A stretch of DNA of 64,000 nt, from positions 578,267-642,266 of the forward strand of contig NZ_KB911258.1 of the NCBI RefSeq assembly GCF_000383415.1, in the 5' to 3' direction. A program made the translations under genes and the position numbers. The notes beneath the pieces are model-generated. The model saw nothing but the letters and a program-made list of their open reading frames with translations. It was not told the origin of the DNA and searched no databases. Shown one piece after another: positions 1 through 64,000 of the stretch. Origin of the DNA: Hyphomicrobium zavarzinii ATCC 27496 (GTDB taxonomy: Bacteria > Pseudomonadota > Alphaproteobacteria > Rhizobiales > Hyphomicrobiaceae). Numbering within the stretch: the stretch's first letter is position 1; every line of letters starts with the position of its first letter.

Positions 1-510
1 CGTCGCCCGCACCACGATGTTGCTGCCGGCCCACGCTGCGGCGGCCACCAGCACGAGCCCGAGCCCCAGCGCGGTCGTCGTCTTGTCGGTGTGATGAAGA
101 ATGATCCCGACGCCAGCGAGCGTCACGATGAGCGCCAGAACCTGAAAGGGACGAACGCGTTCGCCGCTGATCATCGTCGCGAGCCCGATGGTGAAGAACA
201 CCTGCGTCTGAACGACGAGCGAGGCGAGGCCGGGCGTGATGTGCCCGTTCATGGCGATGTAGAGAAGGCCGAACTGGCCAGCGCCGACGAGCAGTCCATA
301 GGCCGCGAGATTGCGCCAGGGAACCGCGGGACGTTTGAGGAAGAGCGCCGCCGGCAGAAGCGAGAAGGCAAATCGCAACGCCGCAAACAGCAGCGGCGGA
401 AGATGCTCGAGCGCGGCGTGGATGACGACGAAGTTCGATCCCCACACGGCCGTCACCGCCAGGGCGAGGAGCGCGTGGCGCCAGGACAGGCTGTCGGGCT
501 GGGCGCTCAC
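1..510 (-). CDS. EamA/DMT-family inner-membrane transporter, 3' part missing (window edge)
   Basis: Reading the minus strand from a GTG at 510 gives 170 codons without a stop up to the window edge. The next in-frame stop upstream is a TAG about 60 bases away, so GTG is the most likely start. The peptide is very hydrophobic and carries the EamA opening pattern (short polar N-terminus, then AVTAVWGSNFVVIHAAL), followed by further membrane helices including a GAGQFGLLYIAM segment. EamA proteins export amino acids or related metabolites across the inner membrane; the substrate cannot be told from sequence. It lies 85 bases downstream of the DUF983 gene on the same strand. A MocR-type regulator is divergent from the pair, a common arrangement for regulated EamA exporters (inference). 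Confidence 0.8.
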   Translation of the reverse strand, partial: MSAQPDSLSWRHALLALAVTAVWGSNFVVIHAALEHLPPLLFAALRFAFSLLPAALFLKRPAVPWRNLAAYGLLVGAGQFGLLYIAMNGHITPGLASLVVQTQVFFTIGLATMISGERVRPFQVLALIVTLAGVGIILHHTDKTTTALGLGLVLVAAAAWAGSNIVVRAT

Positions 511-595
511 CGAATGGGGGCTTTCGAGAAGGATCGCGAAACGCGACGCGATGGGCTTTTGAACCTAGCTCCCATCGCGCGCAGGATTGAGCGCC

Positions 596-1003
596 TTACG
601 AGGCCTGCGTGCGCACGGGCGCGAGTGCTGCTCGGCTGGTGCCGAAGCCGTGCATGCGCAGCTTCCACTGCAGCGCCACGATGAAGCCCTTCACGGGCTG
701 CAGGAGCGCGAGCGTCAGGATGAGGGTGAGCGGCAGCCACAGCGCCCAGTGAACCCACACAGGCGGCGCATACGTGAACTCGGCCCACATCACCAGTCCC
801 ACGACGATATGACCGACGATCGACATAACGATGTAGGCCGGCATGTCGTCGGCGCGGTGGTGATAAAGCTCTTCGCCACAGCTATCGCACTTTGGAACAA
901 CCTTGAGGAATTTGCCGAACAGGCGTCCGTCGCCGCACTGCGGACACTTGCAGGTTGCCCCGCGCATCAACGCCACTTGCATGGACGGTTCTGACGTGGT
1001 CAT
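596..1003 (-). CDS. DUF983 family zinc-ribbon membrane protein
   Basis: A 135-residue protein. The start at 1003 is preferred over an upstream in-frame ATG at 1033 because GGGAGG (1011-1016) lies 7 bases before it. Two CxxC pairs (C20/C23 and C39/C42) form a zinc-ribbon-like knuckle, followed by HHRADDMPAY and two membrane helices at about 57-77 and 83-104. This is the DUF983 architecture, whose biochemical role is unknown. It is probably cotranscribed with the EamA exporter downstream and divergent from the MocR-like gene; the two starts are 94 bases apart. Confidence 0.85.
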   Translation of the reverse strand: MTTSEPSMQVALMRGATCKCPQCGDGRLFGKFLKVVPKCDSCGEELYHHRADDMPAYIVMSIVGHIVVGLVMWAEFTYAPPVWVHWALWLPLTLILTLALLQPVKGFIVALQWKLRMHGFGTSRAALAPVRTQAS

Positions 1004-1060
1004 CCCGAGACCTCCCGCTGGTCGATTTTTCAACTATTGATTTTCGATGTTTAATGCGGA

Positions 1061-1101
1061 TTGTATGGGTTCGCAACGCGCGATATGACCCACTTGTATG
1101 G
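1061..1101 (+). promoter_or_regulatory. Direct repeat TTGTATGG between divergent DUF983 and MocR-like genes
   Basis: TTGTATGG occurs at 1061-1068 and again at 1094-1101, where it overlaps the regulator's start codon. Between them lies a TGGGT...ACCCA inverted pair (about 1066-1092). MocR regulators often bind direct repeats in the intergenic region they share with a divergent target. Assigning these repeats as the operator is inference. Confidence 0.3.
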
Positions 1102-2468
1102 ATTGGACGCCTACAATCTCCGACCGCCAAGGTCCGCTCTACCAGCGCATCGTCAATGCGCTGGCGGATGACATTGCCTCCGGCCGCCTTCATCAAGGAC
1201 AGGCGCTCCCCACGCATCGGGCGCTTGCGACGGCGCTGGGCGTGGACCTGACAACGGTGACGCGCGCCTACACGGAAGCACGGCGCCAGGGCCTGACGGA
1301 AGCGCGCGTGGGCCGCGGAACGTTCGTCAGGTCGCGCCCGGGCACGCTTCGCGCGCCCGCATCTCCCGGCATCGACCTGTCGATGAATCTACCGCCGCAA
1401 CCGGCAGAGGCTGATCTCGACGGCCGTCTGGCCAAGGCCCTGTCCGAGATCCGGGCGGAGCAGAGCCTAGCGGCTTATCTCACGTATCAGCAGCCCGGCG
1501 GCACGTCGGCCGAGCGGCAGGTGGCGGCGGAATGGCTGCATCGTCTTTTCCCCGCCGTCGGCTCCGACCGCCTCGTCATCGCACCGGGCACGCAACCGGC
1601 ACTCTTCTGCCTGCTTCAGATGCTGGTTCCCACGGGCGGTGCCGTGCTCACAGAGCGGCTCACCTATCCGGGCCTCAAGGCCGCAGCCGCCGTGGCAGGT
1701 ATCACGCTGATCGGCGTCGAGAGCGATGCCGACGGCTTGAAGCCGGCAGCCCTCGACCGGGCGGCGCGCGAGCACGCGGCCAAGGTCGTCTACCTGATGC
1801 CGACGATCCACAATCCGACCACCACCACCATGCCGGCCGAGCGCCGGGCGCGCATTGCCGAGGTCGTCCGCAAGCGGGGGCTCACCCTGATCGAGGACGA
1901 TCCCTATACGTTTCTCTGCCCGGGCCTTCCACCGGTGGCGACGTTCGTTCCGGAGCGCGCGTACCTCGCGGCGAGCCTGTCGAAATGCATCGCGCCGGGC
2001 TTCCGCACCTCGCTTGTCGTCGTGCCGGATAGCGCAATCGCGGCGCGCTTTTGCACGACGTTGCGCGCCACCGTGCAGATGCCCGCCCCGCTGATGGCTG
2101 CGGTCGTGACGCGATGGCTGCGGGACGGCACGGCGGACGAGATCATCGCCGCGATCCGCACTGAAGCGAAAGAGCGCCAGACGCTGGCGCGAAACGCACT
2201 CGCAGGCCACCCCTTCACTGCGCATCCGAACGGTCATCACGTATGGCTGCCCATTCCCGATCGCTGGTCCGCAGCGGGCTTCGCCGCGCATCTCCATGGG
2301 AGAGGCCTCGCCGTCGTGACAGGCGAAGCGTTCGCCGTGGACGGTCCCGCCCCCAACGCCATTCGCATCGCGCTCGGCGCCGCGCGCAACCGCATGCAAC
2401 TCGCCAAGGCGCTCGAAATCCTGTCCGAGGCACTCAATGCACGCGCGCCCGGCGAGGCCGTGGTGTGA
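1098..2468 (+). CDS. MocR-type PLP-dependent transcriptional regulator (GntR-aminotransferase fusion)
   Basis: A 456-residue protein with two domains. Residues about 12-78 form a GntR winged helix-turn-helix (LYQRIVNALADDIASGRL, then LPTHRALATALGV). Residues about 90-450 form a fold-type I aminotransferase domain with HNP (238-240), EDDPY (266-270) and the likely PLP-binding Lys296 in SLSK. Such proteins are normally PLP-sensing regulators rather than enzymes. It is divergent from the DUF983-EamA pair and probably controls it (inference from context). The ATG at 1098 has no strong Shine-Dalgarno. The C-terminus is complete, and a terminator belonging to the convergent gene follows. Confidence 0.85.
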   Translation: MDWTPTISDRQGPLYQRIVNALADDIASGRLHQGQALPTHRALATALGVDLTTVTRAYTEARRQGLTEARVGRGTFVRSRPGTLRAPASPGIDLSMNLPPQPAEADLDGRLAKALSEIRAEQSLAAYLTYQQPGGTSAERQVAAEWLHRLFPAVGSDRLVIAPGTQPALFCLLQMLVPTGGAVLTERLTYPGLKAAAAVAGITLIGVESDADGLKPAALDRAAREHAAKVVYLMPTIHNPTTTTMPAERRARIAEVVRKRGLTLIEDDPYTFLCPGLPPVATFVPERAYLAASLSKCIAPGFRTSLVVVPDSAIAARFCTTLRATVQMPAPLMAAVVTRWLRDGTADEIIAAIRTEAKERQTLARNALAGHPFTAHPNGHHVWLPIPDRWSAAGFAAHLHGRGLAVVTGEAFAVDGPAPNAIRIALGAARNRMQLAKALEILSEALNARAPGEAVV

Positions 2469-2483
2469 AGTCTCGCGGCGGAC

Positions 2484-2517
2484 AATAAAAAAGGGCCCGC
2501 CAATCAGGCGAGCCCTC
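2484..2517 (-). terminator. Rho-independent terminator of the CoA-transferase gene
   Basis: On the minus strand a GC-rich stem (GGGCTCGCC / GGCGGGCCC with one mismatch, loop TGATT) is followed by a TTTTTTATT run. It lies about 20 bases after the CoA-transferase stop and 15 bases after the convergent MocR-like stop, so it may serve both strands. Confidence 0.8.
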
Positions 2518-2537
2518 TCTCGGTTCCGGCATGCGCG

Positions 2538-4481
2538 TTACGAGGCGACCGCTTCTTCGATCACCTTGTAGGCTTCGTCCGCATTCTCGTAGACCCGCGT
2601 TTCGAGGCCACGGCGGCGCAGCGCGTCCTGCAGCTTCGTGCGCGTGATCACGCTCGTCGCATAGCGGGCCATGCGCGCATAGTGGTGCTTGCTCACATAC
2701 GCCACCATGTCGGCGTACTCGTCGTAAAGGTCTTCCGCGATCCGGCAGCCGTCCTGGTTGACGATGGCGTTGACGCGGCGGCCCGCGGCCGTGCACGCGT
2801 CGATGATCGCCTTTTGAAGGTCGGTGACATCCGCCTTCTTGCGCACGCTCCAAGCCTCGAGGTTGATCGAGAGAACGTTGAGGGCAGCGTCGTAGCTGAT
2901 GCGGTCCTTGAGGTTGAGATTGAGCAGATCCGCCAAAAGACCCATCGGCTCGTCGCGGAAGAGCGCAGGGTTCATCGTGATCGGCCGATGGATATGCGGC
3001 TTGAAAGCCATGTGCGGAAGGATGTCGCGATCGATGTCGATGCCCGGAGCAACCTCGATCAGCTCGAGGCCGTGATCCGTGAGCAGGAACACGCAACGCT
3101 CCGTCACATAGATCACGGGCTGCCCCTTCTGCGCGGCGTAGGTGCCGGAGAAGGTGACCTGCTCGACCTGCTTCACGAACTTGCGTGCGCGGCCTTCCTT
3201 GACGATTTTGAGCTTGCCGTCCTCGACAGCGACTTCGAGACCACCCGCCGTGAACGTTCCGGCAAACACCACCGCGCGCGAGTTCTGCGAGATGTCGATG
3301 AAGCCGCCGCAGCCGTTCAGCTTGCCGCCGAACTTGGAGGTGTTGACGTTGCCGAGGCTGTCGCACTCCGCCATGCCGAGGCAGGTGAGATCGAGACCGC
3401 CGCCGTGGTAGAAGTCGAACATCTGGTTCTGATCGAGGATCGAGTGCGCGTTGGCCGATGAGCCGAAGCTCGATCCGCCCGCGAGCACGCCGCCCACCGC
3501 GCCCGCTTCCGTCGTCATGACGAGCAGCGGCGTAACCTTCTCCTCGTTGGCGACGTTCGCGACGCCGTCCGGCGCGCCGACGCCGAGGTTGATGACGCCG
3601 TTCGGCGGCAGCTCGAACGCGGCCCGGCGCGCGATGATCTTACGCTCGTCGAGCTCCATCTTCGGCAGGCTGTCGACGGTGACGCGCACCTCGCCGGCGA
3701 GCGCGGGATCGTACATGACGCCGTAGTTCATGCGATGCATCTCGGGCGGATCCGCCACCACGACGCAATCGACGAGAATGCCCGGCACCTTCACGTCCTT
3801 CGGCTTGATCGAGCCGTCGGCGACGAGCCGCTCGACCTGCGCGATGACGACGCCGCCGTTGTTGTGCGCGGCCATCGCCTGCGCCAGCACGTCGAGCGTC
3901 AGGCACTCCTTCTCCATGCTGAGGTTGCCGAGCGGATCGGCGCTGGTCGCACGGATGAGCGCGACGTTGATCGGCGTCGCCTTGTAGAACAGCCACTCCT
4001 TGCCATCGACCTCGACCAGCTTCACCAGGTCTTCCTTGGTGACGGTGTTGACCTTGCCGCCGCCGAGACGCGGGTCGACGTAGGTGTGAAGGCCGACGCG
4101 CGTGAAGAGGCCCGGGCTTCCGGAAGCGCAGCTCCGGTAGAGTTTCGATATGACGCCCTGGGGAAGATTGTAGCCTTGGATCTTGTTGTCCTGCGCGGCC
4201 TGCGCAACCTTCGGCATGCGGCCGAAGTTGGCGGCGATCACGCGTTTCAGAAGTCCGTCGTGATGCAGGCGGCCGGTGCCCAGCCCTTTGCTGTCGCCAG
4301 CACCCGCGCACATGATGAGGGTGAGATCGCGAGGCGCCTTCGTCTCGACATACCGTTTCTCGAGCGCGGCATGCAGCATTTCCGGAATGCAGCTTTGGAC
4401 AAAGCCCGTCGTGGCGATGACGTCGTTGTCCTTGATGCGGGCGATGGCTTCGTCGGCAGAAATGACCTTGTTTCTGTGCAT
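2538..4481 (-). CDS. Acyl-CoA:acetate/propionate CoA-transferase (family I) with a C-terminal extension
   Basis: 647 residues from the ATG at 4481. This start is preferred to an upstream in-frame ATG at 4517 because GGGGGAAA precedes it. Both CoA-transferase lobes are present: the first opens with DEAIARIKDNDVIATTGF, and the second has GVGAPDGVANVANE and TTEAGAVGG. E325 in the latter matches the catalytic glutamate that forms the glutamyl-CoA thioester in propionate CoA-transferases. The protein is about 120 residues longer than typical single-chain enzymes (520-540), with an extra C-terminal domain from about residue 525. It would move CoA between short-chain acyl-CoAs and carboxylates in the cytoplasm; the exact substrates are not determinable. 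It stands alone with its own terminator. Confidence 0.8.
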   Translation of the reverse strand: MHRNKVISADEAIARIKDNDVIATTGFVQSCIPEMLHAALEKRYVETKAPRDLTLIMCAGAGDSKGLGTGRLHHDGLLKRVIAANFGRMPKVAQAAQDNKIQGYNLPQGVISKLYRSCASGSPGLFTRVGLHTYVDPRLGGGKVNTVTKEDLVKLVEVDGKEWLFYKATPINVALIRATSADPLGNLSMEKECLTLDVLAQAMAAHNNGGVVIAQVERLVADGSIKPKDVKVPGILVDCVVVADPPEMHRMNYGVMYDPALAGEVRVTVDSLPKMELDERKIIARRAAFELPPNGVINLGVGAPDGVANVANEEKVTPLLVMTTEAGAVGGVLAGGSSFGSSANAHSILDQNQMFDFYHGGGLDLTCLGMAECDSLGNVNTSKFGGKLNGCGGFIDISQNSRAVVFAGTFTAGGLEVAVEDGKLKIVKEGRARKFVKQVEQVTFSGTYAAQKGQPVIYVTERCVFLLTDHGLELIEVAPGIDIDRDILPHMAFKPHIHRPITMNPALFRDEPMGLLADLLNLNLKDRISYDAALNVLSINLEAWSVRKKADVTDLQKAIIDACTAAGRRVNAIVNQDGCRIAEDLYDEYADMVAYVSKHHYARMARYATSVITRTKLQDALRRRGLETRVYENADEAYKVIEEAVAS

Positions 4482-4830
4482 CTCGTTCGTTTCCCCCAAG
4501 GCCTCCACTCTTCGCACTTTCCAGGAAGCAGGGTCGCTTGGAAAGCCGGTGGAATGCTCGATTTGTGAGGCTGTGGTATAGGCACGCGCAAAACGCCGGG
4601 CAATGGTCTGGCGACGCTGCCAATCGTCCTACACTAAGGGGTGGTGTTGGGACCTACCCACCCCCATTTCCCCATTAACGATGCGCTGCACTGCACCATG
4701 ATCGCGGCGGGCCACACCTTCGCCGGATTGCTGGTTTGACCATGCGACCGTCAGGGGGCCGGAGGCAGCGCACGCGCTGCACCGGCATCGAGAATGGCCG
4801 GCGGCCATCCGCACGTCTTGGGGGAAGAAC
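4482..4830. other. Intergenic region with an inverted repeat
   Basis: 349 bases between the divergent CoA-transferase and the unknown gene at 4831. An inverted repeat GGGGTGG/CCACCCC spans 4638-4664 with a 13-base loop; it has no following T-run. Promoters for both flanking genes should lie here, but I see no convincing -35/-10 pair. No coding signal was recognised. Confidence 0.4.
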
Positions 4831-5523
4831 ATGGTATTTCGTACTGCAGCAAAAGGCGTTCAGGACGGCTCGGATATCGCCGTCGAAAATGCGACACGCT
4901 TTTCCGGCGGCCTCGGCGCGACGGTGCTATCGGCGGTCGCTGTCCTGTTTTCGGGCTACAGCCTGTGGGACACGTCCCTCAAGAGTGCCGACCTTCAGGT
5001 GTTCGTGCCGCGCGTGATCTATTACGCCGCGCCCTATACCAACACCAATTTCGAGATGATCTCGATCCCCGTGACGATCACCAACGACGGCGCGGAGACG
5101 GGCACCGTCCTGCAGCTCGATCTCGCCGTGACGGATCCGAGAACCAAACAGACCAAGCACTTCTACGCCGCCGAGTTCGGCGTCTGGTCGATGGATCGCA
5201 CCCGCACGCGCAGCTACACGGGCTTCGCGCCCATCTCGCTCGCCGGGCGCACGAGCCGCACGGAGTCGCTGCTGTTCTACACCCGGGGGGAGGAAGAGAA
5301 GCCCGAGCAGATCATTCGCGAGGTCGGACCCTACGAATTCACCCTGACGGTGACACAGGCCGAGAGCAAGAACACTCTGTTCGGCACGTCCACGCCTGCA
5401 AAGCCGATTTCCGTCAGCTTCGAGCGCCTCCTGCCGTTCTACGACGCCCGCGCGTTCGAGTCGGGCACCATCTCGATGAACGCCAAGGATTGGCAGACCT
5501 CCACGAACGCGACGTCGCAGTAA
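4831..5523 (+). CDS. Unrecognised membrane-anchored protein
   Basis: I do not recognise this 230-residue protein. After about 25 polar residues there is a single hydrophobic helix (about 26-46, GGLGATVLSAVAVLFSGYSL). The rest is a probably periplasmic, beta-rich domain: ISIPVTITNDGAETGTV and FTLTVTQAESKN resemble strands of an immunoglobulin-like or DUF-type sandwich. No catalytic motif or cysteine pair is visible. The start is supported by GGGGGAAG 5-12 bases upstream of the ATG. It is a single-gene unit between the divergent CoA-transferase and the carboxypeptidase gene. Base composition is like its neighbours. Confidence 0.6.
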   Translation: MVFRTAAKGVQDGSDIAVENATRFSGGLGATVLSAVAVLFSGYSLWDTSLKSADLQVFVPRVIYYAAPYTNTNFEMISIPVTITNDGAETGTVLQLDLAVTDPRTKQTKHFYAAEFGVWSMDRTRTRSYTGFAPISLAGRTSRTESLLFYTRGEEEKPEQIIREVGPYEFTLTVTQAESKNTLFGTSTPAKPISVSFERLLPFYDARAFESGTISMNAKDWQTSTNATSQ

Positions 5524-5644
5524 GGCAAGTGCCCGTGCGCGCTCCGAAAAACGCGAGACCGTTCTAGGGGCTCCCACGCATTGACTCGCGGCCGGGGGGC
5601 GCCATAGTTAACGCCGGTTTGCCCCTCCGGCGAGGACCCTGCTC

Positions 5645-6835
5645 ATGACACGGATGATGACGGTTGCCGCAGTGCTGCTTGGCCTGCTGCCGGCGTTACT
5701 GTCCGTTGCCAACGCCCAGCAGTCGGGCGGTTTCACCACCAAGGCGCCGAACGCGATCCTCATGGATTACGATTCGGGCTCCATCATCTTTCAGAAATCG
5801 GCCGACGAGCTCGTTCCTCCCGCCAGCATGAGCAAGCTCATGACGCTCGCGGTGCTGTTCAAGGCGCTGAAGGAGGGCAAGCTCAAGCCGGAGGACGAGT
5901 TCCAGACCAGCGAATACGCCTGGCGCACCGGCGGCGCGCCCTCGGGCACCTCGGCGATGTTCATTCCGATCCACAACAAGACGCCCATCAGCGAGCTGAT
6001 CCAGGGCATCGTCGTGCAGTCGGGCAACGATGCCTGCATCACCGTCGCGGAAGGGATGGGGGGCTCCGTGCCGGAGTTCGCGAAGATGATGGAGGCCGAG
6101 GCGCGGCGCATCGGCTTGCCGAAATCCACCTTTCGCAATTCGACCGGTCTCCACGACCCCGAGCACCTGATGACGGCGCGCGAGCTCGCGCTGCTCGCCC
6201 GCTACATCATCAAGAAGTATCCCGAGCAGTACAAAGTCTTCGGCCAGCGCGAGTTTCAGTATCGCAAGCACAAGTTCTACAACCGCAATCCGCTTCTCTC
6301 TGCCGATATCGGCGTCGACGGCATGAAGACGGGCCACACCTCGCAGGCGGGCTACGGCATGGTCGTGTCGTCTGTGACCGAGGGACGCCGCCTGATCGGC
6401 GTGATCATGGGCCTCGAAAACGAGAAGGACCGCCGGGACGAGACGCGGCGCATGCTGGAGTGGGGGGCGAAGAGTGTCGCCCGCGCCAAGCTGTTCAACG
6501 CCGGAGAGGCGATCGGCTATGCGCGCGTCTGGGGCGGCACCGATTTCTATGTGCCGCTCACCGGCGAGGGCGATCTCGAGGTCATCCTGCCGAAGTTCCC
6601 GGTGAACCAGAAGATCCGCGGCGAGATCGTCTATCAGGGTCCCTTGAAGCCGCCGGTCCGGAAGGGCGATCAGGTGGCCATGTTCCGCGTCACCAGCACG
6701 GTTCCCGGCAGTCCGGAGCCCATCGCCGTGAGCGAGACGCCGCTTTACGCGGAAATCGACGTCGACGAGGCCGGGTTCATGTGGCGCGGCGTGGACTCAC
6801 TCCTCCATCTGGCCTTGCGCCTTGTGAAGCTCTGA
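5645..6835 (+). CDS. dacC: D-alanyl-D-alanine carboxypeptidase (penicillin-binding protein 5/6 type)
   Basis: 396 residues with an N-terminal signal peptide (about 1-24, ending ANA). It trims the terminal D-Ala from peptidoglycan stem peptides in the periplasm. All three peptidase S11 motifs are visible: SxxK as S61-M-S-K64, SxN as S126-G-N128 and KTG at 228-230. The C-terminal part is the usual PBP5 beta domain, ending in an amphipathic segment (SLLHLALRLVKL) that probably attaches it to the membrane. It heads the tmk-holB-metG-tatD group, but almost 500 bases of repeat-bearing DNA separate it from tmk. The exact paralogue (dacA/C/F) cannot be fixed from sequence alone. Confidence 0.93.
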   Translation: MTRMMTVAAVLLGLLPALLSVANAQQSGGFTTKAPNAILMDYDSGSIIFQKSADELVPPASMSKLMTLAVLFKALKEGKLKPEDEFQTSEYAWRTGGAPSGTSAMFIPIHNKTPISELIQGIVVQSGNDACITVAEGMGGSVPEFAKMMEAEARRIGLPKSTFRNSTGLHDPEHLMTARELALLARYIIKKYPEQYKVFGQREFQYRKHKFYNRNPLLSADIGVDGMKTGHTSQAGYGMVVSSVTEGRRLIGVIMGLENEKDRRDETRRMLEWGAKSVARAKLFNAGEAIGYARVWGGTDFYVPLTGEGDLEVILPKFPVNQKIRGEIVYQGPLKPPVRKGDQVAMFRVTSTVPGSPEPIAVSETPLYAEIDVDEAGFMWRGVDSLLHLALRLVKL

Positions 6836-6911
6836 TTTTTCGTCGGGATGCGCGGGTGAAGGTGGCCGGTGGATGGCCGCCTCTGCGGGCAGCCATGGCG
6901 GAGGGGGCGTG

Positions 6912-6952
6912 GCGAATGCGTTTTACGTCTACATCATGGCTCGAACGGGGCC
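6912..6952 (+). pseudogene. Possible remnant of a GIY-YIG endonuclease-like N-terminus
   Basis: The plus-strand reading ANAFYVYIMA resembles the first strand of small GIY-YIG nucleases, which in many alphaproteobacteria start with a similar FYVYIMA motif. The homology stops after about ten residues, and palindromic repeat DNA begins roughly 90 bases later. It is too short for a firm call; chance similarity is possible. Confidence 0.2.
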
Positions 6953-7040
6953 TGCGACTACGTCTTTTGATCTTGGGACCGGTCGACGTGAGCCACCCGC
7001 GGCTCGCGCGACCACACGATTGGCGGAACATCCGCAGCGC

Positions 7041-7154
7041 CTCTGGATCCCGGCCTGCGCCGGGATGACGCTTGTTTCGCGAGACGCGACGTCTTGTAGG
7101 ACCGCGTTGCCAAAACTCTCCGTCACCCCGATGAAGATCGGGGTCCAGAAACGT
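7041..7154. repeat. Dispersed palindromic repeat, inverted pair (locus A)
   Basis: The left arm at 7041-7070 (TCTGGATCCCGGCCTGCGCC followed by GGGATGACG) and the right arm at 7121-7154 (begins CGTCACCCCGATGAAGATCG) are near reverse complements, separated by about 50 bases. Each arm is itself a palindrome. The same arms recur at 12536-12801 and 63578-63670 in this window. This is a REP-like, non-coding repeat common in alphaproteobacterial intergenic DNA. Confidence 0.85.
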
Positions 7155-7204
7155 GTAACGTAGGGGCGCCATTCAGGCCATAGCCCCGCATCGCCCCTCA
7201 TAAC

Positions 7205-7227
7205 ATGGCCGGGCTCGACCCGGTCAT
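7205..7227. repeat. Short palindrome of a second repeat type
   Basis: ATGGCCGGG / CCCGGTCAT with a 5-base loop (one G-T pair), about 100 bases upstream of tmk. It resembles a further class of dispersed palindromes of alphaproteobacteria. Its ATG is in frame with tmk, which could mislead automated start calling. Confidence 0.5.
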
Positions 7228-7324
7228 CCAGGGTGAGGTGCTTGTGGTGTCCATTTCTTCACCGCCAGGCATGAGCTGCGGGGATTTGCTTGATCTCGGG
7301 CGGCGACCCACTAGTCTCCGCCGC

Positions 7325-7951
7325 ATGGCACGTGGACTGTTCATTACATTCGAGGGCGGCGAAGGCTCCGGCAAGTCGACCCAGGTGGCTCGGCTGGCCG
7401 AACGGCTGCGCCACGGCGGTATCGAGACCGTGGTGACGCGGGAGCCCGGCGGCACGCCGCTGGGCGAGAGCGTGCGCGCCCTCGTGCTCGATTCTTCGCC
7501 GGAGCCCGTGACGGAGCTGTTGCTCTTCGCGGCGGCACGCGCCGAGCACGTCGGCAAGCTGATCCGTCCGGCGCTGGACCATGGAACGTGGGTCGTCTGC
7601 GATCGCTTCATCGATTCGACGCGGGTCTATCAGGGTCTTCTCGGCGGCGTGCCGCGAGACCTCATCGGCGCCATCGAGAGCCATTCCGTCGCGCCCACGG
7701 TCCCGGATCTCACCTTCGTGATGGATCTTCCCGCCGAGGTCGGCCTGAAGCGGGCGGAGGCCCGCGGAGCCCTCTCGCGCTTCGACGCGCAGAGCACAGA
7801 TTACCATCGCCGCTTGCGGGAGGGCTTTCGCGAGATCGCCCGCGCCGAGCCCGCGCGCTGCCTCCTGATCGACGCCGATCGCGATCCCGACACCATCGCC
7901 GGGGAAATCTGGCGGACGGTCGCGGAGCGTTTCCTTGTGAAGGCCCCATAG
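7325..7951 (+). CDS. tmk: Thymidylate kinase
   Basis: 208 residues. It phosphorylates dTMP to dTDP with ATP in the cytoplasm. It shows the P-loop GGEGSGKS (11-18), the DRF motif with following YQG, and the LID region near ARGALSRFDAQ. The start at 7325 gives the canonical MARGLFITFEGGEGSGKS opening. An in-frame ATG at 7205 would add 40 residues encoded by repeat DNA and is rejected. Two bases separate it from holB, so the two are almost certainly cotranscribed and translationally coupled. Confidence 0.96.
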   Translation: MARGLFITFEGGEGSGKSTQVARLAERLRHGGIETVVTREPGGTPLGESVRALVLDSSPEPVTELLLFAAARAEHVGKLIRPALDHGTWVVCDRFIDSTRVYQGLLGGVPRDLIGAIESHSVAPTVPDLTFVMDLPAEVGLKRAEARGALSRFDAQSTDYHRRLREGFREIARAEPARCLLIDADRDPDTIAGEIWRTVAERFLVKAP

Positions 7952-7953
7952 CG

Positions 7954-9081
7954 ATGGCCCGCGCTCCAGCCGTCCAGGAGATCGAGGAGCTGCCCGAGGC
8001 CGATCGCCTCGAAGGCTTTCCGCACCCGCGCGCCACCCAGCGCGTCTATGGCCACGAGGCCGCCGAGCACATGCTCGAAGCCGCGTTCGCATCCGGCCGC
8101 ATGCATCACGCCTGGCTGGTCGCAGGCGCGGAAGGCATCGGCAAGGCCACGCTCGCCTATCGCTTCGCCCGTTACGTGCTGGCCGATCCCGCCGAGCGAA
8201 CGCCCGGGACCCTCGACGTCGCGCCGGAGACGCGCGCTTTCCGCCAGGTTCTCGCGCTCTCCCATCCGGGCCTGCTCGTCATCCGCCGCGCCTACGATCA
8301 GAAGGGCAAGCGCTTCCCGGCGAGCATCCCGGTCGACGAGGTGCGCCGCCTCAAGACCTTCCTCGGCCGCACCACAGATGACGACGCCTGGCGCGTTGTG
8401 ATCGTGGATCGTGCGGACGAGCTCAACATCTCGGCCGCCAACGCGCTCCTGAAGTCGCTCGAGGAGCCGCCGCCGCGCACCGTGTTCCTTCTCATTTCGT
8501 CGGCTCCGGGACGCCTTCTCGTCACGATCCGCTCGCGCGTGCGCACGCTCGATTTGGCCCCGCTGGCGGAGGAGCCTCTGCGCCGCGCCGTGACCCAGGC
8601 CTTCGCGGCGAGCGGGGAGGAGGTATCGGGCGGCGCCCCCACCCCCTCGGAATGGGAACGGCTGGCGCGCCTCTCGGGCGGAAGCGTGCGCCGTGTCCTG
8701 TCGCTGCACGCTGCCAAGGGGCTCGCGCTCCACGACCGCATCTCCGCTATCTTGAGCGGTCTGCCCACGGTGGATTGGGGTGCCGTCCACGCGCTGGGGG
8801 ACGAGCTGTCCAGCCAGGCGGCCGACCAGCGCTACGAGCTCTTCTTCGAGCTTTTGACCGACTGGGTGGCCCGTCTCGTCAACGCGGAGGCCCGGGGCGA
8901 GGGGGATCCGGCCGAAATTGCCCTTGCGCGGCGGTTGATCGGCCCCGCTCGGCTTGCCACCTGGGCCGGCTTATGGGAAAGAGTGGCCGCGGACAAAGCC
9001 GAGACGGCGGCCCTCAACCTCGACCGGAAGGCCCTGATCCTCGACGTATTTACCCGCCTTGAGGCGGCCGCGCGCACGTGA
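7954..9081 (+). CDS. holB: DNA polymerase III subunit delta'
   Basis: 375 residues, an AAA+ clamp-loader subunit. The Walker A-like motif GAEGIGKAT lies near residue 56, and NALLKSLEEPPPRTVFLLIS is the conserved sensor-1 region that contacts DnaX. The C-terminal collar domain is present. It works in the clamp loader that places the sliding clamp on primed DNA. It directly follows tmk and precedes metG, a conserved alphaproteobacterial order. Confidence 0.93.
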   Translation: MARAPAVQEIEELPEADRLEGFPHPRATQRVYGHEAAEHMLEAAFASGRMHHAWLVAGAEGIGKATLAYRFARYVLADPAERTPGTLDVAPETRAFRQVLALSHPGLLVIRRAYDQKGKRFPASIPVDEVRRLKTFLGRTTDDDAWRVVIVDRADELNISAANALLKSLEEPPPRTVFLLISSAPGRLLVTIRSRVRTLDLAPLAEEPLRRAVTQAFAASGEEVSGGAPTPSEWERLARLSGGSVRRVLSLHAAKGLALHDRISAILSGLPTVDWGAVHALGDELSSQAADQRYELFFELLTDWVARLVNAEARGEGDPAEIALARRLIGPARLATWAGLWERVAADKAETAALNLDRKALILDVFTRLEAAART

Positions 9082-9234
9082 ACGGTTTTACCAGTGAAGG
9101 CCCGCTCGACGATGACCCGGTTCATGTCAGTGCCGATGCGCCCCGGCCGAATGTGACGGCTTGTCCGCGCGCGTTCGGCAGCGTGAACGATCGGCCAGTG
9201 AAACCCGGCGACAACCAAGTCTCCAAGAGGTCCC

Positions 9235-10854
9235 ATGAGCGGGCGAGCTAAATTCTACATCACCACGGCGATCTCCTATCCCAACGGCGTTCCCCACATC
9301 GGACACGCCTACGAGGCAATCGCCACCGACGCCATCGCACGCTTCGAGCGTCTCGATGGCAAGGACGTGTTCTTCCTCACGGGCACTGACGAGCACGGCC
9401 TCAAGATGAAGCAGACGGCGGTGAAGGAGGGCCTCACACCCCGCGCGCTCGCCGACCGCAACGCCGCGCGCTTCATCGAGATGGCGGCCACTCTGGGCCT
9501 GTCCAACGACGACTTCATCCGCACCACCGAGCCGCGTCACTACGAGACGTGCGAGGAGATCTGGCGGCGCATGGAGAAGGCCGGCGACATCTTCAAGAAG
9601 AAGTATGGCGGCTGGTATTCGGTGCGCGACGAGACCTACTACAAGGAATCGGAAACCGAGGTCCGCGAAGGCGTGCGCTACGCCATCCCGACGGGCACGC
9701 CCGTCGACTGGAACGAGGAGGAGACGTACTTTTTCCGCCTCTCCGCCTACCAGGATCGCCTGCTCGCCCACTACGACGCCAATCCCGATTTCATCCTGCC
9801 CGTGGAGCGCAGGAACGAGGTCGTGAGCTTCGTGAAGAGCGGGCTCGAGGATCTTTCGATCTCCCGTTCGACGCTCGACTGGGGCATTCCCGTACCGGAT
9901 GCGCCGGGCCACGTCATGTACGTGTGGGTGGACGCATTGACGAACTACGTCACTGCGACCGGCCTCCTCAACAAGCCGGTCGGGCCGCGCGCGGACTTCT
10001 GGCCGGCGGACGTGCACGTCATTGGCAAGGACATCGTGCGCTTCCACGCCGTCTACTGGCCGGCCTTTCTGATGTCGGCGGGTGTCGATCTGCCAAAGCG
10101 CATCTTTTCGCATGGGTTCGTGCTGAACAAGGGCGAGAAGATGTCGAAGTCGGTCGGCAACGTGGTCGATCCGTTCGATCTCGTGCGCGCCTATGGCCGC
10201 GATCAGCTGCGCTACTTCTTCCTGCGCGAGGTGATGTTCGGCCAGGACGGCAACTATTCGCCGGAGGCCATCGCCAACCGCATCAACGCTGACCTCGCGA
10301 ACAACCTCGGCAACCTCGCGCAGCGCTCGCTGTCGATGATCTACAAGAACTGCGACGGCAAGATTCCGGAGCCGGGCGCGTTCACGGCTGAGGACAGCGC
10401 GATCCTCGCGGCAACGGACGCCCTCTATGGCGAAGCCCGCGCCGCGATGGATAAGCAGGCCGTCACCCGCTACCTCGACGCCGTGTGGGCAGTGATCGCG
10501 GACGCCAACCGCTACTTCGCGGCCGAGGAGCCGTGGGCGAAGAAGAAGACGGACCCCAAGCGCATGGAGACCATTCTCTATGTGACGGCCGAGATCGTGC
10601 GCCAGTTCGGCATCCTCGCGCAGCCTGTTATGCCGGAGCTTGCGGGCAAGCTGCTCGACCTGCTGCTGCCTGGCGATACGGAGGCGCGCGCCTTCGCGAA
10701 GCTCGGAGCCGCCGGCCGCCTTGTGCCCGGCGCCGCGATCCCCGAGCCGCAGGGCGTCTTCCCGCGCTACGTGGATCCGGAGGAGGCTGCGAAGCCCGCC
10801 CCTGCGCCCAAGCCGCCGAAGCAGAAGAAGGGCGGAAAGCCCGAGACGACCTAA
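9235..10854 (+). CDS. metG: Methionyl-tRNA synthetase
   Basis: 539 residues. It charges tRNA-Met with methionine. Class I signatures are HIGH (21-24) and KMSKS (302-306). The connective-peptide region [15 protein letters not shown] lacks the zinc-binding cysteine knuckles, so this is the zinc-less MetRS type. The C-terminus ends in a Pro/Lys-rich tail rather than a tRNA-binding EMAP domain. AAGAGG upstream of the ATG at 9235 supports the start. The 153 bases after holB show no evident feature. Confidence 0.96.
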
Positions 10855-10906
10855 ATCAACCCCTTGCCCACCGCATTCCGTTAAGAGGGCGAGGGAGGAG
10901 TGCCCG

Positions 10907-11710
10907 ATGCTGGTTGACCACCACTGCCACCTGGATTTCCCCGAGTTCGCGCCAGATCTCGCGGGTGTGGTCGCGCGCGCGAAAGCGGCCGGCGTCGGCA
11001 CCATGGTCACCATCTCAACCCGCATCCGGAAGTTCGATCAGATCCTCGCCGTCGCGGAGCGCTTCGACGATGTGTGGTGCTCCGTCGGCACCCACCCGCA
11101 CAACGCGGACGAGGAGCGCGGCATCCCGTCGAGCGAGATCGTGACGCTCTCGCAGCATCCGAAGGTGGTGGCGGTGGGCGAGGCGGGCCTCGATTACTAT
11201 TACAAGAACGGCAGCCCCGAGGCTCAGGCCGAAGGCTTCCGTGCCCACATCGCGGCGGCGCGAGAAACCGGCCTCCCGCTCGAGATCCACACGCGCGAAG
11301 CCGACGCCGATACGCTCGCCATCCTTGAGGACGAGCACAAGAAAGGCGCGTTCCCCGCCGTGCTTCACTGCTACACCGGCGGGCGCGAGCTGGCGCTGCG
11401 GGCCGTCGATCTCGGTCTCTATGTGTCCTTCAGCGGCGTGATCAGCTTCAAGAAGACGGAAGCGTTGCAGGAGATCGCGCGCGACGTGCCGCTCGATCGC
11501 ATCCTGGTCGAAACCGACGCGCCGTTCCTCGCGCCCGTGCCCTATCGCGGCAAGACCAACGAGCCCGCCTACGTCGTGCATACCGCGTCCGCTCTCGCGC
11601 GCATCCGTGGCGTCTCGGAAGCCGAGATCGCGCGCGCGACGACCGACAACTTTTTCCGCCTCTACACCAAGGCGCGGCGGCCGCAGACGGCGGAGATGGC
11701 CGCCCCATGA
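10907..11710 (+). CDS. tatD: TatD-family metal-dependent deoxyribonuclease
   Basis: 267 residues. The N-terminal metal motif HxH (H6, H8 in MLVDHHCHLDF), a GEAGLDYYY segment, HTREAD, HCYTG and ETDAPFLAP match the TatD/YcfH amidohydrolase family, which has 3'-5' DNase activity. GAGGGAGGAG lies just before the ATG at 10907. Its stop overlaps the start of the next gene as ATGA, so the two are coupled. Confidence 0.93.
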   Translation: MLVDHHCHLDFPEFAPDLAGVVARAKAAGVGTMVTISTRIRKFDQILAVAERFDDVWCSVGTHPHNADEERGIPSSEIVTLSQHPKVVAVGEAGLDYYYKNGSPEAQAEGFRAHIAAARETGLPLEIHTREADADTLAILEDEHKKGAFPAVLHCYTGGRELALRAVDLGLYVSFSGVISFKKTEALQEIARDVPLDRILVETDAPFLAPVPYRGKTNEPAYVVHTASALARIRGVSEAEIARATTDNFFRLYTKARRPQTAEMAAP

Positions 11711-12501
11711 GCCTGCGTCTCACGATCCTCGGGTGCGGCTCCTCCGGCGGCGTGCCGCGCATTGGCGCCATGTGGGGCAGATGCGATCCGCAAAACCCCC
11801 GGAACCGCCGCCGCCGTTGCGCGATGCTGGTCGAGCGGCGCGGCCCGGGCGGCGTCACCAGCATCCTGATCGACACCCCGCCGGATCTGCGCGAGCAGCT
11901 TCTCTCCGTGCGCGCCGACGCACTCGATGCGGTGCTCTTCACGCATGACCACGCAGATCACACGCACGGTATCGACGACCTGCGCATGGTGGCCTACGCC
12001 ATGAAGAGCCGCGTGCCCTGCTATTTCGATCCGGTAACGCGCGAAAGTCTCGTCACCCGCTTCGCCTATTGCTTCGAGACGCCGGCCGGCTCCACCTACC
12101 CGCCGATCCTCGTCCCGAAAACGCTGACTCCGGGCGAGATGATCAGCGTCGAGGGCGCGGGCGGTCCGATCGATGTGCTGCCCATCCGCCAGTTTCACGG
12201 CGATATAGAAAGCCTCGCGTTCCGGTTCGGCTCCGTGGCGTATTCGCCTGATGTGTCGGCGTTGCCGCTCGATTCGGTGGCGTTGCTGGAAGACCTGGAT
12301 CTCTGGATCGTCGACGCGTTGCGCTACACGCCCCATCCCAGCCATTTCTCCGTGAAGGAGGCGCTGGAGCACATTGCGCGTCTCCGCGCCAAACGCGCCA
12401 TCCTCACCCACATGACCGGCGATCTCGACTACGAGGCGCTGCGCCGTGAGCTTCCAGCAAACGTCGAACCCGCCTACGACAACATGGTGATCGAAGTCTG
12501 A
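11707..12501 (+). CDS. MBL-fold metallo-hydrolase (PhnP-like phosphodiesterase family)
   Basis: 264 residues. The metallo-beta-lactamase signature is present as H80-D-H82-A-D84-H85, with further ligands in RQFHGD and the late THMTGDLDYE segment. The opening ILGCGSSGGVPR is typical of the cyclic-phosphate phosphodiesterase (PhnP-like) branch. The substrate in this genomic position (metG-tatD-MBL) is not established; PhnP activity is only one possibility because no phn genes are nearby. It is the last gene of the tmk operon, with a 4-base overlap with tatD. Confidence 0.85.
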   Translation: MSLRLTILGCGSSGGVPRIGAMWGRCDPQNPRNRRRRCAMLVERRGPGGVTSILIDTPPDLREQLLSVRADALDAVLFTHDHADHTHGIDDLRMVAYAMKSRVPCYFDPVTRESLVTRFAYCFETPAGSTYPPILVPKTLTPGEMISVEGAGGPIDVLPIRQFHGDIESLAFRFGSVAYSPDVSALPLDSVALLEDLDLWIVDALRYTPHPSHFSVKEALEHIARLRAKRAILTHMTGDLDYEALRRELPANVEPAYDNMVIEV

Positions 12502-12535
12502 CAGGCGAACTTCGGCCGTGCCGCTCCCACATCGG

Positions 12536-12585
12536 CGTCACTCCGGCGAAGGCATGAGCCTGGACACGTCGAAGGCAGGCCTGAG
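12536..12585. repeat. Degenerate copy of the dispersed palindromic repeat (locus B, left)
   Basis: Begins GCGTCACTCCGGCGAAGG and ends CACGTCGAAGGCAGGCCTGAG. The last 21 bases match the end of the unit at 12751-12801 almost perfectly, so these are diverged copies of one longer element. Confidence 0.6.
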
Positions 12586-12688
12586 AGTCCCATGTCCCAA
12601 CGCGTCGATTGCCAGCAATCCGACAAGTGACGGTCGAGACCGAGATGAGGCATCCTGAGCACCACGCCTCCACGCGTGGACGAATGCC

Positions 12689-12801
12689 GTCTGGATCCCG
12701 ACCTGCGCCGGGATGACGTCGGAGTATGGCGGGCCGTCAGCCTACATTCAACGTCACCCCGATGAAGATCGGGGTCCAGACACGTCGAAGGCAGGCCCGA
12801 G
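12689..12801. repeat. Dispersed palindromic repeat, inverted pair (locus B, right)
   Basis: Left arm 12689-12722 (GTCTGGATCCCGACCTGCGC...) and right arm 12751-12801 (ACGTCACCCCGATGAAGATC...) form an inverted pair like locus A. The MBL-SDR intergenic interval (12502-12848) consists largely of these repeats; I see no gene in it. Confidence 0.8.
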
Positions 12802-12848
12802 GTTCAAATGCCGAAGCACGCGCATTGGGCAGTTTCGCGCTGCTAAGC

Positions 12849-13604
12849 TCAGGCGTCGTTGCTGGCTGCGAGCGACGCGGCCACGCCGTCCGGATGATAG
12901 CGCACCACGTCCCCGTTGCGCTCGGAAGCAGGCAGGAGGAGGGGAAGCGCGAAGGCCGCAACCTGCGCCGGATCTGCGAGCTTGCTCTTGTCCTCGCCCG
13001 GGAACGCCTTGGCGCGGAGGCCGGTCCGCATGGGCGTGGGGTCGAGCAGCGCAACGCGCGCATTGGTGTTCGCGAGCTCTTGCGCGTAGGTCTTGGCCAG
13101 CGCCTCGAGCCCGGCTTTCGAAACGGCATACGGCCCCCAGTACGCGTCGTTTCCGTGAGCCGCTTCGCACGTGACGAACAGCGCACGGCCCGCGTCAGAC
13201 CGCTTGAGCAGCGGATCGAGCGTGCGGATGAGCCGCCAGTTGGCCGTGAGATTGATGTCGAGCACGGAGTTCCAGGCATCGGCGCTCACATGCGGCAGCG
13301 GCGAGAGCGAGCCGAGAATGCCGCCGGCCGCGACCAGAACGTCGAGCTTGCCCCAGCGCTGGTAGATCACCGGACCGAGCTGGTCGATGCGATCGGCGGC
13401 ACGCAGGTCGAGCTTCAGGATCGTCGCGTGCCCGCCCACCGCGCGGATCTCGTCGTCGAGCTCTTCGAGAGCACCCGCCGAGCGAGCGCAGATGACGACG
13501 TGAGCCCCCTCGCGCGCCAGCGCCAGCGCCATTTCACGGCCGAGCCCTCGTGACGCGCCGGTGACGAGGGCGAGACGGTCCTTGAAGCGGGGGCGCGATG
13601 CCAT
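12849..13604 (-). CDS. Short-chain dehydrogenase/reductase
   Basis: 251 residues. It has the NAD(P)-binding TGASRGLG motif (15-22) and the catalytic pair Y159 and K163 in YAVSK. At the position of the usual catalytic serine the sequence reads FVTCEAA, placing Cys146 there, which is unusual for an active SDR. The substrate is unknown. It lies downstream of purF on the same strand after a 317-base gap; an SDR at this site is conserved in related genomes (general knowledge, not checked). Confidence 0.85.
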   Translation of the reverse strand: MASRPRFKDRLALVTGASRGLGREMALALAREGAHVVICARSAGALEELDDEIRAVGGHATILKLDLRAADRIDQLGPVIYQRWGKLDVLVAAGGILGSLSPLPHVSADAWNSVLDINLTANWRLIRTLDPLLKRSDAGRALFVTCEAAHGNDAYWGPYAVSKAGLEALAKTYAQELANTNARVALLDPTPMRTGLRAKAFPGEDKSKLADPAQVAAFALPLLLPASERNGDVVRYHPDGVAASLAASNDA

Positions 13605-13921
13605 GACTGGCCTTTCAGGCGTCTTCCGGGCGGAAGCGCGTTGGTTTTATCGTGAGCCAAGAAGGAGACTGTAAGCCGGGAAGCTTGCGGCAGAGAAGTG
13701 CCGCCTCTCGGATTAGTTTCCAAGAGGAAAGCACGCCGCAGGGCCGGATTTGTTCTAGAGGGTCATATGCAAGTCTAGGGCGTCGCTACACCAGCTCTCC
13801 GGATAGCTATCGCTCCGGGCACCACGCGCGCTCAAAAACGGGCGAGCCAGCCTTCGAGGCGCGGCCCAGTCCGACGCTCTCGGCGCGGGGAGGAACGAGA
13901 GGAGGGGGCCGCCTGCCGGGG
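13605..13921. other. Intergenic region between purF and the SDR
   Basis: 317 bases. A short stem-loop GCGGCA/TGCCGC lies at 13687-13704. No gene, strong promoter or clear terminator was recognised. Confidence 0.4.
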
Positions 13922-15421
13922 CTAGCCCACTTCCGCGAGAAGCGAGAGCTGGCGCGTTCCGGCGAGACCGTTCTGGTCCGTCAGCTCGGTCGGGTACTCG
14001 CCGGTGAAGCAGTGATCGGTGAACTGCGGAGCACGCGCATCGCGGCCCTCGTAGCCCACGGCGCGATAGATGCCGTCCACGGAGAGGAACGCCAGGCTGT
14101 CGGCCCCCATGAAGGCGCGCATGCCTTCGAGATCGTAGTTGGCGGCCAGCAGCGCCTTCTTGCTCGGCGTGTCGATGCCGTAATAGTCCGAGTGCGTGAT
14201 CGGCGGCGACGAGATGCGCATGTGCACCTCCTTGGCGCCCGCTTCGTACATCAGCTGCACGATCTTCTTCGATGTGGTGCCGCGCACCACGCTGTCGTCG
14301 ATGAGCACGATGCGCTTGCCGCGAATGACGCCCGCGTTGGCCGAATGCTTGAGCTTCACGCCGAGCGCCCGGATCTGCTGCTCCGGCTCGATGAAGGTGC
14401 GGCCGACATAGTGGTTGCGGATGATGCCGAGCTCGAACGGAATGCCGGATTCGCGCGCAAAGCCGATCGCGGCGGGCACACCCGAGTCGGGAATGGGCAC
14501 GATGACGTCGGCTTGGACGGGAGTCTCGCGGGCGAGCTGCACGCCCATCTGCTGGCGCACGTCATAGACCGACCGACCGCCGATGATGCTGTCGGGGCGG
14601 GCGAAGTAGATGTACTCGAAGATGCACGGGCGCGCGGGGCGGCGCGGATAAGGGCGATGGCTCTCGAGCCCCGCTTCCGTGATCACCACGACTTCACCGT
14701 TCTCGACCTCGCGCAGGAACTCGGCGCCCACGATATCGAGCGCGCAGGTTTCCGAGGCGAGCACGTAGGCATCGCCGATCTTGCCGATCACCAGCGGACG
14801 GATGCCGACCGGATCGCGAGCGCCGATCATCATGTCGTTGGTGAGGCAGACGAGCGCCCAGGCGCCTTCGATCTGCCGCGTCGCCTCGACGAAGCGCTCG
14901 ACCATGCGCCGCTTCTTGGAGCGCGAGAGAAGGTGGAGGATGACCTCGGTGTCCGAGGTGGAGGGGAAGATGGCGCCGGAGCTGATCAGCTCCTGGCGGA
15001 GCGTGAGGGCGTTGGTGAGGTTGCCGTTGTGGGCCACGGCAAATCCGCCGGTATCGATATCCGCATAGAGCGGCTGGACGTTCTTGAGGGCGGGCTCGCC
15101 GGTGGTCGAGTAGCGGTTATGACCCACCGCCATGCTGCCCTTCAGGCGATGGATGACGCCCGCCTCGTTGAAGTTGTCGCCGACGAGACCGAGGCGCCGC
15201 TCCGAGTGGAACTGCTTGCCGTCGTAGGTCACGATGCCGGCTGCTTCCTGGCCGCGATGCTGAAGGGCGTGGAGGCCGAGCGCCGTGATCGCAGCCGCTT
15301 CGGGGTGTCCAAAAACACCGAAGACTCCGCATTCCTCGCGGAGTCTGTCGTCGCCCATCCGAGACAGGCCGAAATCAGGAAATTCCTCGCTCCCGGATTT
15401 GGGCGCGTGATCGTGCGTCAT
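13922..15421 (-). CDS. purF: Amidophosphoribosyltransferase (glutamine PRPP amidotransferase)
   Basis: 499 residues. It catalyses the first committed step of purine synthesis, PRPP plus glutamine to phosphoribosylamine. Cys31 in EECGVFGVFG is the Ntn-hydrolase nucleophile, implying that a 30-residue propeptide is removed, as in the Bacillus-type enzyme. The PRPP-binding loop reads VLIDDSVVRGTTSKK. Four-cysteine Fe-S ligation is typical of this subclass but was not verified residue by residue. It follows cvpA on the same strand. A 13-base tandem repeat lies 40-65 bases upstream of the start. Confidence 0.96.
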   Translation of the reverse strand: MTHDHAPKSGSEEFPDFGLSRMGDDRLREECGVFGVFGHPEAAAITALGLHALQHRGQEAAGIVTYDGKQFHSERRLGLVGDNFNEAGVIHRLKGSMAVGHNRYSTTGEPALKNVQPLYADIDTGGFAVAHNGNLTNALTLRQELISSGAIFPSTSDTEVILHLLSRSKKRRMVERFVEATRQIEGAWALVCLTNDMMIGARDPVGIRPLVIGKIGDAYVLASETCALDIVGAEFLREVENGEVVVITEAGLESHRPYPRRPARPCIFEYIYFARPDSIIGGRSVYDVRQQMGVQLARETPVQADVIVPIPDSGVPAAIGFARESGIPFELGIIRNHYVGRTFIEPEQQIRALGVKLKHSANAGVIRGKRIVLIDDSVVRGTTSKKIVQLMYEAGAKEVHMRISSPPITHSDYYGIDTPSKKALLAANYDLEGMRAFMGADSLAFLSVDGIYRAVGYEGRDARAPQFTDHCFTGEYPTELTDQNGLAGTRQLSLLAEVG

Positions 15422-15460
15422 GGCTGCCTCCCGCTAAAGCATCCGCCGCAACTTCTTACG

Positions 15461-15486
15461 CAAGTACACGCAACAAGTACACGCAA
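15461..15486. repeat. 13-base perfect tandem repeat upstream of purF
   Basis: CAAGTACACGCAA occurs twice head-to-tail (15461-15473 and 15474-15486); on the purF strand it reads TTGCGTGTACTTG. The position in the purF leader would suit an operator or a transcript element, but no regulator is known for it here. Confidence 0.6.
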
Positions 15487-15602
15487 CGGGTGCTCGTCGC
15501 ACACATCCGGAGGGTCTTACACCGCCGTTGCATGCGCGGAATATATGATAATCGAAGGACTGTTAAAGAGCTTTGTTGCGAATGTCGCGGATCTGTCACC
15601 GC

Positions 15603-16154
15603 CTATTGCGCAGGGGGCTCACTGGGGGCCGGAGGCTGCGACAGAGTGGTCGGCATATAGGTCTCGAGCGCACCCCGGATCACGTTTCCGGTGGCCCTGA
15701 TATAGGGCGTGGACAGACCATCGCGTACCCATGGCAGGTGGTTCTGCTCGTCCGGAACAAAAGAAGCGTAGAACATGTAAGGGATTACGACGAGCAGGAA
15801 GCCGCGGGCCAGTCCGAACAGGAAGCCCAGGATGCGGTCGATCATGCCGACGCTGCTATCCAGGATCGCGTCCGAGATGCGGGCCGTGATCAAGTGAACA
15901 ATGATGAGGACAATCAAAAAGATGACCGCGCCGATGGCAATCTGCGCCACCGCGACCTGCGTGTTGAGCTGGGCGGCCATGTCCTCGGCCACCTTCTTGT
16001 GATTCAACACGAAATAGAGGGTGGCACCGGCCGCCGCGATCCACGACAGGATCGACATCAGCTCGCGCGTGAGCCCGCGGTACATGGCGAGCAGCGCGGA
16101 AATGAAGCAGACCGCGAGCACGGCGGCGTCGAGATAGGTGAGCGGCCCGATCAT
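15603..16154 (-). CDS. cvpA: CvpA family inner-membrane protein
   Basis: 183 residues with four predicted membrane helices (about 7-24, 28-46, 66-89 and 103-127) and the DRILGFLFGLARGFLLVV segment typical of CvpA. E. coli CvpA is known for colicin V export and membrane stress phenotypes; its molecular role is unclear. The tail is Pro-rich (PPAPSEPPAQ). It lies between radA and purF, the classical order. Confidence 0.92.
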   Translation of the reverse strand: MIGPLTYLDAAVLAVCFISALLAMYRGLTRELMSILSWIAAAGATLYFVLNHKKVAEDMAAQLNTQVAVAQIAIGAVIFLIVLIIVHLITARISDAILDSSVGMIDRILGFLFGLARGFLLVVIPYMFYASFVPDEQNHLPWVRDGLSTPYIRATGNVIRGALETYMPTTLSQPPAPSEPPAQ

Positions 16155-16219
16155 GATCTAGGCTCCTCCAAAAGCGGGAAGCGGCATTATAAGCGATATC
16201 TTTGAGTGTCCCTGGCCGT

Positions 16220-17596
16220 TCAGTCGCATGGGAGAAGGTCCTCCGCAAGCTCCTTCAGATGGGAAATCCTGCGAAGTGTGAGCTTCGCCCCGTCGGCGTT
16301 CGGGTCGCCGCTGGCCGGGATGACGGCCTCCGTGAACCCGAGCTTGGCGGCCTCCTTGAGGCGGAGCCCCATGTGGGGGCTTGCCCTCACCGCGCCCGAA
16401 AGCGAGATCTCGCCGAAGTGGATCTGCTGAGGATCGAGCGCTTGGTTCGAGCGCGAGGCGAGAAGAGCGGCAGCGGCCGCGAGGTCGGCCGCAGGCTCCA
16501 TGATGCGAAGCCCGCCCGCCACGTTCAGGTAAACGTCGTGATGGGCGAACGAGACGCCGCACCGCGCCTCGAGCACCGCGATCAGCATCGCGAGCCGGCT
16601 CTGCTCCCAGCCGACCACCGCGCGGCGTGGCATGCCGAGGCCGGAAGGCGCGACGAGCGCCTGGATCTCGACCAGGATCGGGCGCGTGCCTTCCATTCCA
16701 GCGAACACCGCGGTGCCCGGCGCCTTGATGTCGCGCTCGCCGAGGAAAAGCTCGGAAGGGTTGGCGACCTCGCGCAGCCCGGCGCCCGCCATCTCGAACA
16801 CGCCGATCTCGTCCGTGGCGCCGAAGCGGTTCTTGGTGGAGCGCAGGATACGGTAGGTATGCCCCCGGTCGCCCTCGAAGGAGAGCACGGTGTCGACGAC
16901 GTGCTCCACCGCCTTGGGCCCGGCGATCTGGCCCTCTTTGGTGACGTGTCCGACGAGCAGCAGCGCGCAGCCCGCAGACTTGGCGTAGCGGACGAGCGAC
17001 TGCGTCGCCGCCCGCACCTGGCTCACGGAGCCGGGCGCGGCTTCGAGCGCGTCGGTCCATAGCGTCTGGATGGAATCGATCACGACGAGATCGGCCTTGG
17101 GCTCGGCTGCAAGCGTCGCGAGAATATTGGTGAGGCTCGTCTCGGCGGCGAGCGCGACCGGTGCATCCGCGAGGCCGAGGCGGCTCGCGCGGAGCCGCAC
17201 CTGGGCCGAGGCTTCCTCGCCAGAAAAATAGATCGCGCGCCGCCCCGCGCGCCCGAGCGAGGCCGCAAGCTGAAGCAGCAGCGTCGATTTGCCGATGCCC
17301 GGCTCGCCCGAGATCAGCAGCACCGAGCCCGGCACGATGCCGCCGCCGGTGACGCGGTCGAGCTCCGGCATGCCCGTGAGCAGGCGAGGGGCTTCTTGAG
17401 GTGCCCCCGTAAGCGTTTCGAGCGTGAGCACCCGCCCTTTGCTGGCCTTGGCGAGCCCGGTCCCCGGCGGGGGCGGCGACGCCATCTCCTCGACGATGGT
17501 GTTCCAGTCGCCGCATGAGCCGCATTTGCCCGCCCAGCGCGCGGAGATCGCCCCGCAGCTCTGGCAGACGAAGCTCGATTTCGCGGCCTTGGCCAT
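16220..17596 (-). CDS. radA: DNA repair protein RadA (Sms)
   Basis: 458 residues. It is a RecA-like ATPase that drives branch migration during recombinational repair. The N-terminal C4 zinc finger uses C11, C14, C25 and C28. Walker A is GEPGIGKST (97-105), the RadA-specific KNRFG motif follows, and the C-terminal third is the Lon-like domain. Only three bases separate it from the upstream alr stop, so the two are cotranscribed. Confidence 0.96.
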   Translation of the reverse strand: MAKAAKSSFVCQSCGAISARWAGKCGSCGDWNTIVEEMASPPPPGTGLAKASKGRVLTLETLTGAPQEAPRLLTGMPELDRVTGGGIVPGSVLLISGEPGIGKSTLLLQLAASLGRAGRRAIYFSGEEASAQVRLRASRLGLADAPVALAAETSLTNILATLAAEPKADLVVIDSIQTLWTDALEAAPGSVSQVRAATQSLVRYAKSAGCALLLVGHVTKEGQIAGPKAVEHVVDTVLSFEGDRGHTYRILRSTKNRFGATDEIGVFEMAGAGLREVANPSELFLGERDIKAPGTAVFAGMEGTRPILVEIQALVAPSGLGMPRRAVVGWEQSRLAMLIAVLEARCGVSFAHHDVYLNVAGGLRIMEPAADLAAAAALLASRSNQALDPQQIHFGEISLSGAVRASPHMGLRLKEAAKLGFTEAVIPASGDPNADGAKLTLRRISHLKELAEDLLPCD

Positions 17597-17599
17597 CTC

Positions 17600-18727
17600 T
17601 CACGCCCCTCCGCCGGTATGAGAGCGCACGAAACGCGGGCCGAGCCGGGTGAGAACCTCGTAGCCGATCGTGCCGGACGCCTTGCCGACGGCCTCGATGG
17701 GAAGATCGGGCGCGATCAGAGAAACAAGATCGCCGCGCTTCACCTCGCCTTCGACGTCCGTGACATCGACGGTGATGAGGTCCATCGACACACGCCCGAC
17801 GATCGGCGCGAGCGTGTTGCGCACGAGAACGCTGCCGCCTGTCTGTCCGGAGGCCGCGCTCTGGAAACGGGCAAGTCCGTCCGCGTATCCGGCCGCCACG
17901 ATCGCGAGCCGCGTCCGCCGCTCCGCCCGCCACGTGGCCGAATAGCCTACGGACGCGCCTGGCTCGACCGTGCGCAGTTGCAGAATGCGCGCCCGCACCG
18001 AGACGACCGGCTTCACCGGAGTAGCCCCGCCGCGAAAGGCCTGGCCGCCGTAAAGCGCGTAGCCCGGCCGCACGAGATCGTAATGATATGCGCGCCCCAG
18101 CATCAGCCCGTCGGACGCGGCGAGACTTGCGGGAGCCGCCGGCAGCAGCGCGCGCCGCCGCTCGAAGGCCACCCGCTGCGCTTCATTGTGCGGATCGTCC
18201 GGTTCGTCGGCACAGGCGAGATGGCTCATTACGAGACGCAGGTCGATCGCGGCGAGCAGGTCCGGCCGCGCCGCGAGTGCGCGCACCTCCTCCTCGCCGA
18301 GGCCCAGCCTATGAAGGCCCGTATCGATCTGGATCGCGGCGGGAACCGGTCCGCCGTGGCGAGACGCTTCGGCCGCCCATTCCTCCACGTCCTCGAGGCT
18401 CGAAAGCACAGGCGCGACGTCCGCCGCTCTCAACAGCGCCGCCGAGCCTCGCAACACTCCATCGAGCGCGAACAGGCGCGCGGCAGGTGCAAGCTGGCGC
18501 GCGGCGCGCGCTTCCTCGGGCGTGGCGACGAAGAACGTGCGGCACCCCGCGAGCGCGAGTGCCGGGATGACCTCCGAGGCGCCGAGCCCGTAGGCGTCCG
18601 CCTTGACCACGGCTGCGCATTCGGCTGGCCCGACCAGTCGCGAGAGCGAGCGCCAGTTCTCCTGCAGCGCATCGAGATCGATGGTGATGATTCCCGTCGC
18701 GTCGGGCGGAAGCGAAAGCCCGATCAT
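17600..18727 (-). CDS. alr: Alanine racemase
   Basis: 375 residues from the ATG at 18727, where the protein begins MIGLSLPP and soon has the standard IDLDAL opening. It interconverts L- and D-alanine for peptidoglycan. The PLP lysine is in AAVVKADAYGLGA, and the second catalytic residue is the tyrosine in SVGYSATWR. A longer in-frame ATG at 18928 would overlap dnaB and is rejected. It sits between dnaB and radA. Confidence 0.95.
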   Translation of the reverse strand: MIGLSLPPDATGIITIDLDALQENWRSLSRLVGPAECAAVVKADAYGLGASEVIPALALAGCRTFFVATPEEARAARQLAPAARLFALDGVLRGSAALLRAADVAPVLSSLEDVEEWAAEASRHGGPVPAAIQIDTGLHRLGLGEEEVRALAARPDLLAAIDLRLVMSHLACADEPDDPHNEAQRVAFERRRALLPAAPASLAASDGLMLGRAYHYDLVRPGYALYGGQAFRGGATPVKPVVSVRARILQLRTVEPGASVGYSATWRAERRTRLAIVAAGYADGLARFQSAASGQTGGSVLVRNTLAPIVGRVSMDLITVDVTDVEGEVKRGDLVSLIAPDLPIEAVGKASGTIGYEVLTRLGPRFVRSHTGGGA

Positions 18728-18830
18728 GCCGCGCCTCTTTCCCTCTGCCCTGGCGGGAGAGGAATGCCGGCGCGACGACAGGGGCGAGCCGCGCGCACGT
18801 CGCCTCGACGGACCTGGGCCGCAATGGCTC

Positions 18831-20345
18831 TCACTCGTAGCGCTCGGGGAGCTGGAACTCGCGCGCAAGATTGCCGAAGCGCGTGTACTGGCTCTCGAAC
18901 GCGAGCTGCACGGCGCCGACGGGACCATGACGCTGCTTGCCGATGATCACCTCGGCCTTGCCCGACACCGCCATCATTTGCGTCTGCCAATCGTTGAACT
19001 CCGGGGTTCCCTCGCGCGGTTTTTGCCGCTCGACGTAGTATTCCTCGCGGAACACGAACATGACAACGTCGGCGTCCTGCTCGATGGAGCCCGATTCACG
19101 CAGGTCCGAGAGCTGCGGCCGCTTGTCCTCGCGCTGCTCCACCTGACGGGAGAGCTGTGAAAGCGCAATGATCGGAACAGCGAGCTCCTTGGCAAGGGCC
19201 TTGAGGCCGGTGGTGATCTCGGTGATTTCCTGCACGCGATTGTCGCCCCGCTTGGAGGAGCCGGAGAGAAGCTGCAAATAGTCGACGATCAGAAGCTCCA
19301 AGCCCTTCTGCCGCTTGAGCTTCCTGGCGCGAGCTGCAAGCTGCGCGATGGAGATGCCGCCCGTCTGGTCGATGAAGAGCGGCGCGCGGCTCATCTCCTG
19401 CGACACGGCGACCAGCTTCCGGAACTCGTCCTCCGTGATCATGCCGCGGCGGATCTTTTCCGACGCGATCTCTGCCTGCTCGGAGAGAATACGGGTAGCG
19501 AGCTGCTCGGCGCTCATTTCGAGCGAGAAGAAGCCGACGCGCCCGCCTTCCAGCGTCTTGTCCGTGCCGTCCGACTGCTTCTCAGAGCGATAGGCCTTCG
19601 CGACGTTGTAGGCGATGTTGGTCACGAGCGCCGTCTTACCCATCGAAGGACGGCCGGCGAGAATGATGAGGTCCGACGATTGCAGGCCGCCCATCTTGTT
19701 GTCGAGGTCGTTGAGCCCGGTCGAAAGGCCGGAGAGGTGTCCGTCTCGCTCGTAAGCGGCGTTCGCCATGTCGATGGCGTGCGTCAACGCCGTGCCGAAG
19801 GTCATGAAGCCCTGGCCGTACTTGCCGCCTTCCGCAAGCTCGTAGAGACGCGATTCCGCCTCCTGGATCTGCGTCTCGGGCGGGAAATCGATCGGCGCGT
19901 CGTAGGCCGAATTCACGATGTCCTCGCCGAGCACGATCAGCGAGCGGCGCACGGCAAGATCGTAGACGGTGCGTCCGTAATCCTCGACGTTGATGATCGA
20001 GGTCGCGTTGGCGGCGAGCCGCCCGAGGTACTGCGGCACGGTGAGGTGCTGGTCGATGGGCTCGGCAGCATCGAAGAACGTCTTGAGCGTGATCGGCGTG
20101 GCCTGCTTGCCCGCCTGGATCATCTTGCCCGCCGTCTCGAAGATCTGCCCATGCAGGGGATCGAAGAAATGCACGGGCTGAAGGAACGCCGAGACCCGGT
20201 CCATGGCCTCGTTGTTGATCAGGATCGCGCCGAGAAGACCTTGTTCCGCCTCGATGTTGTGCGGTGCTTCACGGAACTGGATCGGCTCGGCCGCGGAGGC
20301 GGCTTCGCGCAGTTTTTCGGACTGGAGGAGTGCTTCGTTTGCCAT
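18831..20345 (-). CDS. dnaB: Replicative DNA helicase DnaB
   Basis: 504 residues. It is the hexameric 5'-3' helicase at the replication fork. The N-terminal DnaG-interaction domain begins at about APHNIEAEQGLLGAIL. The RecA-like domain carries Walker A in GRPSMGKTALVT and Walker B in LLIVDYLQLL. An arginine finger lies within the SQLSRQVEQREDKRP segment. Its length is normal. It lies upstream of alr-radA on the same strand, and cfa follows upstream. Confidence 0.97.
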   Translation of the reverse strand: MANEALLQSEKLREAASAAEPIQFREAPHNIEAEQGLLGAILINNEAMDRVSAFLQPVHFFDPLHGQIFETAGKMIQAGKQATPITLKTFFDAAEPIDQHLTVPQYLGRLAANATSIINVEDYGRTVYDLAVRRSLIVLGEDIVNSAYDAPIDFPPETQIQEAESRLYELAEGGKYGQGFMTFGTALTHAIDMANAAYERDGHLSGLSTGLNDLDNKMGGLQSSDLIILAGRPSMGKTALVTNIAYNVAKAYRSEKQSDGTDKTLEGGRVGFFSLEMSAEQLATRILSEQAEIASEKIRRGMITEDEFRKLVAVSQEMSRAPLFIDQTGGISIAQLAARARKLKRQKGLELLIVDYLQLLSGSSKRGDNRVQEITEITTGLKALAKELAVPIIALSQLSRQVEQREDKRPQLSDLRESGSIEQDADVVMFVFREEYYVERQKPREGTPEFNDWQTQMMAVSGKAEVIIGKQRHGPVGAVQLAFESQYTRFGNLAREFQLPERYE

Positions 20346-20485
20346 GGGCGCACCCTAGCTCGCGCCCCGAGTCGCAGCGAGCACGCAGGCGCCCGCCCGC
20401 CGCGCCGTCCCCATTACCCACACCCCTCGAACTTCGCGCTTGTCTGAGGCGAATCGAACGCAAAAAAACACGTGGGCTGCACAAC

Positions 20486-21763
20486 TTATCCCGATCTGCG
20501 GGCTGCCACGCCGAGCGGGCGCTGCGCCACCTCGCCGTCGCTCCTCATGAGATCCTGCTCGCGTTCGCCCATGTAGTCCCGCGTGATAGGCAACGCATCC
20601 ACACGCCGGGTGAGCTGGATTTGGAACACTACGAAATTCTGGAATCGGAACGCGCACTCCGATCCCGCGAGATAGAACTCCCACATCCGGCAGAAGTCCT
20701 CGCCAGCGATCGCCACGGCCGCGGGGCGGTTCGCGAGAAAGCGATGCCGCCAGGCGCGCAGCGTCTCGGCGTAATGCAGCCGCAGCACTTCGACGTCCGC
20801 CACGACGAGCCCGGACCGCTCGACCGCGCCCATGATCTCGCTCAGCGCCGGAATATAGCCGCCGGGAAAGATGTAGCGCGCGATGAACGGATTGGTGCCC
20901 GCTGGCGCGTCGGTGCGGCCAATGGTGTGGAGAAGGGCGGTGCCGCCCGGCGTGAGCACCTTTGCGAGCGTATCGAAGAAGGTGCGGTAGTGCGGCAGGC
21001 CCACGTGCTCGAACATGCCCACGGAGACGACGCGGTCGAACGTCTCCGAGATGGCCCGATAGTCGCTGAGAACGAAAGCCGGTGCCGGCGCGCCGCTCCC
21101 GGTCTCCAACGCATCCGCTCTCTCACGCGCGATCTTGAGCTGCTCCTCGCTGAGGGTGATGCCCGTCACCTGGGCGCCCGTCGTGTGCGCGAGATAGAGC
21201 GCGAGGCCACCCCAGCCGCATCCGATGTCGAGCACACGCTGGCCGGGGGCGAGCGCGAGCTTGGCCGCAATGTGCCGTTTCTTTGCAAGTTGCGCATCGG
21301 CGAGCCCCAGGCCGGAGGATGCGAAGTAGGCGCAGGAATACTGCCGGTCGGGATCCAGGAAGAGATCGTAGATCCTGGGATCGATATCGTAGTGATGAGC
21401 GACATTGCTGCGCGACCGGCCTGCGGGATTGTACTGGGCGGCGCGCCGCAGGATGCGCCGGAGAAACGCGAGCCGTTGGGAATACCCGGGAAACGGATGG
21501 TCCGCGAGGTTGCGCATCATCAGCGCGATGAAGTCATAGACGTTTCCCTTTTCGAGCCTGAGCCGGCCGCTCATGTAGCCTTCGCCCGCCGCCATCTCGG
21601 GGTCGAGCGCCAGGTGCCATTCGAGCCGCCGGTCCGCGAGGCGCACGACGACAGGGGCGCCCTCTCCGTTGCCGAAGGCATGCGCAGCACCTTGAGTGTC
21701 GATGAAGGTCAGGTTGCCGTCGCGGACGACGTTGGAGAGGAGGAGGGAGAGGGGCTTCAGCAT
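20486..21763 (-). CDS. cfa: Cyclopropane-fatty-acyl-phospholipid synthase
   Basis: 425 residues. It adds a methylene group from S-adenosylmethionine across double bonds of membrane phospholipid acyl chains. The SAM motif is VLDIGCGWGGLALYLA, followed by TGITLSEEQ and the conserved VGMFEHVG segment; FPGGYIPALSE is also typical. It is inserted between rplI and dnaB and is separated from rplI by a strong terminator, so it has its own transcription. Confidence 0.93.
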   Translation of the reverse strand: MLKPLSLLLSNVVRDGNLTFIDTQGAAHAFGNGEGAPVVVRLADRRLEWHLALDPEMAAGEGYMSGRLRLEKGNVYDFIALMMRNLADHPFPGYSQRLAFLRRILRRAAQYNPAGRSRSNVAHHYDIDPRIYDLFLDPDRQYSCAYFASSGLGLADAQLAKKRHIAAKLALAPGQRVLDIGCGWGGLALYLAHTTGAQVTGITLSEEQLKIARERADALETGSGAPAPAFVLSDYRAISETFDRVVSVGMFEHVGLPHYRTFFDTLAKVLTPGGTALLHTIGRTDAPAGTNPFIARYIFPGGYIPALSEIMGAVERSGLVVADVEVLRLHYAETLRAWRHRFLANRPAAVAIAGEDFCRMWEFYLAGSECAFRFQNFVVFQIQLTRRVDALPITRDYMGEREQDLMRSDGEVAQRPLGVAARRSG

Positions 21764-21897
21764 CGAGGCACCGCCTTCTGAGGCGCCTACCCCCGGAGAA
21801 AGGGCGCCGGCCGTTGTGTCCCCCTTCTTCCGTAAGTGTAGGAAGCCGCGCCCGCAATTTCGAGATGGGCGTCGATCCGAGGCCCCGAAAAGAGAAA

Positions 21898-21929
21898 CGG
21901 CAGCCGGAAGACTGAGCTTCCGGCTGCCG
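21898..21929 (-). terminator. Strong rho-independent terminator after rplI
   Basis: A perfect 13-bp stem CGGCAGCCGGAAG / CTTCCGGCTGCCG with a 6-base loop. On the minus strand it is followed by TTTCTCTTTT. It lies about 45 bases after the rplI stop and ends the rpsF-rpsR-DUF2232-rplI transcript. Confidence 0.9.
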
Positions 21930-21973
21930 CTGAAATATCCCGGCGATGATCGGCCAAGGATCGCCCGGGGCGA

Positions 21974-22558
21974 TCAGGCCTGCTGCTCTTCGCCTTCGCC
22001 CTCGGGAGCAGCACCCTCCTCGAAGACGGAATCCGGGTTGAAGGTCTCGAGTTCGAGCGCCTCGTCCTTGATGACCGTGACGTCCTCGCCGCGGGCCTGC
22101 TTCTCGGCTTCCTCGTCCGAACGCGCGACGTTGAGAATGACCTTCACGACGACTTCCGGATGCAGCGCAACTTTGGTCTCGTGCAGGCCAAGGGTCTTGA
22201 TCGGACGCTCGAGGATCACCTGGCGGCGGTCGATGGTGAAACCGCCCGCCGTAACGGCGTCGGCGAGATCGCGCGTGGAGACCGAGCCGTAGAGCTGGCC
22301 CGTATCGCCCGCCGAGCGGATGGCGACGAACACCTTGCCGTCGAGCTTCGCGGCAACGGCCTCGGCTTCCTTCTTCTGCTCGAGGTTGTTGGCTTCGAGC
22401 TGCGAGCGCTGGGTCTCGAAGTGAGCGATGTTCTCCTTCGTGGCGCGCAGAGCCTTCTTCTGCGGCAGGAGGAAGTTGCGGGCATAGCCGTCCTTGACGT
22501 TGACGACATCACCCATCTGGCCGAGGCGGCCGATGCGCTGAAGTAGAATGACCTGCAT
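21974..22558 (-). CDS. rplI: 50S ribosomal protein L9
   Basis: 194 residues. The N-terminal rRNA-binding domain starts [20 protein letters not shown] and includes [17 protein letters not shown] long central helix (about 40-75) joins the C-terminal domain. The tail (about 165-194) is acidic and Gln-rich, ending EGEGEEQQA; it is longer than the roughly 150 residues of E. coli L9, as in many alphaproteobacteria. Confidence 0.97.
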
Positions 22559-22582
22559 GGACGTAATCTCCTTTGAAAATGT

Positions 22583-23602
22583 TCAAGCGTTCGGATGAGG
22601 CGGCGGGCCCGGCGGAAGTGCCGAGCGCGCACGAAGATGAAGAACCGTCTCTGCGAGCCCGAGCAGGGCGATCACAAAGCCGATCCAGATGTTGACGACG
22701 AGAAGCGTGCCGTAGAGGGCCCACAGAGCGAACGGGCGCCAGGGCCGGCCGCGCGTCGTGTAGTGAAGGATGGCGAGACCGAGCAGCAGGTAGGCGACGA
22801 AGAAGCCGCCCGCGAATGCAGCCGCGGCGAGCCCCAGGTAGCCCGAAGCCATCGTGCCGAGCAGGATGACGCCGAAAGCCAGCGGCGTGCCCTGCGGATA
22901 GGTGATCGCAGCGAGATCCGGCCACGGACGGCCGAGCTGGCCGGATGCGAAGGTCACGCGCCCCGCGAGCCAGAGGTTGAACAGCAGGCTGCCCATCCAC
23001 GACATCGCGGACGCCGCCGGCAGCACGGACATGGCGATTTCGGAGAGCGACGCGATCTCCGCCTCGCTGATCTGCACGGGCTGGCCGTCCGTCTGCGGCA
23101 GACCGGACGAGATCGTCGCCTTGATGAACTCGCCGAGTGCCTTGCGAAGCTCTTCCAGATCTCCGCCGAGGACGGCGAGCGAGGCGACCGCCATCACGCC
23201 GGCCATCACCGCCGACCAGATGACGAGCCTTCCGGCCGGATACCACTCGACGGCTGGACCGTTCTCGTTGGCGTGCTGGAGGCCGGTTTCCCCAATGGGG
23301 CGGCAGAGCAGCGCGAGATAGGTCAGAAGCACCATCGGCACGGCTTGCGTCAGCGCGAAAGCGAGTGCGGTCGGCGGTCCGGCGAACGCGAACACGATAC
23401 CGCAGCCGACAAGCCCCGCGAGCAGCGCCGAGCGCCAGCCCCAGCCGAGCCCGGCGAGTGCGATGGGAAGCGGTGTGACGAAGAAGAGGAGGAAGCGGAT
23501 GAACAACGGCCCCGTGGTCGCGGAGGCGAATACCACCGCCGCAACCAGCCCAAGGCCAGCACCTGCCAGATAGGTCGTTCTCATCCGTAAGCTGTCCCGC
23601 AT
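22583..23602 (-). CDS. DUF2232 family multi-pass membrane protein
   Basis: 339 residues (or 333 if it starts at the ATG at 23584; neither start has a strong ribosome-binding site). It is highly hydrophobic with about eight membrane helices. It matches the conserved membrane protein found between rpsR and rplI in alphaproteobacteria (DUF2232, YybS-like). The function is unknown; its position in a ribosomal-protein operon suggests growth-linked expression. Confidence 0.85.
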   Translation of the reverse strand: MRDSLRMRTTYLAGAGLGLVAAVVFASATTGPLFIRFLLFFVTPLPIALAGLGWGWRSALLAGLVGCGIVFAFAGPPTALAFALTQAVPMVLLTYLALLCRPIGETGLQHANENGPAVEWYPAGRLVIWSAVMAGVMAVASLAVLGGDLEELRKALGEFIKATISSGLPQTDGQPVQISEAEIASLSEIAMSVLPAASAMSWMGSLLFNLWLAGRVTFASGQLGRPWPDLAAITYPQGTPLAFGVILLGTMASGYLGLAAAAFAGGFFVAYLLLGLAILHYTTRGRPWRPFALWALYGTLLVVNIWIGFVIALLGLAETVLHLRARSALPPGPPPHPNA

Positions 23603-23683
23603 CCGCTGCGGTTAGGGTGAGGGGGCCATCTCTCGAAGAGAGCGGCCCCGCTCATCCAACCAATCTAGAAACCCGGCGGCTGA

Positions 23684-23932
23684 TTACTTCAGCACGTAGG
23701 GCAGGAGTCCGAGGAAGCGTGCGCGCTTGATGGCGCGGGCCAGCTCTCTCTGCTTCTTGGCCGAAACGGCCGTGATGCGGCTCGGCACGATCTTGCCGCG
23801 CTCGGAGATGTAACGGCCGAGCGTGCGCACATCCTTGTAGTCGATCTTCGGCGCCTGATCGCCCGAGAACGGGCAGGTCTTGCGGCGGCGATGGAAGGGC
23901 CGGCGAGCGGCGATTTCTTGGATCTCAGCCAT
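23684..23932 (-). CDS. rpsR: 30S ribosomal protein S18
   Basis: 82 residues. The core reads [19 protein letters not shown], followed by [18 protein letters not shown]. It binds 16S rRNA together with S6. Only three bases separate it from the upstream rpsF stop. Confidence 0.98.
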
Positions 23933-23935
23933 CGA

Positions 23936-24514
23936 TTAGCCCTCCGAGCCCGGCTTGTTGTCTCTGAATGGGGGCCGCGGGGGACGCGGACCGCGGTCGC
24001 CGTCACGCGGCGGACGGGAATCGCCGCCCTCGCGCGGGGGACGGGCGCGGAACGTGGAGCCGCCCTCGGCACCGCCGCCGAAGCCGCCACGGTCGCCACC
24101 GCGGAAACCGCCGCGATCGCCGCCACGGAAGCCGCCGCGATCACCGCCGCGGAAACCACCGGCGCCGCGCTCACCGCCGCGCTCGTCGCGATCCTGCTTG
24201 CGCATCATCACGGACGGCTCGGTCTCGAGCTCGTCGACGCGCAGCGTGAGAAAGCGGATGACGTCGGTCGAGAGACCCATGCGCCGCTCCATCTCTGCCA
24301 CCACTGCGGCGGGTGCATCGATGTTGAGGAGCGAATAGTGCGCCTTGCGGCTCTTCTTGATCTTGAATGCGAGGCCCTTGAGGCCCCAGTACTCGGATTT
24401 CGTAACCTTGCCGCCGCCTTCGGTGATGACGTCGGTGTATTCTTTCGTAAGCGCCTCGACCTGCTGTTGCGAGACGTCCTGGCGCGCCAGGAACACATGC
24501 TCGTAAAGGGGCAT
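23936..24514 (-). CDS. rpsF: 30S ribosomal protein S6 with a Gly/Arg-rich C-terminal tail
   Basis: 192 residues from the ATG at 24514 ([15 protein letters not shown], the canonical opening); an in-frame ATG further upstream at 24580 is not supported. Residues 1-105 are the S6 fold that pairs with S18. Residues about 108-192 form a tail absent from E. coli S6. It contains three exact FRGGDRGG units (121-144) and a degenerate fourth (145-152), then a Pro/Arg/Asp-rich end. RGG tracts often bind RNA, so an added RNA contact is plausible (inference). Confidence 0.96.
24059..24154 (-). repeat. rpsF: 24-bp tandem repeat inside rpsF
   Basis: Four consecutive 24-bp units encode FRGGDRGG three times and the variant FGGGAEGG once. 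It is an in-frame coding microsatellite; changes in copy number would keep the reading frame. Confidence 0.85.
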
Positions 24515-24748
24515 GTTTGGCCTTTCGTTTCGAGTTGGCCGCATGACAAGCACGCGGATCACGCTACCGCTTCGGCGCAAAGCCCCTCATGGACCCCAGA
24601 AAGGCCCAAAGGCACCCAAAGAGCGAAGACACCGGGGGACAGACCATGGACAAGCCCAAGAGAGGGACAAGTCCAATAGACCTTGCCGCCGAGCTGAAAT
24701 AGCTCCGCGGCCCCGTTCAGCCTCCAACCGAAGCGCGTGACGGCGCGA

Positions 24749-24776
24749 CTTATACGGGTTTTCCAGGCGCGGGCAA
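24749..24776 (-). promoter_or_regulatory. Candidate sigma-70 promoter of the rpsF operon
   Basis: On the minus strand TTGCCC (24771-24776) is followed after 16 bases by TATAAG (24749-24754), about 235 bases upstream of the rpsF start. The match to the housekeeping consensus is fair. Confidence 0.5.
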
Positions 24777-24784
24777 GGGGCAAG

Positions 24785-25099
24785 CTAGTTAACGCTGCGC
24801 TCGTACGCCGCGAGGCAGTCCTCGCCGTCGCAGTCGATCCACCGCCCGCTCGGCAGCCGGACCTCCCATGCCGCTTCGCGCTTGGCGGGGCCGGGTGCTG
24901 CGGATTTGTGCGCGTTGTCGCGGGATGTCCGGTAAAACTGCCGCGTTTCCAACACCTTGCCGTCCTTCGCCATCACCGTGCCGGTGGCGATCGTCTCGCG
25001 CGGCAGCAAATCCCATTGCCATGCGGCGAGATAGGCCACGACCAGCGCAAGGGCTAGGAGAAAGGGGAGAAGACGCCGTCCCGCCGATTTAGTTGCCAT
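24785..25099 (-). CDS. Small unknown membrane-anchored protein
   Basis: 104 residues and not recognised. After a basic start (MATKSAGRR) there is one hydrophobic helix (about 9-27, LLPFLLALALVVAYLAAW). A periplasmic or cytoplasmic remainder follows, with a DCDGEDC motif near the C-terminus whose two cysteines are five residues apart. No family assigned. It lies between rpsF and the divergent fabD. Codon use is like the neighbours. Confidence 0.55.
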   Translation of the reverse strand: MATKSAGRRLLPFLLALALVVAYLAAWQWDLLPRETIATGTVMAKDGKVLETRQFYRTSRDNAHKSAAPGPAKREAAWEVRLPSGRWIDCDGEDCLAAYERSVN

Positions 25100-25327
25100 G
25101 GCTTATCCTTCTGGAGAGAAACACAAAACGCCCCTATTTGCTGCGCGCCATACAACTCGGCCGGCCGCGCGGTGCAGCCACGAGCAGCGGGGAAGACCAT
25201 CGGTCCCTGTTCCCCGAGGCCTTGACAATCCCGAGCCGGACATGTCGAAAGCGCGACAGACTGTGAACTTTCACTCACCTGTCGGCGATCGCGCCCGGCG
25301 AGTGGAAATCAATCAAAAGGAGCGAGC

Positions 25328-26272
25328 GTGGCACGCGCATTCGTATTTCCCGGACAGGGTAGCCAGGATGTCGGTATGGGTCGCGAGCTGGCAGAGACGT
25401 TCGCGGTCGCGCGCGAGGTGTTCGACGAGGTCGACGAGGCGCTCGGACAGAAGCTCTCCGCCATTATGTGGGAAGGCCCCAAGGAAACGCTGACACTCAC
25501 GGAGAACGCCCAGCCCGCGCTGATGGCGGTTTCGATGGCCGTGATGCGCGTGCTGGAACGCGAGAAGGGCATCAAGCTTGCCGGCACGGTGAAGTATGTT
25601 GCGGGTCATTCGCTCGGCGAGTATTCCGCACTCGCCGCGGCAGGCGCGTTCTCACTGTCCGACACAGCGCGTCTCCTGAAGCTGCGCGGCCAGGCCATGC
25701 AGGCGGCCGTACCGGTCGGCCAGGGCGCGATGGTCGCTCTTCTTGGCGTTGGCCTCGACGTGGCCGAGAAGGTCGCGGCCGAAGCCGCCCAGGGCGACGT
25801 CTGCCAGGTCGCCAACGACAATGAGCCGACCCAGGTCGTGCTGTCGGGCTCGAAAGCCGCCATAGATCGCGTGGCCGAGATCGGCAAGGCCCATGGCGTG
25901 CGCCGCGCGGTGCCTCTGCCCGTGTCTGCGCCGTTCCATTGCGCCCTGATGAAGCCCGCCGCCGAAGCCATGGCGGATGCGCTTTCCAAGGTCACTATCA
26001 ACGCGCCGGTCGTCCCCGTCGTCGCCAACGTCGTGGCGAGCGCGGTGAACGACCCCGAGCAGATTCGCCGCCTTCTGGTGGAGCAGGTGACGGGCACCGT
26101 GCGCTGGCGCGAATGCGTCGGCTATCTCGCAGCCAACGGCGTCACCGACGTGTTCGAGATCGGATCAGGAAAGGTGCTCGCTGGCCTCGCAAAGCGTATC
26201 GAGAAGTCGCTCGAGGCCGCGAGCCTGGGCACGCCCGCGGATATCGAGGCAGCCGCTTCCAAGCTCGTCTGA
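25328..26272 (+). CDS. fabD: Malonyl-CoA:ACP transacylase
   Basis: 314 residues from a GTG start with AAGGAG 5-11 bases upstream. It transfers malonyl from CoA to ACP for fatty-acid synthesis. FPGQGSQ is at 7-13, the active-site Ser95 is in GHSLGEYSAL, and the partner histidine is in SAPFHCALM. It is the first gene of the fabD-fabG-acpP-fabF group. Confidence 0.97.
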   Translation: MARAFVFPGQGSQDVGMGRELAETFAVAREVFDEVDEALGQKLSAIMWEGPKETLTLTENAQPALMAVSMAVMRVLEREKGIKLAGTVKYVAGHSLGEYSALAAAGAFSLSDTARLLKLRGQAMQAAVPVGQGAMVALLGVGLDVAEKVAAEAAQGDVCQVANDNEPTQVVLSGSKAAIDRVAEIGKAHGVRRAVPLPVSAPFHCALMKPAAEAMADALSKVTINAPVVPVVANVVASAVNDPEQIRRLLVEQVTGTVRWRECVGYLAANGVTDVFEIGSGKVLAGLAKRIEKSLEAASLGTPADIEAAASKLV

Positions 26273-26313
26273 CGCAATCAAACCACGCTCTTCTTCGTAA
26301 AAGGATTCAAGAC

Positions 26314-27057
26314 ATGTTCGATTTGACCGGCAAAAAAGCGCTTGTCACCGGTGCGACCGGCGGCATCGGCGAAGGCATCGCGCGCGCTTTCCACAAAGCC
26401 GGAGCCGAGGTCGTGCTCTCGGGCCGTCAGGTCGCCAAGCTCGAAGCGCTCGCCGCCGAGCTCGGCGAGCGCGCGCACGTGGTGCCTTGCGATCTCGCCG
26501 ACAAGGAAGCCGTCTCGAAGCTGATCGACAACGCCATCGCCAAGCTCGGCCGCCTCGACATCCTCGTCAACAATGCCGGTCTCACCAAGGACAACCTGTT
26601 CATGGTGATGAAGGACGAGCAGTGGGACGACGTGATCGCGGTGAACCTCACCTCCACCTTCATGCTGATGCGCGCCGCCGCCCGTCACATGCTGCGCTCC
26701 AAGACCGGCTACGGCCGCATCATCAACATCTCGTCCGTTTCGGGCGTGATCGGCAATCCCGGCCAGGGCAACTATGCAGCCTCCAAGGCTGGCATGATCG
26801 GCATGACCAAATCGCTCGCCCGCGAAGTCGCGAACCGCGGCATCACCGCCAACTCGATTGCGCCTGGATTCATCCAGACCGCGATGACGGATGTGCTGAA
26901 CGACAAGCAGAAATCCGAGATCTCCCAGCACATCCCGGCCCAGCGCTTCGGCACGCCCGATGACATTGCCGCCGCGGCCGTCTACCTTGCCAGCGTCGAG
27001 GCTGGCTACGTCACCGGACAAACGCTGCACGTGAACGGCGGCATGGCCATGATCTGA
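26314..27057 (+). CDS. fabG: 3-oxoacyl-ACP reductase
   Basis: 247 residues from the ATG at 26314, with AAGGA about 8 bases upstream; a longer reading frame from 25939 overlaps fabD and is rejected. It reduces 3-ketoacyl-ACP with NADPH. The SDR motifs TGATGGIG, NNAG, NISSVSG and YAASK are all present. It lies 41 bases after fabD. Confidence 0.97.
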   Translation: MFDLTGKKALVTGATGGIGEGIARAFHKAGAEVVLSGRQVAKLEALAAELGERAHVVPCDLADKEAVSKLIDNAIAKLGRLDILVNNAGLTKDNLFMVMKDEQWDDVIAVNLTSTFMLMRAAARHMLRSKTGYGRIINISSVSGVIGNPGQGNYAASKAGMIGMTKSLAREVANRGITANSIAPGFIQTAMTDVLNDKQKSEISQHIPAQRFGTPDDIAAAAVYLASVEAGYVTGQTLHVNGGMAMI

Positions 27058-27452
27058 CGGCGTTTTTGGTTAAGACGCTCCGGCATGCGCAAGGCCGCGT
27101 TCGCCGGGGGCAATGTGTCGCTCTCCGGGTCGGCTTTCGCGAGCCGCAACACAGGGGGGCGACGCTGGCCAAGGCCTAGGAGATATGTTAACGAGCCTCG
27201 TTTTTTTGCTGCGCAGCTCTGGGAAACGCCCTAACGATCAACGCTCACGCGCTGTCGTCTGGGATAACCCCCCTGATGGCGCCGCCAGCACCAGGACGAG
27301 ATAGGACTTCGAGGTCGAGCGTATTTCTGGAAAAGTAGGATCCGGTTTTCCGGCAAGGGACTACGACCGACTGACTTCAGCGCCCCGGTGAACGACGGGA
27401 CCGAGAAGACGATAGCAAACCAAATCACAGAGCAGGGACACGAGGGAAGACG
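27058..27452. other. fabG-acpP intergenic region
   Basis: 395 bases without a recognised gene. A weak terminator-like element (AACGA/TCGTT stem followed by a T-run) lies at 27190-27207, so acpP probably has its own promoter in the following 240 bases. No clear -35/-10 was found. Confidence 0.4.
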
Positions 27453-27695
27453 ATGAGCGATGTCGCAGAGCGCGTGAAGAAGATCGTAGTGGAGCATCTT
27501 GGCGTCGAGGCCGACAAGGTCACCGAGAACGCTAGCTTCATCGATGATCTCGGCGCTGACAGCCTTGATACGGTCGAGCTGGTCATGGCGTTCGAGGAAG
27601 AGTTCGGGTGCGAGATCCCCGACGATGCCGCCGAGCACATTCTGACGGTTGGCGACGCTGTGAAGTTCCTCGAGAAGAACGCCACGGCTGCCTAA
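27453..27695 (+). CDS. acpP: Acyl carrier protein
   Basis: 80 residues, acidic, all-helical. It carries growing acyl chains on a phosphopantetheine arm attached to Ser37 in [24 protein letters not shown] lies upstream of the ATG. Length and sequence are typical of the housekeeping ACP. Confidence 0.98.
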
Positions 27696-27721
27696 GGCTG
27701 CTCGGGTCCGGAGCGGCTGAG

Positions 27722-27746
27722 TTCGAGGCGCCGCCGGTGCCTCGAA
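27722..27746 (+). other. Stem-loop between acpP and fabF
   Basis: TTCGAGGC / GCCTCGAA, a perfect 8-bp stem with a 9-base loop, 27 bases after the acpP stop. No T-run follows, so it may stabilise the abundant acpP mRNA or attenuate read-through into fabF (inference). Confidence 0.5.
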
Positions 27747-27994
27747 TGATGAAGCCGCAGCCGGCCCGCACTGCGGTGCGTGTGGAGTGGAGAATCGCGT
27801 ATCGGCGCACATGCGCCGTAAGCGTCTCCATCCACGGCTCGCAAGCCTGAGTGACACGAGTGAGTTAAAGGAAGCGGGGCGAAGCTGGCGGGTCGCGCCT
27901 CGCGGCAACAAGAGAACCCCGCAAGGCCCAGGGCGGCATACGACTGGGCGTTGGCGGGCATCTCTCCCTTACCGATGGAGTGGACTTGAGAGCC

Positions 27995-29257
27995 ATGCGC
28001 CGCGTCGTCATCACTGGGCTTGGTCTTGTCACCCCGATCGGATGCGGGGTCGAGGAATCTTGGCGCAATCTGCTCGCAGGCAAGAGCGGAGCACGCCGGA
28101 TCGAGGAATTCGACGCCTCCGATCTCTCTTGTCAGATTGCGAATTTCGTACCGCGCGGCGCGGGTAACGAGGGCAAGTTCAATCCCGATGATTGGATGGA
28201 GCCCAAGGAGCAGCGCAAGGTCGACGACTTCATCATCTACGCCGTCGCCGCCGCCGATCAGGCCCTCGCCGATGCAGGCTGGAAGGCCGATACCCAGGAA
28301 AAGCAGGAAACGACCGGCGTTTTGATCGGCTCCGGCATCGGCGGCCTTTCCGGCATCGCCGACACCTCGATTCTGCTCAAGGAGAAGGGCGCCCGCCGCG
28401 TTTCTCCGTTCTTCATTCCCGGCCGCCTCATCAATCTCGCGGGCGGCTACGTCTCCATCAAGCACGACCTCAAGGGACCGAACCACGCCGTCGTGACGGC
28501 GTGCGCCACCGGCACCCACGCCATCGGCGATGCGGCACGTCTCGTGGCGCTCGGCGATGCGGAGGTCATGGTCGCGGGCGGAACCGAGAGCCCCATCTGC
28601 CGCATCGGCATGGCTGGCTTCGTCGCCTGCCGCGCTCTCTCGACTGGCTTCAACGACCGGCCCACGGAGGCGTCGCGTCCTTACGACAAGGGTCGCGACG
28701 GCTTCGTCATGGGTGAGGGCGCGGGTGTCGTCGTGCTCGAAAGCCTGGAGCACGCCCAGGCGCGCGGCGCCAAGATCTATGCCGAGGTCATCGGCTACGG
28801 CATGTCGGGCGACGCCTATCACATCACAGCGCCGTCGGAGACCGGCGACGGCGCCTTCCGCTGCATGCGCGCCGCGCTGAAGAACGCGGGCGTCTCACCG
28901 AGCGACATCGACTACATCAACGCGCACGGCACCTCGACGCCCATGGGCGACGAGATCGAGCTCGGCGCGGTGGAGCGCCTGTTCGGCAACACCCAGGCCA
29001 AGACCTCCATGTCCTCGACCAAGTCTTCGATCGGCCACCTCCTGGGAGCTGCCGGCGCCGTCGAGGCGATCTTCTCGGTGCTCGCCATCCGCGATCAGGT
29101 GGCGCCCGCGACCCTGAACCTCGAAAACCCTTCGGTCGAGACGGCCCTCGACCTGGTGCCCAAGACGCCGCGGAAGCGTGAGATCAACACCGTGCTTTCG
29201 AACTCGTTCGGCTTTGGCGGCACCAACGCGTCGCTCGTGATGCGTAAAGTGGCCTGA
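27995..29257 (+). CDS. fabF: 3-oxoacyl-ACP synthase II
   Basis: 420 residues from the ATG at 27995 (MRRVVITGLGLVTPIG); a GTG five codons earlier is possible. It condenses malonyl-ACP with acyl-ACP. Catalytic Cys170 is in VTACATGTHA, with the two histidines in INAHGTSTPMGD and SIGHLLGAAGAVE. It is the last of the fab genes, with a terminator directly downstream. Confidence 0.97.
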   Translation: MRRVVITGLGLVTPIGCGVEESWRNLLAGKSGARRIEEFDASDLSCQIANFVPRGAGNEGKFNPDDWMEPKEQRKVDDFIIYAVAAADQALADAGWKADTQEKQETTGVLIGSGIGGLSGIADTSILLKEKGARRVSPFFIPGRLINLAGGYVSIKHDLKGPNHAVVTACATGTHAIGDAARLVALGDAEVMVAGGTESPICRIGMAGFVACRALSTGFNDRPTEASRPYDKGRDGFVMGEGAGVVVLESLEHAQARGAKIYAEVIGYGMSGDAYHITAPSETGDGAFRCMRAALKNAGVSPSDIDYINAHGTSTPMGDEIELGAVERLFGNTQAKTSMSSTKSSIGHLLGAAGAVEAIFSVLAIRDQVAPATLNLENPSVETALDLVPKTPRKREINTVLSNSFGFGGTNASLVMRKVA

Positions 29258-29272
29258 CATCGGTCCGCGATC

Positions 29273-29304
29273 GCCCGGAGAGCGCCAGCGCTGACCGGGC
29301 TTTT
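29273..29304 (+). terminator. Rho-independent terminator after fabF
   Basis: GCCCGG / CCGGGC with an inner AGCGC/GCGCT stem, followed by TTTT, 16 bases after the fabF stop. Confidence 0.75.
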
Positions 29305-29507
29305 GCCACAATCGCGAGATCACGTCGGCGCGTAGGCTTGGGGTGAGTACGGCGTGCCGGTCCCGGCGCGCCTCGCTGTGCGTACAAGCTTGAGTTTGAC
29401 GGTGGTTTCCTGCCTGAGCCAAGGCGGGCCGGAAAGCGCCAGGAGCCGGCCGTTGCGGCACGCGGGGAGCGTCGCTGCGGCTTGGGACGCGAGACGGGAG
29501 CTGGTCG

Positions 29508-30869
29508 ATGAGTAAAGTTCGCCGGGAAGTGCCGCCCACGCTCTCGAGGCGTGACGGTGTCCGCCCGAGGAGCCCGGCCGAGGCTCTGGAGCCGGGACGC
29601 GCGCCGCCGCGTCCCCGTGGCGTTCGCCAGCGCAAGGAATCGCGCGTCATCTCTGGCTTTGCCCGCGTCGTGAGCGGCGTGATGACGATCCTGCTCGTCG
29701 CCATGCTCGCGACCGGAGGCATGACGCTCTTGGTCGGCCACCTCTATAGCCGCCCCGGTCCCCTTACCGTGAGCCAGACCGTCGTCATCCCGAAAGGCGC
29801 GAGCAGCAACGACATCGCCGACGACCTCGAGCGCGAAGGCGTGGTTTCCAGCCGCTGGGCCTTCATGATCAACTATCTGGTGCAGAGCCGCATGCGCCCG
29901 AAAGAGGTGATGCTGAAGCACGGCGAATACCTCTTCAAGCCGAACGTCAGCATTCGCGAGGTGATCGAGACCCTCTCCGAAGGCAAATCGGTGATGTACA
30001 AGGTGACGATCCCCGAAGGTCTCACCAGCCAGCAGATCGTCGAGCGCCTGAAGAGCGAGGAGAACCTGACCGGCGACGTCGCCCAGATTCCCGCCGAAGG
30101 CTCGCTGCTGCCCGAGACCTACAGCATCGAGAAGGGCATGACGCGCCAGGAGCTGCTGGAGCGCATGGCGCTGAAGCAGAAGCAGGTCCTCGAAAGCAAC
30201 TGGGAGCGCCGCCAGCAGGGACTTCCCTACACGAGCCCCGAGCAGGCCGTGGTGATGGCCTCCATCATCGAGAAGGAAACCGGCCGCGCGGACGAGCGCG
30301 ACCGCATCGCGGGCGTCTTCGTCAACCGCTTGAACAAGGGGATGCCGCTTCAATCCGATCCCACCATTCTCTACGGCATCTACGGCGGCGGCGTGCAGTG
30401 GGGCAAACCCATCATGCAGTCGGAGAAGGATGCCAAGAACGCCCACAACACTTACCAGATCAAGGGCCTGCCGCCGACGCCGATCTGCAATCCGGGGCGC
30501 CCTGCGCTCGAAGCCGCGCTCAATCCGGCCCAGCACGGCGATCTGTTCTTCGTGGCCGACGGCAGCGGCGGCCACATCTTCACGGCGACCCTCAAGGATC
30601 ACAACGCGGCGGTTTCGAACTGGCGCAAGTTCGAGAAAGAGATGCGGGCGCGTCAGGCCGCCGCCAAGGACGGAGCCTCCGAAGGGGCCGAGGCAGCGCC
30701 CGGCGAGGTGGCGCGCAACCCGATCACCGAAATTCCGAACCCGCCAGCCGAGGACGCGGGCGGCGAGGCGAAGGCTGCAGGAGCCGCCGCCGAGGAGAAA
30801 CCTGCGGCCGTCCCGGCGACCGCAACGGCGTCCACGATGCCGCTCCCCATACGCAAGCCCAAGCGCTAG
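29508..30869 (+). CDS. mltG: Endolytic transglycosylase MltG (YceG family)
   Basis: 453 residues. It cleaves nascent glycan strands at the inner membrane and may act as a terminase of peptidoglycan synthesis. A basic cytoplasmic N-terminus (about 1-45) is followed by one helix (about 54-80). A LysM-like subdomain and the YceG catalytic domain come next, with ASIIEKETG and NRLNKGMPLQSDPT. The last 80 residues are low-complexity Ala/Glu/Pro-rich and not part of the enzyme fold. Confidence 0.94.
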   Translation: MSKVRREVPPTLSRRDGVRPRSPAEALEPGRAPPRPRGVRQRKESRVISGFARVVSGVMTILLVAMLATGGMTLLVGHLYSRPGPLTVSQTVVIPKGASSNDIADDLEREGVVSSRWAFMINYLVQSRMRPKEVMLKHGEYLFKPNVSIREVIETLSEGKSVMYKVTIPEGLTSQQIVERLKSEENLTGDVAQIPAEGSLLPETYSIEKGMTRQELLERMALKQKQVLESNWERRQQGLPYTSPEQAVVMASIIEKETGRADERDRIAGVFVNRLNKGMPLQSDPTILYGIYGGGVQWGKPIMQSEKDAKNAHNTYQIKGLPPTPICNPGRPALEAALNPAQHGDLFFVADGSGGHIFTATLKDHNAAVSNWRKFEKEMRARQAAAKDGASEGAEAAPGEVARNPITEIPNPPAEDAGGEAKAAGAAAEEKPAAVPATATASTMPLPIRKPKR

Positions 30870-31016
30870 CCGCGTGCGGACTGCGGGCCTTGCGCCGAAA
30901 GCGCCCCTTGCGGCCCGCGGATGCGGCGCGTACGTCTCTCTCGCAGCAGCGCGGCGAGCGAGCTCCACTTGCCGCGCGACCTAGACCTGAACGGACAACG
31001 TTCCCCGGATAAAAAC

Positions 31017-31904
31017 ATGACCCTTCAAAGTATGACCGGGTTTGCCCGCAGCGACGGCGCGCTCGACGGCACCACGTGGCATTGGGAGCTCCGGAGCGTG
31101 AACAACCGTGGGCTCGACCTCCGCTTGCGCCTGCCGCAGGGCTACGAGCAGATCGAGTCCAAGGTTCGCGACCGCATCGCGAAAGCCATTTCCCGCGGCA
31201 GCGTTAACGCCAGCCTCAGCGTCACGCGCCGTACGCAGGCGGGTGAGGTCCGCGTGAACCAGGAGGCGCTCGAGCGCATCCTCGCCATCGCCACCCGCTT
31301 GAGCCACAACATCGGCGCCGAGACGCCGCGCGTGGAAGCGCTGCTCGGATTGAAGGGCGTGCTCGACGTCGTCGAGGATGCCGACACCGAGGAGACGCTG
31401 GCGGCCCAGCAGGCGGCCGTGCTGGATGACCTCGACAAGGCGCTCGCCGACCTCGTGGCCGCGCGCCGCGACGAAGGCCGCCGCCTGAAGGACGTTCTCG
31501 CCCGCCAGATCGACGAGATCGAGCGTCTGGCGAAAACGGTCGAGGCCTCCCCCGCCCGCACTATCGAAGCCATTCGCCGCCGCCTCGCCGAGCAGGTCGC
31601 CCGCCTCATGGAGACAGGGCAGGGGCTCGATCCTGCGCGGCTTCATCAGGAGGCTGTCCTGCTGGCGACGCGCGCCGACGTGGAGGAGGAGCTGAAGCGC
31701 CTCGCCGCCCACGTGGAAGCCGCGCGCGCGCTTCTCAGGGATGAGGGTGCCATCGGCCGCAAGCTTGATTTCCTCGCCCAGGAGTTCAATCGCGAAGCCA
31801 ACACCTTGACCTCCAAGGCCGCCGACCAGGAGATCGCCCACGCGGGCCTCGCCCTCAAGGTCGTGATCGATCAGTTGCGCGAGCAGGTCCAGAACATCGA
31901 GTAG
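31017..31904 (+). CDS. yicC: YicC family endoribonuclease
   Basis: 295 residues from the ATG at 31017 (MTLQSMTGFARSDG). YicC proteins are RNases implicated in small-RNA turnover. The N-terminal domain has WELRSVNNRGLDLRLRLP, and the C-terminal DUF1732 part ends HAGLALKVVIDQLREQVQNIE. It precedes gmk, a conserved pairing. Confidence 0.94.
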   Translation: MTLQSMTGFARSDGALDGTTWHWELRSVNNRGLDLRLRLPQGYEQIESKVRDRIAKAISRGSVNASLSVTRRTQAGEVRVNQEALERILAIATRLSHNIGAETPRVEALLGLKGVLDVVEDADTEETLAAQQAAVLDDLDKALADLVAARRDEGRRLKDVLARQIDEIERLAKTVEASPARTIEAIRRRLAEQVARLMETGQGLDPARLHQEAVLLATRADVEEELKRLAAHVEAARALLRDEGAIGRKLDFLAQEFNREANTLTSKAADQEIAHAGLALKVVIDQLREQVQNIE

Positions 31905-31991
31905 GGCGCTGAAAACGCTCTGGACCCGGCAAGGCCCAGCCCCTATCAGTCGCTTCTGGGCGGGATGCGAGCGCGCGGGGAGACCGGGGAG

Positions 31992-32639
31992 ATGACGAGC
32001 GAAAATCCGAGGATCGAGCGGCGCGGCCTGCTGCTGGTGCTGTCCTCGCCATCCGGCGCCGGCAAGACGTCCCTATCGCGCGCGCTTCTCGAAGCCGATC
32101 CTCATATCGCCCTGTCGGTCTCCGTCACCACGCGCAAGCCGCGTCCCGGAGAGGTGGACGGCCGCGACTACTGGTTCGTCGACGAAGCGAGCTTCAAGGC
32201 CATGATCGAGACGGATCAGCTCCTCGAATGGGCGACTGTCTTCGGCAACTACTACGGCACGCCCCGCGCCCCGATCGAGAAGGCGATCGCGGAAGGCCGC
32301 GATGTGCTGTTCGACATCGACTGGCAGGGAACCCAGCAGCTCTCCGAGCGCATGGCGGGAGATCTCGTGCGCGTGTTCGTGCTGCCGCCGTCCGCAGAGG
32401 CGCTGGAGACGCGCTTGAAGCAGCGCGCCCAGGATCCGCCCGAGGTCGTAGCCAAGCGCATGGCGAAAGCGTCCGACGAGATCAGCCATTGGGCCGAGTA
32501 CGACTACGTCATCGTCAATTCGGATCTCGCGGAGAGCAGCGCTGGCCTGCGCGCCATTCTCGCGGCGGAGCGTCTGCGCCGCGATCGCATGACAGGCCTC
32601 TCGTCGTTCGTCCGCGGGCTCCACGCCGCGCTGGAGTAG
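31992..32639 (+). CDS. gmk: Guanylate kinase
   Basis: 215 residues from the ATG at 31992; an in-frame ATG nine codons upstream (31965) cannot be excluded. It phosphorylates GMP to GDP. The P-loop SSPSGAGKTS, TTRKPRPGEVDGRDYWFV and the later IDWQGTQQL segment are typical. The GNAT gene follows after four bases. Confidence 0.96.
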   Translation: MTSENPRIERRGLLLVLSSPSGAGKTSLSRALLEADPHIALSVSVTTRKPRPGEVDGRDYWFVDEASFKAMIETDQLLEWATVFGNYYGTPRAPIEKAIAEGRDVLFDIDWQGTQQLSERMAGDLVRVFVLPPSAEALETRLKQRAQDPPEVVAKRMAKASDEISHWAEYDYVIVNSDLAESSAGLRAILAAERLRRDRMTGLSSFVRGLHAALE

Positions 32640-32643
32640 CGTA

Positions 32644-33132
32644 ATGCGCATCGAGGCCGAGCAGCCCGCCCATCGCCCCGGCATTCGACGCCTGGCGCTG
32701 GGCGCGTTTCCCACGGCCGCCGAAGCGGATCTGGTCGATCGTTTGCGCCACGACGGCGACGTTGCGATTTCGCTCGTTGCGGTGGACGGCGAGGAGGTGG
32801 TGGGCCACGTCCTTTTCTCGGCGATGACCGCGCCCATGAAGGCGCTCGGTCTCGGACCCGTTGCGGTGGAGGCCAGCCGCCGCGGCGAAGGCATCGCGAG
32901 CGATCTGATCCGCGAGGGGCTCGCGCGAGCGAGACGGGAAGGATGGCAGGCCGTCTTCGTGCTCGGAGATCCCGCGTTCTACGCACGCTTCGGCTTCAGC
33001 GTCGAGCAGGCGGCAGGATTCGAGACGCCTTACGCTGGGCCATACTTCATGGCGCTTGCGCTCGATGGGGCGTCTCTCGCGCACGCCAACGACCCCGTCG
33101 CCTACGCGCCCGCGTTTCAGTCGCTCGAATGA
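32644..33132 (+). CDS. GNAT family N-acetyltransferase
   Basis: 162 residues. The acetyl-CoA loop reads LGPVAVEASRRGEGIASDLI, and FYARFGF is typical of the YhbS-like branch. The substrate is unknown. It is coupled to gmk (stop-to-start gap of four bases) and convergent with the XRE-cupin regulator, 16 bases apart. Confidence 0.88.
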   Translation: MRIEAEQPAHRPGIRRLALGAFPTAAEADLVDRLRHDGDVAISLVAVDGEEVVGHVLFSAMTAPMKALGLGPVAVEASRRGEGIASDLIREGLARARREGWQAVFVLGDPAFYARFGFSVEQAAGFETPYAGPYFMALALDGASLAHANDPVAYAPAFQSLE

Positions 33133-33148
33133 GATCGAAGCCGGCCGG

Positions 33149-33907
33149 TCAGGGCAGCTCACGCGCGCAGCTGATGACCGAGAGGAAGCGGATCGGAAGC
33201 TGCACCAGCTCCTCCGGCCCATGCGGCGCATCCGCGTCGAAGAACAGGCTGTCGCCGGGCTTCATCGGATAGAGCTTGTCGGCATGGCGATAGACCACCT
33301 GGCCTTCGAGAACGTAGATCAGCTCGAGACCGGCGTGCTGGAACAGCGGAAACACGTCCGACTCTTCCGTGAGTGTGATCAGATAAGGCTCCACCACCAC
33401 GCCGCCCGACTGGCCACCAGTGTGGCCGAGCAATTGATACTGATGGCCCGCGCGGGTTCCGCGCCGTTCGATCAGCAGGCCCTGCCCCGCCGAGACGAAA
33501 ACGGCGTTGCGCCGCTCCTCGAAGCGGCGGAACAGCGCCGTGACGGGAACGCCCAGCGCCTTGGAGAGCCGCTGCAGCGTGGTGAGCGACGCGCTCGTGA
33601 CGCCGTTCTCGATCTTCGAGAGCATACCGAGCGAGAGACCCGCGGCGCGCGCGAGATCTGACGCGGTGATGCCGAGCTTGTTGCGGAATGCGCGAACCTC
33701 GCGCCCGATCGCCACCTCGAGCATGCTGTCACGCGCGCCTTGCAGCGCATGCGGATCCTGCTCGTCCTTGGTTTCGATGGTCTGCATGACCTCGGCGAAC
33801 TCTTCGGCAGACAGCGCTTTGCGGCGCTTCTGTTCGCCGCGCCCCTCAGTGCTCGGGATCTCTGTCGCGCTGTCTTTCTTCAAGGAGCTTCCCGATCTCT
33901 GGTTCAT
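33149..33907 (-). CDS. XRE-family transcriptional regulator with C-terminal cupin sensor
   Basis: 252 residues from the ATG at 33907. The N-terminal about 60 residues are polar. A Cro/C1-type helix-turn-helix spans about 67-125 (TASDLARAAGLSLGMLSKIE). A cupin domain spans about 175-245 with HAGLELIYVLEGQ and DAPHGPEE. This architecture senses small polar metabolites such as amines or amino acids (PuuR-like family knowledge). It is divergent from the permease/MgsABC/GmaS cluster and separated from it by 759 bases, so it is the natural candidate regulator of that cluster (inference). Longer in-frame starts up to 34132 exist but lack support. Confidence 0.85.
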   Translation of the reverse strand: MNQRSGSSLKKDSATEIPSTEGRGEQKRRKALSAEEFAEVMQTIETKDEQDPHALQGARDSMLEVAIGREVRAFRNKLGITASDLARAAGLSLGMLSKIENGVTSASLTTLQRLSKALGVPVTALFRRFEERRNAVFVSAGQGLLIERRGTRAGHQYQLLGHTGGQSGGVVVEPYLITLTEESDVFPLFQHAGLELIYVLEGQVVYRHADKLYPMKPGDSLFFDADAPHGPEELVQLPIRFLSVISCARELP

Positions 33908-34666
33908 GCGCTGCGAGCCCCCATGTGTGGTCGATGCCGAAGAGAAACACCACCTTTTCGCGAACAAACTACAACAGCCTGTCGAGCGATGCAGGGCCGA
34001 CGTGGCACCGGAAAATGGTGGAGGAGCGGAGAGTCCTCCGGTCGCATCGAACCACGATAGCTGACGTTTTGGCAACTGACGTGTTCGGTGATGGATCTTT
34101 GGTGCGCGATCGTTAGCAAGTTTTGAACGCACACATTTTCGCGAGGATCAAGTCGGCGCACCGGACGCGGAGCCGGAGAGGTGCGCGACCCGGATTGCGG
34201 ATCACGCTCGCGCGAGGCCCATATCTGACCCCGATCAGTTCGCGGATTTTTCGCCGGGGAGTGCCGGTTCGAGAAAATATAACCGCATACAGAACATTGC
34301 GCGCGCGATGGAAGGGCTTTTGCAGCGCCTTCAGAAGCCAACTCTGGAATGCCGGAGGTCGAAGCAAATTCTGTCCGACTTCAAACATAGACGCCGGAAT
34401 CCTGGATCGAAGGGTCTGGCCGGAAGCAGGGGTGAATCCGCCGCTTCTTCCCGGAGTGAATAAATAATTCGGAGCGTTCAAGAAAACCGACGCACAGCTA
34501 AAAGCGCCCAAAAGACAAGCGTTCTGGTGGCAAATCTGCTCACCACAACATCATACGCCTTGACAAAGTGCGGCAGGAGGACGCACTGTTTTTCCGCACA
34601 TAAAAAAACGTTGCCTCACAGGCAACTCCAGGAGGAACCCTGAAAACCGTATCCCAAGGGGGAGTT
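33908..34666. promoter_or_regulatory. Long divergent control region upstream of the amine cluster
   Basis: 759 bases with no convincing gene. Features seen are a direct repeat CTGACGT at 34061-34067 and 34076-34082, a GGAGGA/TCCTCC inverted pair near 34019-34038, TTGACA at 34560-34565 and GTGCG/CGCAC around 34568-34586. No good -10 lies 16-18 bases after TTGACA. The last 150 bases are noticeably less GC-rich than the surroundings. Promoters and operators of both the regulator and the cluster should lie here. Confidence 0.45.
34610..34626 (+). promoter_or_regulatory. Perfect hairpin in the leader of the amine-transport cluster
   Basis: GTTGCC-TCACA-GGCAAC, 41 bases before the first start codon. 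It could be an operator half-site pair or an RNA leader stem; no T-run follows, so it is not a terminator. Confidence 0.45.
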
Positions 34667-34960
34667 ATGCAACAAAAAATACCAGATCCACGTGTCCACT
34701 CGATGTTCTCCGGCGATCGCACGTGGGCGTTCGGCGCGGTTATTGTCCTCTGGACGCTCTATGGCTTCGTCTTCTGGCGGCTCACGCAGACCGCCCCGGC
34801 GGATGGGGTTCTTCAGGCTCTTGCAGTTGCCGGTGGCCTCGTCCTGCTTTTCAACTCGGCCTCGATCATCGCGATGATCAAGCACTACGCTGAGGACAAG
34901 GAGCACATCTACGGGCTCGACATCCACTACCTCGACGAAATGAAGAAGTCGAAAGGCTAG
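34667..34960 (+). CDS. Small two-helix membrane protein, first of the amine-transport cluster
   Basis: 97 residues, not recognised. Two helices at about 20-40 (WAFGAVIVLWTLYGFVFWRL) and 50-71, then a charged tail (HYAEDKEHIYGLDIHYLDE) likely in the cytoplasm. GGGGGAG lies directly upstream of the ATG. It is followed after 11 bases by the next small membrane gene, so these genes form one transcription unit with the permease. A role as an accessory subunit of the permease is inference from context. Confidence 0.75.
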   Translation: MQQKIPDPRVHSMFSGDRTWAFGAVIVLWTLYGFVFWRLTQTAPADGVLQALAVAGGLVLLFNSASIIAMIKHYAEDKEHIYGLDIHYLDEMKKSKG

Positions 34961-34971
34961 GGAGCGAGCAC

Positions 34972-35379
34972 ATGGCTAAGACACCGTACAAGCCGCCGAC
35001 GCAGTCTCTGCTCGGCCAGACCTTCGATACCCTTTTCCTTCTCGCACTCGTTATGGCTGCGCTCTTCATTCCGCTCTACCTCGGCCTGGCCGGAGGCGGA
35101 AAGACGACGCTCGAGCTCAAAGACACCACGTGGGCGGGCATGGGTCAGAACGCGACCATGCAGGCGCAGTGGGAGAAGCTCGGCTTCACCGCAGGCCCGA
35201 AGACGGAGGAGAACGCGACATCGGCTGCTGAGCTGATCTCATCGCGCTTCGACTACTCCTTCGAGCCTGTTGAGCTCGCCATCACTGCACTCGTCGTCAT
35301 CGGGTATTTCTTCATCGTCTTTCACTGGTCGAAGAAGGAATACCGCGACGTGATCGACGAGCGGTTCAACAACAAGTGA
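34972..35379 (+). CDS. Two-helix membrane protein with an extracytoplasmic domain
   Basis: 135 residues, not recognised. Helices at about 20-41 and 99-118 (EPVELAITALVVIGYFFIVF) flank a soluble segment of about 57 residues. That segment has no cysteines and contains DTTWAGMGQNATMQAQWEKL, probably outside the cytoplasmic membrane. The short charged ends would be cytoplasmic. It lies in a tight operon with the gene before it (11 bases) and the one after it (13 bases). Confidence 0.75.
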   Translation: MAKTPYKPPTQSLLGQTFDTLFLLALVMAALFIPLYLGLAGGGKTTLELKDTTWAGMGQNATMQAQWEKLGFTAGPKTEENATSAAELISSRFDYSFEPVELAITALVVIGYFFIVFHWSKKEYRDVIDERFNNK

Positions 35380-35392
35380 GAGGAGGGTTCCC

Positions 35393-35578
35393 GTGAATAA
35401 CTTTCAACTGCTCGAATACGGGGCCTGGGGCCTCTCCGCGCTGCTTGGCTTGTGGATGCTGATCGACCTGATCCGCACCGACAAGACCTACAGCGAAGAA
35501 CTGCTGACCTCCTCCAAGGAAGGTGAAATCGAAGACGCGCTCGTCATCGATCCGCCTCATCAAGGAGGCCACCTGTGA
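35393..35578 (+). CDS. Single-helix mini membrane protein
   Basis: 61 residues from a GTG start with GAGAGGAGGG just upstream. One helix (about 8-26, EYGAWGLSALLGLWMLIDLI) and an acidic cytoplasmic tail. Its TGA stop overlaps the GTG start of the permease gene, a sign of translational coupling and probably stoichiometric production with the permease. No family recognised. Confidence 0.72.
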   Translation: MNNFQLLEYGAWGLSALLGLWMLIDLIRTDKTYSEELLTSSKEGEIEDALVIDPPHQGGHL

Positions 35579-36960
35579 CTCAGACAACAGCAGTTCACGG
35601 CGAGCGAATTTCGCTCTTGCGCGTGCTTGGTCCGGGTCACGTGTGGGCGCTTGGCGTCGGCATCGTGCTCGTGGGCGAGTACATGGGCTGGAACTTCGCA
35701 GTGGGCAAGGGCGGCGCCATCGCCGCTCTGATCGCCTGCTGGGTGGCCGGTCTTCTCTACACCTGCGTCGCCATGATCGACTCGGAGGTGACCTCGACGG
35801 TTGCCGCCGCCGGCGGTCAGTACGCGCAGGCCAAGCACATCGTCGGGCCTTTGATGGCCTTCAACGTGGGCCTGTTCCTCGTCTTCGCCTACACCATGCT
35901 CGAAGCGGCCAACGCGATCACGCTCGGCTATCTCGTGCAGACGGTAGGATCGATGGCGGGGTTCGCGGATACGCATGACAAGCCGTTCATCGTGCTGACG
36001 ATCATGTTCCTCGCCTGGCTCAACTACCGCGGCGTCTACGCGACCCTGACGTTCAACCTCGTCATCACGGCCATCGCGTTCGTCGCCATCTGGGTGCTGT
36101 TCTTCGCCGTTCAGCCCTGGAGCAGCGTCTACATGAAGCACGGCGACCTGCTCACCGGTCTGCCATACGGCTGGCTCGGCGTTCTCGCCGCGCTCCACTT
36201 CGGCATGTGGTACTACCTCGGCATCGAAGGTACGACGCAGGCCGCCGAGGAGGTTCGCTCGCCCGCGCGCGCACTTCCCCTCGGCACCATGACGGGCATC
36301 ATCACGCTGCTCATCGCCGCGACCATGACCTGGTACATCTGCGCCGGCATCATGCCGTGGGAGTATCTGGGCCAGGCCGTGACGCCGCTGTTCGATGCGG
36401 CCCGTCTCACGGACTCGACGCTTCTGATGGTGCTTCTCTTCATCGGCACCATCTTCTCGACGCTGGCCTCCGCCAACGGCTGCATCAACGACGCATCCCG
36501 CGCCTGGTTCTCCATGGGACGTGACCGTTATCTGCCGCAGGTCTTCGGCGCCGTGCATCCCAAGTACCGGACGCCCTATCGGGCGATCGTGTTCCTGGTG
36601 CCGGTGGCCCTTGTGTTCGCGTACTTCGCGCCGCTCGATCAGGTGATCACCTTCTCGATCCTGTCGGGTCTGCTCGAGTACACGTTCATGGCGATCAACG
36701 TCATCATGTTCCGGCAGAAATGGCCGCTCGGCGTGATCAAGCGGGGCTACGTGCACCCGTTCCATCCGCTGCCGGCTCTCGTGCTTCTGCTGCTCTGCTC
36801 CGTCACGTATTTCGCGGTGTTCCTCGGATACGGCACGCAGCTCATCGCGATGATGGTGTTCTACATCGTCGCCTCGCTGTGGTTCGCATTCCACCGTTAC
36901 AAGTTCGTGCGGCGCGGCGCGCAGTTCACGATGCCCTGGCCTAAGCCGGTCGGCTACTGA
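35575..36960 (+). CDS. APC-superfamily amine/amino-acid permease
   Basis: 461 residues with about 12 predicted helices. The start is a GTG at 35575 that overlaps the previous stop, with AAGGAGG upstream. The N-terminal helix I region contains GEYMGWNFAVGKGG, similar to ethanolamine/amine permeases of the APC family, and AAGGQYAQAK is also APC-like. It would import a small cationic amine with protons or ions. Given the enzymes downstream, methylamine or a related amine is the likeliest substrate (inference). A terminator-like hairpin follows. Confidence 0.85.
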   Translation: MTQTTAVHGERISLLRVLGPGHVWALGVGIVLVGEYMGWNFAVGKGGAIAALIACWVAGLLYTCVAMIDSEVTSTVAAAGGQYAQAKHIVGPLMAFNVGLFLVFAYTMLEAANAITLGYLVQTVGSMAGFADTHDKPFIVLTIMFLAWLNYRGVYATLTFNLVITAIAFVAIWVLFFAVQPWSSVYMKHGDLLTGLPYGWLGVLAALHFGMWYYLGIEGTTQAAEEVRSPARALPLGTMTGIITLLIAATMTWYICAGIMPWEYLGQAVTPLFDAARLTDSTLLMVLLFIGTIFSTLASANGCINDASRAWFSMGRDRYLPQVFGAVHPKYRTPYRAIVFLVPVALVFAYFAPLDQVITFSILSGLLEYTFMAINVIMFRQKWPLGVIKRGYVHPFHPLPALVLLLLCSVTYFAVFLGYGTQLIAMMVFYIVASLWFAFHRYKFVRRGAQFTMPWPKPVGY

Positions 36961-36978
36961 TCACGACACGCAACGGAA

Positions 36979-37011
36979 GAAACGCGGCTCGGAAACACCG
37001 GGCCGCGTTTC
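36979..37011 (+). terminator. Terminator-like hairpin after the permease
   Basis: GAAACGCGGC / GCCGCGTTTC with a nested TCGG/CCGG stem, 18 bases after the permease stop; only a short T-run follows. It may end the transport operon or reduce read-through. Confidence 0.6.
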
Positions 37012-37151
37012 TCGGATAAGGCAGCGGATGCGGAGCGCGCGGTCGTTCGCAGTGCCGGTGCCGTCATCGAACCACGATCAATCGAAGAGCCCGGGTGTTG
37101 CAGCTTTCCACGATGGCGTGGCACCCCGGATCCCAACGGAGAGTGTGGCCC

Positions 37152-37838
37152 GTGTCTTCGCTTTCGACGGCCCTTATATCGTTTATTGCAATCGTCGGTC
37201 CGCTGACGTGGCTTGCCCTGCGCGACCACAAGGCCCTGCGCGCGAGCCGCGCCGGTTTGCTCGATGATTGTGCACGCCTGTTCAACGGCTATGCATTGAC
37301 GCACAGCGGCGACAGCTTTCCAAAGCTCAGCGGACGGTGCGACCGGCGCAACGTCGACATCCGCCTGATCAGCGACACAATGACCATCCGGAGGCTTCCG
37401 CAGCTCTGGCTTCAGGTCACGGTGCTGGAGAAGGTGCAGGGGTCGACCGGCCTCGCCGTGCTTGTCCGACCCTCCGGCTACGAGTTCTACAGCCTGACGC
37501 CTCAGTTCCCCTACATCCTCGAAACCCCGCCGGAGTTCCCGCCCGAGGTGATCATCCGCGGCGAGAATGCGAGAGCCGAAAAACTCCTTGAAAAGCTCGC
37601 TAAACCGATGGCCGCGATCCTGGCCGATCCGCGCGTCAAGGAGATCGCCGTCACGCGCGAGGGCCTGCGCATCATTCGTCAGGCGGGCGAGGGCCGGCGC
37701 GGCGAATATCTGCTTCTGAGGCAGGCCGTGTTCGATGAGGCCGCCGTCTCCGCCGATCAGTTCCAGAGCGTGCTTGCCGAGATCGATACGCTCCGCACGG
37801 CAATCGAAAATCCGCAACGGGAGCACACCTACGCATGA
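37152..37838 (+). CDS. Unknown protein with an N-terminal membrane helix
   Basis: 228 residues from the GTG at 37152, chosen because GGAGAG (37138-37143) lies 8 bases upstream. One helix at about 4-21 (LSTALISFIAIVGPLTWLAL) anchors a soluble domain of about 200 residues with no cysteine pair or catalytic motif that I can identify. It overlaps the next gene by four bases. It is located between the permease and mgsA, so a role in the same process is possible but unproven. Confidence 0.65.
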   Translation: MSSLSTALISFIAIVGPLTWLALRDHKALRASRAGLLDDCARLFNGYALTHSGDSFPKLSGRCDRRNVDIRLISDTMTIRRLPQLWLQVTVLEKVQGSTGLAVLVRPSGYEFYSLTPQFPYILETPPEFPPEVIIRGENARAEKLLEKLAKPMAAILADPRVKEIAVTREGLRIIRQAGEGRRGEYLLLRQAVFDEAAVSADQFQSVLAEIDTLRTAIENPQREHTYA

Positions 37839-38125
37839 CGACGTCACGCGCACCCATGAATCCTTACACGGTTCTTGCATTGGCCATCGTGCTGCCCGGG
37901 ATGGGGCACGTGGCCGTCGGACAACCGCAGCGAGGTTTCGGCTTCGCCTTCTTCGCGCTCCTCATGGCGCTGGTGTCCTGGCACACGACCACACCCGAGC
38001 ATTCCTTCATCGGCCGCTCGGCCGCTGGTCTGTTTGTCTGGGCGCTCTCGATTCCCGATGCCTATCGCATCGCACGGCTGCAGTACGAACGATGGAGTCG
38101 CGGACTTTCGAATATCGCGCGATGA
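37835..38125 (+). CDS. Small membrane protein of TM2-like type
   Basis: 96 residues with two or three helices. The segment LPGMGHVAVGQPQRGFGFAF resembles the Pro-Gly-x-Gly loop of TM2/DUF-type small membrane proteins. The ATG overlaps the previous stop (ATGA). Function unknown; together with the preceding gene it forms a coupled pair inside the amine cluster. Confidence 0.65.
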   Translation: MTTSRAPMNPYTVLALAIVLPGMGHVAVGQPQRGFGFAFFALLMALVSWHTTTPEHSFIGRSAAGLFVWALSIPDAYRIARLQYERWSRGLSNIAR

Positions 38126-38213
38126 AAAAAAGTTGCATCGCAGTTGAATCGAGAAACATGAAGTGCTAGCGTCTGTATAGAAACAGCAAACGGCATACGG
38201 GGTGCGCCATCCG

Positions 38214-39110
38214 ATGTGCGGAATAGTTGGGCTATTCATCAAGAACAAAGCATTGGAGCCTCGGCTAGGTGAGTTGACGGCGGGAATGCTTGCCACGATG
38301 TGCGAGCGCGGGCCGGATTCTGCAGGTTTCGCCGTCTACGGCGCTCCCAATTCCGGCAAGGTCAAGATCACCCTTCAGTCGCCCAGTGCGGAGGCTGACT
38401 TCGCCGATCTCGCCAAGACCGTCGGGAAGGCGATTGGCGCGGATCTGAAGCTCGACGTGAAGTCGTCCCACGCCATCCTGACCTGCCCGGCCGACAAGGC
38501 TGAAGAGGCCCGCAAGGCTGTTCGCGAGAAATTCCCCAGCGTCCGCATCATGGGCGCCGGCGACGTGATCGAGATCTATAAGGAGGTCGGCTATCCGACC
38601 GACGTCGCCAAGCGCTTCGATCTTGCGAAGATGTCCGGCACGCACGCCATCGGCCACACGCGCATGGCCACCGAGAGCGCCGTCACCACGCTCGGCGCCC
38701 ATCCGTTCTCGACCGGCCCCGATCAGTGCCTGGTTCACAACGGCTCGCTCTCGAACCACAACAATCTGCGCCGCGATCTCAAGCACGACGGCATGACCTT
38801 CGAAACGCAGAACGACAGCGAGGTCGCTGCCGCCTATCTCACGTGGCGCATGAACCAGGGCCTCAATCTCGGCCAGGCGCTGGAGAAGAGCCTCGACGAT
38901 CTCGACGGCTTCTTCACCTTTGTCGTAGGCACCAAGAACGGCTTTGGCGTTCTGCGCGATCCCATCGCCTGCAAGCCGGCCGTGCTCGCCGAGACGGACG
39001 ACTATGTGGCCTTCGGCTCCGAGTACCGCGCTCTGGCCGGTCTCCCTGGCATCGAGAACGCGAAGGTCTGGGAGCCCGAGCCCGCAACCGTCTACTTCTG
39101 GGAGCGCTGA
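38214..39110 (+). CDS. mgsA: Glutamine-amidotransferase subunit of an N-methylglutamate synthase-like enzyme (MgsA/GlxB)
   Basis: 298 residues from the ATG at 38214, where Met is followed directly by the nucleophilic Cys2 (MCGIVGLF); a start four codons earlier would block this. It is a class II amidotransferase with HTRMATES and HNGSLSNHNNL. An inserted domain at about 50-125 is typical of the GlxB/MgsA group. In the N-methylglutamate pathway this subunit works with MgsB and MgsC to turn gamma-glutamylmethylamide plus glutamate-derived precursors into N-methylglutamate (family knowledge). One base separates its stop from mgsB. Confidence 0.85.
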   Translation: MCGIVGLFIKNKALEPRLGELTAGMLATMCERGPDSAGFAVYGAPNSGKVKITLQSPSAEADFADLAKTVGKAIGADLKLDVKSSHAILTCPADKAEEARKAVREKFPSVRIMGAGDVIEIYKEVGYPTDVAKRFDLAKMSGTHAIGHTRMATESAVTTLGAHPFSTGPDQCLVHNGSLSNHNNLRRDLKHDGMTFETQNDSEVAAAYLTWRMNQGLNLGQALEKSLDDLDGFFTFVVGTKNGFGVLRDPIACKPAVLAETDDYVAFGSEYRALAGLPGIENAKVWEPEPATVYFWER

Positions 39111-39111
39111 G

Positions 39112-39798
39112 ATGCGGTCGATCGATCTGACGAAGACGCCGCTCCGCGAGCTCAACGCCAGCCTGCATGAGCAGAAAGACGGCACCAACGAGACCGAGTG
39201 GGAGGTGTTGAACCCGCGCGGACAGCACGCCATCGCCGTCGGCCTCGATGCGCCGGTCACGGTCACCGTTCGCGGCTCCGTCGGGTACTACGTCGCCGGC
39301 ATGAACAAGCACGCGACCGTCATCGTCGAGGGATCGGCTGGCCCCGGCGCTGCCGAGAACATGATGTCCGGCAAAGTCATCGTCAGAGGCGACGCGAGCC
39401 AGTACGCGGGCGCCACCGGCCGCGGCGGCCTGCTCGTCATCGAAGGCAACGCGTCCTCGCGATGCGGCATCTCGATGAAGGGCATCGACATCGTCGTCAA
39501 GGGCAACATCGGCCACATGTCGGCCTTCATGGCGCAGTCCGGCAGCCTCGTCGTTCTCGGCAACGCGGGCGACGCGCTGGGAGACAGCATCTACGAGGCT
39601 AGGCTCTACGTGCGCGGAAGCGTGAAGAGCCTCGGCGCCGACTGCATCGAAAAGGAGATGCGGCCCGAGCATCACGAGGCGCTTGCGGCTCTGCTCGCCA
39701 AGGCCGGCGTGACCGATGTGAAGACGTCGGAGTTCAAACGCTACGGCTCCGCGCGCAAGCTCTACACCTTCAACATCGACAATGCGGATGCCTACTGA
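39112..39798 (+). CDS. mgsB: GltB-C-like GXGXG subunit (MgsB/GlxC)
   Basis: 228 residues of parallel beta-helix with repeated glycines (GSVGYYVAGMNKHATV, GDASQYAGATGRGG, GNASSRCGISMKG). It corresponds to the C-terminal domain of glutamate synthase and acts as a structural subunit between MgsA and MgsC. Its stop overlaps the mgsC start by one base. Confidence 0.87.
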   Translation: MRSIDLTKTPLRELNASLHEQKDGTNETEWEVLNPRGQHAIAVGLDAPVTVTVRGSVGYYVAGMNKHATVIVEGSAGPGAAENMMSGKVIVRGDASQYAGATGRGGLLVIEGNASSRCGISMKGIDIVVKGNIGHMSAFMAQSGSLVVLGNAGDALGDSIYEARLYVRGSVKSLGADCIEKEMRPEHHEALAALLAKAGVTDVKTSEFKRYGSARKLYTFNIDNADAY

Positions 39799-41126
39799 TG
39801 AGCTATCAAAATCCGCCGACCACGCCCCGCAAGTCCGCCACCTTCGACGACTACACGCTCTCCGAAATCCGGCGCGCGGCCCAGACGGGCATCTACGATA
39901 TTCGCGGCGCAGGCGCGAAGCGGAAGGTTCCGCACTTCGACGACCTGCTGTTTCTCGGCGCGTCCATGTCGCGCTACCCGCTCGAGGGCTATCGCGAGAA
40001 ATGCTCGACGACGGTCACGCTCGGCACACGCTTCGCCAAGAAGCCGATCGAGCTAAAGATACCGATCACCATCGCGGGCATGAGCTTCGGCTCGCTCTCG
40101 GCCAACGCCAAGGAGGCACTCGGGCGCGGCGCAACGATAGCCGGAACGTCGACGACGACCGGTGACGGCGGCATGACGCCCGAGGAGCGCGGACAGTCCG
40201 AGAAGCTCGTCTACCAGTATCTGCCGTCTCGCTACGGCATGAATCCGGACGACCTGCGCAAGGCCGATGCCATCGAGGTGGTGGTGGGGCAGGGCGCCAA
40301 GCCCGGCGGCGGCGGCATGCTGCTCGGCCAGAAGATTTCCGATCGCGTCGCCGAGATGCGCACGCTGCCCAAGGGCATCGATCAGCGCTCTGCCTGCCGT
40401 CATCCCGACTGGACCGGGCCTGACGATCTCGAGATCAAGATCCTCGAGCTGCGCGAGATCACCGATTGGGAGAAGCCGATCTACATCAAGGTGGGCGGCG
40501 CACGCCCCTACTATGACGTGGCGCTCGCGGTGAAAGCCGGTGCCGACGTCGTAGTCGTCGACGGTATGCAGGGCGGCACCGCGGCTACGCAGGAAGTGTT
40601 CATCGAGCATGTCGGCCAGCCCACGCTCGCCTGCATCCGCCCCGCCGTCCAGGCACTCCAGGATCTCGGCATGCATCGCAAGGTGCAGCTCATCGTATCG
40701 GGCGGCATCCGCAACGGCGCCGACTGCGCCAAGGCACTCGCCCTCGGTGCGGACGCCGTCTCCATCGGCACCGCCGCGCTCGTGGCTCTCGGCGACAACG
40801 ATCCGGCGCTCGAAAGCGAGTACGAGAAGCTCAACACCGTCGCCGGTGCCTACGACGACTGGCACGAAGGGCGCGACCCGGCCGGCATCACCACGCAGGA
40901 TCCCGAGCTCGCCAAGCGCCTCGATCCTGTGCGCGCCGGTCGCCGTCTCGCCAACTATCTCAAGGTCATGACGCTCGAGCTGCAGACCATCGCGCGCGCG
41001 GCAGGCCACAACCATGTCCACAATCTCGAGCCGGAAGACCTCTGCGCGCTCACCATCGAGGCCGCCGCCATGGCGCGCGTGCCGCTCGCGGGAACGAGCT
41101 GGATTCCGGGTCAGGGTGGCTTGTGA
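39798..41126 (+). CDS. mgsC: FMN-binding glutamate-synthase-like subunit (MgsC/GlxD)
   Basis: 442 residues. It matches the FMN/synthase domain of GltB: ITIAGMSFGSLSANAKEALGRG, a GGIRNGADCAKALALGADAV phosphate site, and a TIEAAAMARVPLAGT end. Where classical GltB carries the 3Fe-4S cysteine motif before PxGI-TQ, this protein has YDDWHEGRDPAGITTQDPEL (about 352-371) with no cysteines. It should therefore lack that cluster. It would use FMN to form (N-methyl)glutamate. Confidence 0.87.
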   Translation: MSYQNPPTTPRKSATFDDYTLSEIRRAAQTGIYDIRGAGAKRKVPHFDDLLFLGASMSRYPLEGYREKCSTTVTLGTRFAKKPIELKIPITIAGMSFGSLSANAKEALGRGATIAGTSTTTGDGGMTPEERGQSEKLVYQYLPSRYGMNPDDLRKADAIEVVVGQGAKPGGGGMLLGQKISDRVAEMRTLPKGIDQRSACRHPDWTGPDDLEIKILELREITDWEKPIYIKVGGARPYYDVALAVKAGADVVVVDGMQGGTAATQEVFIEHVGQPTLACIRPAVQALQDLGMHRKVQLIVSGGIRNGADCAKALALGADAVSIGTAALVALGDNDPALESEYEKLNTVAGAYDDWHEGRDPAGITTQDPELAKRLDPVRAGRRLANYLKVMTLELQTIARAAGHNHVHNLEPEDLCALTIEAAAMARVPLAGTSWIPGQGGL

Positions 41127-41416
41127 CCGCACGCGCTTCGGGAGCTGCATTCCGAAGCAGGGCTTGCGGGTCGAAAAAACGATCCCGATCGTCTCGGACC
41201 AGCCGGCCCGCGACGTAAACCGGTGGTCGGATCACAACGGCCGCTATCGCTTCAGGCAAATCCGCCCGGAACTCGATCGCGGCCGGCTACGAACGAAAAG
41301 AGCCAATGATCGCTGCGGGCGAGTGCGTCCAGAGGCGTGAGTAGAGGCCGAACATGTTCTCTAGGTTCTGGAAACACAAGTCGAACAGCAACGTAACCGT
41401 GTCCGGGGAAAAACCA

Positions 41417-42727
41417 ATGTCACAGGATCTGGCTCAGGTCGCAAAAGAGCGCGGCATCCGCTACTTCATGATTTCTTTCACCGATCTCTTCGGCTTCCAG
41501 CGCGCCAAGCTCGTGCCCGCAGCCGCGATCGCCGAGATCCAGAAAGACGGCGCAGGCTTTGCGGGCTTCGCGACGTGGCTCGATATGACGCCCGCGCACC
41601 CCGATATGTTCGGCATGCCGGACCCCGCAGGTCTCATCCAGCTTCCCTGGAAGCCCGAGGTCGCCTGGGTCGCCTCCGATTGCGTGATGGAGGACAAGCA
41701 CGTCGCCCAGTCGCCGCGCGTGGTGCTGAAGAAGCAGGTCGCGAAGGCCGCTGAGAAGGGCCTGCGCATCAAGACCGGTGTCGAGTGCGAGTTCTTCCTG
41801 ATCAACGCCGACGGCACGACGATTTCCGATCCCAAGGATCAGGCCTCTAAGCCCTGCTACGATCAGCAGGCGATCATGCGCCGCTACGACGTGATCTCCG
41901 AGATCTGCGACTACATGCTGGAGCTCGGCTGGGGTCCGTACCAGAACGACCATGAGGACGCCAACGGCCAGTTCGAGATGAACTGGAATTTCGATGACGC
42001 GCTGCTCACCGCCGACCGTCACTCGTTCTTCAAGTACATGGTGCGCTCGATCGCCGAGAAGCATGGCCTGCGCGCGACGTTCATGCCGAAGCCGTTCCCG
42101 ACCCTCACCGGCAACGGCTGCCACGCGCATATCTCGGTCTGGGATGCGGCGACGGGCAAGACCAACATGTTCTACGACAACTCCGACGAGATGGGCCTCT
42201 CGCAGCAGGGCTACAACTTCCTCGGCGGCATCATGCGCCACGCGGAGTCGCTCTCGGCGATCACCAATCCGACGGTGAACTCCTACAAGCGCATCAACGC
42301 CCCGCGCACGATCTCGGGCGCAACGTGGGCACCGAACTCTGTCACATGGACCGGCAACAACCGCACGCATATGGTTCGCGTGCCGGGCAAGGGCCGCTTC
42401 GAGCTGCGCCTCCCGGACGGCGCGGCGAACCCCTATCTCTTGCAGGCGGTCATCATCGCCGCCGGCCTCGACGGCATCGAGCGAAACGCCCATCCGGGCA
42501 AGCGCCTCGACATCGACATGTACAAGGAGGGGCACACGGTAAAGGACGCGCCGAAGCTTCCGCTGAACCTGCTCGACGCCCTGCGCAACTTCGACAAGGA
42601 CACCAGCCTCAAGGAGGCACTCGGAACCGAGTTCGCGGACGCGTTCATCAAGCTCAAGACAAGCGAATGGAACTCCTATGCCTCCCACTTCACCCAGTGG
42701 GAGCGGGACCACACGCTCGACGTCTGA
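41417..42727 (+). CDS. gmaS: Gamma-glutamylmethylamide synthetase / type III glutamine synthetase (GmaS/GlnT family)
   Basis: 436 residues from the ATG at 41417; an in-frame ATG at 41354 would add 21 residues. GS-fold motifs are GVECEFFLI, NGCHAHISVW, GNNRTHMVRVPG and ELRLPDGAANPYLL. GmaS ligates methylamine to glutamate with ATP; GlnT homologues make glutamine or related amides. The adjacency to mgsABC and the amine permease favours the GmaS role (inference). It is followed by a strong terminator. Confidence 0.82.
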   Translation: MSQDLAQVAKERGIRYFMISFTDLFGFQRAKLVPAAAIAEIQKDGAGFAGFATWLDMTPAHPDMFGMPDPAGLIQLPWKPEVAWVASDCVMEDKHVAQSPRVVLKKQVAKAAEKGLRIKTGVECEFFLINADGTTISDPKDQASKPCYDQQAIMRRYDVISEICDYMLELGWGPYQNDHEDANGQFEMNWNFDDALLTADRHSFFKYMVRSIAEKHGLRATFMPKPFPTLTGNGCHAHISVWDAATGKTNMFYDNSDEMGLSQQGYNFLGGIMRHAESLSAITNPTVNSYKRINAPRTISGATWAPNSVTWTGNNRTHMVRVPGKGRFELRLPDGAANPYLLQAVIIAAGLDGIERNAHPGKRLDIDMYKEGHTVKDAPKLPLNLLDALRNFDKDTSLKEALGTEFADAFIKLKTSEWNSYASHFTQWERDHTLDV

Positions 42728-42751
42728 AGCGGGATAAGGTCAAATACGGAC

Positions 42752-42785
42752 AGCCGGCGGCGGAGACATTTGCTGCCGGCTTTTC
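42752..42785 (+). terminator. Rho-independent terminator after gmaS
   Basis: AGCCGGCGGC / GCTGCCGGCT (one G-T pair), 10-base loop, then TTTT, 25 bases after the gmaS stop. It separates the amine cluster from lpxI. Confidence 0.85.
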
Positions 42786-42872
42786 CATGTCCGGCCTGCT
42801 GCCGGTTGCCTGCTGCCCGCTGCCTGTCTATAGCCTTGCCCTGATACGGCAGCAGGCGCCGAGAGGGGTAGC

Positions 42873-44180
42873 ATGGACGTGCGCGCACGGCGGCTCGCAA
42901 TACTGGCCGGGGGCGGAGAGCTTCCGCGCGAGATCGCAGACAGCGCGGCCGCGCGCGGCGAGCTCGTTGCCATCGTCGCCATAGACGGGGAGGCGAATGC
43001 CGATTTCGGCAGCCACCCGGTGACGCGCGTCAACTGGGGCCAGATCGGCGCCATGATCCGCACGCTCAAGGCTGCCAAAGCCACCGATCTCGTCATCGTG
43101 GGACGTGTGCACCGCCCGGAGCTCGGCGGCCTGAAGCCCGACCTCGGCTTTTTCCGCTACCTGCCGCAGATCGTGAAGATCGTAGCGTCGGGCGGCGACG
43201 ACAGCGTGCTGAGGCGCGTCGTGCGCTTCTTTGAGCGCCACGGCATCACGGTGATCGGACCGGGAGACGCGGCGCCCGGCCTCGTGGTGGGCAAAGGCCC
43301 CATCGGCAGCGCGACATCGTCGGCATCCGATCAGGCCGACATCGCACGCGGCCTGGATCTGATCCGCGCGCTCGGCGCCTATGACATCGGACAGAGCGTG
43401 ATCATCTCAAACGGAGAGATCGAGGTCATCGAAGGAGCCGAGGGCACCGATCGCATGATCGCCCGCGCCGCGGCGCGCCGTACCGCGCGCGGAAGCGGCA
43501 AGCCCGCGGGCGTGCTCGTCAAGCGCTCGAAGCCCGGACAGGACCTGCGCGTCGACATGCCGGCCATCGGACCCGCCACGGTGAAAGGCGTACAGGAAGC
43601 CGGTCTTGCCGGGGTCGCGGTCGAAGCGGGAAGAGTGCTGGTCGCCGAGCGCGCCGAGACCGTGCGTTGCGCGGACGGCATGGGCGTGTTCGTCGAAGGC
43701 GTGAGCGATGGCGAGGAACGAGACCCGCCGCGCCGCTTCAACGCACGCAAAGTCACGATGAAGTTTCGCGTGCTGGGACGCGCAGCCCCGGAGCAGCATG
43801 GCACCCACGACGCTATCAAGGGCATCGCCACGCTCGATGCGCTGACGGGCTTCGGCATCGGCCGCGCGGTGATCGTCGTGCGCAATCACGTCCTGGCCGT
43901 AGAGACCGGCGAAGGCGCGGAGGAGGCCGTCCGGCGCGCGGCCGGACTGCGCCAGTGGGCGAGCATCACCCGAACGCGCCGTGGCGTCGCGACGCTGCGC
44001 GATGTCACGGACCTGACATCAGCCGTCGTCAAAGCGGTCGCATCCGCAGGCTATGCAGGCATCGCCCTGGCCTCCGGGCCACCGGAGCCCGCGGCGGTCC
44101 CTCCGAAGCTTCTCGCCGAAGCTGACCATGCGGGCATCTTCCTGCTCGTCCGCGAGCCGGCTGTCGGAGCTGCAACATGA
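42873..44180 (+). CDS. lpxI: UDP-2,3-diacylglucosamine diphosphatase LpxI with duplicated C-terminal domain
   Basis: 435 residues, against about 280 for standard LpxI. Residues 7-150 form the N-terminal domain (LAILAGGGELPREIAD). Residues about 160-275 form the catalytic C-terminal domain (IGQSVIISNGEIEVIEGAEG, then RVDMPAIGPATVKGVQEAG, where D228 is the probable catalytic Asp). Residues about 317-427 repeat the same order in weaker form: GIGRAVIVVRNHVLAVETGE, then LTSAVVKAVASAGYAGIALA and DHAGIFLLV. It cleaves UDP from UDP-diacylglucosamine in lipid A synthesis. It overlaps lpxB by four bases. Confidence 0.88.
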   Translation: MDVRARRLAILAGGGELPREIADSAAARGELVAIVAIDGEANADFGSHPVTRVNWGQIGAMIRTLKAAKATDLVIVGRVHRPELGGLKPDLGFFRYLPQIVKIVASGGDDSVLRRVVRFFERHGITVIGPGDAAPGLVVGKGPIGSATSSASDQADIARGLDLIRALGAYDIGQSVIISNGEIEVIEGAEGTDRMIARAAARRTARGSGKPAGVLVKRSKPGQDLRVDMPAIGPATVKGVQEAGLAGVAVEAGRVLVAERAETVRCADGMGVFVEGVSDGEERDPPRRFNARKVTMKFRVLGRAAPEQHGTHDAIKGIATLDALTGFGIGRAVIVVRNHVLAVETGEGAEEAVRRAAGLRQWASITRTRRGVATLRDVTDLTSAVVKAVASAGYAGIALASGPPEPAAVPPKLLAEADHAGIFLLVREPAVGAAT

Positions 44181-45397
44181 GGGAGACCGTGACGGGAGAA
44201 TCCCGCCCAACCGGCGAGGTCCGGATATTCCTGATTGCAGGTGAGCATTCCGGCGATGCACTCGGCGCCAAGCTGATCGACGCGTTGCGCACCCGTCTGG
44301 GTGATCGCCTCGTTCTGGCCGGTGTGGGCGGTGAGGCCATGGAGCAGCGACGAGGCTTCGTCTCCGGCTTCCCCATGTCAGACGTCGCGGTGATGGGCCC
44401 CCTCTCCATCCTGCGGCACCTGCCGCGTATCGTCCGCCGCGTCTATGCCGCCGTCGACAGCGCGCTTCGCTTCGAGCCAGACGCCGTCGTCATCATCGAC
44501 AGCCCCGAGTTCACCCATCCGATCGCCAAGCGCATCCGCAAGGCCCGCCCTGACATCCCGATCGTGGACTACGTGAGTCCCAGCGTGTGGGCATGGCGGC
44601 CGGGCCGCGCCGCGAAGATGCGCCCCTATGTCGATCATATCCTCGGCATTCTCCCGTTTGAGCCTGCCGCGCACAAGCGGCTCGGCGGCCCGCCCTGCAG
44701 CTATGTGGGACATTCGTTCATCGAGCGGCTCGATTGGCTGCGCGATCTCGATCCCGAGCCGTTGAGAGCGCGTCTCGGTCTGGATCCGGAGAAGCCCGTG
44801 ATCGTCGCGCTGCCCGGCAGCCGCACATCCGAGGTGGGCCGCCTGATGGAGCCATTCGGCGATACGCTGCGTCTCCTATGCGAGCGCGGAAAGGCCCCGG
44901 AGGTGATCGTTCCCTGTGTCGCGCATGTGCGCGGGCTGGTGGAGAAGGGACGTGCGAGCTGGCCGGTTGCGGCTCATATCGTCGAGGACCCGGACGACAA
45001 GTATCGCGCCTTCAAGCTTGCGAAAGCGGCGCTTGCGGCCTCGGGCACTGTCACGCTCGAGCTTGCGCTCGCTGGCACGCCGATGGTCGTCGCTTATCGT
45101 GTCGATCCGGTCGCGGCGCCGTTTCTTCGCCGCATGATCAAGGCGCCCACCACCGTGCTCGCGAACCTCGTGCTGGGAGAGAACGCATTCCCGGAATTCC
45201 ACCAGGAGAAAAGCTCGCCCCGGAACCTCGCGGACGCGCTGGAGCCGCTGCTGTCGGATACGCCCGAAAGACGCGCCCAGCTTGCTGCCCTCGCGAGGGT
45301 TCCCCACCTCATGCATATCGAAGGCGGCAGCCCCAGCGAGGCTGCCGCCGATATCGTTCTGGATTATGCGCTGAACGGAAGATCTGCGGCCCGGTGA
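44177..45397 (+). CDS. lpxB: Lipid-A-disaccharide synthase
   Basis: 406 residues. It joins lipid X to UDP-diacylglucosamine at the inner membrane. Conserved parts are IFLIAGEHSGDALGAKLI, DYVSPSVWAWRPGRA, LPGSRTSEVGRL and the ASGTVTLELALAGTPMVVAYR donor site. It is coupled to lpxI by the ATGA overlap and is the last gene of this pair. Confidence 0.96.
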   Translation: MRETVTGESRPTGEVRIFLIAGEHSGDALGAKLIDALRTRLGDRLVLAGVGGEAMEQRRGFVSGFPMSDVAVMGPLSILRHLPRIVRRVYAAVDSALRFEPDAVVIIDSPEFTHPIAKRIRKARPDIPIVDYVSPSVWAWRPGRAAKMRPYVDHILGILPFEPAAHKRLGGPPCSYVGHSFIERLDWLRDLDPEPLRARLGLDPEKPVIVALPGSRTSEVGRLMEPFGDTLRLLCERGKAPEVIVPCVAHVRGLVEKGRASWPVAAHIVEDPDDKYRAFKLAKAALAASGTVTLELALAGTPMVVAYRVDPVAAPFLRRMIKAPTTVLANLVLGENAFPEFHQEKSSPRNLADALEPLLSDTPERRAQLAALARVPHLMHIEGGSPSEAAADIVLDYALNGRSAAR

Positions 45398-45425
45398 GCC
45401 GTCTTCCGCTCTAGGAAGAAGCGGC
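45398..45425. terminator. Short inverted repeat between convergent lpxB and gltA
   Basis: TCTTCC / GGAAGA with flanking GCCG/CGGC, in the 33 bases between the two stop codons. No T-run; a bidirectional terminator is possible. Confidence 0.4.
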
Positions 45426-45430
45426 CAGGC

Positions 45431-46750
45431 TCACGAGCCCGGCTTCGGGAACGGACGGCGCGCGGGTCCCACATAGAGCTGGCGCGGACGGCCGATGCGC
45501 TGCTCCGGATCCTCGATCATTTCCTTCCACTGCGCGATCCAGCCCACCGTGCGCGCCACCGCGAACAGCACCGTGAACATGGAGACGGGGAAGCCCATCG
45601 CGCGCAGCGTGATGCCCGAATAGAAATCGATGTTCGGATAGAGCTTCTTCTCGATGAAGTACTCGTCCTGAAGCGCGATGCGCTCGAGCTCCATCGCCAC
45701 CGCAAGCAGCGGATCGTTGCGCTTGTCGAGCTCGTCCAGCACCTGATGGCAAGTCTTCTGCATCACCTTGGCGCGCGGATCGTAGTTCTTGTAGACGCGA
45801 TGGCCGAAGCCCATCAGCCGGAAGCCCGACGTCTTGTCCTTGGCCTTCTTGATGAACTCGGGGATGCGGTCCACCGAGCCGATCTCTTCCAGCATGTTGA
45901 GCGCGGCTTCGTTCGCGCCGCCATGGGCGGGGCCCCAGAGACAGGCGATGCCGGCCGCGATGCACGCGAACGGATTGGCGCCTGAAGAGCCCGCGAGACG
46001 CACCGTGGAGGTGGACGCGTTCTGCTCGTGGTCCGCGTGAAGAATGAAGATGCGATCCAGCGCGCGCGCCACGATCGGATTGACGATGTAGGGCTCGCAG
46101 GGAACTGAGAAGCACATCTGCAGGAAGTTCGACGTGTAGTCGAGATCGTTCCGCGGATAGATGAAGGGCTGGCCGATCGAATACTTGTAGGCCATTGCCG
46201 CGATCGTCGGCATCTTCGCGATCATGCGATGGCTCGCCGTCTCGCGCTGACGCGGATCGTTGATGTCGGTGGAGTCGTGATAGAATGACGAGAGCGCGCC
46301 GACCACGGCCACCATCACAGACATCGGATGCGCGTCACGGCGGAAGCCGGTGAAGAAGCGCGTCATCTGCTCGTGCACCATCGTGTGGCGCGTGATGGTG
46401 TTGCGGAACTGCTTGAACTCGTCGTTGGTCGGCAGCTCGCCGTGCAGAAGCAGATAGCACGTGGCGAGGAAGTTCGAGTTCTCGGCCAGCTCGTCGATGG
46501 AATAGCCGCGATAGAGCAACTCGCCCTTGTCGCCATCGATGAAGGTGATGTGCGAGGAGCAGTTGGCCGTGGAGGTAAATCCCGGATCGTAGGTGAAGCA
46601 GCCGGTGTCGCGATAGACCTTCGCGATGTCGATCACATCGGGGCCGATCGTTCCGCTGCGGACATCGAGTGAGACCGTTTTCCCTTTCAGAACGAGGTCG
46701 GCCTGACCCTTTGCCCCCGCCTTGGAGGTTGAGCTTTCTTGAATGCCCAT
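45431..46750 (-). CDS. gltA: Citrate synthase
   Basis: 439 residues from the ATG at 46750, preferred because GAAGGAG lies 7-13 bases upstream (an in-frame ATG lies 8 codons earlier). It condenses acetyl-CoA and oxaloacetate at the entry of the TCA cycle. Catalytic histidines are in [19 protein letters not shown] and [14 protein letters not shown]. It is the type II (hexameric) length. A -10-like TATACT lies about 90 bases upstream of the start (46839-46844, minus strand). Confidence 0.97.
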
Positions 46751-46896
46751 TCCGCGTCTCCTTCGATCAAGCACCCGCGTGCTTGGGATCAGATCAACTC
46801 ACCAGCCGAAAGCGGCAGGCGCTCGAATGCTGCACCGCAGTATAGCGGAAATGCAATTCTACGAAATGACGAAGTAGCGAAGCTTGTGAAGCGGCT

Positions 46897-48438
46897 TCAG
46901 CGAATTTGTTCGCCAAGCCGGGCGAGGGTTTCCTCACGCCCGAGAACGCTCATGACATCGAACACGGGCGGCGAAACCGTGCGTCCGGTGAGGGCGGAGC
47001 GCAGCGGCTGAGCAACCTTGCCGAGCTTCGTGCCTGTTTCCTCCGCATACGTGCGAACAAGAGCCTCGAGCGCACCCGGGGTCCATTCGGCGGAGGCTTC
47101 GAAACGCGGCACGAGAGCCGTCAGAATCGCCCGGGCCTCAGCATCCATCAGCTTCTGGGCCTTGTCATCTAGACTAAGGGGGCGCTCGGCCACGATGAAA
47201 AGCGCTTGACCGACAAGCTCCGCAAGCGTCTTGGCTCGCTCTTTCAGAGAAGGCAGGGCCTGGAGCAGACGCTCCCATCCCTTGGCCTCGAAGCGGCGCG
47301 CCAGCTCCGGCCCTGTGGTGACGCCCGGCACCTGGGCCGCGACCTCGCGGGCGAGCGCGATGTCGGATCTGACCGGCGCCTTGGGATCGACGGCGATCGC
47401 CGAGAGGGCTGCGAAATCGAGATGAGGCAGGATGCCCTGAATTCCGGCAAGCAGCTCGGAATCGGGCGTTGTGCGCAAATAATGACCGTTGAGATCGTCG
47501 AGCTTCTTGAAGTCGAAGCGTGCTGCGCTCTTGTTGATGTCGTCGATGTCGAACCAGCGGATGAGATCTTCCGTCGAAATGATCTCGTCGTCACCATGGC
47601 TCCAGCCGAGACGCACAAGATAGTTGCGCAGCGCCACCGGCAGATAGCCCATGGCGCGGTATTCCTCGACGCCCTGAGCGCCATGCCGCTTCGAAAGCTT
47701 GGCGCCGTCCGCGCCATGGATCAGCGGCACGTGCGCCCATTCGGGGATCGCCCATCCCATGCCGAGATAGATCTGCGACTGGCGTGCGGCGTTGGTCAGG
47801 TGATCCACGCCGCGAATGACGTGCGTCACGCCCATGTCGTGATCGTCCACAACCACGGCGAGATTGTAGGTCGGGTTACCGTCGCTTCTGAGGATGATCA
47901 GGTCGTCGAGCTCCTTGTTCTGGAACACGACACGGCCCTGCACATGATCCTCGACCACCGTCTCGCCTTCGCGCGGCGCCTTGAGCCGGATCGTGTACGG
48001 CTGACCGGCCGGTGCCTCCGACGGATCGCGATCGCGCCAGGGTGAGCGAATGGTGAGCGGACGCTTCTCAGCTTCCGCGTCCTTCCGCATCTGGTCGATC
48101 TCGGCTGCCGTCAGATAGCAGCGATAGGCGCCGCCACGTTCGAGCAGGGCCAGCGCCACCTCGCGATGGCGATCCGCACGCGAGAACTGCGAGACCGGCT
48201 CGCCGTCCCATTCGAGCCCGAGCCACCGCACGCCGTCCAGGATCGCGGCCACGGCCTCGGGATTGTTCCGCTCGCGGTCCGTATCCTCGATCCGGAGCAG
48301 GAACGTGCCGCCCGTGCGCTTGGCGTAGAGCCAATTGAAAAGCGCCGTGCGCGCACCGCCGATATGCAGATAGCCGGTGGGCGAAGGGGCGAAACGCACG
48401 ACGGGAGCGCCGGGCGGCGTTCGTTTGGACTCGGTCAT
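46897..48438 (-). CDS. gltX: Glutamyl-tRNA synthetase
   Basis: 513 residues from the ATG at 48438; an in-frame ATG at 48483 is less likely. It charges tRNA-Glu. The HIGH-type motif is [20 protein letters not shown], and the KMSKS-type motif is KLSKRHG. It is somewhat longer than the usual 470-480 residues, mainly in the C-terminal anticodon-binding part. It is divergent from comEC. Confidence 0.96.
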
Positions 48439-48602
48439 GGATGATCGGCTCGGGTTGGTGTGAATTGGCTCGCCATGTAGCATAGCCGCACAAGGCGAGA
48501 CTAGTGTGCTTGCCGAAAAGAGCGGCCTGGGCTCGCGAGCGAAGAAGAGATCGGAATCAAAGGCCTAGGGCAAGGCAGGTACGCGCGGGGCAGGGGGCGG
48601 GA

Positions 48603-50879
48603 TTGGACGTTTCTCCCGAGAGTGCAGGGCGGGAAGGCACGCTCGCCGCGGCCTGGCGGCGGATCTCGCCTGTTCTGGCGCAGGCGGGCGGGCTGCGGGA
48701 AAGCCTCGAACGCGAGCGTGCCCGCTGGTTCGTCTGGACCCCCGTCGCCCTCGGCACCGGCATCGCGATCTACTTTGCCCGCGCGCACGAGCCAAGCCTC
48801 TGGATAGCGCTGGCGCTCCCCATGATGGCGCTGGGTCTCGCAGGCGCGAGCCGCAAGGCGGGTCTCTTGTCCATCCTGGCGCTGGGCGTACTGACCGCAT
48901 CCCTCGGCTTCACCCTCGCCAAGCTGCGCACCGAATGGACCCGCGCACCCGTACTCGGCCACGAGATCCGCCGGGCCGAGGTGAAAGGGATCGTCGAGCT
49001 GATCGAGCCGAGACCGGCCCGCGGCGAGCGCATCACCCTGCGCGTGACCGACATCAAGGGGCTCGCCCCCGGGGATCGCCCCGAACGCGTCCGCATCCGC
49101 GTGATGATCGAGCGCGAGGGCTTGAAGCCCGGAGACCTCGTGCGCCTGCGCGCGACGCTGCGCCCGCCCTCCGTCCCCGCACTGCCGGGCGGCTACGACT
49201 TTGCCCGCACGGCCTGGTTCCAACGTCTGGGAGCGACCGGTTACGCCATCGCCCCAGCCGAAATCATCGCGCAGGCGGAGGCGCGCGACCAGAGCCTCGT
49301 CCAGAACGCGCGCGATGCCCTCGAGCGCCTGCGCCAGGGCATCGGTGAGCGCATACGCGCCGCCGTACCGGGCGAAACCGGCGCCATCGCCGTATCACTC
49401 ATCACCGGGGAGCGCGGCGCCATCACGGAGGCCACCAACGACGCCTATCGCGACTCCGGCCTCGTGCACATTCTCTCCATTTCAGGTCTGCACATGGTGA
49501 TCATGGCGGGCGCGGTGTTCGCCTCCATCCGCATTCTGCTCGCCGCGTTTCCGGCAATCGCGCTGCGCTTCCCCACGAAGAAATGGGCAGCCGCCGCAGC
49601 GCTCGCCGGCGCGGCCAGCTATCTTCTCATCTCCGGTCAGTCCGTCGCCACCCAGCGCGCGTTTCTCATGATCGCGATCATGTTCGCCGCCGTGATGCTG
49701 GACCGGCAGGCCCTTGCCATGCGCAACGTCGCGATCGCGGCGTTCGTCGTTCTCGCCGTCATGCCCGAAAGCCTGCTCGACGCCGGGTTCCAGATGTCGT
49801 TTGCGGCCGTCGTGTCGCTCATCGCCGCCTATGAGACGGCGCGGTCGCAATCGAGTGAGCGGGAGCTTGCGGGCTGGCTTCGCCCCGTCGCGTTCTTCCT
49901 CGGCGGCATCGTGCTCTCCACCGTGATCGCAAGCCTCGCCGTCGCGCCCATCGGCGCCTATCACTTCCACCGCAGCCAGCAGTATGCGCTGCTCGCGAAC
50001 TTGATATCGGTTCCGATCTGCAACCTGATCGTCATGCCGGCGGCGCTGCTGACGCTCGTGATGATGCCCTTCGGCCTCGAAGCCTTGCCCCTCGCGATCA
50101 TGGCGAAGGGGATCGACGTCATGTCCGCAACCGCTCACTGGGTCGCGAGCCTGCCCGGCGCCGTGATGCACATTCCCAAGATCTCCGATATGAGCTTTGC
50201 CCTCATGATCGCGGGAGGCCTGTGGCTCACACTCTGGCAGACGCGGTGGCGCATGCTCGGCCTCGCCGCCATCGGAGCGGGCCTCGTCGTGGCGGGAGAT
50301 GACCCGCGTCCCGACGTCCTCGCCGGACGCGGGGGTGAGCTCGTAGCTCTCCGCTCAAGCGACGGCACGCTCGCCGCCATGGGCTCACGCTCTGGCAGCT
50401 TCGAGTTGACACGCTGGCTCGAGCACGATGGCGATGCGCGCGCCCCCCGCGACGTGATGCGCGGGACGGCATTTCGTTGCGATGGCGTGGGCTGCATTGC
50501 CGGTGTGCGAGGACTTACGCTCGCCGTCGAGCGCCACCCGTCCGCGGCGGCGGAAGACTGCAAAAAGGCCGACATCGTGATCGGCGGATCCGAGCGCTCC
50601 CGGGGTTGCGCACACCCGCGCCTCGTCCTCGATCGCGCCACGCTGAGACGCGACGGCACCCACGCCATCTATCTTGCGACGGCGCAGGGGAGCGAGAAAC
50701 CGGCGATCGAGAAGGTGGAAACGGTCGCGAGCCGGAGGGGCGAGCGGCCTTGGACAGAGCGCCCGCTGAGGCCCCGCCGCGCGCCTGCCCCTGATACGCC
50801 TCCGGAAAACACGATGGGCCGGTCACCATCGAGCGACCAGCCCACCGAAGAGATGCCGTTGGACGACGAGCGCGACTAG
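48603..50879 (+). CDS. comEC: ComEC/Rec2-family DNA-uptake channel protein
   Basis: 758 residues if it begins at the TTG at 48603, which has GGGGGCGGGA just upstream; a GTG or ATG further upstream (from 48504) would add an Arg-rich leader. It has a membrane-bound DUF4131-type N-terminus and the ComEC core ([20 protein letters not shown], later [19 protein letters not shown]). The C-terminal beta-lactamase-like domain is present only as a shortened form without an HxHxDH motif. ComEC forms the inner-membrane pore for transforming DNA. Its TAG stop overlaps the lexA stop on the other strand. Confidence 0.85.
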
Positions 50880-51607
50880 TAGCGGCGGATGAGCCCCACG
50901 AGGCGCCCCTGAATGTCCACCTGATCGGGACCGAAAATGCGCGTCTTGAATTCGGGATTTGCAGCCTCGAGCGCGATCGTCGAGCCCTTCTTGCGCAGGC
51001 GCTTGAGGGTCGCTTCCTCATGCTCGACGAGTGCCACCACGATGTCGCCGTTCTCGGCCGTATCGCAGCGGCGGATGATCACCGTGTCGCCGTCGTGAAT
51101 GCCGGCTTCGATCATCGAGTCGCCCTTCACCTCCAGCGCGAAATGCTCGCCATTGGTGAGCAGATCCGGCGGGCAGGCGATGTCGTGCGTATGGTTCTGG
51201 ATCGCCGAGATCGGCACGCCCGCAGCGATCCGGCCCATCACCGGAACCGAGACCGTTCGGCTGTCGATCATATGAGAGGGCGGGGGCATGATGTTGCGGG
51301 CTTTCGCGCCCTCGATCACGCTCGGCTGGAAGCCGATCCGCCTGGGTTCCGCTGCAACCGTCGCGACAGTGGCGGCAGACGCGGCCGTCGAGCTTTCCGG
51401 AAGCTTCAGCACCTCGATGGCGCGGGCGCGATGAGGAAGGCGGCGGATGAAGCCCCGCTCCACCAGGGCCGTAATCAAGCGGTGAATGCCCGACTTGGAT
51501 TTGAGGTCGAGCGCGTCTTTCATCTCGTCGAACGAAGGCGGCACGCCATCGGCCTGCATGCGCTCATGAATGAAGAGCAAAAGCTCCTTCTGCTTCAAAG
51601 TCAGCAT
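50876..51607 (-). CDS. lexA: LexA repressor
   Basis: 243 residues from the ATG at 51607 (GGGAGG about 5 bases upstream). It is the SOS repressor that self-cleaves when RecA is activated. A winged helix (about 1-70) binds DNA. The cleavage site is A129-G130 in GRIAAG, and the protease dyad is S164 (GDSMIEAG) and K202. A GTTC-N7-GTTC box lies about 280 bases upstream. The linker between domains (about 70-115) is longer than in E. coli, as in other alphaproteobacteria. Confidence 0.96.
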
Positions 51608-51883
51608 CGTGCCTCCCGTGCGAGACCTCATTGCGAGGCCAAGACAATAAAATATCTGTTCCGATCACGCGCCGAGGCGCCAACAACGCGGCGCTCCAAC
51701 ATCCCTTTCGAAGGGCCATCCATTTCGAATGGACAAGGCTCCTGCGTCGCGCAAGACCGGCCCCTCAACGTCGAACGCGCAGCCATCCTTTCGCGGGGGA
51801 CCGTTGCGATCCTCAACCCTAAACGACGACCACGAACGTTTTGCGCGAGACTCACCTAAACAAAACGTGAATGTACGCTAATC

Positions 51884-51898
51884 GTTCTCGCCACGTTC
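51884..51898. promoter_or_regulatory. Candidate LexA (SOS) box of alphaproteobacterial type
   Basis: GTTCTCGCCACGTTC matches GTTC-N7-GTTC exactly and lies in the moeA-lexA gap. The distance of roughly 280 bases to the lexA start is long, so it may act on a distal promoter. The rest of the 319-base gap (51608-51926) shows no gene. Confidence 0.55.
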
Positions 51899-51926
51899 TG
51901 CAAGTGCAACGTTCTGGATCAGCCGG

Positions 51927-53132
51927 TCAGTCGCGCAGGCGCTCGATGATCACCGTATCGCCGGGCTTGGCGGCGGGCGCATTCATGGGCCGGTGGATGA
52001 GGCAGTTGGCCTCCGCGAGCGCCGTCAGCAGCGAGCTGTCCTGTGACGGCATGGGCGCCACCGTGAGCAGGCCGTCGTGCCTCCGGCCGAGCTTCGCGCG
52101 CATCAGATGAAGGCGTGGACCGTTGGCGTCGAGAGGCTGCGTGAGGATCGCGGTCTCGCGCTCCTGTGCATCCGCAGGCAACCCGGTCATCGCCTGCACG
52201 AGCGGCACCAGGAACACCCGCGCGGTGATGAGCGCGGAAACCGGATTGCCCGGCAGCCCCAGCACCCGCGTCTTTCCGAGATGGCCGAACATCAGCGGTT
52301 TGCCCGGCCGGATCGCAACCCTCCAGAACGCGAGATCGATGCCTTCCTTGCGCAGGGCAGGTCCCACGAGATCATGGTCGCCGACCGACGCGCCGCCGAT
52401 CGTGACGAGCACGTCCGCTCCGCGTGCTTCCGCAATACGCGCGGCGAGAGCATCTAAGCGGTCGGGCGCGATGCCGAGAAGCCGCGCCGTGCCGCCCGCG
52501 CGCTCGACCAGCGCCGCAAGACCTACTGGATTGGACGAAACGATTTGATCGGGACCGGGTTGCGTGCCCGGCGGAACGAGCTCGTCTCCCGTCGCCAGGA
52601 TCGCGACCACAGGGCGGCGCGTCACCGGCACCGAGGCGTGCCCCATGGCGGCTGCGAGTGTCAGCGCATGAGGATCGAGGCGGCGCCCACGCCGGAGCGC
52701 GACGATGCCGGCTGCGAAATCCACCCCCGCGGGCCGGATGTTGCCCTTGGCCGGAGTAGCATCCGTCGCGACGATGTCGCAGCCCTCGCGCGCGACGTTT
52801 TCCTGGATCACGACGGTGCCGCAGCCCGCGGGAAGGGGCGCGCCTGTGAAGATGCGCACCGCCTGACCCGGAGCGGCGGAGCCCGCAAAGCCGCGGCCGG
52901 CCGCCGACTCGCCGATCACCGTCCAGCGGTCTCCCGGCTTAGCGGCCGCATCGCCGTACACCGCATAGCCGTCCATCGCCGACGCATCGAACGGCGGCTG
53001 CGTGAGGGTTGCCGCGAGATCGCGTGCGAGCACCCGCCCGTCCGCCTGCTCGACAGGAACCGTTTCCTCGGGAAGCGGCGCGACGCCATCCAGGATACGG
53101 GCGAGGGCAGCGTCGGCGGAGAGAAGTGTCAT
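51927..53132 (-). CDS. moeA: Molybdopterin molybdenumtransferase
   Basis: 401 residues from the ATG at 53132; an in-frame ATG at 53186 overlaps moaC and is less likely. It inserts molybdate into adenylated molybdopterin. MoeA motifs include DASAMDGYAV, ATGDELVPPG, TIGGASVGDHDLV and GLPGNPVSAL. Its start is 5 bases from the moaC stop. Confidence 0.95.
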   Translation of the reverse strand: MTLLSADAALARILDGVAPLPEETVPVEQADGRVLARDLAATLTQPPFDASAMDGYAVYGDAAAKPGDRWTVIGESAAGRGFAGSAAPGQAVRIFTGAPLPAGCGTVVIQENVAREGCDIVATDATPAKGNIRPAGVDFAAGIVALRRGRRLDPHALTLAAAMGHASVPVTRRPVVAILATGDELVPPGTQPGPDQIVSSNPVGLAALVERAGGTARLLGIAPDRLDALAARIAEARGADVLVTIGGASVGDHDLVGPALRKEGIDLAFWRVAIRPGKPLMFGHLGKTRVLGLPGNPVSALITARVFLVPLVQAMTGLPADAQERETAILTQPLDANGPRLHLMRAKLGRRHDGLLTVAPMPSQDSSLLTALAEANCLIHRPMNAPAAKPGDTVIIERLRD

Positions 53133-53136
53133 GGCG

Positions 53137-53631
53137 TCAGGATCCGCTTTCGCGTTTGGGCGCTTCGTAGGTGCCGGAGCGTCCACCCGTCTTCGAGGCG
53201 AGGCGAATGCCGCTGATCTCCATCCCGCGATCGACCGCTTTCAGCATGTCGTACAGCGTGAGGCCGGCCACGGAGACGGCGGTCAGGGCCTCCATCTCCA
53301 CGCCCGTCTGCCCGGTGACGCTGACTTCGGCGCGAATATGAAAGCCGGCCGGCGTCTCAGACGGCGTGAAATCGACGGCCGCTTTGGTAAGCGCAAGCGG
53401 ATGGCACAGCGGAATGAGCTCGCTCGTCTTCTTCGCGGCCATGATCCCCGCGATTCGCGCGGCGGCCAGCACGTCACCCTTGGGCGCGCCACCCGAGCGG
53501 ATGAGCGCCAGCGTCTCGGGTTTCATCGCGATGAAGCCTTCCGCAACGGCCGTGCGGCTCGTCACGTCTTTCGCGCCAACGTCCACCATGCGGGCGCGGC
53601 CTGCTTCGTCGAGATGGGTGAGCTTCGTCAT
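53137..53631 (-). CDS. moaC: Cyclic pyranopterin monophosphate synthase
   Basis: 164 residues. It acts after MoaA in molybdenum cofactor synthesis. Typical segments are [34 protein letters not shown] and [20 protein letters not shown]. The ATG overlaps the trpC stop (ATGA). A longer frame running on into trpC is spurious. Confidence 0.96.
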
Positions 53632-54431
53632 CAGGCGGCCTCGGGCGTGAGCAAGGTGCGCGTCGCCGCCGTGACGTCGGCCTGGCGCATGAGACTTTCG
53701 CCGACCAGGAAGGTCTCGACGCCGGCGCGCTTCAGGCGGCTGATGTCGGCCGGCGTGAAGATGCCGCTCTCGCCGATGACGATGCGGTCCTTCGGCACGC
53801 GCGGGGCGAGCGCTTCTGTGGTGGCGAGCGTCGTCTCGAACGTCTTGAGATTGCGATTGTTGATGCCGATGAGGCGGCAATCGAGCTTCAAGGCGCGATC
53901 GAGCTCGGCCCCGTCGTGCACCTCCACGATCGCGTCCATGCCCCAGTCGCGCGCAGCCGAGGCGAGGTCCGCCGCGAGTGCGTCGTCCACCTCCGCCATG
54001 ATGATCAGGATGCAGTCTGCGCCCCAGGCGCGCGCTTCCACCACCTGATAGGTGTCGATCATGAAATCCTTGCGCAGCACCGGCAGCGAGACGGCCGCGC
54101 GCGCGGTCGTGAGATAGTCGGGCGCGCCCTGGAACGAGGGACCGTCGGTCAGGATCGAGAGGCACGCCGCTCCGCCTGCCTCGTAGGCGCGGGCGAGCTG
54201 CGGCGGATCGAAATCCTCGCGGATCAATCCTTTCGACGGCGAGGCCTTCTTGATTTCGGCGATCAGCGCCGTCTGGCCTGCGCGATGACGCGCGTCGAGC
54301 GCGGCAGCGAACGGGCGCACGGCGGGCGCACTGCGCGCCAGCTCGGCAAGAACCTGCAACGGCAAGGCCTCGCGTGCACGCGCAACCTCTTCGCGCTTGT
54401 ACTGGGTGATCTTCTCGAGAATGTCTGCCAT
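53631..54431 (-). CDS. trpC: Indole-3-glycerol-phosphate synthase
   Basis: 266 residues from the ATG at 54431 ([16 protein letters not shown]). It forms indole-3-glycerol phosphate in tryptophan synthesis. Typical parts are [47 protein letters not shown] and [13 protein letters not shown]. Coupled to moaC by overlap. Confidence 0.97.
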
Positions 54432-54632
54432 GTCGAAGCGCGTACCAGATGCGTCCGAAGGCCCAGAAAAGCCCCTCGGAAGGTGAAGTTTCCACATCGA
54501 TAAGACTGAGGATCAAGCAAAGATCAAGCGCCCTGCCCGAATTGGCCGATCGGAGAGCGAATGAGGCCGGAAATACGGCGCATCACGGCGGGTCGGGCGC
54601 CATTTACCAACGGAGGCTTGGCGGCAGGGCGC

Positions 54633-55133
54633 CTAGTTGCCGTTGAGAAAGGCCGTTTCCTTGACGATCAGGTCGCGGCCGAGGGTCAGGCAGTCGGCCG
54701 CGATTTCGTTCGGCACCATGTCGAGGCGGATGTTGTGCCCGCCTGTGGTGAGGCCCCATTTGTGATCGATGCAACTCTTGATCATCAGCGCGAGATGCTC
54801 GGCGGCAGCCGCTCCGTCGAGGCGCGATTGATCCACCAGCGCGGCGCGGAGCTTCGCATAAGCCGCCTGAAACGCTGCGTAGGCGTCCACGTGACGCTTG
54901 CGCATGGCGCAGACGTCCTTCACGCCCTGATCGACCTCCGGCTTCTCCCATTCGACCACTGACGTCACGAAGGCGCGGCAAGCCTCCTCCGAGGCGTCAA
55001 CCTTGCCTTCCTCGTCGTAGCCGATGATCAGCGTCTTGGGCATTTGCGCTTCGCCCGCTTGGAGCGGTGTAACAACGGCTCCGATCGCGGAGAGCAGAAG
55101 CACAAGCAACGTCGTGGCGAGAGCGCGGGGCAT
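54633..55133 (-). CDS. Unknown exported protein between trpD and trpC
   Basis: 166 residues from the ATG at 55133, with a clear signal peptide (about 1-26, LLVLLLSAIGAVVTPLQA). The mature part is helical with four cysteines (EEACRAF, KDVCAMR, KSCIDHK, ADCLTL), which could form disulphides in the periplasm. No family recognised. It interrupts the otherwise standard trpG-trpD-trpC run. No terminator was seen on either side. Confidence 0.65.
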   Translation of the reverse strand: MPRALATTLLVLLLSAIGAVVTPLQAGEAQMPKTLIIGYDEEGKVDASEEACRAFVTSVVEWEKPEVDQGVKDVCAMRKRHVDAYAAFQAAYAKLRAALVDQSRLDGAAAAEHLALMIKSCIDHKWGLTTGGHNIRLDMVPNEIAADCLTLGRDLIVKETAFLNGN

Positions 55134-55220
55134 GGAGGAGAACCTCTCTCGGCTGCGAGCACGGCAATTAGCCACCCTACCACGCCCGCCGGGACACGGA
55201 ATCCTGCACGAGGAAAGAGG

Positions 55221-56246
55221 TCAACCTGCCTGCTGGCTGATGGAGACGAGCTTTTGAAGCGCCGCAGCCGCCCGCCCAGAACCGATCGACTCCTGCGCCT
55301 GAGCAACGCCTTCGGCAAGGGATCGTGCCCGCCCGCCGACGATCAGTGCGGCCGCCGTGTTGAGCAGTACGATGTCGCGATAGGCTCCGGGGGCACCCGC
55401 GAGCAGGTCCTTGAGCGCCTGCGCGTTGTGCGCGCTGTCGCCGCCCTTGAGATCGGCGAGGCTCACGCGCATGAGGCCTGCGTCTTCCGGCGTGACCTCG
55501 AACGTCGTGATCTTGCCGTTCTCGAGCGAGGCGACGGTGGTCGGGCCGGTCGTCGAAAGTTCGTCGAGGCCATCGTGTCCGTGCACCACCCACGCCCGCT
55601 CGGACCCGAGCGCGCGCAGCACGTCCGCGATCGGCTCCACCCAGGCGCGGTCGAACACGCCGAGCACGTGATGCTTGACGCGCGCGGGATTGCAGACAGG
55701 GCCGAGCAGGTTGAAAAGCGTGCGAATTCCAAGCTCGGCGCGGGCCGCACCCCAGGCTTTGAAGGCGGGATGATGGGCAGGCGCCCACAGGAAACCGACA
55801 CCCGCTTCATTCACCGCCCGCTCGATCAGCGCCGGGCCGCAATCGAGCTTTACGCCCAGCGCAGAGAGCACGTCGGACGCGCCCGACAGCGAGGAGACGG
55901 AGCGATTGCCGTGCTTGGCCACCTTGAGGCCCGCGCCCGCCGCAACCAGCGCGGCACCCGTCGAGACGTTGAACGTGCCGTGCCCGTCGCCGCCCGTGCC
56001 GACGATGTCGATCGCGCCCGCTGGAACGGAGACGGCGGTCATCTTCTCGCGCATTGCGCGCGCCGCGCCCGCGATCTCGTCCACGGTCTCGCCTCGCACG
56101 CGCAGCCCCATCAGGAAGGCCGCCATCTGCACGGGCGTGGCTTCCGCCGTGAGCACGTCCACGGCCTGCGCCATCTCCGCAGCCGAGAGCTTCTCCCCTG
56201 CGGCGACGGCCTGCAGTATGGATTTCACGCCTGTCACGTTGACCAT
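55221..56246 (-). CDS. trpD: Anthranilate phosphoribosyltransferase
   Basis: 341 residues from the ATG at 56246 with GGGGGA upstream; longer in-frame starts run into trpG. It adds phosphoribose to anthranilate. The PRPP site GTGGDGHGTFNVSTG, KHGNRSVSS and RTLFNLLGPVCNPA are typical. It lies 19 bases after trpG. Confidence 0.97.
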   Translation of the reverse strand: MVNVTGVKSILQAVAAGEKLSAAEMAQAVDVLTAEATPVQMAAFLMGLRVRGETVDEIAGAARAMREKMTAVSVPAGAIDIVGTGGDGHGTFNVSTGAALVAAGAGLKVAKHGNRSVSSLSGASDVLSALGVKLDCGPALIERAVNEAGVGFLWAPAHHPAFKAWGAARAELGIRTLFNLLGPVCNPARVKHHVLGVFDRAWVEPIADVLRALGSERAWVVHGHDGLDELSTTGPTTVASLENGKITTFEVTPEDAGLMRVSLADLKGGDSAHNAQALKDLLAGAPGAYRDIVLLNTAAALIVGGRARSLAEGVAQAQESIGSGRAAAALQKLVSISQQAG

Positions 56247-56265
56247 GCGTCCCCCGGAGCCCCGA

Positions 56266-56880
56266 TCAAGCGGCGTCGCGCGGACGCGGCGCGTTCCGCC
56301 GGCGCGGCGAGAGGCCCGCAATTTCGAGGAAGTTGGCGAGGAGGGCATGGCCCTGCTCGGATGCGATGCTCTCGGGATGGAACTGAACGCCATGGACGGG
56401 ATGCGTCTTGTGCATGAGGCCCATGATGAGCCCGTCGCTGGTCTCGGCGTTCACTTCGAGGCAATCGGGCAGGCTCTTCCGCTCGACGATGAGCGAGTGA
56501 TAGCGCGTCACCTCGATGCGCTCGGGCAGCCCCTTGAACACGCCCTTGTCGGTGTGGCGGATGGTTGACAGCTTGCCGTGCATGGGCTCCGGCGCGCGGA
56601 TCACCTTGCCGCCGTAGGCTTGGCCGATGGCCTGATGGCCGAGGCAAACCCCGAGCAGCGGGATCTTCGAGCCGGCCTTGGCGATGAGATCGAGGCACAC
56701 GCCCGCTTCGTTCGGTGTGCACGGGCCGGGCGAGAGCACGATCGCCTTGGGCTTCATCTTCAGCACTTCTTCCGCCGTCACCTTGTCGTTGCGGATCACC
56801 TCGGACTTGGTGCCGAGCTCGCCCAGGAAATGCACGAGATTGTAGGTGAAGCTGTCGTAGTTATCGATCAGGACGAGCAT
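56266..56880 (-). CDS. trpG: Anthranilate synthase component II (glutamine amidotransferase)
   Basis: 204 residues from the ATG at 56880 ([20 protein letters not shown]). It is a class I amidotransferase; the Cys is in [17 protein letters not shown], and the His/Glu are in [14 protein letters not shown]. It supplies ammonia to TrpE, which is not in the window, and may also serve folate synthesis (PabA role). Confidence 0.95.
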
Positions 56881-56977
56881 GGGGCTGGGCCTCGGTGGGG
56901 GCGCTGAAGCGCCGAATGGCCCAAGATCGGCCAATCTGACGCAGGAAGTTGCTGATGTGGGTGTAGAAAGCCCCGGA

Positions 56978-57030
56978 GCAAGCGTCAAGCTTGCGACTTT
57001 GATCCAAAGGGCAAGCGTCAAGCTTGCGAC
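56978..57030. repeat. Two copies of a 20-base palindromic unit upstream of trpG
   Basis: GCAAGCGTCAAGCTTGCGAC occurs at 56978-56997 and again at 57011-57030 (33-base period). Each contains the perfect GCAAGC/GCTTGC stem with a 5-base loop. They sit between divergent trpG and kdsA and could be tandem operators or a REP-like element. Confidence 0.75.
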
Positions 57031-57139
57031 ACCGGCCCCAGAGCTTGCATCGAGCACACGGAAACCGGCATGCTCATAATCCGTGGGTTGGCGGGAGGGG
57101 GCACTCCCAAGGCCCTTCGGAAGCCGCTATAAGGGCACC

Positions 57140-57997
57140 ATGACCCAAATCGATCCCTTAAAACCCAATGCGCGCGTCGGCATCGGCTCGCTCACCGTCG
57201 CCAATTCGGCCCCCATCGTGGTGTTCGCCGGTCCCTGCCAGATGGAAAGCCGCACCCACGCCCTCGAAATGGCGGGCGCCCTCAAGGAAGCGGCCGGACG
57301 GCTCGGCCTCGGCCTCGTCTACAAATCGTCGTTCGACAAGGCAAACCGCACCTCCCTCGGCGGCAAGCGGGGCATCGGCCTCGACAAGGCCATCGAGGTC
57401 TTTGCCGAGATCCGCGAGAAACTGGGGCTGCCCGTCGTCACCGACGTGCACGAGAAAGATCAGTGCAAGCTCGTGGCTCCTGTGGCTGACGTGCTCCAGA
57501 TCCCGGCCTTTCTCTGCCGGCAGACGGACCTCCTCATCGCCGCCGCCGAAACCGGACGGGTGGTGAAGGTCAAGAAGGGCCAGTTCCTGGCGCCCTGGGA
57601 CATGAAAAACGTGGTCGCCAAAGTGGTGGGATCGGGCAATCCGAACGTGCTGCTCACCGAGCGCGGAAGCTCGTTCGGCTACAACACCCTGGTGGTCGAC
57701 ATGCGGGGCCTTCCGCAGATGGCCGAAACCGGCGCGCCGGTGATCTTCGACGCGACTCACGCCGTCCAGCAGCCGGGCGGCCTGGGCGGCAGCTCGGGCG
57801 GCGATCGCCGCTTCGTGCCCGTGCTGGCGCGTGCCGCCGTCGCCGTTGGCGTGGCGGGGCTTTTCATCGAGACGCATCAGGACCCTGACAACGCCCCCTC
57901 GGACGGCCCCAACATGCTGCCGCTGAAGGAGTTCGAGCCGCTTATGAAGGATCTGATGGCTCTCGACGCACTGACCAAGTCGCGCGCCGGGACCTGA
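57140..57997 (+). CDS. kdsA: 3-deoxy-D-manno-octulosonate 8-phosphate synthase
   Basis: 285 residues from the ATG at 57140. It condenses phosphoenolpyruvate with arabinose 5-phosphate for Kdo in lipopolysaccharide. Conserved parts are FAGPCQMESRTHALEMAG, YKSSFDKANRTS, TDVHEKDQ and LTERGSSFGYNTLVVDMRG. Its stop is 7 bases from the convergent chrR stop. Confidence 0.96.
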   Translation: MTQIDPLKPNARVGIGSLTVANSAPIVVFAGPCQMESRTHALEMAGALKEAAGRLGLGLVYKSSFDKANRTSLGGKRGIGLDKAIEVFAEIREKLGLPVVTDVHEKDQCKLVAPVADVLQIPAFLCRQTDLLIAAAETGRVVKVKKGQFLAPWDMKNVVAKVVGSGNPNVLLTERGSSFGYNTLVVDMRGLPQMAETGAPVIFDATHAVQQPGGLGGSSGGDRRFVPVLARAAVAVGVAGLFIETHQDPDNAPSDGPNMLPLKEFEPLMKDLMALDALTKSRAGT

Positions 57998-58004
57998 GCG
58001 CCGT

Positions 58005-58679
58005 TCAAAGCCCGAGTAGAGGCTGCAGCAGGCGGGCGACGGGGCTCTTGAAGATCAGCTTGCCCTCGGTCGCCATCAGGCAGATGCAACCTTTCTCGGG
58101 GCAGGCAACCGGCCCGTGGGCGACCCCTTCGTCCAGATCCGCCACGTCGCCCACGCGGTAAGTCCCGAACGCATCCGTATAGCTTCCCCGCAGGATGAGG
58201 GTGAGCTCCTGGCCCGCATGCCCATGCTCGGGCATGGTCTTGCCCGGGGCCACCTTAATGAGGCGCAGCTCGCCACAGCATCCCTTGGAGAGCGGAACCG
58301 GAAAAATCCAGATCCCCGGCGCAACCCACCGCCAGGCCACCTGATCGAGGTCGGCGCCGATAAGAGGCACGAGCGGGCGGGGCACCTCGCCCGCGTTCTG
58401 TCCGCACGGCGCGGGTGCGGAAACTGAGGACGGATCGCCTTTAGCGTCTGCGTCTGCCTCGCCCGCCCGCATGGCGACCACCGGTGCCGGGCCGCTCATG
58501 CCCACCGGCTCGAGCTTGTCGAACAATGCGACGCCGATCTGCTGCATCCGCCTCACTTCACAGCAGCAGGTCTTGCACAGCGACAGGTGCGAGGCGATCA
58601 CGGCGGCGAACGCCTCCGGCTGGCTGCCTGCCGCGCAGCACATCAGGTTTGCGATGTCCGGATGATGCGAGATCGTCAT
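58005..58679 (-). CDS. chrR: ChrR-family zinc anti-sigma factor with cupin domain
   Basis: 224 residues. The N-terminal zinc-binding anti-sigma domain has H6, H31, C35 and C38, the same numbering as described for Rhodobacter ChrR. The cupin domain has H152, H154, E158 and H188 with the same spacing as its metal site. It binds and silences the sigma factor encoded directly upstream and releases it under singlet-oxygen-type stress (family knowledge). Its ATG directly follows the sigma-factor stop. Confidence 0.92.
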   Translation of the reverse strand: MTISHHPDIANLMCCAAGSQPEAFAAVIASHLSLCKTCCCEVRRMQQIGVALFDKLEPVGMSGPAPVVAMRAGEADADAKGDPSSVSAPAPCGQNAGEVPRPLVPLIGADLDQVAWRWVAPGIWIFPVPLSKGCCGELRLIKVAPGKTMPEHGHAGQELTLILRGSYTDAFGTYRVGDVADLDEGVAHGPVACPEKGCICLMATEGKLIFKSPVARLLQPLLGL

Positions 58680-59213
58680 CTATCTCAAGTCCTCGAGCGC
58701 ATCGCGAATCTTCTGGTAGGCGAGGCGCATGCGTGATTTCACGGTTCCGAGCGGCAAGCCCAGTCGCTGAGCGATCTCGCTGTGCGACAGTCCCTCCACA
58801 TACGCGAGGGTGACGACTTCGGATTGATCGGCCGGCAACTCGGCGAGCACACTGCGCACCTTTTCGCTCCGCTCCCGCTCAGAAAGCTCCTCGTCCGGGG
58901 TGGGCTCCGGCGACGGCTCCTCGTCGTTGTTCTCGGGCAGAGGCTGCCAGGCCACCTCCTTGCGCAGGCGGTCGATGCGAAGGTTCCGCGCGATCGTGAA
59001 AATCCACGTTGTCGCACTTCCCTTGTCGTCGGAGTAAAGGGCCGCCTTCCGCCACACCGTGAGCAAGGTTTCCTGCGCAAGCTCCTCGGCAGTGCGCGGA
59101 TCAGCCCCTTGCCGCATCATGTAGGATTTGACGCGCGGTGCGTAGGACTGGAACAGCGCCCTGAAGGCCTCGACGTCGCCGTTCGCGGCCACCCGTTGCA
59201 AGAGATCAGCCAT
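58680..59213 (-). CDS. rpoE: ECF sigma factor (RpoE/SigK type, partner of ChrR)
   Basis: 177 residues from the ATG at 59213; longer in-frame starts exist upstream. Region 2 contains AEELAQETLLTVWRKAALY and ARNLRIDRLRKEV, and region 4 contains VVTLAYVEGLSHSEIAQRLG followed by GTVKSRMRLAYQKI. It is adjacent to chrR, so it is the regulated sigma factor of that pair. The linker (about 95-115) is Glu/Pro-rich. Target promoters were not searched. Confidence 0.93.
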   Translation of the reverse strand: MADLLQRVAANGDVEAFRALFQSYAPRVKSYMMRQGADPRTAEELAQETLLTVWRKAALYSDDKGSATTWIFTIARNLRIDRLRKEVAWQPLPENNDEEPSPEPTPDEELSERERSEKVRSVLAELPADQSEVVTLAYVEGLSHSEIAQRLGLPLGTVKSRMRLAYQKIRDALEDLR

Positions 59214-59462
59214 AGTCCTCGGTGCATTCACTGCGAGGGAACGCAGGACGCGCCCCCCCATCAAGGACCCGAAGCATAGCGGAACCTCGCAGTCGCGCCC
59301 AGCCATACGCTCAAAACCGCGGCAGACGCAGCCCTTGCAGGCTCCTTACGCAGCAGTCGGGCGGCTGGATTTCCGAATCCGCATGGCAAGACGCATTGAG
59401 GGTGGACGCAGCAGCTTCGAACCTGTGAAAGTACCGTCCCATCCCCGAAAAGCCGGTGAAAG

Positions 59463-61328
59463 ATGCCGCACGTCACGTTGACCGAGATTGCCCTGCTGCT
59501 CGCTGCCATGGCGATCGCGCCGCCGGTGGCGCGATGGCTCGGGATCGGAACGGTGCTGGGCTATCTGGTGGCCGGGATTGCGCTGGGGCCGCACGGCATC
59601 CGCCACGTGTTTTCGAGCAACGACGCCCACGAGATCCTGGAGCTGTCGGAGTTCGGCATCATCCTGCTGCTGTTCCTGATCGGTCTGGAATTGCGCCCCA
59701 AGCGCCTCTGGGCCATGCGAAACGCCATCTTTCGGTTGGGCGGCGCTCAGGTGGCTCTGACGGCGATGGTACTGGCGACGGCGGCGTCGGTGCTCGGCCA
59801 CGCCTGGCAGACCGCCCTGTTCGTGGGGCTTGCCCTGGCGCTCTCCTCAACGGCGTTCGCGCTTCAGGTGCTGGAAGAGCAGGGCGATCTAGCCGCTCGC
59901 CATGGACGTCTCGCCTTCGCCGTTCTCCTGTTCCAGGATTTGGCGGCCATCCCCCTGATTGCGCTCGTCCCGTTGTTCGCGTCCAAAGCCGTGGACGTGG
60001 GGAATGCCATGGACCTCACCGCGGCCCTCCGCGGGCTCGGAACCATCGCGGCGGTGGCGCTGATCGGCTACTTCGGCCTCGACTCGCTCCTGAGGCTCGT
60101 CGCCCGGACCAAAGTGAAGGAGGCCATGACGGCCGCGGCCCTGTTGACGGTCGTCGGCGTCACCATCCTGATGCAGAAAGCGGGGCTATCCGCGGCCCTC
60201 GGCGCCTTCATCGCGGGCGCACTGCTCTCGGAAAGCTCCTACCGCCACCAGCTCGAAGCCGACATCCAACCCTTTCAGGGGCTGCTTCTGGGGTTGTTCT
60301 TCACCGCCGTCGGCATGTCGCTGAACTTGAACCTCGTGCTCAAGGAGCCGGGCACGGTGCTGGGTCTCGCTCTCGCGCTGGTCGCGGTGAAGGCGATCAT
60401 TCTCTATGGCCTGGGCCGGGCAGTGGGGCTGGACAACCGGCCAGCGCGCCGTCTCGGCCTCTCGCTCAGCCAGGGCGGGGAGTTCGGCTTCGTGCTGTTC
60501 GCAGCCGGCCTCGGCGCAGGCGTTCTCTCCCGCCATACGAGCGATCTGCTGGTGGCCGTCGTGACCCTTTCGATGGCCGCGACCCCGCTGCTGCTGGCCC
60601 TCGACCGGCTTAGCGCCCGCATCGGAAAGAGCGCCGCGCCCGCCTACGACAACCTCCCCCTGCGCGACGAGCATGTGGTGATCGCGGGCTTCGGGCGTTT
60701 CGGCCAGATCGTGGCCCGTGTTCTGCGCGGCAAGAAGATCCCGTTCATCGCCCTCGACATTTCCGCCGAGCAGGTCGATCTTGTGAAGAAGTTCGGCTCC
60801 CAGGCTTTCTTTGGCGATGCGAGCCGGGGGGATATCCTGGAGGCTGCGCAGACGGGAAAGGCGCGCGCCTTCGTGCTCGCGATCGACGATGTGGAGGCTT
60901 CCCTCCGCACGGCCGAGCTGGTCAGGCGGCAATATCCTCATGTTCCGATTTTTGCCCGCGCCCGCAATCGCAACCACGCCCATCGCCTGCTCGATCTCGG
61001 CATCACCAGCATCCAGCGCGAGACGTTCCTTTCGGCCATCGAGACCACCCGCCAGCTCCTCGTCGGCTTGGGCTACAGCGAGCGGGAAAGCGAGCGTGTG
61101 ACCAAGACTTTCAAGGCCCACGACCAGCGCCGCCTGATGGAGGACTACGCCGACTACAGCGACATGGAGAAGATGCAGGCCAAGGCCCGGAGCGACGCGG
61201 CCACCTTGGAGCGGCTGTTCGCCGAGGACCGGGAGGCGGACAAGGAAATCGGGGACGCCAAGCCCGCCAAACTGGCGAAACCGGTGCTGCAGGAGAAGCC
61301 TGCTGCCAAGAGCGAGACCGCCGCCTGA
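59463..61328 (+). CDS. Monovalent cation:proton antiporter of the CPA2 family (KefB/KefC-like)
   Basis: 621 residues. The first about 380 form a Na/H-exchanger-like membrane domain (ARWLGIGTVLGYLVAGIALG at the start, with a later GGEFGFVLFAAGL segment). Residues about 400-520 form an RCK/TrkA-N Rossmann domain (HVVIAGFGRFGQIVARVL, GDASRGDILEAA) that controls the channel. The C-terminus is charged (KDQRR, KSETAA). It would exchange K+ or Na+ for protons at the inner membrane. Divergent from rpoE-chrR; KefB versus KefC was not resolved. Confidence 0.9.
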   Translation: MPHVTLTEIALLLAAMAIAPPVARWLGIGTVLGYLVAGIALGPHGIRHVFSSNDAHEILELSEFGIILLLFLIGLELRPKRLWAMRNAIFRLGGAQVALTAMVLATAASVLGHAWQTALFVGLALALSSTAFALQVLEEQGDLAARHGRLAFAVLLFQDLAAIPLIALVPLFASKAVDVGNAMDLTAALRGLGTIAAVALIGYFGLDSLLRLVARTKVKEAMTAAALLTVVGVTILMQKAGLSAALGAFIAGALLSESSYRHQLEADIQPFQGLLLGLFFTAVGMSLNLNLVLKEPGTVLGLALALVAVKAIILYGLGRAVGLDNRPARRLGLSLSQGGEFGFVLFAAGLGAGVLSRHTSDLLVAVVTLSMAATPLLLALDRLSARIGKSAAPAYDNLPLRDEHVVIAGFGRFGQIVARVLRGKKIPFIALDISAEQVDLVKKFGSQAFFGDASRGDILEAAQTGKARAFVLAIDDVEASLRTAELVRRQYPHVPIFARARNRNHAHRLLDLGITSIQRETFLSAIETTRQLLVGLGYSERESERVTKTFKAHDQRRLMEDYADYSDMEKMQAKARSDAATLERLFAEDREADKEIGDAKPAKLAKPVLQEKPAAKSETAA

Positions 61329-61520
61329 CAAAGATCTGATCTCGAACGGGTTTTTCGGCAGCAAAACGCCAGAGCGTGGCGCTGACCGGCAAAGCGCGAA
61401 TTGTCCTGTCGGCGAACCGCCGCTGCGCCCTTTGCGCGGTAGACGGCTGGGCCTCGCCCCGTTAAATGTGCCCGCTTGACAAGGCCGGACGGCCGCGGAC
61501 TTCGGAAGGACTAGGCGAGA

Positions 61521-63539
61521 ATGGGTGAGGCGCAAGAGACGAAGGTGGGGGCGACCGCCGCCACCAAGGATATGGCCAACGCGATCCGCGCGCTCGCAAT
61601 GGACGCCGTGCAGAAGGCCAATTCCGGCCATCCCGGCATGCCGATGGGCATGGCGGATGTGGCGACGGTGCTTTTCTCCGAGGCCCTTCGTTTCGATCCC
61701 GCAGACCCCGCCTGGCCCGACCGCGACCGCTTCGTGCTCTCCGCCGGCCACGGCTCCATGCTGCTTTACGCGCTGCTGTACCTCACCGGCTATCCGGGAA
61801 TGGACATCGGCCAGATCGAGAACTTTCGCCAGCTCGGCTCGAAGACCGCCGGTCACCCCGAGTTCGGCCACGCCCCCGGCATCGAGACCACCACCGGCCC
61901 TCTGGGTCAGGGCATCGCCAACGCGGTCGGCATGGCGCTCGCGGAACGGCTTCAGAATGCCCGCCTGGGCGACGATCTCGTGGGCCACTACACCTATTGC
62001 CTCGCCGGCGACGGCTGCCTGATGGAGGGCATCAGCCACGAGGCGATCTCGCTCGCGGGCCACTTGAAGCTCGGCAAGCTCATCGTGCTCTGGGACGACA
62101 ACTCGATTTCGATCGACGGCCCGACGAACCTCTCCGTCTCCGACGATCAGGTGGCACGCTTCGCCGCGTCCGGCTGGAACACCATCCGCGTCGACGGCCA
62201 CGATCCGAAAGCAATCTCGGCCGCTCTCGCAAAGGCCCGCGCCGACAGCTCCAAGCCCTGGCTGATCGCCTGCAAGACGGTGATCGGCTACGGCGCGCCC
62301 AACAAGGCTGGAAAGTCGTCGACCCACGGCGAGCCGCTGGGCGTGGACGAGATCAAGGGCGCGCGCGAGAAGCTCGGCTGGAGCGCCGAGCCCTTCGTCA
62401 TCCCGGCTCCCGTGCTGGGCGCATGGCGCGCGTTGGGTGCCAAGGGCGCGGCTGAGAACGCCGCCTGGAAGAAGCGCCTCGCCAAGGCGTCTCCCGAGGC
62501 GAAGGCTGCGTTCGAGACCCCTGCAGCCGCCCAGCGCAGCAAGGCGATCGCGGACGCCATCGCCGCCTCCAAGACGCAGTTCGCCGCCGACACCGCCAAG
62601 CGCGCGACCCGCGTCTGGTCGCAGTTGACGCTCGAAAACCTCGTGCCCGTCGTGCCGGAGCTGCTCGGCGGATCGGCCGACCTCACGCCGTCGAACGGCA
62701 CGCGCACCAAGCATCACACGTCGGTTGCGCCCGGAAACTTCGCCGGCAACTACATCCACTACGGCGTGCGCGAGCACGGCATGGCCGCGGCCATGAACGG
62801 CATCGCGCTGCATGGCGGTTTCATCCCGTATGGCGCGACGTTCCTCGTCTTCACCGACTACTGCCGCCCCTCGATCCGCCTCTCCGCGCTGATGCACCAG
62901 CGCGTCGTCTACGTGATGACGCATGACAGCATCGGCCTCGGCGAGGACGGTCCCACCCATCAGCCCGTCGAGCATCTGGCCTCGCTGCGCGCGATCCCGA
63001 ACCTCGTCGTGCTGCGCCCGGCCGATGCGCTGGAGACGGCGGAAGCCTGGGAGATCGCACTTTCGCAGACCAAGACGCCGTCGTTGCTCGCGCTCTCGCG
63101 TCAGGCCGTGCCGACGGCACTCCGCGCCAATCCGGGCGAGACCACGAACCTCACGGCCAAGGGCGGCTACGTGGTGAGCGGTGGCGCCAAGCGGGACGTG
63201 ACGCTGATTGCAACGGGCTCCGAGGTCGGCCTCGTGGCCGAAACGGCGGCGCTCCTCGCTAAGGACGGCATCAACGCGGCCGTTGTCTCGCTGCCGTCGT
63301 TCGAGCTGTTCCGCAGCCAGGACGAAGCCTATCGCAACGAGGTGCTGGGCTCCGCGCCGCGCATCGCCGTCGAGGCGGCCGTCGCGCAGGGTTGGCACGA
63401 GTGGCTGCGCCCCGGCGATCGCTTCATCGGGCTTTCCGATTTCGGTGCCTCGGCGCCGGCCGCGAAGCTCTTCGAGCATTTTGGCCTCACCACCGGCAAG
63501 ATCGCGGAGGCCGCCCGCGCCCTCGCCAAGAAGGGGTGA
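61521..63539 (+). CDS. tkt: Transketolase
   Basis: 672 residues. It transfers two-carbon units between sugar phosphates in the pentose phosphate or Calvin cycles, using thiamine diphosphate. Conserved parts are KANSGHPGMPMGMADV, GPLGQGIANAVG, GDGCLMEGISHEAISLAG and, in the second domain, VREHGMAAAMNGIALHGG. GGAAGGA upstream supports the ATG. The next gene on the strand is pgk; no gap gene lies between. Confidence 0.97.
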   Translation: MGEAQETKVGATAATKDMANAIRALAMDAVQKANSGHPGMPMGMADVATVLFSEALRFDPADPAWPDRDRFVLSAGHGSMLLYALLYLTGYPGMDIGQIENFRQLGSKTAGHPEFGHAPGIETTTGPLGQGIANAVGMALAERLQNARLGDDLVGHYTYCLAGDGCLMEGISHEAISLAGHLKLGKLIVLWDDNSISIDGPTNLSVSDDQVARFAASGWNTIRVDGHDPKAISAALAKARADSSKPWLIACKTVIGYGAPNKAGKSSTHGEPLGVDEIKGAREKLGWSAEPFVIPAPVLGAWRALGAKGAAENAAWKKRLAKASPEAKAAFETPAAAQRSKAIADAIAASKTQFAADTAKRATRVWSQLTLENLVPVVPELLGGSADLTPSNGTRTKHHTSVAPGNFAGNYIHYGVREHGMAAAMNGIALHGGFIPYGATFLVFTDYCRPSIRLSALMHQRVVYVMTHDSIGLGEDGPTHQPVEHLASLRAIPNLVVLRPADALETAEAWEIALSQTKTPSLLALSRQAVPTALRANPGETTNLTAKGGYVVSGGAKRDVTLIATGSEVGLVAETAALLAKDGINAAVVSLPSFELFRSQDEAYRNEVLGSAPRIAVEAAVAQGWHEWLRPGDRFIGLSDFGASAPAAKLFEHFGLTTGKIAEAARALAKKG

Positions 63540-63577
63540 GGTGCAGATCGTGGGGGCGTTTTGCTCTACCGAAATAT

Positions 63578-63670
63578 GTCTGGATCCCGGCTTCCGCCGG
63601 GATGACGTCTCGGAGGCAGCCGGCTCCCTTCATTTCGTCACTCCGGCGAAGGCCGGAGTCCAGACACGTG
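63578..63670. repeat. Dispersed palindromic repeat, inverted pair (locus C)
   Basis: Arms 63578-63609 (GTCTGGATCCCGGCTTCCGC...) and 63637-63670 (CGTCACTCCGGCGAAGGCCG...) are near reverse complements about 27 bases apart, like loci A and B. They lie between tkt and pgk. Confidence 0.85.
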
Positions 63671-63707
63671 TGAACATAACCGCAAGCGCAACTCCACACG
63701 GGCAGCC

Positions 63708-64000
63708 ATGAACCTCGACAAGCTCAAGACCACAGACGGCCTCGATCTCGCTGGCAAGCGCGTGCTCGTGAGGGCGGATCTCAACGTCCCGGCGAAGAAC
63801 GGCGTGGTGACCGACGCAACGCGCCTCGAGCGTATCGTTCCGGGCCTCCAGGATCTCGCGAAACGCGGCGCGCGTGTGGTGGTGCTCTCGCACTTCGGCC
63901 GTCCGAAGGATGGGCCCGACAAGGAGAATTCGCTGGCGCCCGTCGCCGCCGCGCTCGGCAAGCTCGTCGGCCTCCCGGTCGCACACGCCTCGGATTGCAT
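63708..64000 (+). CDS. pgk: Phosphoglycerate kinase, 5' part
   Basis: The first 97 codons of a gene that runs off the window. MNLDKLKTTDGLDLAGKRVL is followed by VRADLNVPAK and VVVLSHFGRPKDGPD, the PGK N-terminal substrate-binding region. It makes ATP from 1,3-bisphosphoglycerate in glycolysis. Confidence 0.93.
   Translation, partial: MNLDKLKTTDGLDLAGKRVLVRADLNVPAKNGVVTDATRLERIVPGLQDLAKRGARVVVLSHFGRPKDGPDKENSLAPVAAALGKLVGLPVAHASDC

Follow-up and report, generated by a model that had tools for sequence, protein, structure and literature searches.

A conserved block of small membrane protein genes around an APC-superfamily permease in Hyphomicrobium zavarzinii, and its possible role in methylamine uptake

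What are three very small membrane proteins doing directly ahead of a permease gene, packed so tightly that the last of them overlaps the permease start? The question is raised by a locus in the window, a stretch of 64,000 nucleotides from Hyphomicrobium zavarzinii ATCC 27496 (Table 1), for which the original prediction had described genes of 97, 135 and 61 residues with one or two helices each, spaced 11-13 bases apart and ending in an overlap with the permease. All of this is borne out: a hydropathy scan finds two hydrophobic segments in A97, two in B135 and one in C61, the gaps are 11 bases (A97-B135) and 13 bases (B135-C61), and C61 overlaps the permease by 4 bases (GTGA), with a purine-rich stretch, judged by eye, just 5' of the starts of A, B, C and the permease. 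The three partners then named are indeed there, but the unit was incomplete, D and E and the XRE-cupin regulator having been missed; the full unit comprises six genes in the order A-B-C-permease-D-E.

Table 1. Features of the permease locus and adjoining genes (window positions)
Feature	Position	Strand	Remarks
XRE-type helix-turn-helix + cupin regulator	33149-33907 (start approximate)	-	Pfam HTH_3 and Cupin_2 over cut-off
A97	34667-34960	+	start ATG; ORF call
B135	34972-35379	+	start ATG; ORF call
C61	35393-35578	+	start GTG; sequence and ORF call
APC-superfamily permease, 461 aa	35575-36960	+	start GTG; Pfam over cut-off
D, 228 aa	37152-37838	+	ORF open from 37095 (247 aa)
E96, small membrane protein, 96 aa	37835-38125	+	start overlaps D stop; ORF call
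Glutamine-amidotransferase-like subunit, mgsA-like	38202-39110	+	Pfam GATase_6 over cut-off
mgsB-like gene	39109-39798 (start approximate)	+	ORF call; kept in relatives' loci
mgsC-like, FMN-binding glutamate-synthase-like subunit	39798-41126	+	NCBIfam and P. aminophilus annotation
gmaS-like, type III glutamate-ammonia ligase family	41354-42727	+	TIGR03105 681.5 bits (cut-off 469.6)

The block adjoins an N-methylglutamate pathway cluster, made up of the gmaS-like gene, over the TIGR03105 cut-off, and of mgs-like genes. The former we take to encode gamma-glutamylmethylamide synthetase, and the mgsA-like gene presumably encodes part of N-methylglutamate synthase; the gene after it has been named mgsB-like for its position between the mgsA-like and mgsC-like genes. 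The top NCBIfam match of the mgsC-like gene is the glutamate synthase large subunit, below cut-off, and the P. aminophilus gene between the GXGXG and glnT genes is annotated 'FMN-binding glutamate synthase family protein'. The divergent XRE-cupin gene is a candidate regulator of the cluster. No Rfam element reaches its gathering score between positions 33000 and 43000, and scans of positions 33900-38300 gave nothing usable, with one promoter-like site vs 0.9 expected by shuffling and six terminator-like sites vs 3.6.

Conservation of the block has been followed in what are called here the named loci, the best 80 of 168 relatives, the window not being among them. In all of these best 80 of 168, B is found together with A, C and the permease, in the order A-B-C-permease. 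When the window is added (81 loci, starts chosen by script), the A-B gap is at most 30 bases in 79 loci, the B-C gap in 77 and the C-permease gap in 65, with an overlap of the latter two genes in 29. D is present in 77 and E in 76 of the best 80 of 168, the absences falling at contig ends, and the XRE-cupin regulator has profile matches, a few of them weak, in 34 of the same 80. When the search started from the permease, all three small genes were found in 45 of 46 loci (window counted), the one miss lying at a contig start; the loci with A-B-C and permease span several families and reach outside the class, and Paraburkholderia also carries the block. Within the host's own family, B occurs in 40 of 103 genomes and the permease in 39, all of them among the B-positive 40. 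The three small genes are thus near-obligate companions of the permease, which supports the view that they are dedicated to it. Small genes scattered without a permease were not seen, apart from two irregular cases: the mau-linked second copy L179, outside the 46 permease loci, has A, B and the permease in one rearranged cluster in which no C, D or E turned up, and in G474, an incomplete assembly, B lies close to the end of a contig and the permease was not found.

Evolutionary distances have also been compared over 30 loci. After correction for gmaS, their correlation with the permease was 0.75 for C, 0.71 for E, 0.47 for D, 0.45 for B and 0.06 for A; B and D lie near the value of the control mgsC (0.40), and the outcome of this test is mixed overall, with A failing it.

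A, B and C are unrecognised, as originally noted: no Pfam or NCBIfam family passes its cut-off for any of A to E, and a PHROGs search with all five at a threshold of 0.01 gave no match. Scattered matches only were obtained when Pfam was run on 61 B proteins at E 0.5; the strongest, to BCCT transporters in 2 of the 61 (best E 2.5e-4), is put down to chance helix similarity. In comparisons with the close relatives L020, L022 and L023, dN/dS is 0.06-0.15 for A, B and C (0.11-0.15 for A) and 0.05-0.07 for the permease, and against a fourth locus, L024, it is 0.15 for B and 0.19 for C. These low ratios, together with the gene order kept across loci, argue that the small ORFs are not there by chance. 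Conserved C-terminal elements are found in all three, with a tail of the YGLD-I-x-x-LDE type in A97, one of the LTSSREGE type in C61 and, in B135, the motif S-x-KEYR-x-VI-x-ERF (alignment of 61 members) in a long C-terminal helix; B135 also has its two helices and an outer segment of about 62 residues. The suggestion that this outer segment binds substrate found no support, since in the AlphaFold2 model (pLDDT 84) it consists of short structural elements, and a fold search of B135 against the PDB, with E allowed up to 10, returned three matches (best E 4.9), none of them meaningful.

The permease belongs to the APC superfamily, matching Pfam AA_permease with 94.8 bits (cut-off 24.6) and AA_permease_2 with 90.4 bits (cut-off 27). 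Most of its sequence is conserved between loci, the median identity to the window copy being 78% over 77 aligned sequences. It was found in 13 of the 339 genomes of a phylum sample, where, among the matches listed (at most four candidates scored per genome), all show at least 68% identity and none is weaker down to 1e-45, so that it appears to form a discrete family. The top named profile is that of the ethanolamine permease, TIGR00908, at 176 bits; assignment to that family fails at the equivalog cut-off of 381.75 bits. The nearest solved structure is GkApcT (6f34/5oqt, E 1e-22), in which the carboxylate of the substrate contacts Thr43 and Gly44 (excerpts of PMC5803215). Opposite these residues the alignment has V33-G34-E35, flanking a gap of one residue; E35, which 78 of the 79 sequences share, would be suited to an amine that has no carboxylate.

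At the genome level the block strongly tracks methylamine metabolism. A GmaS-family gene is present in all 40 B-positive genomes of the host's family, vs 25 of the 63 B-negative ones (p 2e-11, uncorrected for kinship), which upholds the tie to gmaS for which a genome-context search had been proposed. Among the 42 named genomes without a gmaS close to the locus, 39 carry a GmaS-family gene elsewhere; no GmaS match was found in the other three or in G110, from the class sample, all four being fragmentary assemblies. Since 25 B-negative genomes of the family have GmaS-family genes without the module, it is not needed for the GmaS pathway. Within flanks of up to 10 kb, a methylated-amine gene is found in 46 of the 80 named loci (best 80 of 168); none of those tested lies within the available flanks of the other 34, several of which are on short contigs. 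Genes labelled tmm occur in the flanks of 8, dmm of 11 and tdm of 5 of the same best 80 of 168, tmm over cut-off having been confirmed in L050 and L070 and the dmm and tdm labels being in part our own presumption. Some copies lie inside or adjoin methylamine dehydrogenase gene clusters, though this linkage is occasional. Both chains of that enzyme exceed their equivalog cut-offs in L024 and L179, and the L179 copy adjoins a response regulator and a histidine kinase, ahead of the methylamine dehydrogenase genes. As the enzyme is periplasmic according to the literature excerpts at hand, there is no obvious need for an uptake permease in such a setting.

We give an even chance to the view that the block is a dedicated uptake system for methylamine (methylammonium), in which the APC permease has small partner subunits as well as a pair of proteins for assembly or regulation. 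The permease would bring the amine inward, and A, B and C, co-produced with it by coupled translation, would sit alongside it in the membrane, and its stability or its gating would depend on them. On the cytoplasmic side a second pair, D and E, would assist the assembly, holding or regulation of the complex. The amine, once imported, would supply the N-methylglutamate pathway and GmaS. We infer the existence of this complex, what it carries and in which direction, and what each partner does.

D consists of an N-terminal helix and a globular domain (228-247 residues in all, depending on the start); the stretch RDHKALRASR after the helix predicts that the domain lies inside. In Foldseek the AlphaFold2 model of D (pLDDT 94.5) has TtfA (6t84, E 1e-4) as its top match, followed by the translocon structures 9i78_4, 7tm3_4 and 6w6l_7 (E 4e-4 to 1.2e-3), with a probability of 1.00 and a TM-score of 0.36-0.51 of the query for the TtfA and CCDC47 folds; at E 0.5, no Pfam family that might link D to CCDC47 or TtfA by sequence reached beyond 2 of the 68 members. 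D is a possible transporter or assembly partner. The best Pfam match of E96 is DUF7533 (18.9 bits, under the cut-off of 27), and NCBIfam gave none at 0.001. A bolder form of the proposal, in which an obligate multi-subunit APC methylamine importer has three small integral subunits and its own client-specific D-E chaperone, acting like CCDC47-Asterix or like TtfA on MmpL3, we regard as unlikely; if true, it would give methylotrophs a dedicated methylamine importer with an operon-encoded, client-specific membrane-protein chaperone.

The alternative that survives best, though we think it rather improbable, is that the permease moves a different solute linked to the metabolism of methylated amines (di- or trimethylamine, ammonium, N-methylglutamate or an ethanolamine-like amine), in or out, with A to E as its partners. 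This would agree with the ethanolamine permease as top named profile, below cut-off as it is, and with the tmm, dmm or tdm genes in the flanks of some loci; the genome-level link that was tested, however, is to gmaS, and in P. aminophilus pAMI6 it is the permease of the block that adjoins mgs/gmaS, the APC permeases adjoining tmm-like and dmm genes being two distant ones. It is doubtful that the permease-like protein is instead a methylamine sensor (transceptor), with A, B and C relaying its state to regulators and transport being secondary: no kinase is found among the six genes in the window, and the sequence is mostly conserved across loci, as that of a working transporter would be, even if two observations speak for a sensor, the conserved tail motifs of the three small proteins and the two-component genes beside the L179 copy, where import is not obviously needed. 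A, B and C might also be merely co-transcribed with the permease and have separate roles, for example in membrane or nitrogen regulation, and the distances of A do not follow the permease beyond shared background; their company with it through several families, outside the class and in Paraburkholderia, and the fact that A and B still travel with it in L179, make this quite unlikely. That the permease is the known TMAO permease TmoP is almost certainly wrong, even though methylotrophy clusters carry tmoP in excerpts of published accounts, as the pAMI6 block permease is 76% identical to that of the window and both pAMI6 TmoP candidates, so labelled by position and adjoining tmm-like, dmm and sarcosine-oxidase genes, match the latter over only about 150 residues at 22% (E 0.002 and 0.04).

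As regards methylamine uptake, the reading preferred here, searches of the open-licence PMC literature gave no paper naming the A-B-C-permease-D-E block. In the excerpts at hand, the named transporters of methylated-amine users handle TMAO or ammonium, amino-acid permeases appearing only as methylamine-responsive; a 'methylamine transporter' is mentioned once in PMC8292978. The abstract of PMC5023235 places amino-acid permease homologues among the functions responding to methylamine in M. universalis FAM5, and the first part of the section with its expression table lists no permease. With its five partners, unrecognised and forming a fixed set, this discrete and conserved carrier offers geneticists a direct target in methylamine uptake; it would also join the few APC carriers that have membrane partners of their own and would provide simple bacterial proteins in which to study the control of a carrier by tiny membrane proteins.

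The earlier remark that APC permeases normally act alone needs qualifying, since SLC7-SLC3 heteromers exist and GkApcT carries MgtS (excerpts of PMC5803215). GkApcT, a CAT-family APC transporter and the closest solved relative of the permease, was crystallised with this one-helix partner, so one small helix is able to pack against an APC transporter, and when produced without MgtS it shows lower substrate uptake (same excerpts). Unlike the proteins of the block, MgtS was contributed by the E. coli cells used for expression, so it is no dedicated partner with a gene beside that of GkApcT; there is one partner there vs three plus two here, and the crystallised substrate is an amino acid. The SLC7 light chain with its SLC3 heavy chain is likewise an APC-fold carrier with an obligate membrane partner, the partnership in the present case being predicted from gene association. 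The SLC3 partner is one large glycoprotein, in contrast to the three tiny proteins here, none of which has a large outer domain; a heteromeric amino-acid transporter of that kind has been rejected for the block, which has no single-helix heavy chain with such a domain, A, B, C and E being of 61-135 residues and the domain of D being predicted inside. The ethanolamine permease provides the best named profile, with a score far under its cut-off, and we know of no small partners in that family. TmoP is also an APC-type permease of methylated-amine clusters, but its presumed P. aminophilus representatives are distant in sequence and have no A-C-like small genes annotated beside them. The D model, finally, may resemble both TtfA and CCDC47, the latter a protein with a single helix, the TM-scores being 0.36-0.51 of the query; no consistent Pfam link joins them. 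TtfA is a partner of MmpL3, and CCDC47, with Asterix, forms the PAT intramembrane chaperone, which acts on membrane proteins; in the accounts excerpted, each has a membrane anchor and a globular part in the cytoplasm, and works for a transporter or translocon of the membrane. By gene, D is paired with the small membrane protein E as CCDC47 is with Asterix.

The original prediction of three genes for small membrane proteins (A, B and C, of 97, 135 and 61 residues), 11 and 13 bases apart, with the last overlapping the start of an APC permease gene by four bases (GTGA), is correct in coordinates, gaps and overlap. It was right but understated, as two further genes, D and E, extend the unit to six.

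The six-gene block and its neighbours in the window
Gene	Position	Strand	Remark
A97	34667-34960	+	
B135	34972-35379	+	
C61	35393-35578	+	
Permease	35575-36960	+	
D	37095-37838	+	ORF; aligned start 37152
E	37835-38125	+	overlaps D
mgsA-, mgsB- and mgsC-like genes, then gmaS-like gene			3' of E
XRE-cupin regulator			upstream of A, divergent

Hydropathy predicts two helices each in A, B and E and one each in C and D. None of A-E scored above a Pfam cut-off and none of A-C above an NCBIfam cut-off; D and E had no NCBIfam match at 0.001, nor any of A-E a PHROGs match at 0.01. Compared with three related loci (L020, L022 and L023), dN/dS was 0.11-0.15 for A, 0.09-0.15 for B, 0.06-0.15 for C, 0.05-0.07 for the permease, 0.25-0.34 for D and 0.09-0.15 for E; against L024, where the value for A was not computable and is left out, it was 0.15 for B, 0.19 for C, 0.05 for the permease, 0.36 for D and 0.08 for E. 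The tails of A, B and C (window 34667-35578) are conserved and charged (YGLD..LDE, KEYR.VI.ERF and LTSSREGE), and a cytoplasmic binding partner common to all three is possible.

A scan of GTDB species contigs with a B profile gave 168 relatives, the best 80 of which were used. In all 80 of these loci A, C and the permease lie beside B with order and strand conserved; 77 of the loci also have D and 76 have E, the misses (L021, L027, L044, L088) all being at contig ends. Each of A, B and C matched once, and once only, in the window and in every one of the 80 loci, out of 27,093 reading frames in total. The permease frame of L085 has only 146 aa, those of L021, L027 and L088 are truncated by the contig end, A of L082 is truncated by the contig start, and A of L021 scores low. 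In loci of genus g74 (L102-L105, L107-L110; L185 7549-8094), B matches as two pieces of one frame of 163-183 aa, and its outer segment there looks longer.

The same association is seen from the permease. Within the window's family of 103 genomes, 40 have B, and the permease (E <= 1e-60) is confined to 39 of these; the exception is G474, an 84% complete assembly in which the permease would lie beyond the contig end, as B is at 187-564 on the minus strand. The permease follows B within 500 bases on the same strand at 38 of 42 B places, the other four being in G474, in G471 and G498, where the block is split between contigs with its parts in the expected order, and in a mau-linked (methylamine dehydrogenase) copy of G462. 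Conversely, B is close upstream in 38 of 44 permease rows; the remaining six are the two splits, a fragment in G004, the mau-linked copy and, in G452 and G456, the second of two tandem permeases. Of the 103 genomes, 39 have D, which is missing from B-bearing G474 and G477 and present without B in G490 (88% complete assembly). Beyond the family, the permease was found in 6 of 385 genomes of a class sample, with B in the same six (a seventh B match, at 4e-4 inside an 841-residue frame, was taken as chance), and in 13 of 339 of a phylum sample, where all matches listed were at least 68% identical and none weaker appeared among them down to 1e-45. Across the class, family and phylum sets, window included, A, B and C accompany 45 of 46 permease loci, the sole exception (L158) starting at a contig end, and D and E accompany 43 and 42. 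This set excludes 14 family rows without a locus, including the mau-linked and tandem copies, which were checked by coordinates, the mau-linked copy also separately; it shares members with the 80-locus set, so the two are not independent. All six genes are present outside the Alphaproteobacteria in Paraburkholderia caribensis MBA4, and in another genome of the phylum outside the class (G827), with a 70% identical permease. The association of the small genes with the permease is near-obligate. One permease relative (L157, G020:C153:6215-7600) carries a single in-frame TAG, from sequencing error or decay.

The link to methylamine metabolism begins in the window itself, where the gmaS-like (gamma-glutamylmethylamide synthetase) gene scores 681.5 bits against TIGR03105 (cut-off 469.6). 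GmaS-family genes occur in 65 of the 103 family genomes, in 40/40 with B versus 25/63 without (Fisher p 2e-11, uncorrected for kinship), and in 72 of 385 class-sample genomes among the matches listed, including five of the six with the block. At least one of the methylated-amine genes tested for lies in the flanks (up to 10 kb) of 46 of the 80 loci: gmaS in 35, mgsC in 35, mgsA in 33 (mgs, N-methylglutamate synthase), soxB in 21, soxA in 20, dmm in 11, tmm in 8, tdm in 5 and mau in 2. Annotation supplied part of the dmm, tdm and sox labels, which are otherwise putative. A genome-wide check for 42 of the loci showing no gmaS (34 without any such gene, 8 with another) found a GmaS-family gene in 39 of the genomes, the other three (L044, L049, L082) being MAGs with short contigs; of the remaining 38 loci, 35 have gmaS within the locus. 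In L024 and L025 the block lies downstream of mau genes, and the methylamine dehydrogenase chains of L024 and L179 exceed equivalog cut-offs. In Aminobacter niigataensis MD1 the block is on plasmid paAMD1, some 17 kb away from glnT/gmaS. The plasmid is reported to carry the methylamine genes of the strain, and most genes in the strain's dimethylamine and methylamine clusters to be of higher abundance with dimethylamine than with sucrose (PMC9699525). Good support exists for a six-gene module, near-obligate and centred on an APC permease, with a tie to methylamine use.

Several variants were also seen. The mau-linked Hyphomicrobium loci of G456 (L024, 10610-11995 and 12031-13413) and G452 (L025) have tandem permeases sharing only one A, B, C set. 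In some Rhizobium-type loci, L056-L058 (~7904-9334) and L114 (7073-8425), a more distant glutamine-synthetase-family gene is directly 5' of A. The window's genome has two more GmaS-family genes (C5:333019-334302, C1:465757-467055) besides 41354-42727.

Besides a normal block, G462 carries the second, mau-linked copy, L179 (G462:C3:2551000-2570900, 4117-17043), in which a gene resembling A (54 bits) and one for a permease with 70% identity to that of the window are followed by a response regulator and histidine kinase, methylamine dehydrogenase genes and, last, B; C, D and E were looked for in this copy and not found. The run includes further putative mau genes. A, B and the permease thus also accompany another methylamine-oxidation system, unrelated to the first. 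As methylamine dehydrogenase is described as periplasmic (PMC5023228), a methylamine sensing system is a real rival to uptake at this locus.

The permease is strongly conserved in sequence, with a median identity to the window of 78% (A 40%, B 53%, C 49%, D 32%, E 55%). In its closest solved relative, GkApcT, the alanine carboxylate is reported to contact Thr43 and Gly44 in TM1; at this turn the HMMER alignment contains a gap of one residue, next to which stands V33-G34-E35 of the permease. E35 is retained in 78 of 79 permease sequences and is N in L179; an acidic residue close to the turn that binds the carboxylate would fit an amine substrate lacking a carboxylate.

The suggestion that the outer segment of B binds substrate is unsupported: its model (pLDDT 84, pTM 0.44) shows a pair of long helices and an outer segment of 62 residues with short elements, and Foldseek against the PDB gave three matches, the best at E 4.9, hence no meaningful fold match. 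D has a confident model (94.5), with best PDB matches to TtfA (6t84, E 1e-4) and three translocon chains (9i78_4, 7tm3_4, 6w6l_7; E 4e-4 to 1.2e-3); the other 46 of the best 50 of 461 matches have probabilities of at most 0.12, except Spa15 (0.69 and 0.57). Chain 9i78_4, of 371 residues, fits CCDC47, built for residues 76-447 in entry 9i78, and we infer that the other two are also CCDC47. TtfA is reported to bind MmpL3, whose transport needs it, and CCDC47 with Asterix to form an intramembrane chaperone; no paper naming both TtfA and CCDC47 was found in the open-licence PMC literature. With TM-scores of 0.36-0.51, the likeness is a lead rather than a result. In a distance correlation over 30 loci with all eight genes (mgsC as control), raw values with the permease were highest for C (0.82) and E (0.80); with the gmaS trend removed they were C 0.75, E 0.71, D 0.47, B 0.45 and A 0.06, and mgsC 0.40. 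The values speak for C and E as close permease partners, are neutral for B and D, and give no support for A.

On the best reading, the block would encode a methylamine importer of several subunits, together with a dedicated pair of assembly proteins; we put the chances of this at about even. No description of the block was found in the open-licence PMC literature, and records of P. aminophilus, two Aminobacter and Pararhizobium qamdonense annotate only hypothetical proteins and an amino acid permease. Transporters named in the literature for methylated amines and ammonium include TmoP (the TMAO permease), TmoXWV and AmtB, and amino-acid permease homologues are among the methylamine-responding functions reported for M. 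universalis FAM5 (PMC5023235). P. aminophilus also has two APC permeases beside tmm-like, dmm and sarcosine-oxidase genes (L115, pAMI6, 13935-15674 and 42945-44750; 578 and 601 aa), with no small A-C-like genes annotated beside them; both are distant in sequence from the block permease and are perhaps of the TmoP type.
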